Shown: positions 1 to 64,000 of the stretch, piece by piece
Position numbering within the stretch: the stretch's first letter is position 1
How the letters are laid out: each line of letters starts with the position of its first letter
Source of the DNA: Branchiostoma floridae
Lineage: Eukaryota; Chordata; Leptocardii; Amphioxiformes; Branchiostomatidae
Length of the DNA stretch: 64,000 nucleotides
Direction of reading: 5' to 3'
Assembly (NCBI RefSeq): GCF_000003815.2
Contig: NC_049992.1
Coordinates: forward strand, 5,891,094-5,955,093
Notes under the pieces: generated by a model
The model's database searches: none
Seen by the model: only the letters and a program-made list of their open reading frames with translations
What the model was told of the DNA's origin: nothing
Program-made: the position numbers and the translations under genes

Positions 1-270
1 CACCCATATATGTCCAAAGCCATGGTAATTGAGAATGTCTTTAACATGATTAATCCAGTCATGATCACCAGTAAATACAGTATTGTATGCATCGCGAAGC
101 AGGGAGTCCTCAGGTAAGTTTACCAAACGGTGCCAGTATTTAATGAGCTGAATTTTAGCAGATATCATAATAGGAAAAGTTCCCAATTCTCCTCGCACGC
201 CGTCATTAGATGATTTGAAGTGGATTCCAAGTAGAAATTTTTGAAAGCGTATATCAATTATGTCAAATCC
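1..270 (-). mobile_element. Non-LTR retrotransposon (LINE) C-terminal fragment
   Basis: The minus strand reads open through about 80 codons resembling the tail of LINE polyproteins: a short stretch FQKFLLGIHFKSSNDGVRGE, then IKYWHRLVNLPEDSLLRDAY. This 'K-F-LLG-H…GELG…KYWHRL' pattern is typical of the segment after the reverse transcriptase in invertebrate LINEs. The fragment is cut by the window edge, so its 3' end is unseen, and it carries no reverse transcriptase motif itself. It lies downstream of the lectin-gene exon at 649-797. I infer a decayed insertion, not a host gene. Confidence 0.7.
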
Positions 271-401
271 GGTATGACTGTTGGGAGGCGTGTGTTATCA
301 ATAGAAAAGTCATCCTTTTCTAGATTAAGTCCAGACGCATATTTCAGAAACACGTATGAGAACATCTTTATGCAATGCAAAGAATCTACTCTGCTTTATA
401 T

Positions 402-621
402 CCCCTTTCCACTAGGACGGCGCTTTCGCCGAGCTCTCTCTGTTACGCTCAACGAATTCTATAGAAAAAACGCATCTTTTCACACTTTGTGTGTTTTGTT
501 TTCTTCTAAGTCACACTTTTGCGTTTTGTATGATATACCCAGTGTGAAAGCGAATGTCACACAGATTATATTTTGATAGGTCGCAGGGAAAGCGCAGCGT
601 TTGCCGTCTAGTGGAAAGGGG
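402..621. mobile_element. Short inverted-repeat element (MITE-like)
   Basis: The two ends are inverted copies: CCCCTTTCCACTAG at 402 and CTAGTGGAAAGGGG ending at 621, with further imperfect pairing of GC-rich sequence inside (GACGGCGCTTTCGCC against the complement of GGAAAGCGCAGCGTTTGCCGTC). At 220 bp with no coding potential it fits a non-autonomous DNA transposon. I could not identify a target-site duplication. It starts 28 bp beyond the splice donor of the lectin exon 649-797. Confidence 0.6.
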
Positions 622-648
622 TTCTTAGAAAGCAACAAAAGCACACAC

Positions 649-797
649 CTTGGAGTATATGACGGCACAAGAAGGTGACAGAGACATGTATGATTTGCCG
701 TTAGGTTCACCGGAAGCCCAGTTGGTGTAGGAAAGCCGGGATCCATCTGTCCACCTTCCACCGAACTCCAGTCCGATATAGACTGCACTCGTTGGGC
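649..797 (-). CDS. Lectin gene exon 7: calcium-site loop of C-type lectin domain
   Basis: Acceptor TTTGCAAG before 797, donor CCAAG|GTGTG at 649/648; 149 bp, phase 1 to 0. It encodes [20 protein letters not shown] then [12 protein letters not shown] and the following Cys. The EPN triplet is the motif seen in mannose-type sugar-binding C-type lectins (family knowledge); actual specificity is untested and the partner WND loop lies outside the window. Confidence 0.85.
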
Positions 798-3700
798 CTT
801 GCAAAGAAGAAAACATATTATTAGGAGTGGGTACCGGTACAGAAAATTCTGGTCCAGACCTGAACCTGGACCTGATTCGGTATGTGAAAACTTGTGAATG
901 GACGATACTCAAAACAATGTTCCATTTCGCTACAAAACAAGATAATGTTTGGTGTAGTATTCGACTCTCATTGGCGTTTAAAAATCCTACGAGTCTAACT
1001 TCCTCTGTAAGGCTTAGGTCACATTTCAGAAACGAAAAATCTAAATATTTTCCTTGAAATACACACATATCATGGCCATGGATGTTATTTTGACATTTTT
1101 ATGTATTTTGATGTCTTTTATATCATTCTTTTCGCTCCCGAAGGCTGCCCGTCTGGGCCCCGGTTTGGAAATGTGACCTAAGCCTAAGCTTGACTTTAAA
1201 ACTTGGTAGAAACGACTATGAATTATTCTACTTCACTTCGCTCTTATTATTTTCTTTGACCAGTAAGCCCCCAAAGAATGTGAATGCATCATTATATATT
1301 CTGTTTATTTTCCAATGTGTCCAACATCCAATCAACTGAATTACATTTGTTAATGTTGCCATGGCAACTGTTTTTTTAACGAGCATCTTTTGTTAATTTC
1401 GGTTCTAACGTATTTCTCAGGTTTTCTTGCTACATTACTGCTATATTACTACATGAATAAAATCTTATGTAATTAGGTTTATTTTTTATAATCAAATATG
1501 CATAAATTATGAAAAAAATACATAACATGTATCATGTAGTAGTAGTAGTAGTAGACTGGATAATTAAGACGCAATACACGGAACAGTCCTCCTGGCAGCC
1601 TGGGAGGCTGAATTACAAGGACATTACAATCATGTTCCATTCTAAAGTTACTGTACAACAATATTAGCAACCTTTATGAGCGACGTTTTTATTTATTTAT
1701 TGGTTTGGCTGCACCGAACACACAGCCAGGGCTGCCCAACTAGCCTATGGCTATTACAAAGGGCTAGCCCTGCTGACAAACACATAAACAATAAAACGAT
1801 GCATCAATCATAAGAACATAACAATAGTTTCAAGTTAAAATACTATTTCGAAGTAATACGAATTTGTTATGTTCAAAGAATTCTGATATTAACAGGCGTA
1901 GACTTTATATAGATTTTTAAAACTTCAACTAATTTTAAAAAAACAAGATTGTAACATCATACTTACTGTTTGCGATGAGCCCTGTGATGAAGTTGTTCTC
2001 CGATCGGTCATGGATAGAAACGAGATTTGAGTGCTCACTTTGACAGTGCGACTTCGCTTCCCACTGCTTGGCTTTGTCTGTAACGAACTTGTAGCAGTGG
2101 TTCTTGTATTCCCACCAGCCACTTCGGCATCGCCTTGCTGTGACAAACGGTATCACAATAAAGCTAAGGGCAAAACCCGCCGTACGTGCAAATACGTGCT
2201 GTCTAAGTGGGCAATCTTTTGGGATCCGTACTGAGGGGTGGGTACCGCTTCCGTACGAACTCGTAGGCAATCCGACGGATTTGGGAGCACGCTGACACGC
2301 CGTAGAACTTAACGTCCAGACAAAACTTTGTGTGCCATCGGGCGGGGAATTCGCCCCCCGTAAGTGCCAGTATGGGCGACGCGTCTGTCCTGTACAGCCT
2401 GAACGTTTTCAAAAATACGTGGCGGACGTGGTCGCCAGAGTATTAAAGAAAGTTCTTTATACTCTAATAATTTATGAGATAAAACTAGTTCAGCTACAAA
2501 ATGTGTCGAAGAAAAATATGTCAGCAAACAGTTAATCCCGATTGACACTTTAAGTCCACTTGTATGTAGATATCATACTGTATGGAGTTCTCTCTTCAGT
2601 TGCAAAAGAAAAGAAAAGATTGCATTGATATTTGATATTATTTGAAGCTTTAGTATGTGTATATATGTGTTATATAGTAAAAGCAATGAGGAAGTACTGT
2701 CATATTTTTGTAGTCGGAAATGTAGTTATGAAGCTGTACATGTAAATGACACAAACTATGTAAATATTGTTACTTTTCAATAAAGCTTTGAACAAATATA
2801 TACTAATGAACAACTTACTATCATGCTGACAGTTCTGTCCAGTCCATCCAGGTGAGCAGGTACATTTGTAGCCGCCATCTTTGTTCAAACAGCGTCCATG
2901 TTGACAAGGACTTTTTATACACTCATTTATGTCTGTGTGAAAAAGGTATGGGAAGATGATAAGTAAAACAAATACATGTTCAGCAAATGCAAGAATATAT
3001 GAAGATGTCAATAATATCACTAATTATACAGGTGAAAACTCACCTTGCTGACAGTTCTGTCCAGTCCATCCAGGTGAGCAGGTACATTTGTAGCCGCCAT
3101 CTTTGTTCACACAGCGTCCATGTTGACAAGGACTTTTAATACACTCATTTATGTCTGTGTGAAAAGGAAAATCAAGTATGAATGCTGTTCGGCGCTATAA
3201 GTGTCAAACAGACTCTTAAATTTAACACACACACACACACACACATACACATACACATACACACAAACACACACACACACACACACACACTCACACACAC
3301 GTCAAGCACACATACACAATTACAAACACACACACACACAAACATACACACACACACACACACACAAGAACACACACAAACACACACACACGTCAAACAC
3401 ACACACAAACGCACACACATACACACACACACACAACGCACACAAACACACACCATGTGCATACATAATTAGTTAGTATCTATATCTATTATTCAAACAA
3501 CAAGGATTCATCACTAAATGCTTACCAACGACTGACTGTGTCGTTACTGTCAGAGTTGTCGATGACTTCCCCGCGTTAAATCCGGTACTTGCAAACGGAT
3601 CTCGGCTTTCATTGAGTCCCAGTGAAGTCAGAGGGGCAGTGGTCGTGATGTTTTCCCCGGAGAAAGAAGTCCCCCAAAAAGTTTTGTCCAGTAGAGGCAA

Positions 3701-6700
3701 GGGTGAAGTGGAGTGGACAACGGTCGAAACATTTGCTTTGTTGAAGGTCGTCCTCTATAAGCATGGGTTATTAATTTATGAGTAACGTAATTATTCAGGC
3801 TCAAAACATAAAAGAAATTACTGTAACGTCATTTTTCCAAGAACCCTAAGAGCACGGTATTGTAAAAAAGAACATCGGTGAATTCAAAGAGGTCTAATAA
3901 TGTGGCATCAAACAATGATAAAGACTACAGAGTACAAACATTATTGACACGACAAGGACCTGATAACACTATTCTTGTTAATGGAGCAGTTTTTTAGTAT
4001 CTGTAAGAATATTTGGAAAAATTAAAACTCGCAATATGTGAATGGGTCATTGTATGTGACTAGTCAGCTGATTTAACTATTTGAAAATAATCTACTTTCC
4101 TGGCAGATGTGTCTACATGGTATTTTATTTGTTTATAAACTTAAAGGCGCATTGTTGTTAGACGTAGGCCCAGTTATTTTCTTGATAAATGTCTTGAGTA
4201 TTTTCCTTTTGCAAGAAATTATCATAAACGGAGAGAAGCTGAAGAAAATCTTCTCTCCCAGCAGAGGTTAGGCTCCGGCTGTTCTTTTAACGTTTTTTTA
4301 GTCGCTTTTATCGGGCTTTCTATTTTGTCATTTTTCTTGAAGTTACGCCAGTTAGGTTTCGACACAGCAAGATGAAATACAAAATAGAAAGCCCGATAAA
4401 AGCGACTAAAAAAACGTAGCTTAAAAACGGAGCCTAACCTCTGCTTGGAGAGTAAAGAAAACCTTTATTTACGCACAGAAACACAATGCACCAATTGCAA
4501 GGTGAAACGTTAGTCTTTTACTCAGATGCTGTTTCCGTGAAGATTTCCAAATTCAACATGATTTTCGGCGACGCCTCAGAGGTAGAGACAACCTTTATAT
4601 AGTATTACAATCGCTTTGAAGGATTTTCAAAATATAAACCAGATTTAAACCGCACTGTCCATCAAGACGTAGACAGCTTGCATCAGACACAAATAGTGCG
4701 ATAACTGGACAAAAAATACTAGCATAGGGGGAAGGAAGTGTTTAACAAAGCAAAACTGGATCCGGATTACAACCAAAACCCACCCATCACGCCAAAACCC
4801 AACCATCATAGTTATAGGGAATAACCCTCCCCCAAAGCAGACAAAGGAAACATATTGTCAACTAGAGTTCAACGAACACATACCTTTGCCAAATAAACCA
4901 GGTTTGTTATGTAGAATGATGTCTGTAGACATAAATGTGTTACTCATTACATTTTATTTTATATGCCTTGAGTTGGTTCATAACATTTCGCCATTGTTTA
5001 TGCAAATTAGATCCCTATGCAGATTAGATTTACATAATAATATTAAATTGTATCAAGCATCATTTGCATAATAAATGTGTATTGATATTTCCTTCTTTCT
5101 TAGCTAAAAATGTGACAAGTTTGAAAGTCCTATAAGGAATGCAGTGGATTTCCAAACTTTTCTCATTAATTATGCAAATTAGCAGTCGATTTGCATAATT
5201 ATAATTCCATCATGTAAGTCTTCCCTTTGGCTATCTACATACCAAAAACCATGACGATCCGTCAACACGTTTATATTTTCTCATTAATTATGCAAATGAG
5301 GCCGTCATTTGCATAATTAATATGCATTGATATTTCTCTCTTCCTCATCTATATATGTGACAAGTTTGAAAGTCCTATCATGAAATGCAGTGGATTTATA
5401 AACTTTCCTCATTAATTATGCAAATTAGTTGCTGATTTGCATAATTGGTATTCCATTATGTACATTGTTACTTGGGCTATCAACATACCAAAAACCATGA
5501 CGATCCATCAACACGTTCTCGAGTTATTCTCGTCCAAAGTTTGAAAGGAAATCGGCGACTGCAGTTCCAAACAAGCCGCTAGGGGGTCCAAACTTAAAGC
5601 ACTTACTCTCTGCACCAAGGGCTATCTACCACTCAAAAATCATAACCACAGCAGGTCCAGAACACGAGATAAAAAAAATTGAGGTTTTGCTGCAGTACCT
5701 TAGCAAGCCGCTAGGGGGCCCATTATCGAACTTGACCTTCGTTTTCCCGACCCCTACCCACCTATTAAATATTATTGGGATCCATCAAAGGCTTCTTGAG
5801 TTATACTGTTAACACACAGACAGACACACAGACAGACACACAGACTAATTAAATGTATAAGTAAGGGACAATGCATGAAAATCTATTCCTAACATTTACC
5901 TTGAGTGACAAATATTTTACCGTAACAATTATTTACCGAATTTTTTTAGATTTTTAAAAACAAGAACAAGGAAAATCTAACTGGTGTGGCCTACTATAGA
6001 CTACTTTTCCTACCTTGAATCCAGGGTTGGGTTGCCAGGAACGAGTTACAAGGAAAACCGCGGTGACGACGCCTGATATCAGCAGCAGCCCCAGAACAAG
6101 TACAACCCAGATGGAGTTCTTGACCTTGCAGAGCACTCCACTGGGGCTGATGGATTTTAGGCTGTTCCAGATGTCCTTAACGCGGTCTAGATATGATATA
6201 AAGGCAAGCATAGGTAGACCACGCAAAACTTATCTACATCAACTTTGTGAAGATAATGGCTGCTCGGCTGAAGACTGTCCAAGGCTATGGAGGGTTGGGA
6301 AGCATGGAGGGAGAGAGTCATGGCCATCCGTGCAACCAGCACGCCCGGATGATGATGATCTAACTGTCCTTTGAGCACCGGTGCTGCGGCACTGCCACTG
6401 CGGGGTCCGTTCACTGTGGCACTGTTATAATATGTATGTATGATTTTTCTATAATTTCGATAATGGGTAATAGGTAAAAGTATCAATTAGAAGACAACGA
6501 AATAAACAAACGGAAGAAATTTCGTTCTTTGAATTTCTCTGAAATTCGTTGAGTAACCTTTCGAACCCCGCATTGCCACACCGGTGCCTTAAGTGCATTG
6601 AGATACCACATTTATGCTGGATTGTCGAATTTAGTATCTGGCATCGATTAATTTTGTATCAGGACCGGCCTAGAACCGCTCGAGGCATGGCAGAAAAGCG

Positions 6701-9700
6701 AGCGCAAGGACGACGACGTTTGCTTTGGTGCAAATACAGCATATTTCAATCATGCTAAATGGATTTTAAAACAAGNNNNNNNNNNNNNNNNNNNNNNNNN
6801 NNNNNNNNNNNNNNNNNNNNNNNNNNNNNNNNNNNNNNNNNNNNNNNNNNNNNNNNNNNNNNNNNNNNNNNNNNNATGGGAACTCCAGAACTGATGCGAG
6901 CGAGCGAATTAAAAAAAGTTTGGCCCAAAAAAAAAAGTTCACTTCAGCATAAAATCTAAGTGGTCAGGAAGGTTGAACATAGGACTAAAGACACATGATA
7001 TGATATACCAACAGTTAGGTGTAGGGACCAGTATATTGTACAGGTGCAAAACGTTTTTTTCTTCTTCTTGGACCGATCCGGAAAAAAGACCTGAAAAAAA
7101 TCAGTGGAACCGGTTTCGCCAACCGAGCTAAGAAGACAACAAGAGCGAAGTCGAGTAGAGTTTATAGTCATTTGCACCAAGTTTCTACAGTCAAAGGTAC
7201 AGAAACTTGATTACTTAGGGATGAGATTTTAAAACGCCAGTGGGAGTCAGATAATCCACCAAACAGATTCCTTTTGTAGCAAAATTGACCAATTATCATT
7301 GTTTTGAGTATAGCAAATTCTTAAGTTTCCACAGACAATCAGGTTCAGATCCGGATCTGGAAATGATCCTCTGGACCTGAACGGAACCTGTACCTAAATT
7401 TTCTGTACTGGTACCTACCCCTACCAACAATAGATTTTTTTTCAAATCTTATTCTTTGACTTTAGATTTATTTTGGCATTCTATGGCATTAGTTATCTGT
7501 TTTCTGATACTTTTTTTCCAATCTACGGCATATATGTGCTCATTTTACAGCTGCTTTGCACAATTTACTGTGTGGTCAAAAACTTTTTTTTTTTTGGAAA
7601 TGGCCGAAAATTGGTGCGAGCGCGGATGTCATCCATATAATCAAATCAACATGGCCTAATGTATACCAGGAGTGAAAATGAAGCACGTGGTGGGGATATG
7701 CCCTGCACACCTTTATGCCAAGTTTTACGTAATTTGATATACAAGATCATAGGAGCCCAAAATATACATTTGTGGTCAAAATTGACCAAATATCCCCAAA
7801 TACCTCATTTCCTAAATGACGTATGCATAAAATGTTGATGAAGTCTTGTGGGTATGTGTTCAATGCACCTCTATACCAGGTCTGACAGGTCATTAGGTTG
7901 TAACACAGGGGCCCGAAATACAAATTTTTGGTCTAAAAATGACCAAAACCTCTAACAATACCTCCATTTCTATGGAGGTAAATATGGTAATTTTAAATGC
8001 CTCTATCAAAAAGTGAAATTGTCTGCTGTTGGTACGTAATACCAAAGTTTAGGGTCGCATAACGTGTTACATTTGTAGAAAAAATAAGTTTGTGAAATAT
8101 ATGTTTTCTTTCTTGAAGAACAATGATGCCTTCTTTGTAATTGTGTGAATCATTAGCATGGTCTGTTCGTGTTGTAATCAAGAAATAAAAGTGTGATTAC
8201 AATACAGTACTAGTCTAGTATGAACTAGTAGTTTCGGGTCAAGACCTGAAACGGACATTCCCGCATGGGATGATTTTTTTTTTCAAATTCAATTTTGGTA
8301 CAGTCTATTTTTGCATAAGGAGGAGGTTGAAGTAAAACTTTCTTAATTTGCTTATAAGCATATACCGGCCTTTCTAGTTTCATTTTGGCTATGAAATTAT
8401 ATTAAAAATGTAATTACCGTAAGTTATCTTATTCATGATGGTGTCTCTTACATGTAGAGAGAAATACATACAATCAAGGAGGTTAAAAAATTATACTAAT
8501 GACTTTTGCATTTACATAACCCATACATAGTGGTGTTCACCTTTAGCTTACACAATTCACAATTCACATAACTTATTTCACACTGAAGAGATTATTTACG
8601 TAAGACCAAACTAGTTTCACTTGTTGGTTTTCGGATATTTTGAAATCTGTAAGCTATAGATCATTGTAAAAGCGGAGGACTTGCAGAAAGCATGGATAAT
8701 CAACACTGTATGGTTAGCATTCAATTCGGTCTTACAAATTCAATGATCGTTACTATTTCTCAACTTGTACTAGAGAGCACTACCCGCATAAGGTGCACGT
8801 GATATCTTACTGCACTTGTTGCACCAGTGCGGCACTGCGGGGTTCGAAAGATTATGTAACGAACTTCAGATAAAGAACGAATTTATCACGTTTTGTGTAT
8901 TTTGTTGTCGTCTATGCCATACTTTTACATATTAAGCAATATCAAAATTACAGACAATCGGCGAAATTAACACAACAAGGCCACAGTGAACGAACCCCGC
9001 AAGGCAGCACCGGTGCCCCAAGTGCAATGAGATACCGCCTGTAGGTACATTTAGCAAAAATGTATCTGGACATACCTCTGACTTTGTAGCAACAGCCAGA
9101 GGACATACGCTCTTCATCTCCAGAAGTATCCTTTGATGTGTAGCACTCATCAGGGTTTGGATCGGCATTTGAGTATGGATCACCGTCGGAAGGCAACTCT
9201 ACAGTGTGGTCCCCAATGTCAGGTCTAGGAGAAGGAGTCCCGGGGGTATAGACGTTCACATTAACATGCTCTACATCAACGTTTTCGTGCTTTCGTACTC
9301 CCTCTTCAGACCCTTCATTGGGTAACTGCTCTGTGTTGCTTCTCTCAATTTCTGCAAAAGGGTGATGTGATGGTTGGTTGGACGTGTAGAACGAATTGGC
9401 CTTGTAGTGTCCACCGTCAAGACTGTAAAGTGGTAGAACATTGTAACCACCATAGTCCTGGCCAACGTTTTCTTCCACTCCCCCCTCTTCTTCTTCTTCT
9501 TCTCCTTCCTCTTCTTCCTTCCCTGCATTGCTTTCTTNNNNNNNNNNNNNNNNNNNNNNNNNNNNNNNNNNNNNNNNNNNNNNNNNNNNNNNNNNNNNNN
9601 NNNNNNNNNNNNNNNNNNNNNNNNNNNNNNNNNNNNNNNNNNNNNNNNNNNNNNNNNNNNNNNNNNNNNNNNNNNNNNNNNNNNNNNNNNNNTCTTCTTC

Positions 9701-10612
9701 TTCTCCTTCCTCTTCTTCCTTCCCTGCATTGCTTTCCTTTATTTCTTCATGATGGCGATGTAGGGGTTGATTGGACGTGTAGAAAGCATTGGCCATGTAG
9801 TGTTCAACGTCAAGACTGTAAACATCATTACCACCATAGTCTTGACCAACGACTTCCTCCGCTCCCCCTTCGTCTTCTTCTTCTTCTCCTTCCTCTTCTT
9901 CCTTCCCTGCATTGCTTTCCTCAGTCATTTCTTCATGATGACGATGTAGGGGTAGATTGGACGTGTAGAAAGCATTGGCCATGTAGTGTTCAACGTCAAG
10001 ACTGTAAACATTGTAACCACCATAGTCTTGACCAACGACTTCCTCCGCTCCCCCTTCTTCTTCTTCTTTTGCTTCTCCTTCTTCTTCCTTTCCTGTATTG
10101 CTTTCCTTTATTTCTTCAAGATGGTGATGTGACAGTTGATTGGACGTGTAGAAAGCATTGGCCATGTAGTTTTCAACGTCAAGACGGTAAAGTGGTAGCA
10201 CATTGTAACCACCATAGTCGTGGTCAACGGCTTCCTCCGTTCCCTCTTCTACCTCTTCTCCTTCTTCTTCGTATTCTTCTTCTTCCTTCTGTTCAGATGG
10301 ATTGTCTGCCATGTTAAGTTGTCGAGGAGTTGGTACGATGGGCACTGGGCGCTTTAACCCAGACCCTGGGACCACACTTCCACTGCTGTACTCTTGACTC
10401 ATGTCTTCATACTCGTAGTTTTGGCACGGCGCTTGTTCGGGGAACTGCTCAGTGTTTTGTTCCTTGCTTTCTGTATAACTGCTGGGAGGGAGTTCGTTGG
10501 ATGTAGCGCCAGAGTTCGCGAAGATACTTTCACCAGCCGGATCTACAACTTCGTACGTTCTGTCTGATCCCTCAGTCCACCCATCTACTTGTTCTTTCTC
10601 ATTGTCTTCCAT
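649..10612 (-). CDS. Type II membrane C-type lectin with acidic repeat tail and EGF modules (3'-incomplete)
   Basis: Seven exons on the minus strand: 9076-10612, 6014-6186, 3526-3754, 3044-3154, 2819-2932, 1967-2137 and 649-797. Junction phases run 1, 0, 1, 1, 1, 1 and all match, each with GT and AG at its ends, which strongly supports one transcript. The product (at least 828 residues, counting the gap) has, in order, a very acidic tyrosine-containing repeat region, a 23-residue hydrophobic segment, a Ser/Thr-rich stalk with N-glycosylation sequons, two EGF-like modules and most of a C-type lectin domain. With no signal peptide and one internal helix, a type II surface lectin is inferred, with the repeats in the cytoplasm. 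The final lectin exon (expected WND and last Cys residues) is not in 1-648 and must lie further left. Ligand and orthology are unknown. Confidence 0.85.
825..1330 (+). repeat. Interspersed repeat family A, copy 1 (interrupted)
   Basis: Begins with GGTACCGGTACAGAAAATT and a run of GGACCTGAACCTGG-type sequence, then ACTCAAAACAATG and CACTGGCGTTTAAAA. The same order recurs near 7060-7437 (reverse) and 30528-30900 (forward). This copy is split by the insertion at 1009-1190 and resumes with ACTTTAAAACTTGGTAGAAA. No coding potential; class unknown. Confidence 0.75.
1009..1190. mobile_element. Inverted-repeat element nested in family A copy 1
   Basis: AGGCTTAGGTCACATTT near 1010 is exactly complementary to AAATGTGACCTAAGCCT near 1169. 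The inner sequence (TTTCGCTCCCGAAGGCTGCC, CCCCGGTTTGGAA) resembles the element at 13331-13532. The uninterrupted family A copy at 30528 lacks this block at the same point. Confidence 0.65.
1355..1368. promoter_or_regulatory. Perfect RFX X-box palindrome
   Basis: GTTGCCATGGCAAC is the ideal palindromic X-box bound by RFX factors, which drive many ciliary genes. It lies in the intron between the two lectin exons, far from any start site seen here, so chance or transposon origin is possible. No function is claimed. Confidence 0.4.
1680..1800 (-). mobile_element. Probable LINE 3' tail
   Basis: On the minus strand a GC-richer block (GGGCTAGCCCTTTGTAATAG, then GGCAGCCCTGGCTGTGTG) ends in AATAAATAAATAAA. 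That form, a short unique block plus a polyadenylation-like tail, suits a truncated retrotransposon 3' end. No coding part is left, so the assignment is tentative. Confidence 0.35.
1967..2137 (-). CDS. Lectin gene exon 6: N-terminal half of C-type lectin domain
   Basis: Acceptor TTTGTCACAG before 2137; donor AACA|GTAAG at 1967/1966; 171 bp, phase 1 to 1. It encodes [16 protein letters not shown] and then the segment around [20 protein letters not shown], the first disulfide cysteines and helix region typical of the fold. It joins exon 7 as …[15 protein letters not shown] in frame. Confidence 0.88.
2819..3154 (-). CDS. Lectin gene exons 4 and 5: duplicated EGF-like modules
   Basis: Exon 4 is 3044-3154 and exon 5 is 2819-2932, both phase 1 to 1. 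Each encodes [15 protein letters not shown] followed by [20 protein letters not shown]: the six cysteines of an EGF module and a DINEC start that resembles calcium-binding EGF modules. The exons are almost identical over about 110 bp, and the acceptor and its first upstream bases are the same too, so the duplication is recent. Symmetric phase lets the copies be added without disturbing the frame. Confidence 0.9.
3224..3462. repeat. (AC)n microsatellite, interrupted
   Basis: About 240 bp of ACAC dinucleotides with occasional TACACA, AAACAC and GTCAAACAC interruptions, between the stalk exon and the first EGF exon. Open frames across it on both strands (poly Thr-His, Val-Cys) are artefacts. Confidence 0.97.
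3526..3754 (-). CDS. Lectin gene exon 3: Ser/Thr-rich extracellular stalk
   Basis: Acceptor CTTATAG before 3754, donor GTTG|GTAAG at 3526/3525; 229 bp, phase 0 to 1. The encoded 76 residues are rich in Ser and Thr and include the N-glycosylation sequons NVS, NIT and NES. There are no cysteines. This fits a flexible, probably O-glycosylated stalk between the membrane and the EGF modules. Confidence 0.8.
4250..4455. mobile_element. Long fold-back inverted repeat
   Basis: CTCTCCCAGCAGAGGTTAGG near 4253 pairs with CCTAACCTCTGCTTGGAGAG ending near 4452, and a second inner arm pairs GTCGCTTTTATCGGGCTTTC with its complement. Arms of about 60 bp enclose a loop of about 60 bp. No reading frame; a MITE or fold-back element in the intron of the lectin gene. 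Confidence 0.7.
4975..5870. repeat. Tandem repeat with paired ATGCAAAT/ATTTGCAT octamers
   Basis: A unit of roughly 250 bp is repeated, marked by TGTGACAAGTTTGAAAGTCC and CCAAAAACCATGACGATCC. Each unit contains ATTAATTATGCAAAT facing ATTTGCATAATT, small inverted pairs built on the octamer core. The stretch ends in GACAGACACA repeats. It looks like a dispersed genomic repeat; an enhancer role is only speculation. Confidence 0.7.
6014..6186 (-). CDS. Lectin gene exon 2: transmembrane segment
   Basis: Acceptor ATATCTAG before 6186, donor CAAG|GTAGG at 6014/6013; 173 bp, phase 1 in and 0 out. It encodes a juxtamembrane stretch with KVKNS followed by a hydrophobic helix [20 protein letters not shown] and then [13 protein letters not shown]. 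Basic residues before the helix and none of a cleavable signal type support an N-inside, C-outside signal anchor. Confidence 0.85.
6205..6375 (+). mobile_element. LINE C-terminal fragment
   Basis: The plus strand reads [16 protein letters not shown], then [10 protein letters not shown], and after a short gap ARPDDDD. The pattern 'RRGRP-K-T-W…D-G-…D-D-D-D' is the usual last segment of many invertebrate LINE proteins. The fragment begins just outside the membrane exon of the lectin gene, on the other strand. Confidence 0.6.
6355..6607. mobile_element. MITE family B, copy 1
   Basis: The right end AACCCCGCATTGCCACACCGG…GAGATACC and the left end GAGCACCGGTGCTGCGGCAC are inverted copies. The same ends flank 8811-9036 and 26501-26722. 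The interior is AT-rich and non-coding. This copy is the most diverged at its left end, where it abuts the LINE fragment. Confidence 0.7.
6776..6875. other. Assembly gap (100 N)
   Basis: Exactly 100 unknown bases, the usual placeholder length. It sits in the first intron of the lectin gene, so no coding exon is clearly affected. Confidence 0.97.
7060..7437 (-). repeat. Interspersed repeat family A, copy 2
   Basis: Reverse-strand copy of the family seen at 825 and 30528: read on the minus strand it gives GGTACCAGTACAGAAAATTT, GTCCAGAGGATCA, ACTCAAAACAATG, CACTGGCGTTTTAAAAT and TAGAAACTTGGTGCAAATGA in the same order. It lies in the first intron of the lectin gene. Confidence 0.75.
7438..8810. 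other. Lectin-gene intron 1, mostly featureless, with a diverged dimer
   Basis: AT-rich intron sequence. Two diverged copies of a unit of about 160-180 bp can be aligned at about 7688-7815 and 7848-7965, marked by CACCTTTATGCCA versus CACCTCTATACCA and by GGTCAAAATTGACCAAA versus GGTCTAAAAATGACCAAA. From 7990 to 8810 I see no gene, RNA or clear repeat. Confidence 0.55.
8811..9036. mobile_element. MITE family B, copy 2
   Basis: 226 bp with inverted ends GATATCTTACTGCACTTG and CAAGTGCAATGAGATACC, followed inward by CGGCACTGCGGGGTTCG and its complement CGAACCCCGCAAGGCAGC. Located 39 bp beyond the donor of lectin exon 1, the closest transposon to that splice site. Confidence 0.85.
9076..10612 (-). 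CDS. Lectin gene exon 1: acidic tyrosine-containing repeat cytoplasmic region
   Basis: ATG at 10612-10610; donor AGAG|GTATG at 9076/9075, phase 1. The first 100 residues hold tyrosine motifs such as TYEVV (19-23) and YEDM (68-71); YEDM fits the YxxM pattern bound by PI3-kinase SH2 domains, though no function is shown. Then come about five tandem units of 62-67 residues, each with a QDYGGYNV-type block, an [15 protein letters not shown] block, a His-rich segment and a Glu-rich run. The exon closes with [18 protein letters not shown] before the membrane exon. The unknown stretch 9538-9692 falls inside the repeats, but the frame is the same on both sides. Confidence 0.82.
9440..10245 (-). repeat. 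Coding tandem repeat, about 190-200 bp unit, with assembly gap
   Basis: The block complementary to the QDYGG codons begins near 10215, 10014, 9827 and 9448, spacings of about 201, 187 and 379 bp. The last spacing is twice the unit, so the gap at 9538-9692 very probably hides the middle of one further unit, giving five. Each unit ends in GAA/GAG-rich sequence that reads as TTC/CTC runs on the plus strand. The antisense leucine-rich reading frame is only its shadow. Confidence 0.8.
9538..9692. other. Assembly gap (155 N) inside coding exon
   Basis: A run of 155 unknown bases within the Glu-rich repeat of the lectin-gene first exon. The length is not the round 100 used for the other two gaps, the frame is preserved across it, and its size agrees with repeat spacing, so it looks like a sized gap. 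Confidence 0.95.
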
Positions 10613-11339
10613 GTGAATATGAAAAGGTGGTGATTCTTTGTCGCCCAGAACTCAAGACGAAGATTCTGGCCCACGTCTTCACCCACAGTTTAAGAAACAG
10701 CGTACTCAGACTGGCACTGTTCAGCGCACTGCTAGACAGTAGAAGTGAATTTAATATTGAACAACTGCAACGTATAAAACGACTAGTATGAGACTAATTT
10801 CAAGCACATCAATAGGGTTTAAAGTTTTCTTTACAAAATGCAAGTTCCCAACAGTGTACACTCTTGTAAAGTAAAACCATACAAAGGCTTATACTAGACC
10901 AATATCCTTCTAAGGAAACAGAATCTAAAAAACAAGGAACTCAATTCTTCGCACGGGAATATCAATTTGTTTCTGTGTATGGAGGTTTTTTCAATATGCG
11001 TGAGTTGTGCACTTTGAAATCTTAACATGTAAAATATTCCTCTTACATTTGTAAAGCAACGTATGTTCATAGACCACCGATAGAAAATTCGAAAAAAAAG
11101 GACCTTCTTGAACAAAACATGTTGGTATCCGTTTGGACCCCTTTTGGTCATTTTAGTCGCAAAAAAAAGGTTCAACTTCACGGTAGAAACAATACCGTCA
11201 CGTGGCAAGAAAACTTATTTGCGATGTCATGATTTTACACGAAAAATGAAACCCCAAGAACAATCATTCATGTTTATCTTTAAAAGAAAGAAATATAAAA
11301 CAACTGATTATCATACGAAAGAAAGAAATCATTTTGAAA
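10613..11339. other. Upstream flank of the lectin gene
   Basis: Sequence before the lectin ATG; presumably holds its 5' UTR and promoter. I found no convincing TATA box or other promoter element and no other gene. AT-rich with several homopolymer runs. Confidence 0.5.
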
Positions 11340-11640
11340 AAAAAGGTGGGATTTGCGGTACATTGTTTGATGTCGCAACATTTAGCCAAGGAGAAGTATA
11401 AAGTTGAATCATAATCTCTTTAAACTGGTCTTGCTGGAAAAAAAAACACTTCTTTCTGCAGCGAGGCGATTTTTGCAAATAAACAGAATAATGGTGGGGT
11501 TTGTGGTGCATTGTTTGTTGTTATTGTTGAAACATATAACAAAGAAGAAGTATAAAGTAGAATGTCTTTAAACTGATCCCGCTGAAGGATCAATTCTGTC
11601 TGCATGTAGAGAGGCGATTTTCGCAAAAAAGAAGTTTGAA
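11340..11640. repeat. Tandem dimer, about 150 bp unit
   Basis: Two diverged direct copies: 11345-11470 and 11493-11620 share GGTGGGRTTTGYGGTRCATT, GAAGAAGTATAAAGT and TCTTTAAACTG followed by GAGGCGATTTT. No coding potential. Intergenic. The 11641-11949 stretch that follows holds nothing I recognise. Confidence 0.65.
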
Positions 11641-11949
11641 AGATATGTCAGGCAACTGTTGCCTTCCTATGTCTGTTTTGAGATAAGACAGGATAAGTGC
11701 TGTTTTGATGTTTTCTCTTGTTGTGGCTATCCCTAAAAGTTTAACAGCTTTGGCAAAACTGAAAGCGCTGATGAGCGAAACTCTGGGAGAGGGCAAAGGT
11801 TGGAAAGATGCCTACATTTTAGCACAGCTTTTTACACTACTTCTTTTCGAATTTTCAATTTTTCTAAACATTTGCAGTTAGAGAGTTAGCAAAAATCATC
11901 TGTTCACCTCAAGGCACCACTTAACTTACCGGCGACTCGGCCCATGGCA

Positions 11950-12690
11950 AAGTTAAACACACAACCTGGCAGACTACGCATAGGTTGGTGTCAACTGGTG
12001 TTCATCACCATCATATCGTTCCTTGCCAATACTGCAGCCAGGCCACGGCCTCCGCGTTAGCTGCTAGTAGGTCCTGGTTGGATGATGATGGGGCCTAATA
12101 CGCAGTCTTTTGTAATGTGTCCCATAGTTTGGGTAGGGTGGCCACAACGACAGTCAGCACTGGCGGATCCAGAAATTTGCGAGGGGGGGGGGGGCATATG
12201 CATGAGGCGGCCGAAGGCCGTGGCCGCGCAGCGCAAGCTTCGCGGGGGGAGAGCACGAGAGGGGGGTTTCCCCCCTCTCTTTGGGGGGTATGGGGGCCTC
12301 TCCTAGAAAATTTTAAAGATTTAGAGGCTCTCTGGTGCATTTTAGAGCAATCTCTGAGCAAATTTGAGAAACAAAACAATACTGACTTTTCGTCATATCT
12401 GTGGCTGTCTAGTTTACGTTTGATAGCAACTGGCGCCTGGCGCGCACCCCGGCCCCTGGATCCGCGCGTGCTCAGCTGAGTTCACCCGTCCCCATTTCAA
12501 TGTCCTTCCTACTCCGCACCTGGCTCTGTTTAGGTCCACCCATTCCCTTCTGGGTTGGTAAGAGCCATGAGGAAGGGACTCACAAGGGGTCTGGAGAACT
12601 TCATTTGGTTGAAGAGTGTCGGAAGCTTTCCGGCGATCTACTCTGTCCTTGGCAGCCTCCTTTGGGTTCAGACTCTGCATGGTCATGAAG
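11950..12690 (-). mobile_element. LINE 3' coding tail, split by a later insertion
   Basis: On the minus strand the outer part (12478-12686) reads KEAAKDRVDRRKASDTLQP, then PRREWVDLNRARCGVGRT; the inner part (about 12000-12152) resumes with a zinc-knuckle-like CRCGHPTQTMGHITKDC and LGP, then a decayed end. 'LNRARCGVGRT…C-CG-P-QT-HI-C' is the standard C-terminal signature of a LINE reverse transcriptase protein. A related 3' end in the opposite orientation lies at 22895-23003. Confidence 0.75.
12161..12476. mobile_element. Inverted-repeat DNA element inserted in the LINE
   Basis: Ends are GCACTGGCGGATCCAG on the left and, read from the other side, GCACGCGCGGATCCAG. It interrupts the LINE frame exactly, and removal of the block leaves the frame continuous with a duplicated TGA at the junction, which suggests a 3-bp target duplication as made by Harbinger- or Zator-type transposases. 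The interior is G-run rich and has no transposase. Confidence 0.7.
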
Positions 12691-13330
12691 CTCTTTCTGG
12701 ACTTGAGTCTTCTTTTACAACATGTAACATCTTGTACACAGTTAAACAGAAATTGAACAGAGAGGTAAACTTTAAGTCCTTTATTAAGTATATTTATTTG
12801 AAAAAAGGTGAATATATAATTGCCACAATGAGAAGCTTGAAAAGTACCAAGAAAAATATGCCAGAATAGGTAGTTTTAATACACTTTTGATATGCTATTC
12901 TTGCTATGACCATCATTGTTAACTTTTCCTTAATAGTTACGTGAAATAAAGATGTTTGTCCGTATTGCTATCTTACGTTATAATTCCATTCGTTGTCAAT
13001 AAAGATTAATGTTTAAAGACTTTATCCCGAGCCTTTTTTCCCCATTTTATATGTAGTGTCACACTCAATGCAGTATTACGTGACATTTTTCTTTTGAATA
13101 CTGTAATTTGAACTGTACATTTTAAAACATGAATTTCCTGTGCAATGTTTAGTAATACATAGATAACGACTGTAACCATTATTCCTCGTTGTCCATTGAT
13201 CAGTATTTTCTCTATACAGGTGGTCACCCCTCTATAGGAAATTTGGCCAGTCCCTATAGACAGGTTTGACTGATACATGTATTATCAAATCGGTAAGGCC
13301 TCGACAACTTTAATTAATATGCTAATTGAT
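12691..13330. other. Intergenic stretch without recognised gene
   Basis: AT-rich. AATAAAGATG near 12948 and CAATAAAGATT near 12999 look like polyadenylation signals on the plus strand but no upstream coding exon is recognised, so they may belong to a dead retrotransposon or be chance. Confidence 0.45.
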
Positions 13331-13532
13331 ATGTCCCATTTCCGAAACGGGGCCGGGCCGGGGTGTTTGCGGAAACGAAAAATAAAAGTTTCTACCAAAG
13401 AATATACACGAACTATGCTCGTGACTAATTTCTTTTAAAATTTGTGTGTTTTCTTGCCTTTCTTATCATATTTTTCGTTTCCGAAAGCTACCCGGCGCCC
13501 AGGCCCCGGGTTGGGAATTGTGACCTAAACCT
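13331..13532. mobile_element. Inverted-repeat element upstream of NPHP4 exon 1a
   Basis: Left arm CATTTCCGAAACGGGGCCGG and TGCGGAAACGAAAAA; right arm TTTTTCGTTTCCGAAAG and CCCCGGGTTGGGAATTGTGA, inverted copies of about 60 bp. Related to the nested element at 1009-1190. It ends about 70 bp before the exon 1a start codon. Confidence 0.65.
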
Positions 13533-13601
13533 TACCCTGGGTACGAGAGTCCTGGGTACGAGAGCCGTGAGCGTCTGTTGTTGGGAGGGTAACCGAATTC
13601 C

Positions 13602-13612
13602 AAAATGGCGGC
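13602..13612 (+). promoter_or_regulatory. YY1-type site overlapping the NPHP4 1a start codon
   Basis: AAAATGGCGGC fits the strong downstream YY1 element (AAnATGGCGGC) found over the start codon of many TATA-less housekeeping genes. The ATG inside it is the predicted start of exon 1a. Function is inferred from the motif only. Confidence 0.5.
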
Positions 13613-13766
13613 GCACAGGACCAAATCTCGCAGTTGGGATGAAATATCTGCCCGTACCATCCGCTCTGTCGTTCCACCGTCACGCACAAGGGTGGAAGAG
13701 ACGGAAGATAAAGAGTCCTCCGCCTTTCAGATTAATTTACAGTCTGTGGACGGCGTTTTCCGGCCG
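13605..13766 (+). CDS. NPHP4: NPHP4 exon 1a (N-terminus A)
   Basis: ATG 13605 to donor GCCG|GTAAGT, 162 bp, phase 0. Encodes 54 residues including VVPPSRTR and [19 protein letters not shown]. The pattern VPP…R…KES-AFQ-L…DG…R resembles the human N-terminus closely, and joining straight to exon 3 gives the same spacing before QLRVSLYD as in human. This is the best candidate for the conserved start. Confidence 0.85.
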
Positions 13767-14150
13767 GTAAGTACCGCTTGTTATTGATAAAGGGGGTGGG
13801 GGGCACAATTATTTTGCACCGCTGATATTATTATACACAAAATTGTTGATTGTAGTAAATAGATGTATATGAAGACTAAATGTTTATGTACGAAACTTAT
13901 CTATGAAATATTTAATGCCTTTTATAATAAAATATAAAAACTGAAAGCATATTTTGTAGTGATATAAAGATTCAGAACAAGCTGGTTAACTATACTGATT
14001 TTAGTGTTTTCACTGAATTATTATTTAACGTTATGAATGATAACAGTTCGATATGCTTGTGTCTAGAAGTATCATGTACATTCATGATTTGCTTATATGT
14101 CACGTGTAGGCTAAGGAACAGAAATTACTGACACATCACTCGTGTGCATT

Positions 14151-14206
<56 letters not shown>

Positions 14207-17200
14207 ATGCCTGTGTGCTTAAATGAAATCAGTCTAGAGCGTGTCTTACTCTGTGTGTTTGTGTGTGTGTGTTTCTACATTTTTGGCTAAGCACATCTGG
14301 TCACCCCTACTAGTAAGTTACTTTTTGTCTTGTACTCATAAATAGACCATGCAACTGAATACAATCGACACACCCACTACAGTAAAGTGTAACAGTGGTG
14401 TTCAAGGACTGCTAAACCGAAGACGCCTAACGGCTTAAGCCTTTCGGCCGAACGGTTTGCACGTTCGATTTGTGATCCGGCTGCCCGGGTTCGGCGCGGG
14501 TTCGAATCCCGGGAGCCGGGGTGTTGTTTCTTTCTGTTCTTACTCGCCCCTGCCAATTTCTACAAAAGTACACTACATGTATCTAAATGGTACAGATACT
14601 AGCAGTAAACAGAAAACACTTTCCGTAAACACAAGAATATCATACTAGTAATTATGCCAATCCCGTAGCCACTTTCATGAAACATAACAATGTTAACATT
14701 TGACGGACATGCAGCCAGTACATTGGTTGGACTGCTTATTATGGCCATGCTAAAAGTATAATTGGTTGAAATGCTATAGTAGATAATTGATTCTAATCTG
14801 ACCGTATGGGGTCTTTTTGGACTCCAGGCACACATTATATATCTGCCATATCAATATTTTTTTATCGGAGAAAAAATTCCTTCTAAGAATTTGTTTGCAT
14901 ACATGTCATACATATTACAACATGTCATATAACAGTTTTTTCACCAAGTTTTGCCCAATTATTGCATATAAAAAATACTTTTGTGTTTGTTTGTTAGTTT
15001 GTGTCTGGTTCGTTGGGTCCAAAATGACCCCAGCAAATTATGCATATAATTTATTACGTTATATCAAGAAAATTCAATACAATAACAGGGATTCCTCATC
15101 ATTGCTACATGTAAATAGGAAGAAGTTATAGTTGCCTAGGAGAGTAAATCACTGTCAGGATTATTTGGAAATTAAACTATAAGTATTTTAATGTAAACCC
15201 CAGGTTTATGAAATTCTGCATAAATTATGATGATTAGAAATAATAACATATTCTAATGCAATTGCAAATGTTTCTAATTAACGAAGAAACAACATATCCA
15301 CATAATGTACAGAGTAGGAACCTACAAGAAAGATCTTTGCATAGAAAATAGACAAGAGTTACTACATATGTGTTTATATAGGCGGCAGACTATGGTGCAT
15401 AATTTAACTTTTACGTAGTATATTTGTTAGTTTTCACAAACATTCTTTCTTTTCTTATAAGATAACATGGTTATGCTGTCAGTATAATTGTAGCATCAAC
15501 ATAATTGTTGAGAAATTGAAGATTTTTAGAAAAAAAGATGGTTTCTCCTTAATTTTCTGCATAAATTATGATAATGAGTCTTGATAACTGGTACCAAAAC
15601 TTGTCAAAGATATTTTTCAAATGCACAAAAAAATCCTGTGAAGAATTTTAGTTATTGAAATCTTTTGAATCCGATGAAATTTAGAAAAGAATTGTTTGAA
15701 GATTATTGCATTTTGCTTGGACATTGGACCCACATCTATAAAGAATTATTCTCCTTAACAGATAATATTCTTTTTACTGTAAAGGTTTTGTACAAAAAAG
15801 TGTACACTGTACTAATTAATACTAGTAGGTACAGTCATGATTATGTCATATTCACCCTCCCACACTGGGTTGGCTCTCGCTGTAATAATATCAACCCTGC
15901 CTAAGTTCCAGAAAAATGGTATAAGGGGCGTGACCACTAACCAACTGGCAGCCATTCAGAGAAATGCTGTTGTGTTATTCAAAGGTACTATAGAAGGTAC
16001 CTTTGTTATTAATATTCAAGAGCAAGATAACAGTACTGTGATAATGTTTCACAGTTTTCTCAGCGTCCAGATTTGTTTATAAAAAAATTATAGGGTATAG
16101 TGGTACCAAATTTAAAATTTGTCAGTTCTGCGGGTAGAGAGCAGTCACGGTTCTAGTGAATACCCGCCAAGCATAGAAATGTACGTACAAAGAAACTCTT
16201 ATCATCACGCAAAAATAAACAGATCTTGTGCACACCCCACCATAGGCTGCTTATTAATTATATTCACTAAAGCAAGGTGCCCCTAATACAGGTTTATCTG
16301 GGGCTGGAAAGGCAGGGTTGATATCGTAAGGCATTGTTGTGAGAGTCAACCCTTGTGTGGGAGGGCGGTCATATTACAAGTACACGCATGTGTGCAGTAC
16401 AGATTTCCGTGTCTGTCAATATTTTCCAAGTCCTACTACAGACAAACAATCAGCTTAGCCCTTCAATTGAGCCTTAGAAAGAGTGAAAAGGGCGCTCAGT
16501 CTTTTGTAAGAAGATTACAGTTGTCCTTGACTGAAAATAGAACAAATACTCAAGGTTAGAAAAAAAAACATCCTTAAATTGCCTCTAATAGAAAGCTTCT
16601 TGAAAGCAAGTTACAGTAACCATTTGTTGAATGTGCTGCTAACTTGGCAAACAAAAATATTTTTGAAATGGTTTGTGCTGAATATGGCGAAGGCTACTCT
16701 TAACTGACTTAAGTCTTGTTGGCATCCTTACAAAAGGCTAAGTTCACAAACATCAGCTTTAGGCAATGAAGCAGTTGTCATTGAATTATGGATAAAGAAG
16801 AATGGACCAAGCAAAGTCCCTTCCCTGAAGGTTAAAACAGACTCAAAACAGAGGAAAATTGTGCATTGACCTGCAGCTGGGAGGAACCTACGATATACGT
16901 ACCTGACCATTCTTTGTAAATAAGCTCCGATTTTGCACTGGAAAGAATTTCCGTAGATTTTGTACGAAAGGAAACGAATCGTGCAATCCTTCTCTTAGAG
17001 TTGATAGGATCAAAAGGATGTCTGCTGACTATAAAAACAGAGGTCACGGCTTGAGAGTGCTTCAGTCGTGATGCCAGCAGATCTCTATGGCAACCTAGGG
17101 TTGTCGTGGTAACCAGGGACGACCCGACACAACAGCTGAATTGTGGAGAGGAGGAATTTGCATTATAATTATTGTCAAGGGCCGTTGGATGGCAGTCAGG

Positions 17201-20200
17201 AGAAAGGACAGCTTTTTCAACTCTCCAAATGTTGCATTTCTCGGCGCTCTGATTTCTTAGCTGGCTTCCTATGGATTATGACAGGTAAGCAAAGGTATTT
17301 TATATTATGATGGGATATCTAAAATATAATAGAATTTTTGATGAAATATCATTATTTATGGTAAATTTCTTAAAATCGATTCAATTTGTACTCCCATGTA
17401 TCCATTCCATTATATATAAACCTTTTTATGTTTATTTAGTGTGCCAGATATGGTGTATTTGTTTCCATCTTTACCCAGTTTATGTCTTTTTGCAATTTTC
17501 TTGGAAAATAAGCTGTGTGTTCTGTGAAATGCTAAATTGATATTCATTGAATGTAGGAATGCAACCACACAGACCAATGTTTTTGATACCCTGTCTGAAA
17601 AAGTCACAGAGGCAAGGAAAACATTGGTTATGAATTGAAAATCCTCATTTTAGGGTTGCCAATAAGCTACAAAATTGAAGATAATTTGAGCAATTTTTTT
17701 CTGAATTGTCAGTGGTAAAATTATGGGTGAGCACCCAAAATTATGCTTGCTAAAAGTGGTGCCAATCTTAGTGATTAAATTCTGTTTGAGAGCCTACCAT
17801 ATTTGTATAAGATTGTTTATTTCAATTATTACTCTTTTTCTACAAAATTGGTCAGTTCTCAAACAGAATGTAATCACTTTACACTTCTACCAATTTTTTT
17901 TATTATTTTCTTATGGAGGGAAATAATTTCTTACATGAAGAAGATTCAAGGAAATGTCCTGGAATTACTTTGCAATCTGTTTCAACACAAGAGATTGTTC
18001 TGACAGGTATATCTACGTGTCCTTGTAGAAAATTCACTCTGATAATGGGCTACAACAACAACTTTAAAGTTGAAAACCTTTAAATTTGGTATTTTAAGTG
18101 TTTGGGAAGTAACATGTACAAGCAGTCAAGCTTCAATTCTTTTTCAGACTTCAAATCTGATGTAAGAGTGCACAAAGAAAATTGGCCAAATACAGCCACA
18201 CTTTAATAGCTATGATTTATTTTTATAAACAGTGGGACTTCTACTTCTACTTTACAGTACGTTTTGTTGTTAAAATTGCTACATGTATAGCTTGCCTCAT
18301 TGAATACTCAGTCTCTTCTATTTTTATTCTCAATGTTACAAAATGACATAATCTATTTCCTAAAAGAATGATAATGATTATCCAATTTTCATTAATTTTG
18401 TTTTTTTATTAAATCAGCTAAAAATGATGTAGTGTCATCCAAAAAATGGCCTAACATCAGAATACTGGAAGTTGACAGCAAATTGATTTATAGTGTAATT
18501 ACTGTTGCAAAGCATTGTTGGATAATGACCTGTAGATAATGCCCTGTTGTTTGTAGTCCATGCATACCAACATGTTGTAAAACCTGCAATTTGGGTGCCA
18601 TGATCTTCAATTTGCCTTTATTTGTGGGTGGGAAATTTACGCCCTTCGTTACGCCCATGTGTAATAAAAAGGGCGTGACCTAATTCAACTTTCCTTTCAA
18701 TGCCAGTACACAGTTTATTCATGGTGCCCCAGACGACCCAAAAAGAGGTCAATTAGAGATACATAAATATAGGTGAGATGAACATGATCATTATGCTCTA
18801 ACATTCTCACACTGCAGGAAAAACACGGAACAAGTATGCAAGATCTAGAGGACATTCTTGGCTGTAAGACATTGCATGTCCAATGTTCTCTAAGTCATTT
18901 GGTAATTTTAGGAATGAGTAAGGATTTTCAGAGTTCTATGTGACACTGAATTTTTTCAGTGAAAAGTATTCCTGACTCATAGGCGATTTTGAAAGTCGGC
19001 GACCTACTTGCGATCAACCATTGCAATGTTTTTTTTTCTTCATCAGTTACAGACTGAGTGTAAATCCAATGGACAAGACTTCATCATTGGAATGTTAACA
19101 TGAATCATACTCGTTTTCCAACGTCCATTTTGAGGACCCACAATGGTCTCAGCCCCTCCCCTACCTGGCCGGGAAAAAGTGTTCGGATCAGCGGTGTACA
19201 TAAAAAGCCGACAAGTACGGCAAGTAGAGGCGTCAGCCATGCGGAGTTGTTGCGGGTGATACCAGCGGACTTACGGCGTACACTACACTCGGACGGACAG
19301 TCGGTGCCGCTCTGTCTTGTGTTGTGGTCAGTAGAACAGGTACCAGGAATAAGGTTACCGGACAGGAAGGTACGTATTGTTTAATTTAAGTAAACATGTT
19401 TATGAACAATGTTCTTCAAAGCTAAAAATGACATCATATAATCTAAAAGATTATAGATCTGCTTGTTGATATCCTAGTTGACAAGCTTTGTAGTCTTTCA
19501 CAGCCAAATTACAACGTACGTAGTAATATATAGTTTGGAAATAGGTTTCTGTATCAAAATGTACCTTAGACTTCCGCCATCTTTAGAATTGGGATTGTTT
19601 TTACTGTCTTGATGTCAATTCTGCCTGATGTAAAGACTGCTTGGTTTGGTTTGGTTTAATTTTGGTTCGGTTAATTCTGATTGTACAGCAACTCAGGCAA
19701 TTTCAGATCTAATGATTTTGATAATTTTTTTTACACAAAATTGCACTAGTGGCATCTATTAGTACACAATAGAGTGTTACATATGTTTAGTTGCCCAAAC
19801 CAGCTGTCCTGCATACTATAGATAATAGCAAACATTACCAGTAGTAGATAATGCATTGTGATAGATCTCATTGTAGAAAAAATTCTTACTTACAGTGTCA
19901 CAGTGGCAATTGTCAGTGTTAAATGATTGTATACAATGTAGTTGCCATATAAGGTACACCATAACAGGTGTTCATGTAGCTAACATCTGTTCATCTTATA
20001 ATGATTGTGTACCATATTTACACTTCCAGTAGTTTAAGTCCTGACAGTTGCTGCAGAGTCTGTTGAGAGCAATATACTTTCTCCCAAGTAAATGTAATGT
20101 GGCAATGCTGCATGTAATGTTCTTTCCAATAAACCTTCAAGTGTTTTGTTGCTTCATGTGTATGTGTGTTTGTATGTGTCCATGTGTGTATGTGTGTGCG

Positions 20201-23200
20201 TGTGTGCACGTGTGCATATTATGTGTGCGTGTGTGCGTTTTGAAAAGCCATATACATTTTAAGACATAGTGCATTGACCAATGTCTGTGCTATAGGGCTG
20301 ACTACTAGTACTGTAACAGTACTATGGACAAATTCATGTAGATTATACATGGTACACTTTAACAAAATGGTATATATAAGAATTTCTTCCACCTCTCAGG
20401 AAATAGACCTATCCACGCTTTACATGATTGTGTAAACATTTGAATAGCATCCAGACAAAATTAAATGTATCATGTAGAGTGTTGCTACTAACATTACTCC
20501 CCCTGTTTAGGACGTGGGTGAGTCCGGCGCCCAGCTGCAGTACCAGTTACGAGTCAGCCTGTACGATATCATGTACCACACGTTCTTCGGACGCACCTGG
20601 GTCGGGCCGGCCAGGGCGGCGAAGGTCGACAAGGCAAAGCAGAAGTACAAACTACAATATCAACAGGTAACAATTATTGTGTATAATATTAATTATACAT
20701 TCAAGTAGCTAATAAAATAGTATGGTCTTAGTCATGATAATTGCAGGTATACTGCAGGTTGGTTCATTGATTGCGCTGTCTGGTACAATCACTTCTGTAA
20801 CATATTTCTCATATTGTACAGTTATGTTGGTTTAACCCACCCAGGGCTCAAAATACCACCTGCACATGCAGGTTAGTGCAGGTAAAATTGGAGCTGTGCA
20901 GGTATTTCTGGTGTCTACCTGCACCTAACCTGTAATGGTCCATGTACTGGGTTTTATACATACTGTCCTAATAATATGATGTATAGGACTGGTGTATATG
21001 GATTGTTATTAGCTACATTGACTGTAATACCACCTATAAAGTAAAGAAAAAAAAAACAATGGTTCCTCAATAATTTTAGTATGATTCATTAATGTAACTT
21101 CCTGAATACAGAGTGGTGCAGGTAAAAGTCTCAGGTGCAGGTAATTTTCAATGTTACCTGCACCTGTGCAAGTATGCAGAAAAAAGTATTTCGAGCCCTG
21201 TCACCTCATGTCAGAATTAAAAATTACCTTGGCTTTTGGAAATAAAGCTGCACAATTTTTTTTTTTTTTTTTTTGTGTCACTGGCAAAAGTTAGTGGATT
21301 CTGCCTGAAACGTTTCCAAATCAAATCCAGTTGCTTGTCAATGAGTACATTTGGCTTATCTTATCACCTGGAGGTCTAACCTTCATCGACGTATACAAGA
21401 CTTACAAGTCATTTTTTTTCTATTTTCCAGCCGATTTATTTCCACACCTCTCTGAAGGACCCCAACATCGTGGCAGTGATAGAGGTGGTGGGTGTGCTGG
21501 ACCCTAGTCCTGGGAGTAGCCAGCCAAGAAGGCAGACGTCTTGTGGATGGTCCTTACTCCGCCTCTTCCAGAAGTCTCAGAAAATTAAAGACACAAGCGA
21601 AGGAACTCCAGATGTCAGAAAGCTGGACGTGTATCACGGATCACCGCGGGCTCTCATGTTGATGGACGATGCGATTGAAAGTAAGATGAGAGTTCGTGTA
21701 TATTACAGTCCAAAGCTATCCTTCCTACAAAATATGACCCTTGTTTTCAAATCTTCAACTTTGATTAATGTACAAAGTACAAATAACGTGTTTTGTAAAG
21801 TGAGGCAAGTAATGATTGTTAAATTATAGATTTTCACAAGCTTGTAAAGTCATTTATTGAATTGAATTTTGAATAATTTGTCATATAGTATATTCAAGTC
21901 ATTTAGTGTATTGAAGACTTGTTTTCCACCCATAACTTGTGCAAGGATGTCAGATAGCGTTCAGCCTCTGCACGTATTTTTAGAAGATCATACAGTGATG
22001 CTAGCATGATGTTTGATATGTTTGAGTGTCTCAGTTGTTTTGTCTCCCCTGTAGCAATAATGAGAATATCCAGCTTGTGTGAGGATGTCAGATAGCATTC
22101 AACTTCTGACATACTGATATCTGGAGAATAATGATTCTACAGTACATCTTGTAGCCATTATGGTGGCAATTGATATGTTTGATGTTTTTAGTTTTACTAA
22201 CTGTTGTTAATTCTCTCCCCCATAGCCAATGAGAACATCCAGCTTGTGCGATGATGTCAGATAGCATTCAGCCTCTGCACGCATTTTTAGGTGAAGATCC
22301 TATATCTTCATAGTGTACATCGGATGCCAATGCATGCGGTTTGAAAGTTGTTTTTTCTCTTCAATAGCTAATGAGAACATCCAGCTTGTGCGAGGATGTC
22401 AGATAGCGTTCAGCCTCAGCACACACCAAGCACTGGAGAAGATCCTACATCTGGTACCAGAGAACGTGCTGGTGGGAGGGAGTGACGCCATCCCAGGGAT
22501 ACAGGAGCAGAGGAGCAAGAGCAAGGAGAATGGTAAGGCAGGGCTGTGAGAAAGATATTTGAAAATGCAATGTGATTATGACGCAAATTTTGGCATCAAC
22601 CTTCCTCTCAGAGTCTTGGGTAATGCATTATTGTAGTTCAAAGGTTTCTAAATGAGTGAGTGGGTGAGTGAGATGAAAAACGAAAGAGAAAGAAAGTGAT
22701 CTCGATCCACTGGTCGTGACAGAGAATACATTACACTATGTAAAGTATTTACAGGTTCATTGTAGAAATTCCCCTAGCTAATTTCGACAAGCACAATGAA
22801 CAGCGGACCATGGCTTAACGTCCCGTCCTAAGGACTGCAACTCTTTCCATTGGCATGCATGTCAACTGAGCGATACAGCCAGAATCAACCTCACAGCTTC
22901 TAGAAGGACTGTGTATTAGGCCCCAACATCTCCAACCAGGACCTACTAGAAGCTAACGAGAAGGCCGTGGCCTGGCTGCAGTACTGGCATGGAACGCTAT
23001 GATGATGACAGCTTCTAGAGATAGAGCTACTAACCACTGGACTATGCATGCTACTGACCTATTTTTTCTTTCTTTCTTCTGAGATGTAACTCTTTGAATT
23101 TCTTGTTTTTTTCTGTAAGAGTAAACACATTTTGATTTATTCAATATGCAAGTTATGAAGTTCAAGGGATGGTTTAGATGAATGTACATCTTTCTTTGAA

Positions 23201-26200
23201 ATCCTTGTAATGGCTAGAGATTTTCGTGCAAGACATCCTATTTATGAACTGATGACTTGTTCTTGTTTTAGTGGACAACCTTATCAAGCCTAAACTTCTC
23301 AAGACACTGCAGAGTCACTTAGACAACATCTCAATAACTCCAGAGCCTTCACTCGTCAAGTTCGAGGAAGATCTTTGCAAGAAAGCCAACGATGACCGTC
23401 TAGAAAGGGTCAGTAGAATTTTTTTCTTAGACATTTGTTTAATTTTTATTTTTCATTCATCCGTTTTGTATTGTTTCAATCAGTGCAGTTGTTCTAAAGT
23501 ACTAGGGCAGTCATTGTGATGTTAAGATAAACCGTAATACGGTATTTAACATTATGAATAATATTGTATTAGATCTAGCCTGTATATTAGTTAATATCAC
23601 AATCATGCTAAATAACATTTGTTTTTGCACAATGTTATAATAGGACGTCCATGGGTCTAATGTGTCGTTGGTAAGTCAGTTTGGACGAGAGCCACATAAC
23701 CCTTCATTAAACCAATCTCACTCACTAACAAAGAAAAGACTAAAATTTTGCAGTGGTATCTGCTGTGTCTCTGTAATCTCAGTCAAAATGAATTTGATAT
23801 GAACTCAGTCTGGATGAATATTTATTGAGACTTTCAATATTTAATATAACAGCCAAATGTAAACAAATCAAATGTTTACTTTCATGATTCCACCTGCCTT
23901 TAGTTAGGACCTACATGTGCATGTAGTTCACCATTTATGAAACGGTGAACATGTACTGAATTCTTAAATGTACAAAACTAAGCACTTTAAATCTCCAGGA
24001 TGCTGGTGTTCCATTGTTTCTTTTTAATTGCAGTTACCATGTGGAATTATGAGAGTTCAAGTGCCAAAACTTGACATGTTTTGGAAATTGCTTGAATGAC
24101 CCAAAACAAATTGACAGTGATTTTGGTTCAGTCAAATTTAGAAATGGTTTCTGATTTTTGAAACTTCTGAAAACAAAAGAAAAGGGGTTAAATCTTGATA
24201 AGTTTGTCACATAAATCTCGAATGTGCACTAATATCTTCTTATAACCATAAATTACTAAAACGCAACATTGCTCGAAATTGCAAACATCATATTTAATTT
24301 AACGAATGACACAATAAGTTTAACATTGATGTTAAGTTTGATGTTCCTTTTAACTAATATTATTTCTTCCTAAAATGTTAGTAACATAATTTTAACATTT
24401 CACAAATTAAAATGATTAAAAGCTCTGACATTTTCGTTACAAATAAGTATGTACTCACAGATTAATCAATAGCCATCATTTGTCATGATCAATGATAACA
24501 CTTATTACTTCTTTTGTCTACTGTGACCTAAATTTCAACCCACTGCTCACTACTATATTTTTTCTTTGAACATACACCTGTAATGAAGCCTATAGCTTTA
24601 CCTCCTGACTTGCATCTTGTTTGTAAATATATTGCATATTTACTCAGTCTTTGAGATCACAAGACTATAGGACTGGTCCAAGATTTGTTTGGGTCTCCTC
24701 CCCCTGCCTCCCTTTGGAGTGTTTTGTGCTATGAATCTATGACTGTATATTTCTTGTCGTATACCTTCCTTTAATCCTCATCTTGTAGAGTAGAGTCTAT
24801 ATGAACTACTGTCTACATTGTTGTAGAGTGCTCATACACTAACATTATGTTACAGGACAACATTGGTCCCTCTGATGGCTCAACTGTCAATGTTGTGGAA
24901 AGGAGGTTACAGGTAAGGTGTACAGTCATGCGTATTTGATATGTTTTCATTAATGCTTTGTAGTACTAACTTAAGGTAATCATATGGTCAAAAAGCAGTT
25001 ACTCATTACGACAAGCAGCTTGATATGATTCTTGAAACAGTCAGACTTTTCAACTATCATCCACTAGTTTTTGTCACTGACACTGAAGGGATTTGGAAGA
25101 AACTGGTCTTTTATACCCTAACTGTACAATGTATGTAAATGAGGACAATTTTAGCTGTCCAATAATCAACATTGTCAGACAAAGTCAAGCTGTCTCAATT
25201 TTGGATTTCAATGGAAAGCAAAGCTAAGTCACAGTTGATGCAAATGAGTTAATTAGCTCCTGTTGTTTTAGTTGCATAGGAGGATGGTAAATAAGGGAGC
25301 TGCAGTTTTTTTCATTGGCATTTCCTCCTGTGTTTTGTGTGTAGATTGGAATCCACAATGGCTGGGGGTATGTACAGAAGCCACAGGTTGTGATCCTGGC
25401 TCCAGAGGTGGAGACACAGGGCAGGGCCAGGTCTGGGAGCATCGGCAAGGGCCACAGGAGGACACCATCCTTTGGGTCCAAGTAAGGATGCTGTACAATT
25501 ACTCTAATTTTGAATAGTTAGCATGAAAGCTCATCTGTGTTGATATAATTAATACATATCGAAGTTTTTCAACTGTCATACAACACAAAATTTTCTCACC
25601 TCAAATTTTCGGTTGTACATCCGTCGACCTTCTTCAGGAGCAAAATTTTGTATTGTATCACAGTTGAAAAACTTCAATAGTTTGAATAGTAGATAACCTA
25701 CTTGTAGTGTCTGCTTATTATCAATAGCCTAGCCACTTGGCCATGTGATGCCACACAAGGCCAGCAGACATAAGACTGAAAAGTTGCTGATTTTGATGCG
25801 AAGAAATTAGTAGAATTATGCAGATAGAACATGTGACGTTAGTGAGCAGTGGATCATAAGTTGCAGAGACTCTAGTCTTTGCATATGGTGCCCCCCCCCC
25901 CAATCTATGTTGAGGGATTGAGGGTTTTAAAACCCTAATAAAAAAAATTATATATAGATGGCTAATTTTTTCCTCCTGCAAAAAAGGCTAATTCTACATG
26001 TGTCCAAGATTCTTCCTTTGCCCTGAGATACGGAGGATCAAGGTGACTCTATATGGAGTAAAATTCCGAGGTTGTGGAACTTTGCCATTTTGGGCTTTAT
26101 AGCACTCTTGAGTAAAATAATATGGATTGAAGGTGACACTAAGTATTATGATGCCCATATTGCTGTACAAAATTAATGTATTTCAAGCCAACATACAAGT

Positions 26201-29200
26201 GAGTGACACTGTGCATTGTTTACAGGTCATCGCTAGGCAACAGCAGCTGCCTGGTGGCGCGAAGCCAGGTGCAGCTGTCAGACCTGGCCCAGGATGCATC
26301 ATTCGCCATCGTGTTCCAAGTGGAGTATACGCTCTCCGTGCCGTTCGCCTTATCGGGGGCAAAGGTCAGGGCAAACACACTTTTTTTCTGCACTTCTTTT
26401 TAATGAGCTACTAGTAATGTTCAACGCCAGCCCAGTTTGGGGCTCTGAACTTACATGTACAATAATTGTTACAGTAACAGCATCTCTTCTCCCTACAGGT
26501 GGTATCTCACTGCACTTGGGGCACCGGTGTGGCACTGCGGGGTTCGAAAGATTACTCAACAAATTTCAGAGATAAAGAACAAATCTCTGTACATTTTGTG
26601 TACTTTGTTGATTTCTAAGTCATAGTTTTGCGTATTACCCAATATCTAAATTTGAAAAAAATCTGTTGTGAGTGAACGAACCCCACAATGCCGTTCCAGT
26701 GCCCCAAGTGCAGTGAGATACCTTAAATCAGAAACTTGTCAATGAGCTTACTAGGAAAGCTCGACTGTATGTTGTCTGACTCTTATAATCAAAGATAATA
26801 AATTTTTTTTCCAAAATAATAAACTGAAAATCATGTTGTAACTCTTGTTTTTGAGTGAGGCTGTGAACATTTTGATGCCTCAATGTACAATGCAATATGT
26901 ACATTGTGTTTAACTTAAAATATAATTCTAATCCACATTTTTAGTATCCCTTCTCTCCTATTAGCACATGCGAAGGCAAAATTACAGAGAGTGGCAAGTA
27001 TGTGGTCAAGTTGTCCATGACCTCAGCTAATGACGCCTTGAAGTTAAAACTCTTTGACACAACGCATTGGTGTGCTTGGACTTTGCATCAAATGCCTATT
27101 ACGTATACAATGGAGCTGCAGCAGTCTTTTGCATTTGCAACTTAGAAATTGATTATTATAGAAATTAAGCTGCTTCAATGCTTATATTGGCTGCCTATCG
27201 TCTGCTGAGGCTGACTCGATGCGTTCTGCGGTGAGCTGACTGAGGACTGAAAAGATTTCTTTTTCTACAAATTATTCTGGTTGTTACTTGAATAGTTGTA
27301 ATAATGATACGTTGTAACTTGAGCTGTGTTACAGCAGGGCAGCAGATGGATCCTGACTATCCATCACAATTAGCAGCCCATCCAATGACAGCATAGCATT
27401 TCCTGGTTTGACCAATAAAAAACGGGCTGCATGACTTTCATATTAAGTCTATGGTCCTTGGTTCTCATTATGCTTCTGTCGGCGGCAAGTTCTTCCTATT
27501 TCTTATTTCTGTGGCTGGATGACAACATGGGTTTTTATTCATTAACAGGAACAAGTTTAAGGTGTTGCTCCCTGTTCAGTATGATAACTGTATGACTATG
27601 AAGCTATAAGCCCCCCCCCTCCCTTCCCCTCGACAGGACTTGACCCTAATCCTTAAGACTCTAAACCTACTGGACTCCACATGGCCGAGGACACCTATAG
27701 CTACTGCAACAACTGCTTTCTGGTGCATACTAGTAGCAGGGCTCGAAATACTTCTTTTGCATACCTGCACTAGTGCAGGTAACATTAATATCTAAAATTA
27801 CCAGACCAAAAAAAAAACTAAATATTTCCCCTCTATCTCTCCCAGCTGTCTGGCAGCATGTCTAGAGCCCAGACCATCACAGTGCCCGTCCTGTGGGTCT
27901 CCTGGTGTCCGTTCACGGCGTCAGGGCGGCCCGACGTTACCGTGGCGATGAGGAGCGGGTCTGCGCCCAATCCCGACAACGTGATGATGTTCTGTCAGAG
28001 GTCAGGGTCAGAGCAGCAGAGCGCGGGGTCAATCAAGTTTACCTTTAGAAGGGATGATGTAAGTACTTAATTTATAATCACAGAAATGTGTGATGTAATG
28101 CAACACTCAACAGTAGAGACATCTAAAACAGTCAGTTCTATCATGTCCTGACTCTATATCTGTCTATAGAAAATACTGTGCAGTAGAGAAGCTGTGTTTA
28201 CTAACTTATATTCAAAATGCACTTTCCCACATACACAGTCATGCACACATCCAAATGATGCATAACATATATCTTTCTTGGCACAGATAAAGATAGTCGG
28301 TGTGAAAATATCAATTTTCCTACAATATGATTTTGGGTGAAGAGATTAAGTACACTTAGTTTAGTAGATATTCTGTTGTTGTTACATGTAATAATTATAA
28401 TCCCTATCACTTGTCTTGTATTGTGCCTAATGCGATTTTTGTGCAATTCCCATGACTAATTCACCTTTATCCGTAGGGTAACTTATATCCGTTGTTTTTA
28501 CTAACAGGACAGTGGTCTCAAACTGCAATATCTCAAAAATATTGCAATTTCAAACCACGGTCTATGAGAAGTGAAAAAGCACTATAAATAGATCTTTTCT
28601 CTTCAGGAGCCACCAAAGCCACCAGATGCGCAGGACCAATTTTCAAGCCAAATGGTATGTATGTATGTTGGCTTTGATCAATTCAATAGGCTTATTAGCT
28701 AATCATCTTGGTATAGACCCTTCATTCATTGTGTTACAATGGAGTCTAATTATACAATGTATCTGATTCAAGTACACACACATAATGATCCTATGTAAGA
28801 GTCAGATAGCATAGTGTAGTAAATGATACTAGGTTTATCTGATTTTGAAGTATTTAGAAACAGATGATTGTTACCAAAGATGTTTTTAAGATTTTCTAAA
28901 AAAAAAATGAGGAAGGGAGTACGGGAGCCCTGGTAACCAAGACAGGCTAGCAGTCACTCACAGACTACCTTTCCTTTTGGATGCAGCTCAAATAATGAGA
29001 TCAAGTTTAAAGTGATCTCAAAAAGCCTGTTTGTGTCCCACCAGTTACAGATCCCAGGCCAGCACTACGCGCCGTCGGTTCACTCGGAGACGTCAGACGG
29101 CAGCTTCATGCAGGAGCGACCAACCACTGTGTCCAGCCGACCTCCGCTACCCAGCAGTGCGAAGGGCAGTCCCAGGACAGAACACAGGTTGTTTACTTGT

Positions 29201-32200
29201 TGTTGTTTTTTGTTGATTAGACAGTCTATAAGAAGCAGAGCAGGATGTAGGTACTCATGGAAAATGATACATCTTTACCCAAATACATTGTTAATATTAT
29301 CGTAGATAAATAAGATTATGTTAAAGGAGTGTAAGATCTGTAATTTTGCAAGGCAATACCACTTCAGTTTCATGGATAGTGTTCTCAGTGTGAATGTCAT
29401 TCAGCACCAGGGACAGCAATGCTAGTGTGAATGTCATTCAGTTCCATTTATAGTGTTTTCAGTGTGAATGCTTTTCAGCACCGGGTAAAACAGTGTTCGT
29501 GTAAATGTCTATCACTCCAAGGAAAGGGGCAGTGTTAGTGTGGATGTCTATCAGCACCAAGGAAAGGGACTATGTTAGTGTGACTGTCTATCAGAACCAA
29601 GGAAATGGACAGTGTTAGTGTGAATGTCTATCAGCACCAAGGAAATGGACAGTGTTAGTGTGAATGTCTATCAGAACCAAGGAAATGGACAATGTTAGTG
29701 TGAATGTCTATCAGCACCAAGAAAAGGGACAATGTTAATGTGAATTCCTATCAGCACTAAGAAAAGGGATATTGTTAGTGTGGATGAATACCAGCACCAA
29801 AGAAAGGGACAGGGTTAGTGTGAATGTCTATCAGCACCAAGGAAAGAGACAGTGTTAGCGTGAATGTCTATCTGATTCAGCACCAAAGAAAGTGACAGTG
29901 TTAGTGTGAATGTCTGTCAGCACCAAGGAAAGGGACAGTGTTAGTGTGAATGTCTATCACCCCCAAGGAAAGGGACATTGTTAGTGTGTATGTCTATCAG
30001 TACCAAGAAAAGAGACAGTGTTAGTGTGTATGTCTTTACCCTAATTAGTGTGAATGTCATTCAGCACCAGGGACAGCAGTGTCTGTGTGAATGTCTATCA
30101 GCACTAAGGAAAGAGACAGTGTTAGTTTATATATCTTTACCCTAATTAGTGTGAATGTCATTCTGCACCAGGGACAGCAGTGTCCTTGTGAATGCCATTC
30201 AGCACCCCAAAACCACTAACATTAACCTGTATAGCTTTATACATTTCTGCATTTGCAGTATAGTAGTAACATCTTTTTGTTATTCTCATGTGTTGGAGTG
30301 GAAGAAGACTCATCTGATCTAAATTTGTTGCTCTTTATCCCCTCTAGACTACCAGCCTACAGTACCCCCCTGCCTGGAAGTCTCCCCCCTCCCCTGTCCT
30401 ACCCCACCATCTCCCTCCCGTACCCCCTCCAGCCCAACACTACCCCCCCTCACATGCTGGGAGACACGGCCATGGAGACATCAGACATGCAGGTCTGTGG
30501 TCTAGCAATTTGAACTAGGTTTCAATTAGGGTTGGTACCGGTACAGAAAATTCAGGTCCAGGTCTGGTTCAGGTCCAGAGGATCAGGTCCAGGTCTGGAC
30601 CTGAACCTGGACCTGATTCAGTATGTGAAAAATTGTGAATGGACAATACTCAAAACAATGGTCCATTTCGCTACAAAGAAATCTGTTTGAGGAATATTCG
30701 ACTCCCACTGGCGTTTTAAAATCCTACAAGACTAACTACCTCTGTACGATTGACTGTAAAACTTGGTAGAAATGACTATAGACTCTACGCTGCTTCTCCC
30801 TTGTTATTTTCTTCCACCAGTAAGCCCCAAAACGTGTGAATGTCTGATCATATAATCTGTTCATTTTCCAATACATAGCCAATGTAGGTAGCGTTTTTGC
30901 GGCGAGAACACTATCCCAAACGTGTATTCCATTGTATCACTTTATGACAAAATTGTTTCATCCATGAATTTTAAAGAACGAAAAAAGATTCTTCTTTACC
31001 CACCACAAAATTATGTTTGTATGATACACCACATACCCCAACATTTCTACAGTGTCATGTACTTGGCATTCTAGGCCAGATGTTGTCCTTGGGAAAATCG
31101 CTTACCAAGAGTTTCTTACTCCACCTGGAGATAAACATGCCTTGGGTACCTAACTTTTGTAACAGTTGTAGAGTCTGAGGTAAAAGATAACGGAAGAGGG
31201 ATTGGCTCCACCTTTCAATACCATGCCCTAGNNNNNNNNNNNNNNNNNNNNNNNNNNNNNNNNNNNNNNNNNNNNNNNNNNNNNNNNNNNNNNNNNNNNN
31301 NNNNNNNNNNNNNNNNNNNNNNNNNNNNNNNTCAAGGCCTTTGGATTTTTACAGAGGACATGACAGAGCTGACAGAATTGCCGTACACACCCGTACACGC
31401 TCCCATCATGCTCTCTGCCAGGGGGACACAGAGGTGGGCTGCTTGCCTTTGCATGACTTTGTATAGTTTTACGCAGTATGGCTTACTCTAGCAACTGGAT
31501 ACATGTAAGTTTATGTATAATTGTGAAAGTTCTTAGTATGTCAACTGGAAGAGCAGTCAATCTGGGGGTGGGGAAATACAGATCAACCATAACTCAAACA
31601 ACGTCAAATAAAGTGCAAGTGGGGCAATGACATTGCGTGGCGCTTTGAATACATTGTTTATGCATTTATAGATTTCAAAATTGCAGCATGTCCTAATTGT
31701 TTACCTGTTATTTCCATCTTGAAACTGGCTGACTTACTCTAAATGATGTTGAATGCTGAATGCTGCATGCGCATTTTTGTTTTCATGATAAATGCTAAGC
31801 AATGTATCCAGAGTGCCACAGAAGCTTGTTTTCCCATATACACTGCATTATATTAAGAGCTGTTTGAGGTCATTTGAGTTGTTTGAGGTGTTAAGGCAGA
31901 CTGGGTCTTTTATATGTACATGGAGATGCTAAGTCTTAGAAAATGTACATGGCCCCTTAGCTATCGCAATGTTAGAATACGGTCAGGCCAATACCTTTTT
32001 TTAATGTTACAAATATTTTATTAATCACATGTTTGACCCTTAAATCTTCGTTTCTCCAGTGGCCAGGGCTTGTCACGAGCAGCGTACGCTCGACTGTACA
32101 CCGCCGGCTTCCCACCAATCGTGGACAGGCACGGGCAGTCCCCTGAGGTCGTTGACCCCAGTGATCATGTGACAGTGAACCTGGTGCAGGAGCAAGCAGA

Positions 32201-35200
32201 CCCCCTGCGGAGCAATGAGATCATCTTCCAATTCCTTGCCTTCTCAAGGTGATCATCATTGTTATGGTTTGAGTTCTCAGTTATATTACTTTTGAATCTA
32301 AGATCATTATTGTTATGGTTTGAGATCTGAGACTGTTATATCACTGTTGAATCTAAGTTCATTATTGTTACAGTTTTAAGATCTCATATTATTTTTTGAA
32401 TCTAAGTTCATTATAATTGTCATGGCTATATTGAAATCACTTTTGTTATTTTTGCTGTCATTTTGTTGGATGGTCCCCCAACTCTTCTATGTTTTTGTTT
32501 ATTTGAAAACCCAATAAAAAAAATTTAAAAAAAAAAGACTAATTATAGAGATTGTTTGTAGCACTTTCCATGATCAGTTTCCCAAATTTTTGAATGTTGA
32601 TCGTTAATCAAAGAGCTTGTTTGTAGCACTTTCAATAATCATTTTTACAATTTTGATGATCAATAATGATGTATAGATAGAATTGAAGTAGTACCTTCAA
32701 GTTGGTAACTTCAGTTTTAGGGAATGCATCTAGTCAAATTCGACCTGTGGGAAGGCCCGAACCAAAGGGCGATATGGAATACCCCTTGTTGTATTTTGTT
32801 TATATCATGCTAACCAGAGAAAATCGCAGAAAGAGAGAGCAAAAGACGTGTCACCAAATTCACATCGTGTACACAACTTCATCAATTCAAACATAAGAAT
32901 ATGGCAAAAGAAGAAATGCTGGTTCAAATTTTTGACAGCGGTGCACTCAAGCGAGTTTGAATTATTTGAATCCAATTATAGAGCCCCAGGAAGTACTGTA
33001 AAATACAGACCAGTCAGAACACTGATATAGAATGTAAATATAGACCGGGTATGATATAAACAATGTCATGTATATTAGATACAGGTACAGAATATTTAAA
33101 TAGACTTCTTTTTTTCAATCTGTACAGGATTCTGTCAGCCCAGCCGAGTGGCTCTATGACCTCCCAGCCCAGCACTGTGTTCTTCACTCTACAGTTCTAC
33201 AGGTTTCCTCCACTCATCACGGAGAGGTAATTGAAAAAGGAACATCATTTCAAGCTACTTCACATGTAACTCTCATGAAGTAAATAAGTCTACCTTCAGA
33301 TTCTTTGCAAGCAAGAATGTATTCCTTGTTTCCAAATCTGCATAAAAAGATGTTACTCTAACTTGTACTTGACAATGTAAGTATATTGTAAGTTTTTTGA
33401 TACCTGTCAATGATTGAAAACTAAAATACAACTAACAGTGTACAGTTCTTCATCTGATTACATTCAATCACGATAAGAGAGGGAAGTTTAATAAGTAATA
33501 GGCTTCGAAACAAAATACACCCTTCTGATGCTGTTATATATCAAATGTTTAAAACGTCATGCTACTACTAGTCTTAATCACTGTAACAGTGATGCACTGG
33601 TTTCTTCTCAAAAGTACATTTTTCGCAAGCGACAGTGCCAGGTTCCGAACCAGGTGCCGTGTTTACTATGACATCATAGACAGAATGAAAATCACTACTG
33701 CTTCATTGATGCTTTAATGTTGTTTTTCAGACTCCTGCTGGGCACCGCAGACAAGCAGCTAACCTCCGACCCCGGCTCCATGCCTTGTATCCTGTATAGA
33801 ATCAACAAAGATGGGACAGTGGTACAGACTCCCCCTGGCTGTCAGGTGTGGTACTGCAACTGATTCAAGATTACATTTCACTAGTTTATGTAGACCTACT
33901 TATGTCATGAATGTGTGTGGCAGGTTGTAGTTTAGTGTAACCATCAGCTTGTCCAAAACATGTACCTGCAAAGCTGGTATGTTATGCTGAAGGGTGAGTT
34001 TATTGCCTGTACAAAAACAGGAACAGGACCTGGTGTGTTACGCTGATGGGGGGTTATACAGGCTATATAGATACAGCAGAATGTTTCAAAGTTTACCCTT
34101 CATTTTCAAAGATAACCAAGGACTTATACATGCATATGAAGTGAAACACATACAGCAATTATACAAGTCATGTACATTTTGTGTATGAAACCAACAACCT
34201 AATATGCATAATATGCAGAAAAAAATCCAGCTTTCCAGTTAGATTCCCTAATTCTTTCCTTTTCTGTGTAAGATTTCAATTTTCAGAAAATATTGTCATT
34301 ATCTTTGTCGGCCATGTTTTACCCACCATCCCCAGACCAAGTACCACATGGACCCATCCTTCCTGAAGCCTGGAGAAGCCAGACTATTTGTGCAGTATCT
34401 GTCAGTGCAGACCCTGCACATCGATGTCTGGGACGGAGACTCTCTCTTACTCATAGGGTCAGGTGCTATGGATCTCAAGGTAAACAAACAAACAAACAAA
34501 CAAACAAAAATAAACAAACATGTGCGGCTAACATAATGTGTAGAGTAGTAGTGGTATGCCGTGAATCTCAGATGTTTATACATGAAGCATATACAAGGTA
34601 TATGTAGCACCAGGCACAGCACTGTTAGATGTGAAAGTTATTTAGCACAAAGGACCACAATGCTAAAGGATTTTAATGTTAAACTAGGGACAGTAGTGTT
34701 GGTGTGAACGCCATTCAGCACCAGGGACAGTAGTGTCAGTGTGAATGTCATTCAGCACCAGGGACAGCAGTGTCAGTGTGGATGTCATTCAGCACCGGGG
34801 ACCGCAGTGTCAGTGTGAATGTCATTTGGCACAAGGGACAGCGGCCGGCAGTGTCAGTGTGAATGTCATTTGGCACAAGGGACAGCAGTGTCTGTGTGAA
34901 TGTCATTCAGCACCAGGGACAGCAGTACAGTGTGGATGTCATTCAGCACAATGGGCACCAATACCGGATGAGTGTGAATGTCATTTAGCATCAGGGACAG
35001 CAATATCAGTGTAAATGTCATTCAGCACCAGGGACAGCAGTGTCAGTTTGACTGCCATTTATTGCAAGGGACACCAATACCAGTGGGAATGTTCATTATG
35101 GGGGACAACACTATGACTATGAGTGGGAATATCAGCAAAAGGGACTTTTTTTTTGGCAGACTCTGAGGTTTAAAACCCCAGACAACCTCCGCCAGTGTAG

Positions 35201-38200
35201 GGGGTCCTTGGAAACATTTAGGGTGGCTCTTTTTTAGCATTTCCAAAGCCAATACCAAACCACAACAACTGATCTTACTTGTTAAATGCAATATCTATTG
35301 TTTTCCCATGTTTTTCAGCACCTGTGCAGACAGGGTCGTGAAGCTGTCCAGGTGACCCATGAACTTGACATCATTACAACAGAGTACTCTGAGGACACAC
35401 CAACTCTTACAGGGGACCTGGTTAGTGCCTTGTTGTTAGAGTTGTTGAGTTTAAATCCCTGACAGGTCACAATGTTTTGCACTTAGGAAGGACACATTTC
35501 ACCAATGACCTCATGCAATTCAGGTGTAAATGAATACCTAGCTTTAGTTTGTGACAAATAATGCACAATTCTTAAAGCCTTACTTCATGTGTATAGACCA
35601 GGGGAGGCAGTGTGCGACCAGTCGGCGTGAGCACTGTCCTGAAGGGGAGACTACACCTGCGCATGGCTAATGTGGGACACCTGCAGGACAGGTCAAGGGG
35701 AGACGGGGCAGGTAAGTGTCACGCTAGGCACCTGGTACAGGTGAAAAAAACACCTGTTTACAGCACCTGATACCCTCCTTTACTGAGGACCTGATACCCT
35801 CCATCTGATACTGAAGTGTTAAAAACCCTCTTCATCTGAATGAAATAGACTGATTCCATAGCTCTGCTCATTATCGAAACATAGAAATGTAAAGTAAAAA
35901 CAAAAAAATGCAAACATTGTACTCTCTGATTGGTTAAGCTGCTGTTTGCCATTCTCTCATTGGTTGAGCTGCTAATTGTGATGGACAGTCATGTAGGATC
36001 GGTCTATTGTTCGTCACATTGGGATCCTATCCATGCAAGCATTTTCTTTTAAACAAATACAAACTTGCTGCATTTAGATCTACCCTTAGCTGGTGGAAGA
36101 TTAACACGACAACAAGAAAACGACTCATTTGAGCAAATCAGGCCAGGTGCTACATGTACGTAGCAAATAAGTTGTAATAACATAGGCCACACCAATTGGA
36201 AAAGTTGGTTTTATCATGAAAATTTATAAAAAATATTTTATACTCTGTTTCCATGTTAATGTTACCATCTCTGCCATTAATGTCTTATTAGTTAGATTGA
36301 TTTGGCTTTATTTAAAGTTGTAAATCAAATACAAAATGTTTGGAAAATGTGTTACAGTGCAGACCTCATACCAATGTTTCTCCTATTTTTGTTAACCAAC
36401 CATCTATAGTGACAGTTCCAAAACCTCCATCCAGAGTGGTTCTACCTGCATCTGCTCACATGGGGTCTACCACAAGTTCAGGTCAAGGAAGTCCGTGTAA
36501 GTAAAGACGTCCTTAGTGTGACATCTTTAAACTGTACTTTTTGCACTGTATGTCACGTAGCATTAAGCAATTAAACAAGCCCAGCCATGGATCCAGGTGT
36601 GCATGCAGAGGTCAAAGGTTAAGGCCCATCACTTTTTGGACCTTAGAATAGATCAAGTTAGACTTAGAGACTCAGTTGAAATCATAACAGTCGCTCACAG
36701 TTTTGGCACTTTTGAAAAAGACTTGGCTTTCAGTATGAATAAAAGACTTAGAGTAACAACAGTAATACTGTTAATCTCAAAAGCTACCAACAGCAGACTT
36801 GTATGTAAAGAGATTAAAAATAAGTATGCTTTTAACTATCATAAACTAGGACTTAATGTTTGATTTCCAAACCATGGCACACTGATCATTGCACAATGTC
36901 AAAAAGAACAATTTGGAATTTATTCACAATCATTCTATCTTATACAATGCCTATAGCATTGTATATAGATGTCTCTTTTCACTCAGAACTAGACTGCATG
37001 TAAGTTTAAGATGAATTTCCAGTTTTAAGTTAGAAGTGTTAAAAAGAGATGCATTTTTATACATGTCATTATAATTGCAGTGATGAAACAGAAGACTGCG
37101 AAGAGACTGGCAGAGACAGACAACGAGCTTGCACTGGTGCTGACTGCACGGAAGGACCCTAATATCACCCAGCTAGCAAGTTTGGTAAGAAAAATTATGT
37201 TTAAGAAATAAATCATCTGATCATGATATATTAACTGCAACTATGGTATATATGCCTAGTAGATAAATGTTGGTATCAGTCAGTTCTAATCAGCAATGGT
37301 TAGAAATTTACAAACATACCTGTCCCTGGTGCTGAATACTTTTCACTCACAAACATACCTGTCCTTGGTGCTGAATACTTTCCACTCACAAACATTCCTG
37401 TCCTTGGTGCTGAATACTTTCCACTCACAAACATTCCTGTCCTTGGTGCTGAATACTTTCCACTCACAAACATTCCTGTCCTGGTGCTGAATACTTTCCA
37501 CTCACAAACATACCTGTCCTTGGTGCTGAACATTTAACACTCACAAACATACCTGTCCTTGGTACTGAATACTTAACACTCACAAACATACCTGTCCTTG
37601 GTACTGAACATCTAACACTCACAAACATACCTGTCCCTGGTGCTGAACATTTAACACTCACAAACATACCTGTCCCTGGTGCTGAATACTTTCCACTCAC
37701 AAACATACCTGTCACTGGTGCTGAATACTGGACACTCACAAACATACCTGTCCTTGGTGCTGAATACTTAATACTCACAAACATACCTGTCCTTGGTGCT
37801 GAATACTTAATACTCACAAACATACCTGTCCATGCTGCTGAGTACTTTCCACTCACCAACATACCTGTATTTAGTGTTTGAACACTTTCCACTCACAGAA
37901 TACCTTTCCTTTATGTGCTTATATACTTTTTCTACTGCAATAGATATGCAGACTTTTTTTAATTTTTTAATTTCAGTATGTTTAACAAACATGCAGATTT
38001 TTTGAAATCATGGCAAGTTGTTTTGGTCTCGCTAAGTTATAGAGTATGTATGCTACAGTTTGATTGAGACAATATTGAGATTTTCAGAATACTTCAACAT
38101 CTGATTCAACTCTCATAATTCTACTGGATGCCAGAAAAAAAATACAAAATCTAACGTTATCTAAAGGGATGTACAAAAAATCAATGCAGTAACCCTGAGG

Positions 38201-41200
38201 TATATACACCTCAGATATTTAGGTGTTCAAGACTATCATAAGATGGCCTCAGTCTGTAAGAATGTTTTTCAATGTGGCAGTATAATAAAACCTGGGAATT
38301 ATTAATCTCCAAGCAGATCCTACAGTGCCATAAGATAGTATCAAAGCTGGCCAAGGAGTATAGCTGGCTAAGGGAGTCAAACGGGCACCGGAGTTTTATA
38401 CTATACATTACGCACCGTGGATCTGGTTGGAGATTAGGAATTATGAGAGTTGACGTTACCAGCACTCAGATGATCTTCAGGCTAATTAGAGTCAGTCTAC
38501 ATGTAGTTCAGAGATTTACCGATAATCATGACATATTTTCTGTGCCATTGTTTACAGGATACCGGAGGAGAGTTGGACTCTGTCCGGAAGAGGAAGTTGG
38601 CTCGTATGCAGGCCGTCAGACAGACCCAGGGCTGTGAAAAGGACCTCAACACTGTCAACACAGTACTGGTATATCAGGAGCATTATATTCACTCACTATT
38701 TTTTTGATTTTATTTATTTTGCAAGAGATAACATAAAACAAATTAATGGATGAAAGTACATGCAGGGGGGAAGAAAAAAGCCTCGTGGCTTATACATAGT
38801 CTTCCTCCAAAGTAACAAATAATAATACAATTTAACAATTCATAAGCTGAATAAAGATTGGATAGATATGTAAAAATTATACATTAGACAATAATGTAAC
38901 CAAAAGAATTATATCAATTAACAAAATGGAAGGAAATCATGATAGTTCAATAAAACTATCCAGTCTTATGGACTATCATCTGTTCCCTGTCTTTTTAGGG
39001 TTTTATCTACTTTCATGTTGAATTTATTTATTTATCTTGTCGGGTAGTCCTTCAGTTTTCGAGAAACTGATTTCCAAGGCAGCCCTTGAAAATTTGATAT
39101 TTTCTATTTTGATTTAGATTTTTCATAATCAATTGTAATATACAATCTACGTCCATCAAGACTGCATAGATTGATTGCATCACTTTTATGGAGATTGCAT
39201 ATTAAATATAGTTTTCATATATAGGTATATGCATCTGCGTGATATATGCAGACTGCTCACCGTTTGATATAATATACACTCACAGATAGCATTTACCTGT
39301 ATGCAGTTTGCGTTTATTGTACCATGTATGGAGATTTTCTTGTTTTAGTTTGGAAATCTAAAAAATTGATGGAGATGCTTCTAAAGAATGTTTTGTTAGT
39401 TGTATTCACTTTTTTCTATGTCATCCCAGCTGCAGAAAGAGGAGAAGGCCCAGAAGACCAGAGATCTGCGGACAGTGGAGCTGTACAGAGAGCAGACCAA
39501 ACATGACGGCATCACCAGCATGCTGTCTCAGGTGATCCTTTTAGTTTTATTCAAAATAGATGTCTAAATGTACAGGATTGTACAATCTTGAACTGTGTAA
39601 TATATACTCTTATCATATAGCCAGGCACCAGGGACCAATCAGAAGGCCCCGTACCGCGTAGGTTATGGGGCCGTAACACATAGATTCCGGCCAGGCCATT
39701 TTCGATGGTCAGAATGAATCGACACCGGTACCTGTGTCGATTTGTATTGACACCGGCAGCAGTGTCAATGCACTGGTTTCGATTAATTCTGACCAATCAG
39801 AAGGAGCAATACACACAAGACAGTAAGGGATATGCAGGCATTGGCCAATCAAAAGGAGCGAAACATATGCCAGAGCAGAAAAAATAAGTACCAATTCGAA
39901 ATGCATGTTATGTAAAGAAAATAAAGTACCCCGTACAGAAGCTAAAGAAAATGTTAAGTTGTGGGGGAGCATTATCCGATTGGAAGGCCGGGCCATAACT
40001 ACCACATTCAGCACCAAGGACAGGCACTGAACTCAATGCACATGATTTTCACAAGTACCTGTCAATGAAAAATGCCCCGAAAATGGTCCATTGCACTTTT
40101 CTGGTTCCAAAGTGTGGTCAGGTCAATGAATTAGAAATTTCAGCAACAGGAACTAATAAGTATTCTATCTAGTGGTTTACTCATTGTTTCAAGCCACACA
40201 TAAATAGTCTGCATTTTCAGGTTAAATTGTAGCTTATGAGGCTGATTTGAATTAGCAACAAGAAATAGTTAAGTTCTCTTGTTCCAGGTCATCACCACCC
40301 ACTACACAGTCTTCCCCAGTCTTGGCACTGCTGAGTTCTTTGAGTTTGTGCTGAAGAACCCGTACAATGTGGAGCACACCATCACTGTGGACTGTGACAC
40401 TCCGCAACTCAGGTGAGAAGGGAAAAAAGGGATACTTGTCACGAAATTCTTTGGAAATAAAGCAGCTGTATGTTTTTATGTTACTGTAAATGCATTTAAG
40501 TTCGCGGTAGTAGAAAAATGGAGTGGTTTTAAGTTCGATGTAGCACCATTGACTGCAGTCTCACACTATAATGGAAAAATGTTCGCAGTGGTTTTAAGTT
40601 TGCCGCGAAGTAGTCACCATGAAAATCGAGAACACAAAAATACCGCAAACATTTCTGTGTTTGCAGTAGTTTGTTTTAAAGAAGCGCTGAAACACCAGGT
40701 GCATAATAATCATCAGTGTCAATTGGGACACCCCCCAACTCACTGGTAAGACATCAAAAAGTGACACCTGGCACTTTGTTTTTGAGCTGCAGCTCTGTAT
40801 TGTTGTGTTGACTTGACTTGATTTGTGTGTTAGTTAGATTCCTTTGAACGATAACCGTTTGTCCTGGGACAAAGGGATGGGTCCTGGAGACAGCTGTTTA
40901 AGTTTGTTATTAAATATGAAATTTTGTATGCTTTATATACCTTCAGCATCATCACTGATGTAAGAGAGTGGAGACAGTTTAAGCAGGCTCACGACCTGAA
41001 CACCCCCCTGGAGGAGAGCATGTTTGGTACGACCTCCACGTCCGGTCTCCCCGCCATCTTCCTGCGACCGCGGGAGTCGGTTTACGTCCCGTTCAAGTAC
41101 CAGAGTCTGCAGGCGGACCACACCGTGCAACCTCAGGTAACTGTAGTTTACCTTTATCCACATGGTAACCTGTATTCGTTGTTTTTTAAAATGAGGTATC

Positions 41201-44200
41201 AACGCATTATGTAGTTGACGGACGTTGGTTTCAAATTGTGATATTTTCATAGTATTTTAGCCTGAAACAGCTGTCTGTCAACTTGATATCCCTGAATACC
41301 CCGATTTTATAAACAGTGGATAAAGATTACCCTGGAGATAAAGGTAAACTAGCATTGACAAAATAATCATTGACAAAAAGCAGTTCCTCAAGCAACTGGA
41401 TATTATAAAAAAAAGTCTTGGAAACGGTCAGATGCTTCAAGTAGCATCCACTATCTTTCGTAGAGTGACACAAGGGGGTCTGTAACAGTTGAAAAGCAGG
41501 TTTTATGTCCTAACTGGGAATTTATATCCAAAGGAGTTGAAGACAATTCAAAGGAAGACGACGTCACATTTAGTATTGACCAGGACGTCTAACCTTCATC
41601 GACATCACAAAATAATTAGATTAGATGATTGAACAATGAAGATTTTCCAATCTAAGGCAATGCCAATTTGAGTATTGAAAATTATGCTTGACTGGAAAAA
41701 CGTAATGAACAAAAGCTTGTCTATGAGACCAGCATCATACATAGTACACAAGCTTGTTGTTGTTGACGCAATCTTGTCATGTTTGTCAACAGGGTCCTTC
41801 TGATACCATGGCACCAAATCTGACAACGCAACTGATGACGGGCTACCGTCCCAGCGTGCACCACTCAAGGAACATCAAGGTGTATTTTCGCGCCGACGAC
41901 CACCGTCCCGTGTCCATCCTTACCGTAAACGTGATCCCGCAACCTCACGTGGTCGACCAGACGTTTCGCTTCTACCACCCTGAACAGTCCTTCCTGAAGA
42001 AAGCTATAAGATTACCCCCCTACCACCAGCTACAAGGTACTGGATGATTTGTTTCATAGTAAAAATATGATACAGTGGAAGCCGTTTAATTGCAATTGCA
42101 CACCCAATTTGCAATGTATTTTGTGCAATTATCTGGATGGTGCAACAATGCAAAGTTATCTAACTGGACCCCACCGGTTTGGGATTTGGGATTCTATGCA
42201 AATAACAGAAGTGTGCAATAATCTGTTGTGCAATTAACTGGCTTCTACTGTAATAATTATTGTAATAAACTGAAAATGGGGCTAATCTAATCTAAAATAC
42301 AGTTAGAACACCTTCCAGGTTGGTTGGCAGCTTTTATCTTACATATGATACTGGAGTAAGTGCTCTGAGAAGCATAATACATTGTAGGTAAATCCTGGAC
42401 AATAAAATTTATTTCCATTTCAGCACAGACGTGGAAATGTGATATATTTTTGGACAGTAATCTGCCTACCCGTATGCACGTCTTGCGATTCGGCATGACT
42501 CTATTTAATGTCCTATCTGAGGGACGGCCTTTACTGCAGTTTACGGTTACAGTACATATTTTTGAACTCATAACCTCTATGGTGACTGGACCAAACACCC
42601 TGCCATTAGGCCACACGGACACCACTATGCGTAACGTTACTTTATTTGCATTATATAGGCCGTAATGTGCCAGGTGGTTTGTTTTTCAGGTGCGGTAGTC
42701 ACGGCAGGTGGTTTCACCAGTGTCTCAGCCAGCTGCAGCGACCCCAATGTCATCTGTGAAACCAGGAAGGTCAAGGCGGGGGAGCCGCAAGACGTCTTCC
42801 TTAAAGTAGCCTGCGGCCCGTCTCCTTCTGTCAAGAAGTTCTTCGTGATCATCTACACGTGAGTCAAATTTGTCGCGCAGCTGTGCTACATTGTACTTTA
42901 TTTGTTTTGCATACCTGGTATACCGCCTAATGCCTTTACACAGTCAGGAATCTACTGTACAGTGCAAGCTGCATATCCGGACAGACTTATTGGATCCACT
43001 CACAACAGGAAGGACAAAAACACATCCCAACTTCACCCACATTCACAGATGGACAGAAAGCCACTTTCTTGAAGTTCTTAAAATTGCAGAACCCACAAAT
43101 TGTAGAAAAAGTGGGGGTTTTTGTCTTCCTCTGCTTCCCAAAAAGGAGTCAAACCCACCCGTTTGGAAATAGTCAAAACAAGGATACGAGTAGCCACCTT
43201 GTGACAATAATATGTTTAGCGCACTGTTCATTGTCACATACTTATGTATGTCTCCTATGTTTCCACCAATTTTGTACTTGCAATTAGCAAAAAAGAAGTC
43301 AACCTTTTAGAAATAGTCAAAACTAGGCTATGAGTAGCCACCTTGTTACAATAATTATGTTTAGCGCACTGTTCATTGTATGTTTCCACCATGTACTTGC
43401 AATTAGCCCCCGAGCTTGAACTAATACAAATAAACTTTGTTGATGCACACAAAACTGAATTCTTCCTTGTCCAGGGACCCTCACCAGTCGAAGCCGTGTC
43501 AGATCTGGCAGTTCTACCTCCATGCCCTACAGCGGGTGGACATCAGCTGTGTGGAGGGGCAGACAAGTCGCTTCTCTCTCATCCTGCGGGGAACCAACGC
43601 TTCTCGTCTGGTCAGGGTCTTCCCCTCCCACCCCACAGAGATACAGGTGTGTACAGAGATACAGTTGTGTTAGGTCCCACTCCACAGAGATACAGGTGTG
43701 TTAGGTCCCACTCCACAGAGATACAGGTGTGTTAGGTCCCACTCCACAGAGATACAGGTGTGTTAGGTCCCACTCCACAGAGATACAGGTGTGTTAGATT
43801 TCTTTATTTCACACTGTGTGTGTTAGGGTTTGGTATCCCGAAGGGAACCAACGCCTCCCGTCTGGTCAGGGTCTTCCCCTCCCACCCCACAGAGATACAG
43901 GTGTGTTAGGTTACTTTATACAGGTGTGTTAGGTTACTTTATACAGGTGTGTTAGGTTACTTTATACAGGTGTGTTAGGTTACTTTATACAGGTGTGTTA
44001 GGTTACTTTATACAGGTGTGTTAGGTTACTTTATTTCACAGTGTGTGTTAGGTTACTTTATTTCACAGTGTGTGTAGGTGTAACTGTATCCTGAGGGGAA
44101 CCAACGCTTCTCGTCTGGTCAGGGTCTTTCCCTCCCACCCCACAGAGATACTGGTGTGTACAGAGATACAGGTGTGTTAGGTTACTGTATTTCACTGTCT

Positions 44201-45993
44201 GTGTAGCGTTCGGTATCCTTAGGGGAACCAACGCTTCCCGACTGGTCAGGGCCTCCCCTTCCACACCACAGAGATACAGGTGTGTTAGGTTACTTCATTT
44301 CACAGTGAAAATCCTCTGAAATCCAGATATGTGACTGAGAATACAATTTGTTTTTCTTCTCCTCCTGACAGGTTTCCCCAGATACGCCTTTCATGCTGGC
44401 AGCCAACGCAGTGCACGAGGTGAACGTAGGTGTGAGACCCCTGGCCGTGGGCAGCAAGTTCCTGTACATAAATGTGGTGGACACAGAGTACCACCAGCTC
44501 ATCCGCACATGGCTCATCTGTATGCAGACCACGCAGCCGGTCATCTCAAAGGTTCGTTTGTTTGCTTGTTTACCTCGGAGTCCATGAAGATGGAGGACCT
44601 GGTACTGTTTTGAGTCTGGATGATGCAGTGGGCATACAATCATGTATCTTGAGAACCACTAGATGGATTGCGATGGTTTTGATACTAAATTTACATGTAG
44701 GTGGGGTGATCCTGACAGTGAACGTAAGATCAATTTCAGGCCTCCAGGTTTAAACTATCAAGTTGTGTTGAATCTGAATTGATCAAATAGTGGCATGTCT
44801 AGAAGACTGTTGTGCACTGGGATGCACAGCCTGGCTTTCTTGTTGGAACACTGACCAATCTCGTTTGTCCTAGCCTGGGTACCATCCTCCTCTGTACAAC
44901 TGCTGGCTCTATTTTTTTTGCAGGCTAACCATGCAAACAAGCAAAAGTATTGAGTCAGCATTTACCATATGTATACTACTGTAGCATAAACAACCCTATT
45001 GCAACAGTTACTGTAAAACAGTCTGTTGGATGTTTCTTATGGTAAATTGTTTGTTTTCTACAGGCTTTTGATCTGCAGCTGCCTATAGGAGGTGGTAAAG
45101 GCTGTAACAAGAGGATCCCGTACACCAACCCCTACATGCACAGGAAAACCTTCCTCCTCCACACCAACAGACAGGACCTGCTGCAGTTCAAGGAGAATAC
45201 GTTTGAGGTTTGTAACCCTTTTGTTTGTAGAAATAATCCAGCTCACTGTAGTCTTTTCTTCCTTACCAGTATTACCAGTATGTGCTTATTCTAAATTTAT
45301 GAAGCTGAGGGACCTAAGCACAGTGCAAAAGACGTAATATACAATACTGCAGGTTCTGATCCACATGCAACATGGAAGGAGCCCTGCTCTTTTTGATAAG
45401 TGCAGAGGGTTCTTTTACATAATCAAGGTTTGGCTGTCCGCAAACACGGGACCGCCACCAAAGCTAAGGTACTCATTTTCATCTGATGGAAGTCAGAAAA
45501 GTCAATGCTAGACATGTAAAGTGCCTTTCCTAACGGCAAAAGATCAGTGACGGTATTGTACACTGTAACAGACTTGAATTGCCCTTTCAGATTCTGTGAG
45601 TTCTATAGTTATTATTGAAACCAACCCGGTAAAATGAGATGTCCCACACTTCTGTACATTTGCCAGTTTGATTTCATAATAAAGAATTCAAATTGAACTG
45701 AAAATGTTTAGATAATACCTTCAAGTTGGTGACCTTTAAAAAAGATTGATGAGACTTTAAAATCATTGCCAGTTGCTGGTACTGTGATTTTACAAGCAGT
45801 AGCAGTTGAAAATGGTCTAAAATTACAATTATAATTATTTTTATTTCCCCAGCTTGGATCAGGTGATGTGTACACCATCGGGATGAGATTTGCTCCCAGC
45901 CAGCAGCAGGGCACAACAGAGATCCTTATCTTCATCAATGATGAGGATGACAAGAATGAAGAGACGTTTTGTATCAAGGCAACCTACAGCTGA
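13605..45993 (+). CDS. NPHP4: Nephrocystin-4, ciliary transition-zone protein
   Basis: Thirty shared exons (20511-45993) plus two alternative 5' ends. Every shared junction has AG and GT and matching phase. The product is about 1453 residues from exon 1a or 1476 from exon 1b; human nephrocystin-4 has 1426. Landmarks match the vertebrate protein throughout: [93 protein letters not shown] and the acidic end [10 protein letters not shown]. In animals NPHP4 works with NPHP1 and RPGRIP1L at the base of the cilium, gating entry to the axoneme; loss causes nephronophthisis in humans. Stop TGA 45991-45993; AATAAA at 46543-46548 is the best polyadenylation signal. Confidence 0.97.
13767..15847. other. 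NPHP4 intron after exon 1a, proximal part
   Basis: AT-rich intron. Contains a (GT)n microsatellite at 14153-14206 with a shorter block near 14250-14272, and the tRNA-like sequence near 14440. From 14540 to 15847 I see no exon or clear repeat. Confidence 0.6.
14436..14522 (+). ncRNA. tRNA-like sequence (pseudogene or SINE head)
   Basis: GGTTCGAATCC at about 14508 is a perfect RNA polymerase III B box, and CGGCCGAACGG about 50 bp upstream resembles an A box. The T-arm pairs CGGG with CCCG around TTCGAAT. I could not build a clean 7-bp acceptor stem or a sound anticodon arm, so this is more likely a tRNA-derived relic than a working tRNA gene. Confidence 0.35.
15848..16374. mobile_element. Inverted-repeat element, about 530 bp
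   Basis: Left arm ATATTCACCCTCCCACAC…ATATCAACCCTGCCT and right arm AGGCAGGGTTGATAT…GTGTGGGAGGGCGGTCATAT are inverted copies of about 60 bp. Interior has no transposase. In the intron following NPHP4 exon 1a. Confidence 0.6.
17081..17113 (+). promoter_or_regulatory. Two X-box-like RFX sites before NPHP4 exon 1b
   Basis: ATCTCTATGGCAAC (17081-17094) meets all 14 positions of the nematode X-box consensus RYYNYYWTRRNRAC; GTTGTCGTGGTAAC (17100-17113) meets 13 of 14. They stand about 160-190 bp before the exon 1b ATG, the distance usual for RFX control of ciliary genes. Found by eye; no conservation test. Confidence 0.55.
17271..17284 (+). CDS. NPHP4: NPHP4 exon 1b (short alternative first coding exon)
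   Basis: ATG at 17271, four codons (MDYD) plus two bases, then the strong donor ACAG|GTAAGC, phase 2. It joins 19153 in the only phase that keeps that exon open. The short length makes it hard to prove from sequence alone, but the donor, the phase fit and the X-boxes upstream support it. Confidence 0.55.
17285..19152. other. NPHP4 intron after exon 1b
   Basis: AT-rich intron; AAATTGG and poly-T stretches are common. No coding exon, RNA or clear repeat was recognised. TTTTTTTTTCTTCATCAG at 19029-19046 is a strong-looking acceptor, but frames starting there stop within about 60 bp. Confidence 0.5.
19153..19369 (+). CDS. NPHP4: NPHP4 exon 2b (alternative N-terminus B)
   Basis: Acceptor GGTCTCAG before 19153, donor GGAAG|GTACGT at 19369; 217 bp, phase 2 in and 0 out, joining exon 3. 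It encodes about 72 residues, with [19 protein letters not shown] and [17 protein letters not shown]. The latter resembles the exon 1a strand [13 protein letters not shown], so the two starts may supply alternative first strands of the same domain. Exon 1a cannot join it (phase 0 against 2), so it needs exon 1b or another start. Confidence 0.6.
19370..20510. other. NPHP4 intron 2
   Basis: Mostly AT-rich single-copy-looking sequence. A short (TG)n-like tract sits at about 20155-20245. No exon seen. Confidence 0.5.
20511..26364 (+). CDS. NPHP4: NPHP4 exons 3-9: N-terminal region
   Basis: Exons 20511-20666, 21431-21680, 22368-22532, 23272-23408, 24856-24912, 25345-25481 and 26226-26364, with outgoing phases 0, 1, 1, 0, 0, 2, 0. 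Encoded landmarks: [96 protein letters not shown] and [10 protein letters not shown]. In human NPHP4 this N-terminal region carries a C2-like fold; that assignment is from family knowledge. Confidence 0.95.
20842..21200. mobile_element. hAT-like non-autonomous element
   Basis: Ends CAGGGCTCAAAATAC and GTATTTCGAGCCCTG are inverted; this terminal form is typical of hAT superfamily elements. Subterminal ACCTGCAC / GTGCAGGT motifs are repeated at both ends, as expected for transposase binding. No clean 8-bp target duplication remains. A matching end occurs at 27739-27785. Confidence 0.7.
21925..22300 (+). pseudogene. Three degenerate upstream copies of NPHP4 exon 5
   Basis: Segments around 21930-21990, 22047-22105 and 22217-22300 repeat the start of exon 5 (AATGAGAACATCCAGCTTGT, GATGTCAGATAGC). 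Copies two and three also keep an acceptor-like AG before the match. Each is broken in the exon frame: TGA in place of CGA, TGA in place of GGA, and a TAG after 'ACGTATTTT'. Spacing from copy to copy is about 140-170 bp. Confidence 0.85.
22895..23003 (+). mobile_element. LINE 3' coding end
   Basis: Reads [20 protein letters not shown] then [12 protein letters not shown] and stop: the closing segment of the LINE type seen on the other strand at 11950-12690. It lies in NPHP4 intron 5 and has no function in that gene that I can see. Confidence 0.7.
23409..25344. other. NPHP4 introns 6 and 7
   Basis: Introns either side of the 57-bp exon 24856-24912. AT-rich; no repeat, RNA or extra exon recognised. 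Confidence 0.5.
25560..25676. mobile_element. Small fold-back element
   Basis: GAAGTTTTTCAACTGTCATA at the left pairs with the complement of the right end (CACAGTTGAAAAACTTC), continuing through ACAAAATTTT. Arms about 35 bp, total 117 bp, in NPHP4 intron 8. Confidence 0.6.
26501..26722. mobile_element. MITE family B, copy 3
   Basis: The best preserved copy: GGTATCTCACTGCACTTGGG at the left, CCCCAAGTGCAGTGAGATACC at the right, 222 bp, in NPHP4 intron 9. A strong acceptor-like CTTCTCCCTACAG stands directly before it, so exonisation is conceivable but there is no matching open frame of note. Confidence 0.85.
26723..27845. other. Distal part of NPHP4 intron 9
   Basis: No exon seen. At 27739-27785 the sequence CAGGGCTCGAAATAC followed by CTGCACTAGTGCAGGTA is a lone end of the hAT-like family found at 20842. 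Confidence 0.55.
27846..32248 (+). CDS. NPHP4: NPHP4 exons 10-15: central region
   Basis: Exons 27846-28058, 28607-28654, 29045-29187, 30348-30492, 31357-31433 and 32060-32248, outgoing phases 0, 0, 2, 0, 2, 2. The first encodes the VLWVSWCPF strand region; the next three encode a low-complexity Pro/Ser linker as in human; exon 14 has [11 protein letters not shown] and exon 15 ends in [13 protein letters not shown]. Exon 14 must start after TTTACAGAG (31357), since using the earlier AG gives an immediate stop. Confidence 0.93.
29375..30205. repeat. Minisatellite in NPHP4 intron 12, about 40-bp unit
   Basis: Around 18 diverged copies of a unit reading GTGTTAGTGTGAATGTCTAT and CAGCACCAAGGAAAGGGACA. 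It shares the core CAGCACCAAGGGACAG…GTGTGAATGT with the arrays in introns 18 and 22. Confidence 0.9.
30528..30900 (+). repeat. Interspersed repeat family A, copy 3
   Basis: The most complete copy: GGTACCGGTACAGAAAATTC, repeated GGTCCAGGTCTGG units, ACTCAAAACAATGG, CACTGGCGTTTTAAAATCC and AAAACTTGGTAGAAATGACT. In NPHP4 intron 13, 40 bp past the exon 13 donor. Confidence 0.75.
31232..31331. other. Assembly gap (100 N) close to NPHP4 exon 14
   Basis: Placeholder gap ending 25 bp before the exon 14 start. The polypyrimidine tract survives, so the exon itself is whole. Confidence 0.97.
32249..33127. other. NPHP4 intron 15
   Basis: Begins with three diverged copies of a unit of about 60 bp with the core TTATTGTTATGGTTTGAG (32255-32420). 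The rest shows no exon, RNA or repeat that I recognise. Confidence 0.5.
33128..35711 (+). CDS. NPHP4: NPHP4 exons 16-20: second conserved block
   Basis: Exons 33128-33226, 33731-33845, 34336-34479, 35319-35420 and 35597-35711, outgoing phases 2, 0, 0, 0, 1. Encodes [34 protein letters not shown] then [15 protein letters not shown], and [14 protein letters not shown]. The [13 protein letters not shown] run is nearly identical to vertebrate NPHP4 and is the clearest single identifier in the window; the block is C2-like by family knowledge. Confidence 0.97.
34630..35125. repeat. Minisatellite in NPHP4 intron 18, about 37-bp unit
   Basis: About a dozen copies of a unit reading GTGTCAGTGTGAATGTCATT and CAGCACCAGGGACAGCA. 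Related core to the intron 12 array. Frames across it are artefacts. Confidence 0.9.
36410..39531 (+). CDS. NPHP4: NPHP4 exons 21-24: helical linker region
   Basis: Exons 36410-36496, 37081-37184, 38558-38668 and 39430-39531, outgoing phases 1, 0, 0, 0. A Ser/Thr/Pro stretch is followed by charged helical sequence: [38 protein letters not shown] and [19 protein letters not shown]. It corresponds to the human segment around LADVDSELAAML and RDLQVIAAYRERTK. Confidence 0.93.
37296..37900. repeat. Minisatellite in NPHP4 intron 22, 39-bp unit
   Basis: About 15 copies of CTCACAAACATACCTGTCCT plus TGGTGCTGAATACTTTCCA. Being 39 bp it keeps frames open on both strands. Read in reverse it contains TTCAGCACCAAGGACAGGTA, the core of the intron 12 and 18 arrays. 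Confidence 0.92.
37901..39429. other. Remainder of NPHP4 introns 22 and 23
   Basis: AT-rich, with stretches such as TTATTTATTTATCTTG near 39025 that could be retrotransposon tails, but nothing clear enough to class. Exon 38558-38668 lies within. Confidence 0.45.
39707..39794. repeat. Short inverted repeat in NPHP4 intron 24
   Basis: GGTCAGAATGAATCGACACC at the left faces GTTTCGATTAATTCTGACC at the right, 88 bp in all, with small GTGTCGAT/ATTGACACCGG pairings inside. Probably a tiny MITE. Confidence 0.5.
40288..45993 (+). CDS. NPHP4: NPHP4 exons 25-32: C-terminal Ig/MSP-like region
   Basis: Exons 40288-40412, 40947-41136, 41793-42036, 42690-42858, 43475-43646, 44372-44551, 45064-45207 and 45853-45993, outgoing phases 2, 0, 1, 2, 0, 0, 0, stop. 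Encodes [117 protein letters not shown] and a last strand ending in [19 protein letters not shown]. The repeated 'hydrophobic strand – N-P/H-P – strand' layout resembles Ig-like or ASH/MSP-type modules of ciliary proteins. In human this part is needed for transition-zone partners. Confidence 0.97.
42073..42250. mobile_element. TA-flanked inverted-repeat element (Tc1/mariner or pogo type), copy 1
   Basis: Ends CAGTGGAAGCCGTTTAATTG and CAATTAACTGGCTTCTACTG are inverted and both flanked by TA, the target duplication of this transposon class. 178 bp, NPHP4 intron 27. A second copy is at 56568-56741. Confidence 0.8.
43142..43410. repeat. Tandem dimer in NPHP4 intron 28
   Basis: Two copies, about 145 and 118 bp, share GAAATAGTCAAAAC, GAGTAGCCACCTTGT, TTTAGCGCACTGTTCATTGT and TGTACTTGCAATTAGC. 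The second ends about 65 bp before exon 29. Confidence 0.8.
43647..44290. repeat. Repeats built from the NPHP4 exon 29 donor region
   Basis: Directly after the exon 29 donor come about five copies of a 31-bp unit (CCACAGAGATACAGGTGTGT + TAGGTCCCACT), then about six copies of a 23-bp unit (TACAGGTGTGTTAGGTTACT + TTA). Three longer partial copies of the exon 29 end (ACCAACGC…CTGGTCAGGG) sit at about 43838-43910, 44089-44175 and 44215-44285. Most units carry ATACAG|GTGTGT, a copy of the true splice donor. Confidence 0.9.
45376..45565. repeat. Dispersed repeat also seen near 49146-49320
   Basis: The two regions share the order 'AAACRCGGGACC', 'CTACTC…TCATCT', 'AAGTGCCTTTCC' and 'AAGATC-GT-AC'. 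Diverged, class unknown; in NPHP4 intron 31. Confidence 0.4.
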
Positions 45994-48019
45994 TACCTGC
46001 GCCCCTCAATGCTAAGGCTGCAGCAAGTAAATTTAATGGCTGACATCCACACGCAAATAGCCTTATTTTTAAAAAAAATTTTGTTTCCTTCCAGTGATGG
46101 TCTGCACGATAGAAAATTACCAAAATGAAAAGACATTTTTTGTGGTAGCTTTGAGTGAGGAACTGACACTATTGAGGTAGCCATTAGTCTACAAAATGTA
46201 GTTGGAAGATTCTGAAGTGAAACTGGCTTTGGTACTTCAAGTAATTAATTAGAGTGACTAGTCACTTAGTGTGGTAGCCTAATATTTAGTTGTAGTTATT
46301 CTAGGCTACCCCGCTGTTGTCACTTTCTCAACTTCTTCAATACAGGTATAGAAGACTTGTTGGCAGTAATACCACATGTTTATTTGTATGATTGCTGCTT
46401 ACTATTTTAAAAATCTATAAACATCTCGTTTTTAGCCCATTAAATTGATTTTTGCCCTTTCAGGTTTAGATTTATGATTGTGCAGATTCTGAAAATTTTG
46501 TCCTTGAAATCTACTTGCTGTGGACTAACTCACACTGCGAGCAATAAAATCTTTATTCATAGGTTCAGCAGGGAAATATTTCATTGTGTATGATCAGACA
46601 TGTAGATATCACTGTCATGATTATAGATTTCTAATGATTGTATGATTGATAGACAAATTTAGTTTTGTACAGCTGTGTACCATTAACTGTATATTTATTA
46701 AGTTGTCCTTGTGTATACAGTGTAAAAAATTGATTATTATAATATTTTTTTTTTATTATAGCTATGAAACTTTCTGAATGTTTAAAAGCAATTCAATTTC
46801 TACAACTCTATGAAATAGACTTTTGAGTGACATCCATCACTTTTCTTCACATTCTTCAGAATATGATTCCCTTCCAAAGATATTTTATGTCTACCGTCGT
46901 AAACAAATTTACATAGATTGAAGTTAGTGTTAAGTTAAAGTTATGACACTTAAATGTTAGAGCTCCATACATCATGATGTTACGCTCATTGCATTCAATT
47001 TATTCACTTTGTATCATAGTTCTGCAATGTAAATAGAAAAATGCAAGGAGCTGTTTCTGCTATTATTATGATTAAATAAAATTGTATTATCAATAATGAT
47101 CATTATGAATCATTGAAATAACAGGTCAGTGTTGCAGGTCTGGCACAAAGTCAGTCAGTAGTATAATTTAATTTACGTAACAGTTCCTGCATACATGTCA
47201 TTCTCGGACATTTGTATGTCCCCATCATGTAAAGCCCTGTGCCATTTGTTACTCTTCAAAGCAATAAACTGAAGAAAGTGCAGGTTTCATTTGTTTGTGC
47301 GCATGTTTGTGTCCGTCTTTGTGTGTGTGTGTGGGGGGGGGGGGGTTGTTAAGCATGTGTTTGAATCATGATTTTGTTATTTTTGTAGCAAGTTCTACCT
47401 AAAGAAACCAACTTGTTCACATTTTAGTTTCAAACACCTTCCTCTTTTTTTAAACATATCAAAGATATGGATTTTATCAAATGATATTTACAGGATTAAA
47501 CAGTAATCATTGATATTCGCCTAAGTCTTTTCCTGAAATGTTTTCACAATTGACTATTTATTTGGTAACTGTCAAATATAGTTTATCTATGATAGTTTGT
47601 GTATTAAGTATGTACACTGCAGACATAACTGTATATATAAGCGTCATCTAAGTTGATTCAAACATGACCAAAAATCACCCCCAAACCTATAGAAATATAG
47701 TAAATGCTGTAAACATTTGTTCAAAATTGTTGAGAGTAGAAACATGAAAATATATATTCAGTTCAGATTCACAACTTTTGACAAAGGTCATCACAGAGAA
47801 GGCCACACCTTCTCATTTTTGTTGTTTTTCAGACATTGTAGCCAAAAAGAGGTAAAGGCATGCAAGCCTGGGAAAAAAGCTAGCATCTTGCTAATAAAAA
47901 CGTATAATTATCAATAAACCACTTTCTAGTACATTGTGTACCAAATCTTTACAAACTATAAACATCAAAATTGAATAGCATCACAGACAATCTGAATGTT
48001 TACAAGACAAGGTTGAGAT
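45994..48019. other. Convergent 3' flanks of NPHP4 and ZMYND12
   Basis: NPHP4 3' UTR, AT-rich, with AATAAA at 46543-46548 as the nearest good signal; further AATAAA motifs near 47074 and 47264. Only one modest TTTATT (a minus-strand AATAAA) near 47555 could serve ZMYND12. No other gene is recognised in these 2 kb. A G-run sits at about 47333-47345. Confidence 0.6.
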
Positions 48020-51000
48020 TTATGATGTAGTAGTGGCTGTCTCAGGATGGACATCCAGGACCTTGGCGAGCTCGGAGATCGTGGTGAGAGATCCGTCCTC
48101 CCCGGGAGGCGCCGTCTCACTGGACAGGAGGGCCTTACGACTGAACTCTCGAGCCTGCGTGGGAACATGGAGGGAACACATCAATACCATACTACTACCC
48201 TTAGGACTGAACTCTCGAGCCTGCGTGGGAACACGGACGGACAAAAACACATCAATGCCGTACTATAGCTGTAACGTGAAATTTGTAACATCAACTGTTT
48301 CAAGCTCGGTATCCAAAACTATTGTCCTTGCCGAGTCTATTTGCCTCGAAGTTCTCAATATTTGCGTGAGAAGATGAAGAGACTATGCAGCTTTTATTAG
48401 GTATGGGTTCCAGGCTACTGGTTTTTCTGTCTCCAAAACTACCAGTCAGGACTGCTTTTTCCAAAACCCCTAGCCTGTAATAATGTAACCTGTTCAAAAT
48501 TCAGAATCTGGTAATTCAAATTTCTTCAGTTGGAAAACAGTTGATTTTTCTCTGTAATTTACTGTGGAGAACAATGACGACCCACCTCTGACAGTAACAC
48601 TGACTGACATGCGGCGAGGATGATGACGAATTTACCAACTGGAAGTTGAACTCACAGATGACCTTTTAATTTTATGATACACCTACCTTGTCCATATCAT
48701 TGAGCAGGTAGTACAGCATGGTGAGGGTGTGGCAGATGTTAGCCAGTCCGAGGGGGTTCTGGTGGGCCAGCTGTTCCCTCATGTCATGGATGGAGTTCAA
48801 CACCTGGATGGCTTCAGCCTCCTGAGCTTCGTCTGCAGAAAAAGAACATCAAAATGTACTGTAGTAGTAGTAGAGACATACGGTGCTATACTGCATGACT
48901 TGGGTTATACCGCCCCTTACAGGGTGATACTAGTATACCCTTTCTTTTAGCCGAATACAAGACAGGGATGCGCTAGGTCTCCGGGAGAATATTGTTGATC
49001 ACCTTTTGTCTGATATGAGATGGAGGTATGCCAGGCCTCCATCTTGGTGATTTGTAGTGAATCACCAACTCCAGAAAGAATGGTTTCCACTATCACACAC
49101 CGGGGCATGCCCTTTTCTGAAAGGTGTGGTGGTTTTTTTAACATGCGTGAGGTGTGGCTCTCTCTTTATAAACGCGGGACCTCCATTTAACTCCTATCTG
49201 AGGGACGGCCAAAACCGAAGCTACTCACTGGTTCTCATCTTCACCTGAATGATGTGAAGAAAGTCATTTTAAGTGCCTTTCCCAAGGGCACAAGATCGGT
49301 AACACATTATTGTCAGTGGTACTTATGCATGTGTCTAATTATAAGTTACATGTTCATACCGAGCCCGCCTTCCTCCTCCTGTGCCCCCTCCACAGCTGGA
49401 CCGATGCCAGAGGGTGTCGCAGGTGTCTTCAGCCGCCACCTGATCAGCTGGGACAGGTGCTGGTGCCAGATGTTCGTCACCTGGAAGTAAAAATAATGTG
49501 TCGTGATATTCAGTCAGGTACTGCTAGGATTATCATCATCGTCATGAGTGCTCGCACCGAGGCGGGCGGGCGGGCCGTCATTGACTTCCACTGTTTTGTG
49601 TTCAACACTGTCCACTGGGCTCCCTCCCAACTGCAGGGTGTTCACAGAAATGGTGTGGAAAACCCCGTCCAGCCTGAAAAGATGGTCTGAATGGAGGTTC
49701 CTAGCTAAATCCAGACAGCACTTAACACTTAATTGATGCACATTACTATAGAAATGGCAGCATCATGCATGAGTGACCCAAAGGTGCAACTTAATAGGAA
49801 GTCGATGAACACAAAGTGACTGTCAGTTCTGTTAAATGCAAAGAAGCCAAATCACTAAAATGTCTAATGTAGTTTCAAAAGACAACTGTTACAGGCTGAG
49901 CTATTTTGGTAACACCTCTGGGTGGAGGCATCTATGAATTATTCTTTTGTTCAGCATACAGACAGCGTGTTTCCTACCTCTGTGTATAGTGAGTCAGCCA
50001 CGTCCATCCTGTTCATCCTGAAGAACACGTTAGCCATGTGGAAGTACCCGCCAGCCGTGTGGATATCATGGGGACCAAACTCCTCACTCGCATAGTAGAT
50101 CTGTGGAACAAAGGGGAAAATATTGTAGGAGAGCACAAACCTCTAAAAAGGCTGACAATTTTAGGATTTAGAATCTTAATCTAGATGCCTGTACTCTGTA
50201 CAGATCTGAAGGAATCTGCAGTTTGGTAGGAAACTGCTAGGGGGCCGAAAATCGTCACTGCACTGCACTCCTGGGCTTCAGGAAGGGCATCTGGCCGTGA
50301 AACAGCCGCTTCAAACCCTTTTAAGTCAAGATGTTGTTTTTGTCTGATCTATGGAGACCAGCAATCTGACCTGAACAACATTGTGCAACATCCAACCCTT
50401 GCAAAACGGGGAAGAACAGACATTAAACCCTAGAGAGAGAGAGCGCTATGAACAAAGGCTATGCCCTCGTATCTACAAAAATTAATAAAAGATCACGTAA
50501 TGACAGAGGAAATAACAAGCCAGTTTCTAATCAAAATATTCTGTACAATGTAACAGTCAAACATACCATTGGCATCCTAAAAACACAAATCTGAAGTCCA
50601 CTTGCGATAAAAACTTTGGAAAATTACAAGACAAGTGATTTACAAAAGAAGCAGACTCACATCATTTGCCAGCTGGTGGCGGGCCTCGTCGTAGTTCCCC
50701 TTGGCAGCGAACAGCAGGCCGAGGTTGCGGTACAGTTTGGACTTGATGGCGCTGCTGCATTCTGGGGTCTTCAGAACCGTCCATTCTGCCTGAGCAAGGT
50801 ACTCCTCAGCCTGCTGCAGTCTGCCGAGTCCTAAACAGAAAATAACAAGATATTGACTTCTGAAAATAGTTTCATCAGGTTGGTAGAATATAGGATATAG
50901 GAGAATTCTTGTACATTTGCTGCAAAAGCGCCACCTACATCGGCTACATATAGCGGCGAGAGGCAGAACTCCATGAGTCAGAAGCTCTGAGGAAGGTGAC

Positions 51001-53965
51001 TGATAGACACTGAAACATAAGTTTAACCAGGTTGTGTACAAGAATTCTCCTATATCCATTGATATTGACTGTTTATCAAAATGCAACAGATGCTGACAAG
51101 TTATTAAGGAAATTGGACTGTGATAAATTTTTGTCTTTCAGCACAATTCCCATCGATGGAAAAACCCTGCCAGAAAATTATTTTATTTTGTCAAATTTCC
51201 ATCATTGATAACAAAACAACATCTGCCTTGTGCAATAGATATCATGCCCTCCCACATAAAATATAGTACCCAGAACATGATAGAGGTGTTTGACCATAGG
51301 AATGTCGAACACAGGGTTATCAAAACAAAGGGTATGTGAACGAGGAGAGCACAGAGCCAAATGTTTACAGCTCCGTAACTCAACGCAACACCTCCCTCGC
51401 TAAGGACCCAGACTTACAGATCTACCTTCATCCCTTATGCTTCCTGTTTTGGAACGAATTGCCGCAATCGGTAAAGCAAACCCGAAGCCTCAGTATGTTC
51501 AAGCAGAGATTACGGTCCTTGAATGCCTAATTTATATTTTAGATCACATCTTGAATGTAGAATTATTGTATTTAACGTTAATAGTTTTTTACCCATTGCT
51601 CTATCTTCTTACTGTATTAATGTTACATGTAATGTATGTAATTGATGTGTGGATCACAAAGCCAGCCTACTGCTGCCTGTGATCCACGAGTATTGTACTG
51701 TTGCAATTCTAATAAATTAATTGAAATCAAATCAAATCAATCCAATCCCCACAACTCACCGATGCTGGCCTCCCCCAGGATGAGATAAGATGGTACAAGC
51801 TCGATGGAGCTGAGTCCGTACACATCAATACTGAACCTGAGGGACTGCATGGCGGCGGGGACCGCCTGCTCGTGGTGACCCTCAAACAGCAACTTCTGTC
51901 CCGTCGTACGCGTCAGCTCAATCATACGCTTCTACAGAAGAAAAAAGGCCACAGAAGATTTAGTTTTAAGTTTTCTATGGATCCACACAAGAAAGTATTA
52001 TAATAGATTTCTGTGCTAATGAATGTCAATGTAGGGTATTCTTAACTCTAAGGGGGGGGGGGGCTCATTCTTACTGTATGATCACTAAATTTGCAGGGGG
52101 TGATATGCTCGTCGAGTTCTATTATTCCTGAAATTTTTATATCATTATGACGTAATATTACGTAATTATGACGTCATTAAATGATTTCTTTTTTAAATTA
52201 AACGGGCAATTCCCTTTAACCTAAATATTTCCCAAAAAAGTCACCAATTTAGGTTTCTTATCAAGTGTTATAAGACTTCTGTTGTCAAAAGCCATGCAAC
52301 AATGTCATCTGGAAGCGGATTTTTGTCAATGCTTCAACTCGATAAAGAGTATGAACATATATGTATGCATGTATCCCGACCTTTCTGTGTGTCATCTGCT
52401 GATGTCTGTGCTGCCGCTCATCGTCAGAGCTCAGGAAGGGTTCGGGCATGCGCAGAGGGATCAGCATCTGGCAGATCTTCTCATGGATCCCCATCCAGTC
52501 TGCCTTCTGGTGCTCTACACCACTGTAGGGGGGAGATAATCTCATGTAAGCATTTATGTCATACATACACACACAGAGGGATCAGCATCTGGCAGATCTT
52601 CTCATGGATCCCCATCCAGTCTGCCTTCTGGTGCTCTACACCACTGTAGGGGGGAGATAATCTCATGTAAGCATTTATGTCATACATACATACACACACA
52701 GAGGGTTCTCATGGATCCCCATCCAGTCTGCCTTCTGGTGCTCTACACCACTGTAGGGGGAGACAATCTGATGTATGAATGTATACATAGAACACAGTTT
52801 ATTCCATATCACCCAAGGTACCAGCCCGAAGGCCAGAGGGCGATTCAACCCATGGGAGGGCTCAGGGACTCTGTTTCTGTATCTGTATCTATATAGCCGG
52901 TATAACCGCCATTCGGCGTAACACACCAGCTTCGCAGGCGCACGGCGCGGCAGCAGCTGGTTATATTACACCGAACGACTCATTACACCTAAATTTTGCA
53001 CATCTATCTGCAAGCGTTTTTTAAAACTACCCAGAGAAGATACCCCAACTGTACTTGGTGATAACAAATTCCACTCTACGATAGTTCTGGGAAAGTAAAG
53101 TTCTGGGGACTGAAGGTGATACGGAATATATCGTGTTGTATAATCAACCTGGGTATGACAAATTAAATAGTATTTAATTTGTCATACCCAGGTTGGAAAA
53201 CAGGTTTGATTGCCAAATCTTGCATTACTGTTATTGCTGCATTGTGTTACTACTATCACTGCGTTACCTCTTTCTTTGCGCTATCGTTATCCGTTAAGTG
53301 TAATGAATTAGTGCTGTAATAAAATGAATAAAAGTCGACATATCTTTTCAATCTGTGCCAACAACTTTCTTCTTTAAGAACATCAATTTGAGAAAAATTT
53401 GAACAAAAGAACGTGGAATGCGTTCTTTTAAATCGATGGAAGCCTGTGTGTGTGATACCCTGTGATCGGGAAAATCATCACCCAGTCCAGGATACCCATA
53501 TCGAACGTTTTGACAGCCAAGGTATCTACAATCTTTTTTCTTTTAAATACGATCATAGTGCAGTTCCAAAGAAAGCCGGTATTAAAGGGGGGCAAACCTA
53601 CTACTAGTAGTACTAGTACTAGTAAACGAACCAATTACTAACTCTCAAAACTATCATGATATCTGTACGATGTCGACAACACGAGATATCAAAACTAGCG
53701 GTTCCACTCATTACTTAGATGGGTACATACTGGCTGTAATACAAGGTGACATAATTTTTTTCTCACCAATAATTTGCAATTTCCACAGTCCTAGCTGCCT
53801 CCCTCCCCCCAGAGTAGAAACAACAAAAAATATTAGGTAACGTTATCTATATACTCACCAGTAGTATGTTACTCGGCACTTTGTACATTGGATAAACGCC
53901 GGCTTCTGACACAGCTCACACAGCAGACTCACACCCTTGGGGTTCGCCAGGGGATTCAACGTCAT
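48020..53965 (-). CDS. ZMYND12: MYND zinc finger and TPR-like protein ZMYND12
   Basis: Eight exons on the minus strand: 53859-53965, 52381-52522, 51760-51931, 50661-50830, 49978-50100, 49360-49480, 48687-48832 and 48020-48154. Phases 2, 0, 1, 0, 0, 1, 0 all agree, giving 371 residues (human about 365). Residues 16-53 form a MYND finger with ligands C16, C19, C27, C30, C36, H40, H49 and C53; position 40 is His where MYND usually has Cys, as in human ZMYND12. The rest is TPR-like: FEGHHEQAVPAAMQSLRFSI, YGLSSIELVPSYLILGEASI, LQQAEEYLAQAEWTVLKTPE and AGGYFHMANVFFRMNRMDVA. In mammals ZMYND12 is a sperm-flagellum axonemal protein linked to TTC29 and inner dynein arms. Stop TAA at 48022-48020. Confidence 0.95.
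48154..48260. repeat. Duplicated acceptor edge of ZMYND12 exon 8
   Basis: The block ACTGAACTCTCGAGCCTGCG plus TGGGAACA occurs at 48140-48168 (true exon 8 start) and again at 48206-48234, with following ACACATCAAT. The copy carries a second acceptor-like AG and about 15 bp of exon sequence, so it is a decoy acceptor upstream of the true one. Confidence 0.85.
48260..49977. other. ZMYND12 introns 5 to 7
   Basis: Hold a diverged copy (49146-49320) of the dispersed repeat near 45376. The AGGACGGCC-type motif CTATCTGAGGGACGGCC at about 49195 recurs near 42515. No extra exon recognised between those listed for ZMYND12. Confidence 0.45.
50893..51057. mobile_element. Inverted-repeat element with perfect 23-bp ends
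   Basis: GGATATAGGAGAATTCTTGT + ACA at the left and its exact complement at 51035-51057. 165 bp, in ZMYND12 intron 3, 63 bp past the upstream-exon acceptor side. Interior CTGAGGAAGGTGACTGATAG suggests a LINE- or SINE-like core but is not decisive. Confidence 0.7.
51336..51740 (+). mobile_element. CR1/L2-type LINE 3' end
   Basis: The plus strand ends a LINE protein with FWNELPQSVKQTRSLSMFKQ and RLRSLNA then stop (51530), the usual 'FWN-LP—-SL—FK–L' tail of CR1/L2 clades. A 3' UTR of about 190 bp follows, finishing in AATAAATTAATT and ATCAAATCAA repeats next to ZMYND12 exon 3. The tail lies 20 bp from that exon's donor. Confidence 0.8.
52454..52780. repeat. Triplicated acceptor half of ZMYND12 exon 2
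   Basis: A unit of about 121-125 bp holding part of exon 2 and its acceptor (marker CATCCAGTCTGCCTTCTGGT) starts at 52454, 52575 and 52700. The first belongs to the true exon 2 (52381-52522). The other two keep the acceptor CCCTACAG but lack the exon's donor half; the outermost has a deletion of about 18 bp. Confidence 0.92.
53145..53195. repeat. Perfect 24-bp palindrome with 3-base loop
   Basis: CAACCTGGGTATGACAAATT + AAAT at 53145-53168, loop AGT, then the exact complement to 53195. It sits in ZMYND12 intron 1. It is not a transcription terminator in this context; a nascent fold-back insertion is possible. Confidence 0.85.
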
Positions 53966-54399
53966 CTTCGTACCTCAGAAACTCACGATTCCGACTGCAA
54001 AGTTCTGAAGAAAAAAAGTTAGAAGTTCCGATCATCACAACATGCAACTGGGCTCACTTTTGTACTTATTGGCGAAAAAGAATGGCAGTCAACGACTTCT
54101 AAAGAGGCTTTGTAGTCTAGGGTATCTTTAAAAATCGATATAATGTTTAGAAAACGTTTGTTTTGCCCAGAAAACTACCTACGATCGAGAGTGAAAGTGT
54201 TACCAGGCAAGCCTTGCGTTGCTAAGAACACATTCGAATCTGCAGGTATCGAACTACCCGCTAGATTTTCTACCAGGCATTGTACTGCAGCGTCTCCTTG
54301 CGGCTTTTATGTAAACTGTATGTTTTTACATGCAAACGAAGGTACAGGTTGGTTTTCTTGAGGACCGCGCGCGCGTTCGTCCATTTTGAGCTGCAAAAT
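53966..54399. promoter_or_regulatory. Shared divergent promoter of ZMYND12 and PQBP1
   Basis: Only 434 bp part the two start codons, transcribed away from each other. No TATA box in a sensible place. Near PQBP1 is a GC-rich block (CCGCGCGCGCG at 54365) followed by CCATTTTGAG, a YY1-like sequence in reverse. The arrangement implies a bidirectional promoter; that is inference. Confidence 0.65.
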
Positions 54400-57300
54400 A
54401 TGCCTCTTCCTCCCCTTTTACAAGCGAGACTAGCGAAGAGAGGAATTCTACAGGAATCAGAGAAAGGTGAGTAACGTTGGTGCTGTGAAAGCGTCTACTG
54501 AAAAGCTGTGAAAACGGATATTTGCGACTGATATGAAAGTGGGGAGGGGGGCACATAGCGTTGCATCGTTTGTCTGTGCTGTATGATTTTGAAAAAAAAA
54601 CGACTTATGCTACTAGTAAGACCCGTATCCATGCAAAACTACCGAAGTCACGGGTTCCTCTCTCAGCACTCGGTGTCTAGTGCGGAAGGGGCCTTCCGCA
54701 CTAGACGTCTAGTGCCAAAGATACGTCCGCACTAGGTGCCCAGTGGTGAGACGGCTTCAGCACTCGAAAAACCCGAGTCACCACTAGAAACCGAGTGCTG
54801 AGACTACTTCCGCACTACAAAACGAGTGACGACAAACGTTCCGCACTAGAAAACGAGTGACGACAAACATTCCGCACAGGAAAACCAGTGACGACAAATA
54901 CTCCGCACAGGAAACCGAGTGCTAACAATGGCGCAACTGTAAAAAGCAAACTCAGAACGCACATGCTATTAAAATCATACAAAGAAAAGTATTTCAAAAC
55001 AAAAAATACAGTCGCTAAACCAATCGTATTTTCAATCTCGATCAACGTCTGAAGGACATTCATTTTCAGAGCTTTCTAATCAACATTTATTACGATAACA
55101 ATGGCGCAACTGTAAAAAGCAAACTCAGAACGCACATGCTATTTAAAGTCAGACAATGAAGAAAAGTATTTCAAAAGAAAACTACAATTAGTCTGTGTAA
55201 CGCAAACTCCGCTATCCGGAGCTTGTAGGCTCCTCCCCGCATTGATGGGCGCGACAATGTACCTACAGGACGGGCCTGAGAAGCGCGATTAAATCAGGCT
55301 AAACTACAATCAGCGGAGATAACATTACGTATTAAAGGTGGTACAAAACTACTCCAAAAAGGGCTATATCTATCACAAATCTTGAAGAAATAAACATTGA
55401 AAAAAGTTGTCATTGTGGTTTATTTTTAATGGATTTGAAAGCTGGAAGTATTTCTGTAACAACGAATGATTCGCAACGGCAGGTTCTTATTCTCGGGGCG
55501 ATAGTTTGCAGATAACATTACGTATTAAAGGTGGTACAAAACTACTCCAAAAAGGGCTATATATATCACAAATGGGAGGACACGAGCACTGGAAACCCAA
55601 CTTGCTGACGGTCTTAAAATGATAGTAGCACTCGGCTTCTAGTGCCGAAGTGGTCTTAGCACTCGGCCTCTAGTGCCGAAAAGTCACCGAGCACTAGAAA
55701 TCCCAGTGCGGAACCCGTGACTTAGGTAGATCGGCACTCGGTTATCCAGTGCTCAATGACCTCCGCACTGGGTAACCAGTGCTGAACGACCTTTGAACCA
55801 CCCTTCCGCACTAGAAACCGAGTGCTGAGCGGAGATCGGCACTAGAAACCGAGTGCTGGGCGGAGTTCGGCACTAGAAACCGAGTGCTGGGCGGAGTTCG
55901 GCACTAGAAACCGAGTGCCGGGCGGAGTTCGGCACTAGAAACCGAGTGCTGAGCGGAGATCGGCACTAGAAACCGAGTGCTGGGCGGAGTTCGGCACTAG
56001 AAACCGAGTGCCGGGCGGAGTTCGGCACTGGAATTCCAGTGCTGACGGGTCTTCAGCACTCGAATAAAGCCGTTCCGCACTGGACTTCCTGTGCGGAAGA
56101 AACTTCTGGGCCCCGAGTGCCGACGCCAGTTTCTCCACGAATTCCGCACTGGGCGCCCAGTGTGGAACCCGTGACTTCGGTATACTTGCCCATGTATGTT
56201 GATCACAAAAATCAATATAGTTAAGGTCTAGCGCCAAAAGCGTTGTTGTTGTTGGTGTTTACAATGCAATGTAGTGATTGTGTTATGATACAAATAAAAT
56301 TTGTAGCATCATGATATTTGTGTTCTGAACTGTATGTACTGTGAATGTACTACAATAGACATTTATATGGAACAAGGAACTCCTTCAGCCGAGCACTTTT
56401 ATATACCCCCGCCTGCATGCCTACCGCCTTGTTTCAACCGTGACCTGAAATTGAAAACCATTACTATACTAGTAAATTTTCCTCCCCAAGAAAGGCTGCC
56501 CTGAGTCAGAGTCAGACCCTGATAAGCATGAAAGATATTATCGAGACAGAGCCAGGGTCCAGCAATACAGTAGAAGCCGCTTAATTGCACAACCTATTTG
56601 CCAGTGAATTTCGTGCAATTATCCGGCTGGTGCAATAATGAGAAGTTATCTTGCTGGACCGCACTGGTTTGGGATTTGGGGATTCCGTGCAGTTAACAGA
56701 AGTGTGCATTGATCCCTTGTGCAATTACCTGGCTTCTACTGTATAGTAGTACGCTGTTGAAATGCTAACTTATTATTTTTCTTCCTGCTAGAATCTCCCG
56801 ATGAAGAAATCATAGCAGCAGACTATGGCGAGACTATCAGTACCCCTACCAAAGGTAAGGTGGACGGCTGCCCCAATGTGAACAACCCCTACCACACCTG
56901 TGTGGAGTACTGCAGGACACGCTGGGGCGCCACCAATCAGGATGCACCGGTACTGCAGCAGGGCCATCATCACAACACACTGCCACCGAACTGGGTCAAA
57001 GTTTGGGACGACAAAAAGTAAGGAAACAGTATTTTTTTGATTCTCTGAACTTTTTCTGATAAAACTTTTAGACTTGATCTAGAGAGCAACAAACTGTGGC
57101 ATTTGTGTTCAAGGAGTCTAGTTTTCATTAAGTTTTCTGTCTTGCCAAGGTGAAGTCCTTTTCATTGTAGTCAGTGCCAGGTAACAAGACGGAAAGGGAC
57201 TTGCGAAGAATCCTACATTGGCAAGACATTTCAGATTTTTGGACAGACAGGGTGAAATTTTTATCCATCCCAACCAACAAGAGAGACTGAAGACAGCTCT

Positions 57301-60059
57301 GATCATAATTAATGCCACACAGATTCATATAATGACATACATTTTGTACTATTTTACATACATGTATTTATGAATTTCTTGCTCTCTTCCCCCCAGTCAG
57401 CACCACTATTACTGGAATGCAGAGACAGACCAGGTGTCATGGTTACCTCCTACAGGTACTTATTACAAAACATTACAACAAACTAAAATTTACTACACAG
57501 GAAGTATAACTTGAATGTATAACTCCGTGAACTGCAATAGTTGTAGTATCCAGTATTTGTATACTGCTGCTGGGACCCCTGACAATGGGGTAGGCAGCAG
57601 TCGACTAGTCTTCACACCGCGTTTCCATGCAGCTCTGTCCAGCGGGTTCACCCTTGTTAGACCGCACATTTTTATGTCTCCCCTAAGACATTCTATCCAG
57701 GATTTACATTCATGACCCTTGACAATTTCGATTTGGTGATGATGCAGTCACTAGTCCTTTCAATATCAACGATTCTGTAGTCCGGAATCTCAAATAGTCA
57801 TACTAAGTTTTGTACTATTCTATTTATTCACTAATGTATTTGTAATGATTGTAAACGTATAGATATGGAAAAGTTCTAGTTGGTAAAAAGCAATTGTCAG
57901 AAGAGTTCCATTGTTTGATCCATTGCCCAAATTATTTATCTTACAGACCCTGCTGCAAAGATAACAGTCCCTGCAGCATGGCTCGCAGGTAAGTCACATT
58001 CAGTGTGATAGATACATTCAGGCTGTGATGGGTGTTAACACACAGAGACAGCTAGACACACAGAGACAGCTAGAGTTTTTTAAAGTATATTGAACATACA
58101 TTTTAACACCAACACTCACAATTCTGTCAAGTCTTGTGAAAGCTAGTCAAATGGAATGAATGCATGGGTAGTATTTTGATCTAGTGTTCCCTCTATGTCA
58201 GTGAAGGTTAGACATCCAGGTAAATATGCCAGAGATGTTGGACTCACAGAACAATGAAGTGTTGTATAGACTTATAGACTAGTTTTGACATCTTGTTGTG
58301 TGCATGTCCCATGGAGTCACTTGAGTTAAGTAGGAGTGTTCCTGTGTGCTTGGCTATAAACACAGGCAGAAGCAAAGCCACACTGCAACTATAGCCAGAT
58401 GAAAAAATTATGCTTCACCACAACTGAAGATGACTGTTTTTCTAAGAAGAAGAACAAGTTTAGTTATATTGATCTCTTCCCCTGACAGGCACATCAGCTG
58501 AAAAGTCGGACAGCGAAGGAGAGGGAGACGACGATGATGATGATGATGATAACGATGATGATGACCAAGATGACGATCTAACAGACGACAGTGAAGACAA
58601 CGACGTCCATGACAGTGCGGACACAAAGCGTAGAAGAGAGCCAATCGGAAAGCCCCGTTACATGGAATCCCGTCAACAGAGAAGACCGGCGCCATATCAG
58701 AGAGGTGGAGGGGGTAGAGAACGACATAGAGGTAAATCTGTTTGTTTCTTATGACTTAAGTTACAGCTAAGGCTAGCGGTTACGCCACGACTAGATTGCC
58801 TACATCTGAGAATATCTCGACAAGGATAATTATGGTAGAAGGAAATTTTCTCAGTGTTTTGAATTTGCAGTTATAACAATTCTGTAACGCTAGTAGTCAA
58901 ATAGAAAGGCATCTTGGCTATGTCAATATTTCTTGGTTAGAGTCTAACACAGCAAAATTGCAAAAATCAAAATCACCGCAAACCCTTCAAATTTTACAGT
59001 TACTTTTACAGTTAATCTGACAAGTTGTCTTGCTTGCTTAAAAGGCCACAAATCTTGACTTAAAGATCTTAATAGAGACTGAAAAGGTGCAGGGTATGAT
59101 TTCATGATACTATCTAGGGATAAAACTGGACTTTTGGATTCATGATAACAAATCTCTGAATAAAAAGTTTGTACAGATCTGATTTTATATGATTGTCTTT
59201 TTCCCACATAAGGTCCCATTCCAGTGGCACAACTTGATAACACAATGGCCTTTTTCTTAACAATAAGAGTGCTAAGGGTGTTGTAATACAAGGGAACAAT
59301 AGAAAGTGAACTGCTAACATCATGACTGTTTTTATTTGTCTCTTACAGGGTCAGGAGGGCGAGACAAAGATGAGCTGGACCCCATGGACCCTGCGTCCTA
59401 CTCAGATGCACCAAGGTAACGTACAATTATAGGGAGAGCAAAGCTCAACCAAGTGATTGCAAGATAGTCTTGTGGTTAGCGCTGTTTAGTCCACAGCAAG
59501 TAGATTTTATGGATTGGGCCTCTGCAGACTGCAAAATGATGAGATATTAGATATGGCAAAAAAATCAAGATTTTCATAATACACCATAAATGTTGAAAAT
59601 TGAAGTGACAAAACATGGTAGCACAGCCAACACATTAGTCATTCATTCCTGTATTGAAGAAGTGAGCTAGTGTAGTAAAAGTGACACTGGTGTGGTATAC
59701 CAGTATCACTAAGACAAACTAAGTTGGCAACTACACTCATGACTTCTACAGTGGTGCCACTTTTACAACTATCCAACTACTTGTATTACATCTATGACAG
59801 TTATTAAAAGGACTTTGGTTGTAATGACAATACAATGTATTTCTTTTTATAGAATTTTACAATTTCCCTGTCGTTAGTAAGATTGACAATTTTGTTATCA
59901 TTCCACAGAGGAACGTGGTCATCTGGACTGCCCAAGGCAAACGAGGCAAAAACCGGCGTAGATTCCACGGTCTCCGGGCCGCTCTTCCAGCAGAGACCGT
60001 ACCCGAGTCCTGGGGCTGTCTTGGCCGCAAATCGTGCTGCAGCTGCCGCGAAAAAATAG
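54400..60059 (+). CDS. PQBP1: Polyglutamine-binding protein 1 (WW domain splicing factor)
   Basis: Seven exons: 54400-54466, 56792-57017, 57397-57455, 57947-57988, 58489-58731, 59349-59415 and 59909-60059, phases 1, 2, 1, 1, 1, 2, stop; 284 residues (human 265). The start [17 protein letters not shown] matches human closely. A WW domain spans about 86-116 ([11 protein letters not shown]…[17 protein letters not shown]). An Asp-rich run at roughly 140-165 stands where the human protein has a polar Arg/Asp repeat. The end [19 protein letters not shown] and [10 protein letters not shown] are near-identical to human; YPSPGAVL is the YxxPxxVL motif that binds the U5 15-kDa spliceosome protein. A Cys-bearing insert ([20 protein letters not shown], 48-67) precedes the WW domain. 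Nuclear, in pre-mRNA splicing. Confidence 0.96.
54640..56182. mobile_element. Palindrome-array element in PQBP1 intron 1
   Basis: Outer ends TACCGAAGTCACGGGTTCC (54640) and GGAACCCGTGACTTCGGTA (to 56182) are exact inverted copies. Inside are dozens of short units of the form GCACTNG…CNAGTGC, such as GCACTAGACGTCTAGTGC and GCACTGGAATTCCAGTGC. A 31-bp unit, GGCACTAGAAACCGAGTGCT + GGGCGGAGTTC, repeats about seven times at 55815-56030. Two further internal duplications occur (about 54921 with 55097; 55312 with 55507). No protein is encoded. Probably a non-autonomous DNA transposon with subterminal repeats. Confidence 0.75.
56568..56741. mobile_element. TA-flanked inverted-repeat element, copy 2
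   Basis: CAGTAGAAGCCGCTTAATTG and CAATTACCTGGCTTCTACTG are inverted ends flanked by TA; 174 bp. Same family as 42073-42250. It ends about 50 bp before PQBP1 exon 2. Confidence 0.85.
57456..59348. other. PQBP1 introns 3 to 5
   Basis: Nothing beyond the listed exons 57947-57988 and 58489-58731 except a short direct repeat of ACACAGAGACAGCTAGA near 58039-58075. No exon, RNA or clear transposon seen. Confidence 0.5.
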
Positions 60060-62297
60060 ACTTCTTCTTCTTACTACTGTGATCAGTAGTAACAGTTACA
60101 AATTACTTTCAATTGGTAGTACATGTAGTAGTAGTAGTTGTAGAATCGATTATTTGAAAACCTGAACTTTATGCCTGAGGCTCTACTACCGGTAGATGCA
60201 AACCTCAAGTTGAATTTCACAAGTCTTTGAAAATGATGCAGTTTTACTTTATACAATCATGTACTATTATGGTGATCTTTACTTCTGTCATGTTATAACT
60301 TTCATTATCTTATACTACAGACAGAATAAGATTTTCCAAGGTCTCAATGCCTCAGTCTCCACATTTGAGGATGATTTTAGTTTAGGAAGAAACTTGCACA
60401 GTTTGTATGTATGTCATCATGTCTTCAGGCTTTAGTGACAATTAGTCATTCAACTTGTCTCCTTTATACTACAATTCAGTTACTGTTTCATTAGAAAGCA
60501 GGAAAATATTGTCACAGGGACTTTCTGCTCAAATAGAATATACCTGAATATTGTCACAGGGACTTTCTGCTCAAATAGAATAGACCTGAATATGCCAACG
60601 ATTGATCAGATCTTTGAGCATATAAAATCTTTATCTTTTACTTCATGTGTACTTTGCAGGGAAAGTAGACAGTGTAGTTTTTGTGTACAATTTTCTGTCA
60701 TTGTATCTTATTTTCATGGAGTAAACTACTTTACATATATTATAAGAAAGCAAAATAGTACAGCCCATTAATTTCCATATGATCACAATAATATTTCCCC
60801 CCACAAATATTCTTGACTAGTCCAAAAGTTTTCAGATAACTGATGATTTCTGGTACTGTATATGGATTCCGAAAATTCTGATTGGAGAATAAAATTACTT
60901 GTTACTCATTCTCTGTTTAAAATTTGTTCTTTGAGTCCAGCTGTTGCATTTGTTATCTCTTCCTTTTCAAAATATTACAAACGTTCATAGCAGCACATTG
61001 AGAAAAGTCTCTGCTTCTTTACTAAGGGTGTTCAAACTTCATACATATGATGTCAGGAAAGAGAAACTCCGGATGGCCACAGCTGCTTTTCAGGGCTCTG
61101 GATATTTGACTGGAAAACTTACGTTGATGGCATTGCTGCCCCTACGGCAGGTGAGGCTATGGGACCGGTGAGGTGAGGTGAGGATATTTGAATGAATGAA
61201 GACCTTTATTGTACATACATACCCACTGGGTTCAGTATAGGTCACAATAAATGATACAACATGATATTGACACAGATCCTGCGAAAAGAACTGTTGATCA
61301 AGAGTCAAAAAGCTTTTGGCCTATATGTAGTATTTTCTTCCATCACGTTTAGTGCTTCAACTTCAAGCAATGATAGTATGGCAATTATCATTTCAACCAA
61401 TGAGAGAGTGGTTGCAAGTCTGTCAAATATTTGCATTTCTTTTTGCATATTGCCACCTGCAGCGGCAAAATGCCTTTGAGCCGGGTTAATTCGATGGATG
61501 GATGAATGGTTGGATGGATGGACCTGTTAACCCAGCCCTTTCAAAGGCCCTTTTCTTGCAAGGCTTGGTCAAACAACTGTACGTCTTTGCCATCTTTTAA
61601 ACCTCCTTTTTAGGCATGTGTTATTGTTTGTGGTTCTGCACAGCCCCTAATATTTGGTTAGGTTCAGTGAATGAAGCGTTCGTATTCCTTGAAATGGAGC
61701 AGCATATTTTCAAGTTAATTATCTTGCATTACAATGTTGTATTTGCTATTCATAAAGATAACATGCTTTGCTAATAGTCAAGGAGGTTGATGCATGTGAA
61801 TATTTAATTAGCAAATGATGTTACGTATAAACTTCGTATGACCAGTTGTTATTAGCAACTCTCAACCATAAAACAACATGTCCATATGACATCCTAGGGG
61901 TTCACGGATTCCGTAATGTTTTAAACTTCCCGCCATTTTTTCAATCCCCCAAAACGTCTGTCTGAACTGCAGTACGAGACTAGTAAACAAACTCCGATGA
62001 GAGACCACCGTTGCCAGGTGTTTTCAATACCGCACATGCGCAGTAGCGGAAATATTTCGGCTCCAAGAACTTCTCGTAGGACGATTTTTAGACTTTTCTT
62101 TCAAGAAAAGCCTTACAAAATCACTGATATTGGTAAAACTCAGTAAAACTATAATTTAGCTAGTTTTCTTTCATCCGAACGTGTGAGAAGTGTTGTGTCA
62201 GTAAGGATATTTGTTGTACCGGTGTTTTTAGACTCGCCCCCCTCCCCCCTGGGTGCCTAGGCGACGTTTACAGAAGTGGAGTTCCACAGTTGGGTCT
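60060..62297. other. PQBP1 3' flank and intergenic region
   Basis: AATAAA at 60888-60893 is a likely PQBP1 polyadenylation signal. A direct duplication of about 49 bp (ATTGTCACAGGGACTTTCTG core) lies at 60506-60600 within the probable 3' UTR. About 61190-61265, read on the minus strand, ends in AATAAAGGTCTTCATTCATT and may be a LINE tail. At 62031-62042 CGCACATGCGCA differs by one base from the NRF1 palindrome, 256 bp before the next gene's ATG. Confidence 0.55.
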
Positions 62298-62387
62298 ATG
62301 GCGGATGACTCGGACTCTGATCAGGGAACCAGGATTCACGTCAACCAACATTACGACGAGTCGCTAGAAGTAGCCAACGCAGAGGAG
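62298..62387 (+). CDS. First coding exon of an unrecognised gene (partial)
   Basis: ATG 62298 in good context (GTCTATGGCGG), 30 codons, donor GAGGAG|GTATTG, phase 0. Encodes MADDSDSDQG… followed by HYDESLEVANAEE. An acidic start of this sort occurs in several unrelated nuclear and ciliary proteins; an IFT46-like N-terminus came to mind but I cannot support it from 30 residues. No second exon was recognised before 64000, so the gene must continue right. The ATG, an NRF1-like site upstream and the donor favour a real gene. Confidence 0.55.
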
Positions 62388-64000
62388 GTATTGTTGTTGT
62401 TTGGGTGCTGTTGTTGTTGTTGTCGTCACTGTTTATTTATTGTGTGTGTAATATATGAATTATTTACCTGAAATACATCTGGATTTCTGCACATTGTAAC
62501 GTTACAATGCATCTAACGTTATGTTCTAAGCTTCACAAACGTTGCATGTTCTTGTTCGTTCAGGTGATGTGTAACGTTAATATAACGTCCCATGGACTAA
62601 CAATTGCTGCAAAATTAATAACCATTTGAATGTTCTGAATATTGAAATAAGAAAGAAGCTGTTCTCTTGAATTTTGTAACATTTTTAAATGCTCTCACCA
62701 ATGATGTTTCGCTCTAGGTTAATTTGTACATACATGTGTAGTATTACATACATACATCATCGACCAGCGGTTGGAACCAGGCAAGTACAGATTTCACCCC
62801 AAAGGCCCCTATCTGACATAGCTTGCTCGAAATTATCAAAGTGTATACCAGAGTCTCTAGTCAAAGTGTCCGTAAAAGACAAACTTCTGCAATGTACCCG
62901 GCCACTTGGTTTCCATAGAAGAACAGATGACACTAATTCCTGTTTTGCTCGGCAACAGTGTCCCGCAAACTTTACCCTTCGGTGTAGTACTAACGTTATA
63001 TGTTTGTGATTATATTTACTAATATGTATGTAACGTTATTGAGAATACTCATCTGAGTCATACAGTCATGTACATTGTATATTTTTCTATATAACATGAT
63101 TCGTCAGTTTAGAGATAGATTGAATTTTGATAATGAATTGTCTCCCAGTCCTAGTACGGTAGTATAAAAAAATTCCACCATTTGTCCAACATATCTTAGG
63201 GTCATGACATAAAAGTTTTAAAATGTATTTTTGTGAGCTAAAATGACAGATTTAACACTAAAATTCACAACATGGCAGTGGTGGACAGGTATTCTAAAAT
63301 TCACTTGTCTTATCGGGCAAGCACATAAAAATTTACTTGCCTGAACTAATTTTTCGACTTGACCAAATTTCAAATGTCACTTTTACATGCATTTTCACTT
63401 CCAGCAATGGAATCCTTATTATTACCTCTATTTCTCTATGTTAACCATTGCTTGATGTGATGACTGTAACTAAAAAGTAACAAATATATCAAATTCTCAC
63501 TCAATGGAAAAATCTTACTTTTAGACCTGGTCATGCGCTTGCCCAATCAGCACTTTCACTTGCCCTGGAGAATAGAGCTAGTGGACTTGTCCAACCCTGC
63601 ATGCGCTCTCAAACAATGAGTGAAACAGAAAAAGATCTCATTTCTCTGTTTGACTTCTGCCCTTCCTTCCAGGCTTTTAGCTAGGATAAGTGACTATTGT
63701 ACTTGTAGGGGGTCTGGGGGGCATCCACCTTCCATGGTGCAGAGTTTTTGATGATTTTAAGTTAAAACAGTGCATTCTAAGGTATCCAAAGAGGCAAAAA
63801 TACTGCTACAGATATCACAGTAGAAGACTGTGACCACAGATGACCTGGTAGCATCCCTGGTCAATCAGTATTTCATGCTTGTCAGGCGATTTTCTCCCCA
63901 GTATAGGACGTCCAGGGGCATAAAATTTCTTGTTGTTCTAAGAAAAGTGCGTCCAGATGACACGTTGACGCATGACTGGCTAAAAAGCCTGCTTCCTTCC
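62388..64000. other. Presumed first intron of the partial gene
   Basis: AT-rich, with repeated ACGTTA-type motifs early on. Apart from the element at 63276-63599 no exon, RNA or repeat was recognised. Open frames at 62689-63009 have no recognisable domain. Confidence 0.45.
63276..63599. mobile_element. hAT-like inverted-repeat relic
   Basis: Left end CAGTGGTGGACAGGTATTC and, read from the right, CAGGGTTGGACAAGTCCACT; the CAG start and internal CACTTG motifs fit a hAT-type non-autonomous element. Diverged, with no clean 8-bp target duplication. Confidence 0.45.

Follow-up and report, generated by a model that had tools for sequence, protein, structure and literature searches.

The NPHP4 gene of the amphioxus Branchiostoma floridae may carry a second promoter within its first intron, perhaps one used in ciliated tissue, and we lean slightly towards this reading of the DNA. 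The prediction draws on a TATA box, an initiator, two X-box-like sites and the best splice donor of the intron, which lie near 17.1 kb in the window (the whole 64,000-nt stretch analysed here). That this promoter would feed a spliced 5' end into NPHP4 falls just short of an even chance, and a new coding N-terminus arising from the second start is doubtful. The first-pass annotation had proposed two starts giving two nephrocystin-4 isoforms; the promoter motifs and the donor lend partial support to its intronic 5' end, beyond what it had put forward, whereas its second N-terminus gained little. Among the listed titles and abstract openings of papers on NPHP4, amphioxus promoters and RFX/X-box ciliary genes, we found no description of two NPHP4 N-termini.

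The NPHP4 gene and its canonical start

The features that define the gene and its ordinary 5' end are as follows.

About 13605-45987, + strand: NPHP4 (nephrocystin-4) gene, by similarity to a hand-typed human NPHP4 sequence
13605-13766, + strand: exon 1a, where NPHP4 coding canonically starts; 54 codons, ending in phase 0
20511-20666, + strand: NPHP4 exon 3, which both models share, phase-0 start

Like known NPHP4, the gene aligns in order along the human protein, with 24 collinear stretches on the + strand (E < 0.2, best E 1.2e-17) against a hand-typed human sequence used as the yardstick. This agrees with the first-pass identification, and we take the gene to be NPHP4, a ciliary transition-zone protein. 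Exon 1a fits the human N-terminus. It opens with an ATG and ends in phase 0 at CCG/GTAAGT (donor 11.0 bits), and its score of 52 against residues 1-52 of this human yardstick was equalled by 0 of 2000 shuffles, with the tblastn stretch showing 37.5% identity and an E of 1.2 taken alone. A YY1-like AAAATGGCGGC at 13602 overlaps its start codon. Exon 3 (acceptor 8.1 bits, donor 6.9 bits) matches residues 52-83 of the human yardstick with an E of 5.4e-4, and its first in-frame methionine is at 20571. Joined, exons 1a and 3 form an open reading frame, and the reading frames confirm both the boundaries and the phase that had been annotated for exon 1a. These comparisons make exon 1a the usual place where NPHP4 coding begins, and the canonical start is placed at 13605 whichever reading of the second start holds. 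For the N-terminal region, Pfam returned only sub-threshold matches, to the C2-like IcmF_C family (E 0.03-0.057, 14.0-14.9 bits vs a cut-off of 26.7), and a PDB sequence search with exons 1a, 3 and 4 gave no match.

Candidate promoter and first exon in intron 1

Three kinds of feature in intron 1 are consistent with a second 5' end, a candidate that would set this gene apart from NPHP4 as described in the papers listed.

17030-17069, + strand: candidate core promoter, TATA box TATAAAAA at 17030 and initiator TCAGTC, whose A is position 17064
17081-17094 (weak) and 17100-17113 (strong), + strand: two RFX/X-box-like sites
17064-17284, + strand: putative first exon for the second start (1b as revised), largely untranslated, including the 14-nt piece 17271-17284

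The TATA box and initiator are spaced by 34 nt. Such pairs alone occur near chance (four on the + strand and none on the - strand; mean of 2.2 on both strands in 60 simulations). The X-box-like site at 17100 scored 16.57, second in the window; 0.0675 sites of at least 16.5 are expected per 64 kb, and 0.007 scoring like 17100 in intron 1. Its neighbour at 17081 scored 10.24 (ninth), and a weaker match near the canonical start, at 13580, scored 10.14 (10th). Downstream lies the donor at 17284, CAG/GTAAGC, which at 11.6 bits is the top of the 481 GTs in intron 1; donors of at least this score number nine on the + strand and one on the - strand. A TATA box and initiator combined with an X-box scoring 16 or more and, within 400 nt, a donor scoring 11 or more occur at one place on the + strand and nowhere on the - strand; among 300 simulated 64-kb strands none contained the combination (likewise 0/300 with loose cut-offs of 9 for the donor and 12 for the X-box). 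These counts carry the caveat that the motifs were picked post hoc and the matrices were written by hand.

As in X-box (RFX) ciliary promoters, the site at 17100 fits the restricted fly consensus GYTRYYN(1-3)RRHRAC (PMC2375033), and it is one base off the strict consensus GTNRCC(N0-3)RGYAAC (PMC5752003). The fly consensus is not rare here: tallied strand by strand, the window has 12 instances vs about 9.7 expected, and the authors of the consensus add that the presence of an X-box alone is not predictive of RFX control (PMC2375033). In mouse testis Nphp4 reportedly drops without Rfx2, yet it is apparently no direct target (PMC4498915). Unlike X-box ciliary promoters, the candidate X-box here sits within the first intron, some 3.5 kb past the canonical start. 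We dropped forkhead sites as evidence because the window has 96 copies of RTAAAYA. The motifs are observed; transcription from them, and the tissue in which it would occur, we infer.

A transcript starting at 17064 would include the piece that had been annotated as a short coding exon (17271-17284), which reads ATGGATTATGACAG/GTAAGC. Six ATGs lie downstream of 17064, and stops close the first four ahead of the donor at 17284.

Candidate second exon and its coding potential

The transcript could continue into a second feature, for which we revise the 5' edge.

19047-19369, + strand: putative second exon of the alternative 5' end (2b as revised), with acceptor 19047 or 19053 in place of 19153; donor 19369
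19100-19369, + strand: stretch of 90 codons that might encode an alternative N-terminus and would enter exon 3 in phase 0

Of the 378 AGs in intron 1, the one at 19047 ranks third as an acceptor (8.8 bits), and the one at 19053 scores 6.8 bits. The acceptor in the first-pass annotation, 19153, was the weakest piece of that model: at 3.5 bits it ranks 79th and falls below all 23 of 23 modelled acceptors. The exon would end at AAG/GTACGT (19369, phase 0), an ordinary donor; the - strand has 31 equally good ones in 64 kb, a rate that predicts about three for the length of intron 1, which holds three. We note that single splice scores mislead, since the best AG of the intron (20400) gives stops in every frame. 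We also rejected an acceptor at 19302, within 2b and in phase 0, which scored -22 bits.

An ATG at 19100 lies in the 2b frame, which stays open through to exon 3, so the ATG at 17271 is not needed; short upstream frames precede the ATG at 19100 and count against the model. The first-pass annotation had read 2b as possibly a variant first strand of the N-terminal domain, a claim that the comparisons do not bear out: 2b resembles the normal NPHP4 beginning no more than chance. Against exon 1a it scored 21, a value that 1434 of 2000 shuffles reached, as did 87 of 240 ORFs arising by chance; against residues 1-52 of the human yardstick it scored 20, reached by 1627 of 2000 and 125 of 240. At the DNA level, 155 of 500 shuffles matched exon 1a as well as 2b does. 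With similarity at shuffle level in both protein and DNA, we rejected 2b and 1a as duplicated, mutually exclusive versions. The strand-prone tail of 2b was set aside as evidence, being matched by 87 of 240 chance ORFs and 585 of 5000 shuffles.

These similarities at chance level, together with the ordinary donor and the weak acceptor at 19153, are also what would be expected if NPHP4 had a single N-terminus. The stretch 2b would then be a CpG-rich element that does not code, whether regulatory or unmethylated, and its frame would be open by chance; the 17.1-kb sites could at most form an enhancer, bound by RFX, that serves the normal promoter. We regard this as quite possible, if short of an even chance. 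Codon measures favour it: 2b scored -0.31 vs a minimum of -0.16 among 24 exon stretches, its exon frame ranked third of six against its own composition and second against intron background (the ATG-started frame third on both), and we found no codon-position periodicity in 2b, with GC flat by position. However, exon 1a, coding by homology, is likewise nearly flat, with weak periodicity, and the best donor of intron 1 sits downstream of the TATA box, initiator and X-box. The frame itself also argues against chance. In composition-matched simulations the needed frame stays open at a frequency of 0.029 (0.084 for any + frame). Of ATG-to-phase-0-donor stretches with at least 80 codons and a donor of at least 9, intron 1 has one whereas 500 block shuffles gave none, although these thresholds were fixed after the values were seen, 18 of 500 shuffles hold one at a donor of at least 5, and the whole 64 kb holds two on the + strand and one on the - strand at the stricter setting.

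It is improbable that 1b and 2b are transcribed and yet untranslated or unproductive, with 2b a leader exon, or a source of premature stops if joined to 1a, and the protein starting downstream, for example at Met 20571 of exon 3. Joining exon 1a to 2b runs into a stop with either acceptor, 19153 or 19047, which led us to reject these joins and matches the annotated incompatibility of the two. The 1b ATG spliced into 19047 or 19053 also reaches a stop, and the codon usage of 2b is unlike that of NPHP4, but a leader would have no need of the ATG 19100 frame, open and in phase with exon 3.

The GC-rich block around 2b (best fit 19132-19374) is CpG-rich, with 16 CpG in 217 nt, a density not seen in any of 151 windows taken from the introns downstream of exon 3. 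A tRNA-like segment of the same intron (14401-14600) has 17 CpG in 200 nt, and the 2b region holds an open frame of 91 aa on the - strand too; both would suit a mobile element or another transcript within intron 1. This origin is very improbable: we rejected 2b as a repeat, with no second copy in the 64-kb window at E 0.01, and as a known domain, with no Pfam family at E 1 on either strand. Scans for tRNAs and Rfam families gave no match.

The model exactly as first annotated, from ATG 17271 through 19153 into an alternative first strand, is scarcely credible given that acceptor and the chance-level strand similarity, even though its phases hold, 1b, 2b (19153-19369) and exon 3 form an open frame, and the donor at 17284 is strong.

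Proposed use of two starts

Returning to the second promoter, we propose that a YY1-type broad promoter would drive exon 1a and canonical NPHP4, and that the intronic TATA and X-box promoter (about 17.03-17.12 kb) would be read in RFX-active, ciliated tissue. A figure legend in an amphioxus CAGE study plots YY1 for ubiquitous promoters and TATA for embryonic- and tissue-specific ones (PMC6292497). Transcripts from the second promoter would open with exon 17064-17284, largely untranslated, continue into a second exon that begins at 19047 (or 19053) and ends at 19369, and run on from there into exon 3. The splice-site scores, frames and CpG-rich block are read from the DNA; splicing and translation we infer. 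Translation from ATG 19100 would replace the 54 canonical residues, head and first strand included, with 90 unrelated ones and keep exon 3 onward. Such split control, with a distinct ciliated-cell form, is in its entirety unlikely.

If it were true, one gene with two starts could make the ciliary gate differ between tissues, and the X-box promoter would offer a testable link from RFX control to an altered NPHP4 protein. If the promoter alone is real, it would be an ordinary alternative promoter. The cilium gene SPAG16 is reported to have two promoters and two major isoforms (PMC5282894). Unlike those of SPAG16, the second NPHP4 start is a prediction from sequence; like such alternative-promoter genes, NPHP4 here has two candidate starts, with donors that can each join the common exon in frame.

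The NPHP4 gene and its canonical start

NPHP4 lies on the + strand, from 13605 to 45987. Using an approximate human NPHP4 query, we found 26 + strand stretches matching at E <0.2, two of them repeat copies; the remaining 24 were colinear (best E 1.2e-17). The first-pass annotation gave the gene two alternative N-termini, exon 1a and the pair 1b+2b, and its exon coordinates and phases, including those of exon 3, were correct.

Features at the 5' end of NPHP4
13605–13766, +, exon 1a, first coding exon
17030, TATAAAAA, upstream of 1b, with TCAGTC 34 nt further on
17081 and 17100, X-box-like sites upstream of 1b
17271–17284, +, 1b as first drawn (14 nt, ATG 17271)
17064–17284, +, revised 1b, candidate first exon
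19153–19369, +, 2b as first drawn
19047 (or 19053)–19369, +, revised 2b, candidate second exon
20511–20666, +, exon 3

Exon 1a is the predicted normal start of NPHP4. It aligned to human residues 4–40 at 37.5% identity (taken on its own, the stretch has E 1.2), its score of 52 against human residues 1–52 was matched by none of 2000 shuffles, and joined to exon 3 it encodes an uninterrupted N-terminus. A KIF13B paper mentions a "second" C2 domain of NPHP4, which implies a first (PMC5290278); the N-terminus in the window gave only sub-threshold C2-like Pfam matches. The 1a start codon is overlain by a YY1-like AAAATGGCGGC (three such matches in the window). Just upstream, at 13357–13496, 28-nt inverted arms with 86% complementarity look like a small mobile, putatively MITE-like, element beside the canonical promoter; 1098–1185 is related to this stretch (75%).

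A candidate promoter within intron 1

Intron 1 spans 6744 nt, and the other 22 modelled introns 176–1481 nt. Sequence features suggest, by a slight balance of probability, that it holds a second promoter, whose revised first exon would end at 17284. The TATAAAAA/TCAGTC and X-box-like sites were noticed first and their statistics computed afterwards, using an approximate RFX matrix. The site at 17100 scored 16.57, second in the window after a perfect palindrome at 1355 (expectation per 64 kb for scores of at least 16.5, 0.0675), and 0 of 400 simulations produced a pair resembling 17081 and 17100. The weaker 17081 alone is ordinary (12 window sites scoring at least 10, 8.2 expected), as is TATA plus initiator alone (four pairs, with 2.2 expected for the two strands together). 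Among the 481 GTs of intron 1, donor 17284 scores highest, and donors of at least 11.6 number nine on the + strand and one on the − strand. The full combination of TATA, initiator, X-box and donor occurred once on the real + strand, never on the − strand, and in no simulated strand out of 300, whether the cut-offs were strict or loose.

The published fly consensus for X-boxes gives a soberer picture than this matrix. Its restricted form with a two-base spacer had eight matches (3.0 expected; eight reached in 2 of 100 shuffles), and across three spacer lengths 12 against about 9.7 expected, strands counted apart. The perfect palindromic X-box, GTTGCCATGGCAAC at 1355–1368, is the window's best match and lies close to ORFs on the minus strand that weakly match C-type lectins.

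Alternative promoters are ordinary in themselves. Around amphioxus CAGE promoters, YY1 is plotted for ubiquitous and TATA for embryonic- and tissue-specific ones, and RFX1-2-4-7 is named among motifs of gene modules that amphioxus and zebrafish have in common (PMC6292497). In flies, an upstream X-box alone does not predict RFX control (PMC2375033). Nphp4 is lower in mouse testis without Rfx2, yet is apparently no direct target (PMC4498915), and the C. elegans homologue stands 25th in a ciliated-neuron list, in passages that name no X-box for it (PMC551537).

The 2b stretch as a possible protein head

That 2b encodes an alternative NPHP4 head is possible but doubtful, with codon evidence against it and no homology support. 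The proposal that it is another version of 1a's strand failed, with protein and DNA similarity at chance and a strand-prone tail common. Against 1a its protein scored 21, a value attained in 1434 of 2000 shuffles and in 87 of 240 chance ORFs (at least 60 aa, from the window); against human residues 1–52 it scored 20, attained in 1627 and 125, respectively. DNA similarity to 1a was at chance level (155 of 500 shuffles), and a tail as strand-prone was present in 585 of 5000 shuffles as well as in 87 of the 240 chance ORFs.

When a codon model was trained with the 24 NPHP4 stretches, it ranked the true frame first in 23 and second in one. The 2b frame ranked third of six on its own composition (score −0.31; minimum among the 24, −0.16) and second of six against intron background. 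GC by codon position is flat in 2b (0.57/0.54/0.56), while GC3 exceeds GC2 in all 24 stretches. The weight of this flatness is softened because exon 1a, which homology marks as coding, also shows little difference between positions (0.54/0.52/0.57); the 1a frame ranks first despite this. Counting for coding, the needed 2b frame was open in 0.029 of matched simulations. Also for coding, intron 1 has one ATG-to-donor stretch of at least 80 codons with a donor of at least 9 (0 of 500 block shuffles; 18 of 500 at a donor of at least 5), with thresholds chosen after the values were known.

At 3.5 bits, acceptor 19153 ranks 79th among the 378 AGs of intron 1 and falls below all 23 modelled-intron acceptors (4.0–12.4 bits). 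Acceptors 19047 (third of 378) and 19053 score 8.8 and 6.8 bits; with either, the ATG 17271 frame runs to a stop, and the 2b frame begins at its own ATG 19100 (gttaacATGA), giving 90 residues. The top-scoring AG in intron 1 is at 20400, and extending exon 3 upstream to that site brings in stops in all three frames.

The 2b block holds 16 CpG per 217 nt, a number that none of 151 windows from later introns reached. This richness does not prove an exon, because a tRNA-like stretch of intron 1 (14401–14600) holds 17 CpG per 200 nt. The best fit of the GC-rich block is 19132–19374 (two-unit support: start 19102–19152, end 19309–19381); its end is consistent with donor 19369, and its start precedes 19153. 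The tRNA-like stretch, for which ARAGORN and Rfam gave no report, contains GGTTCGAATCC, which we take to be a B-box-like word, and may possibly be a SINE.

Repeats and a reading frame elsewhere in the window

At 43590–44300, the intron that follows a modelled NPHP4 exon (43475–43646) repeats that exon's 3' end, GGAACCAACGC, which occurs at 43590, 43844, 44097 and 44224. The donor of this exon, ATACAGGTGTGT, occurs 13 times in the intron, in part within 31-nt and 23-nt tandem arrays; one 5' splice site would have many copies in competition with each other. A minus-strand ORF at 50640–51137 has a TPR match (TPR_12, E 1.2e-5) under the curated cut-off and presumably resembles ZMYND12.
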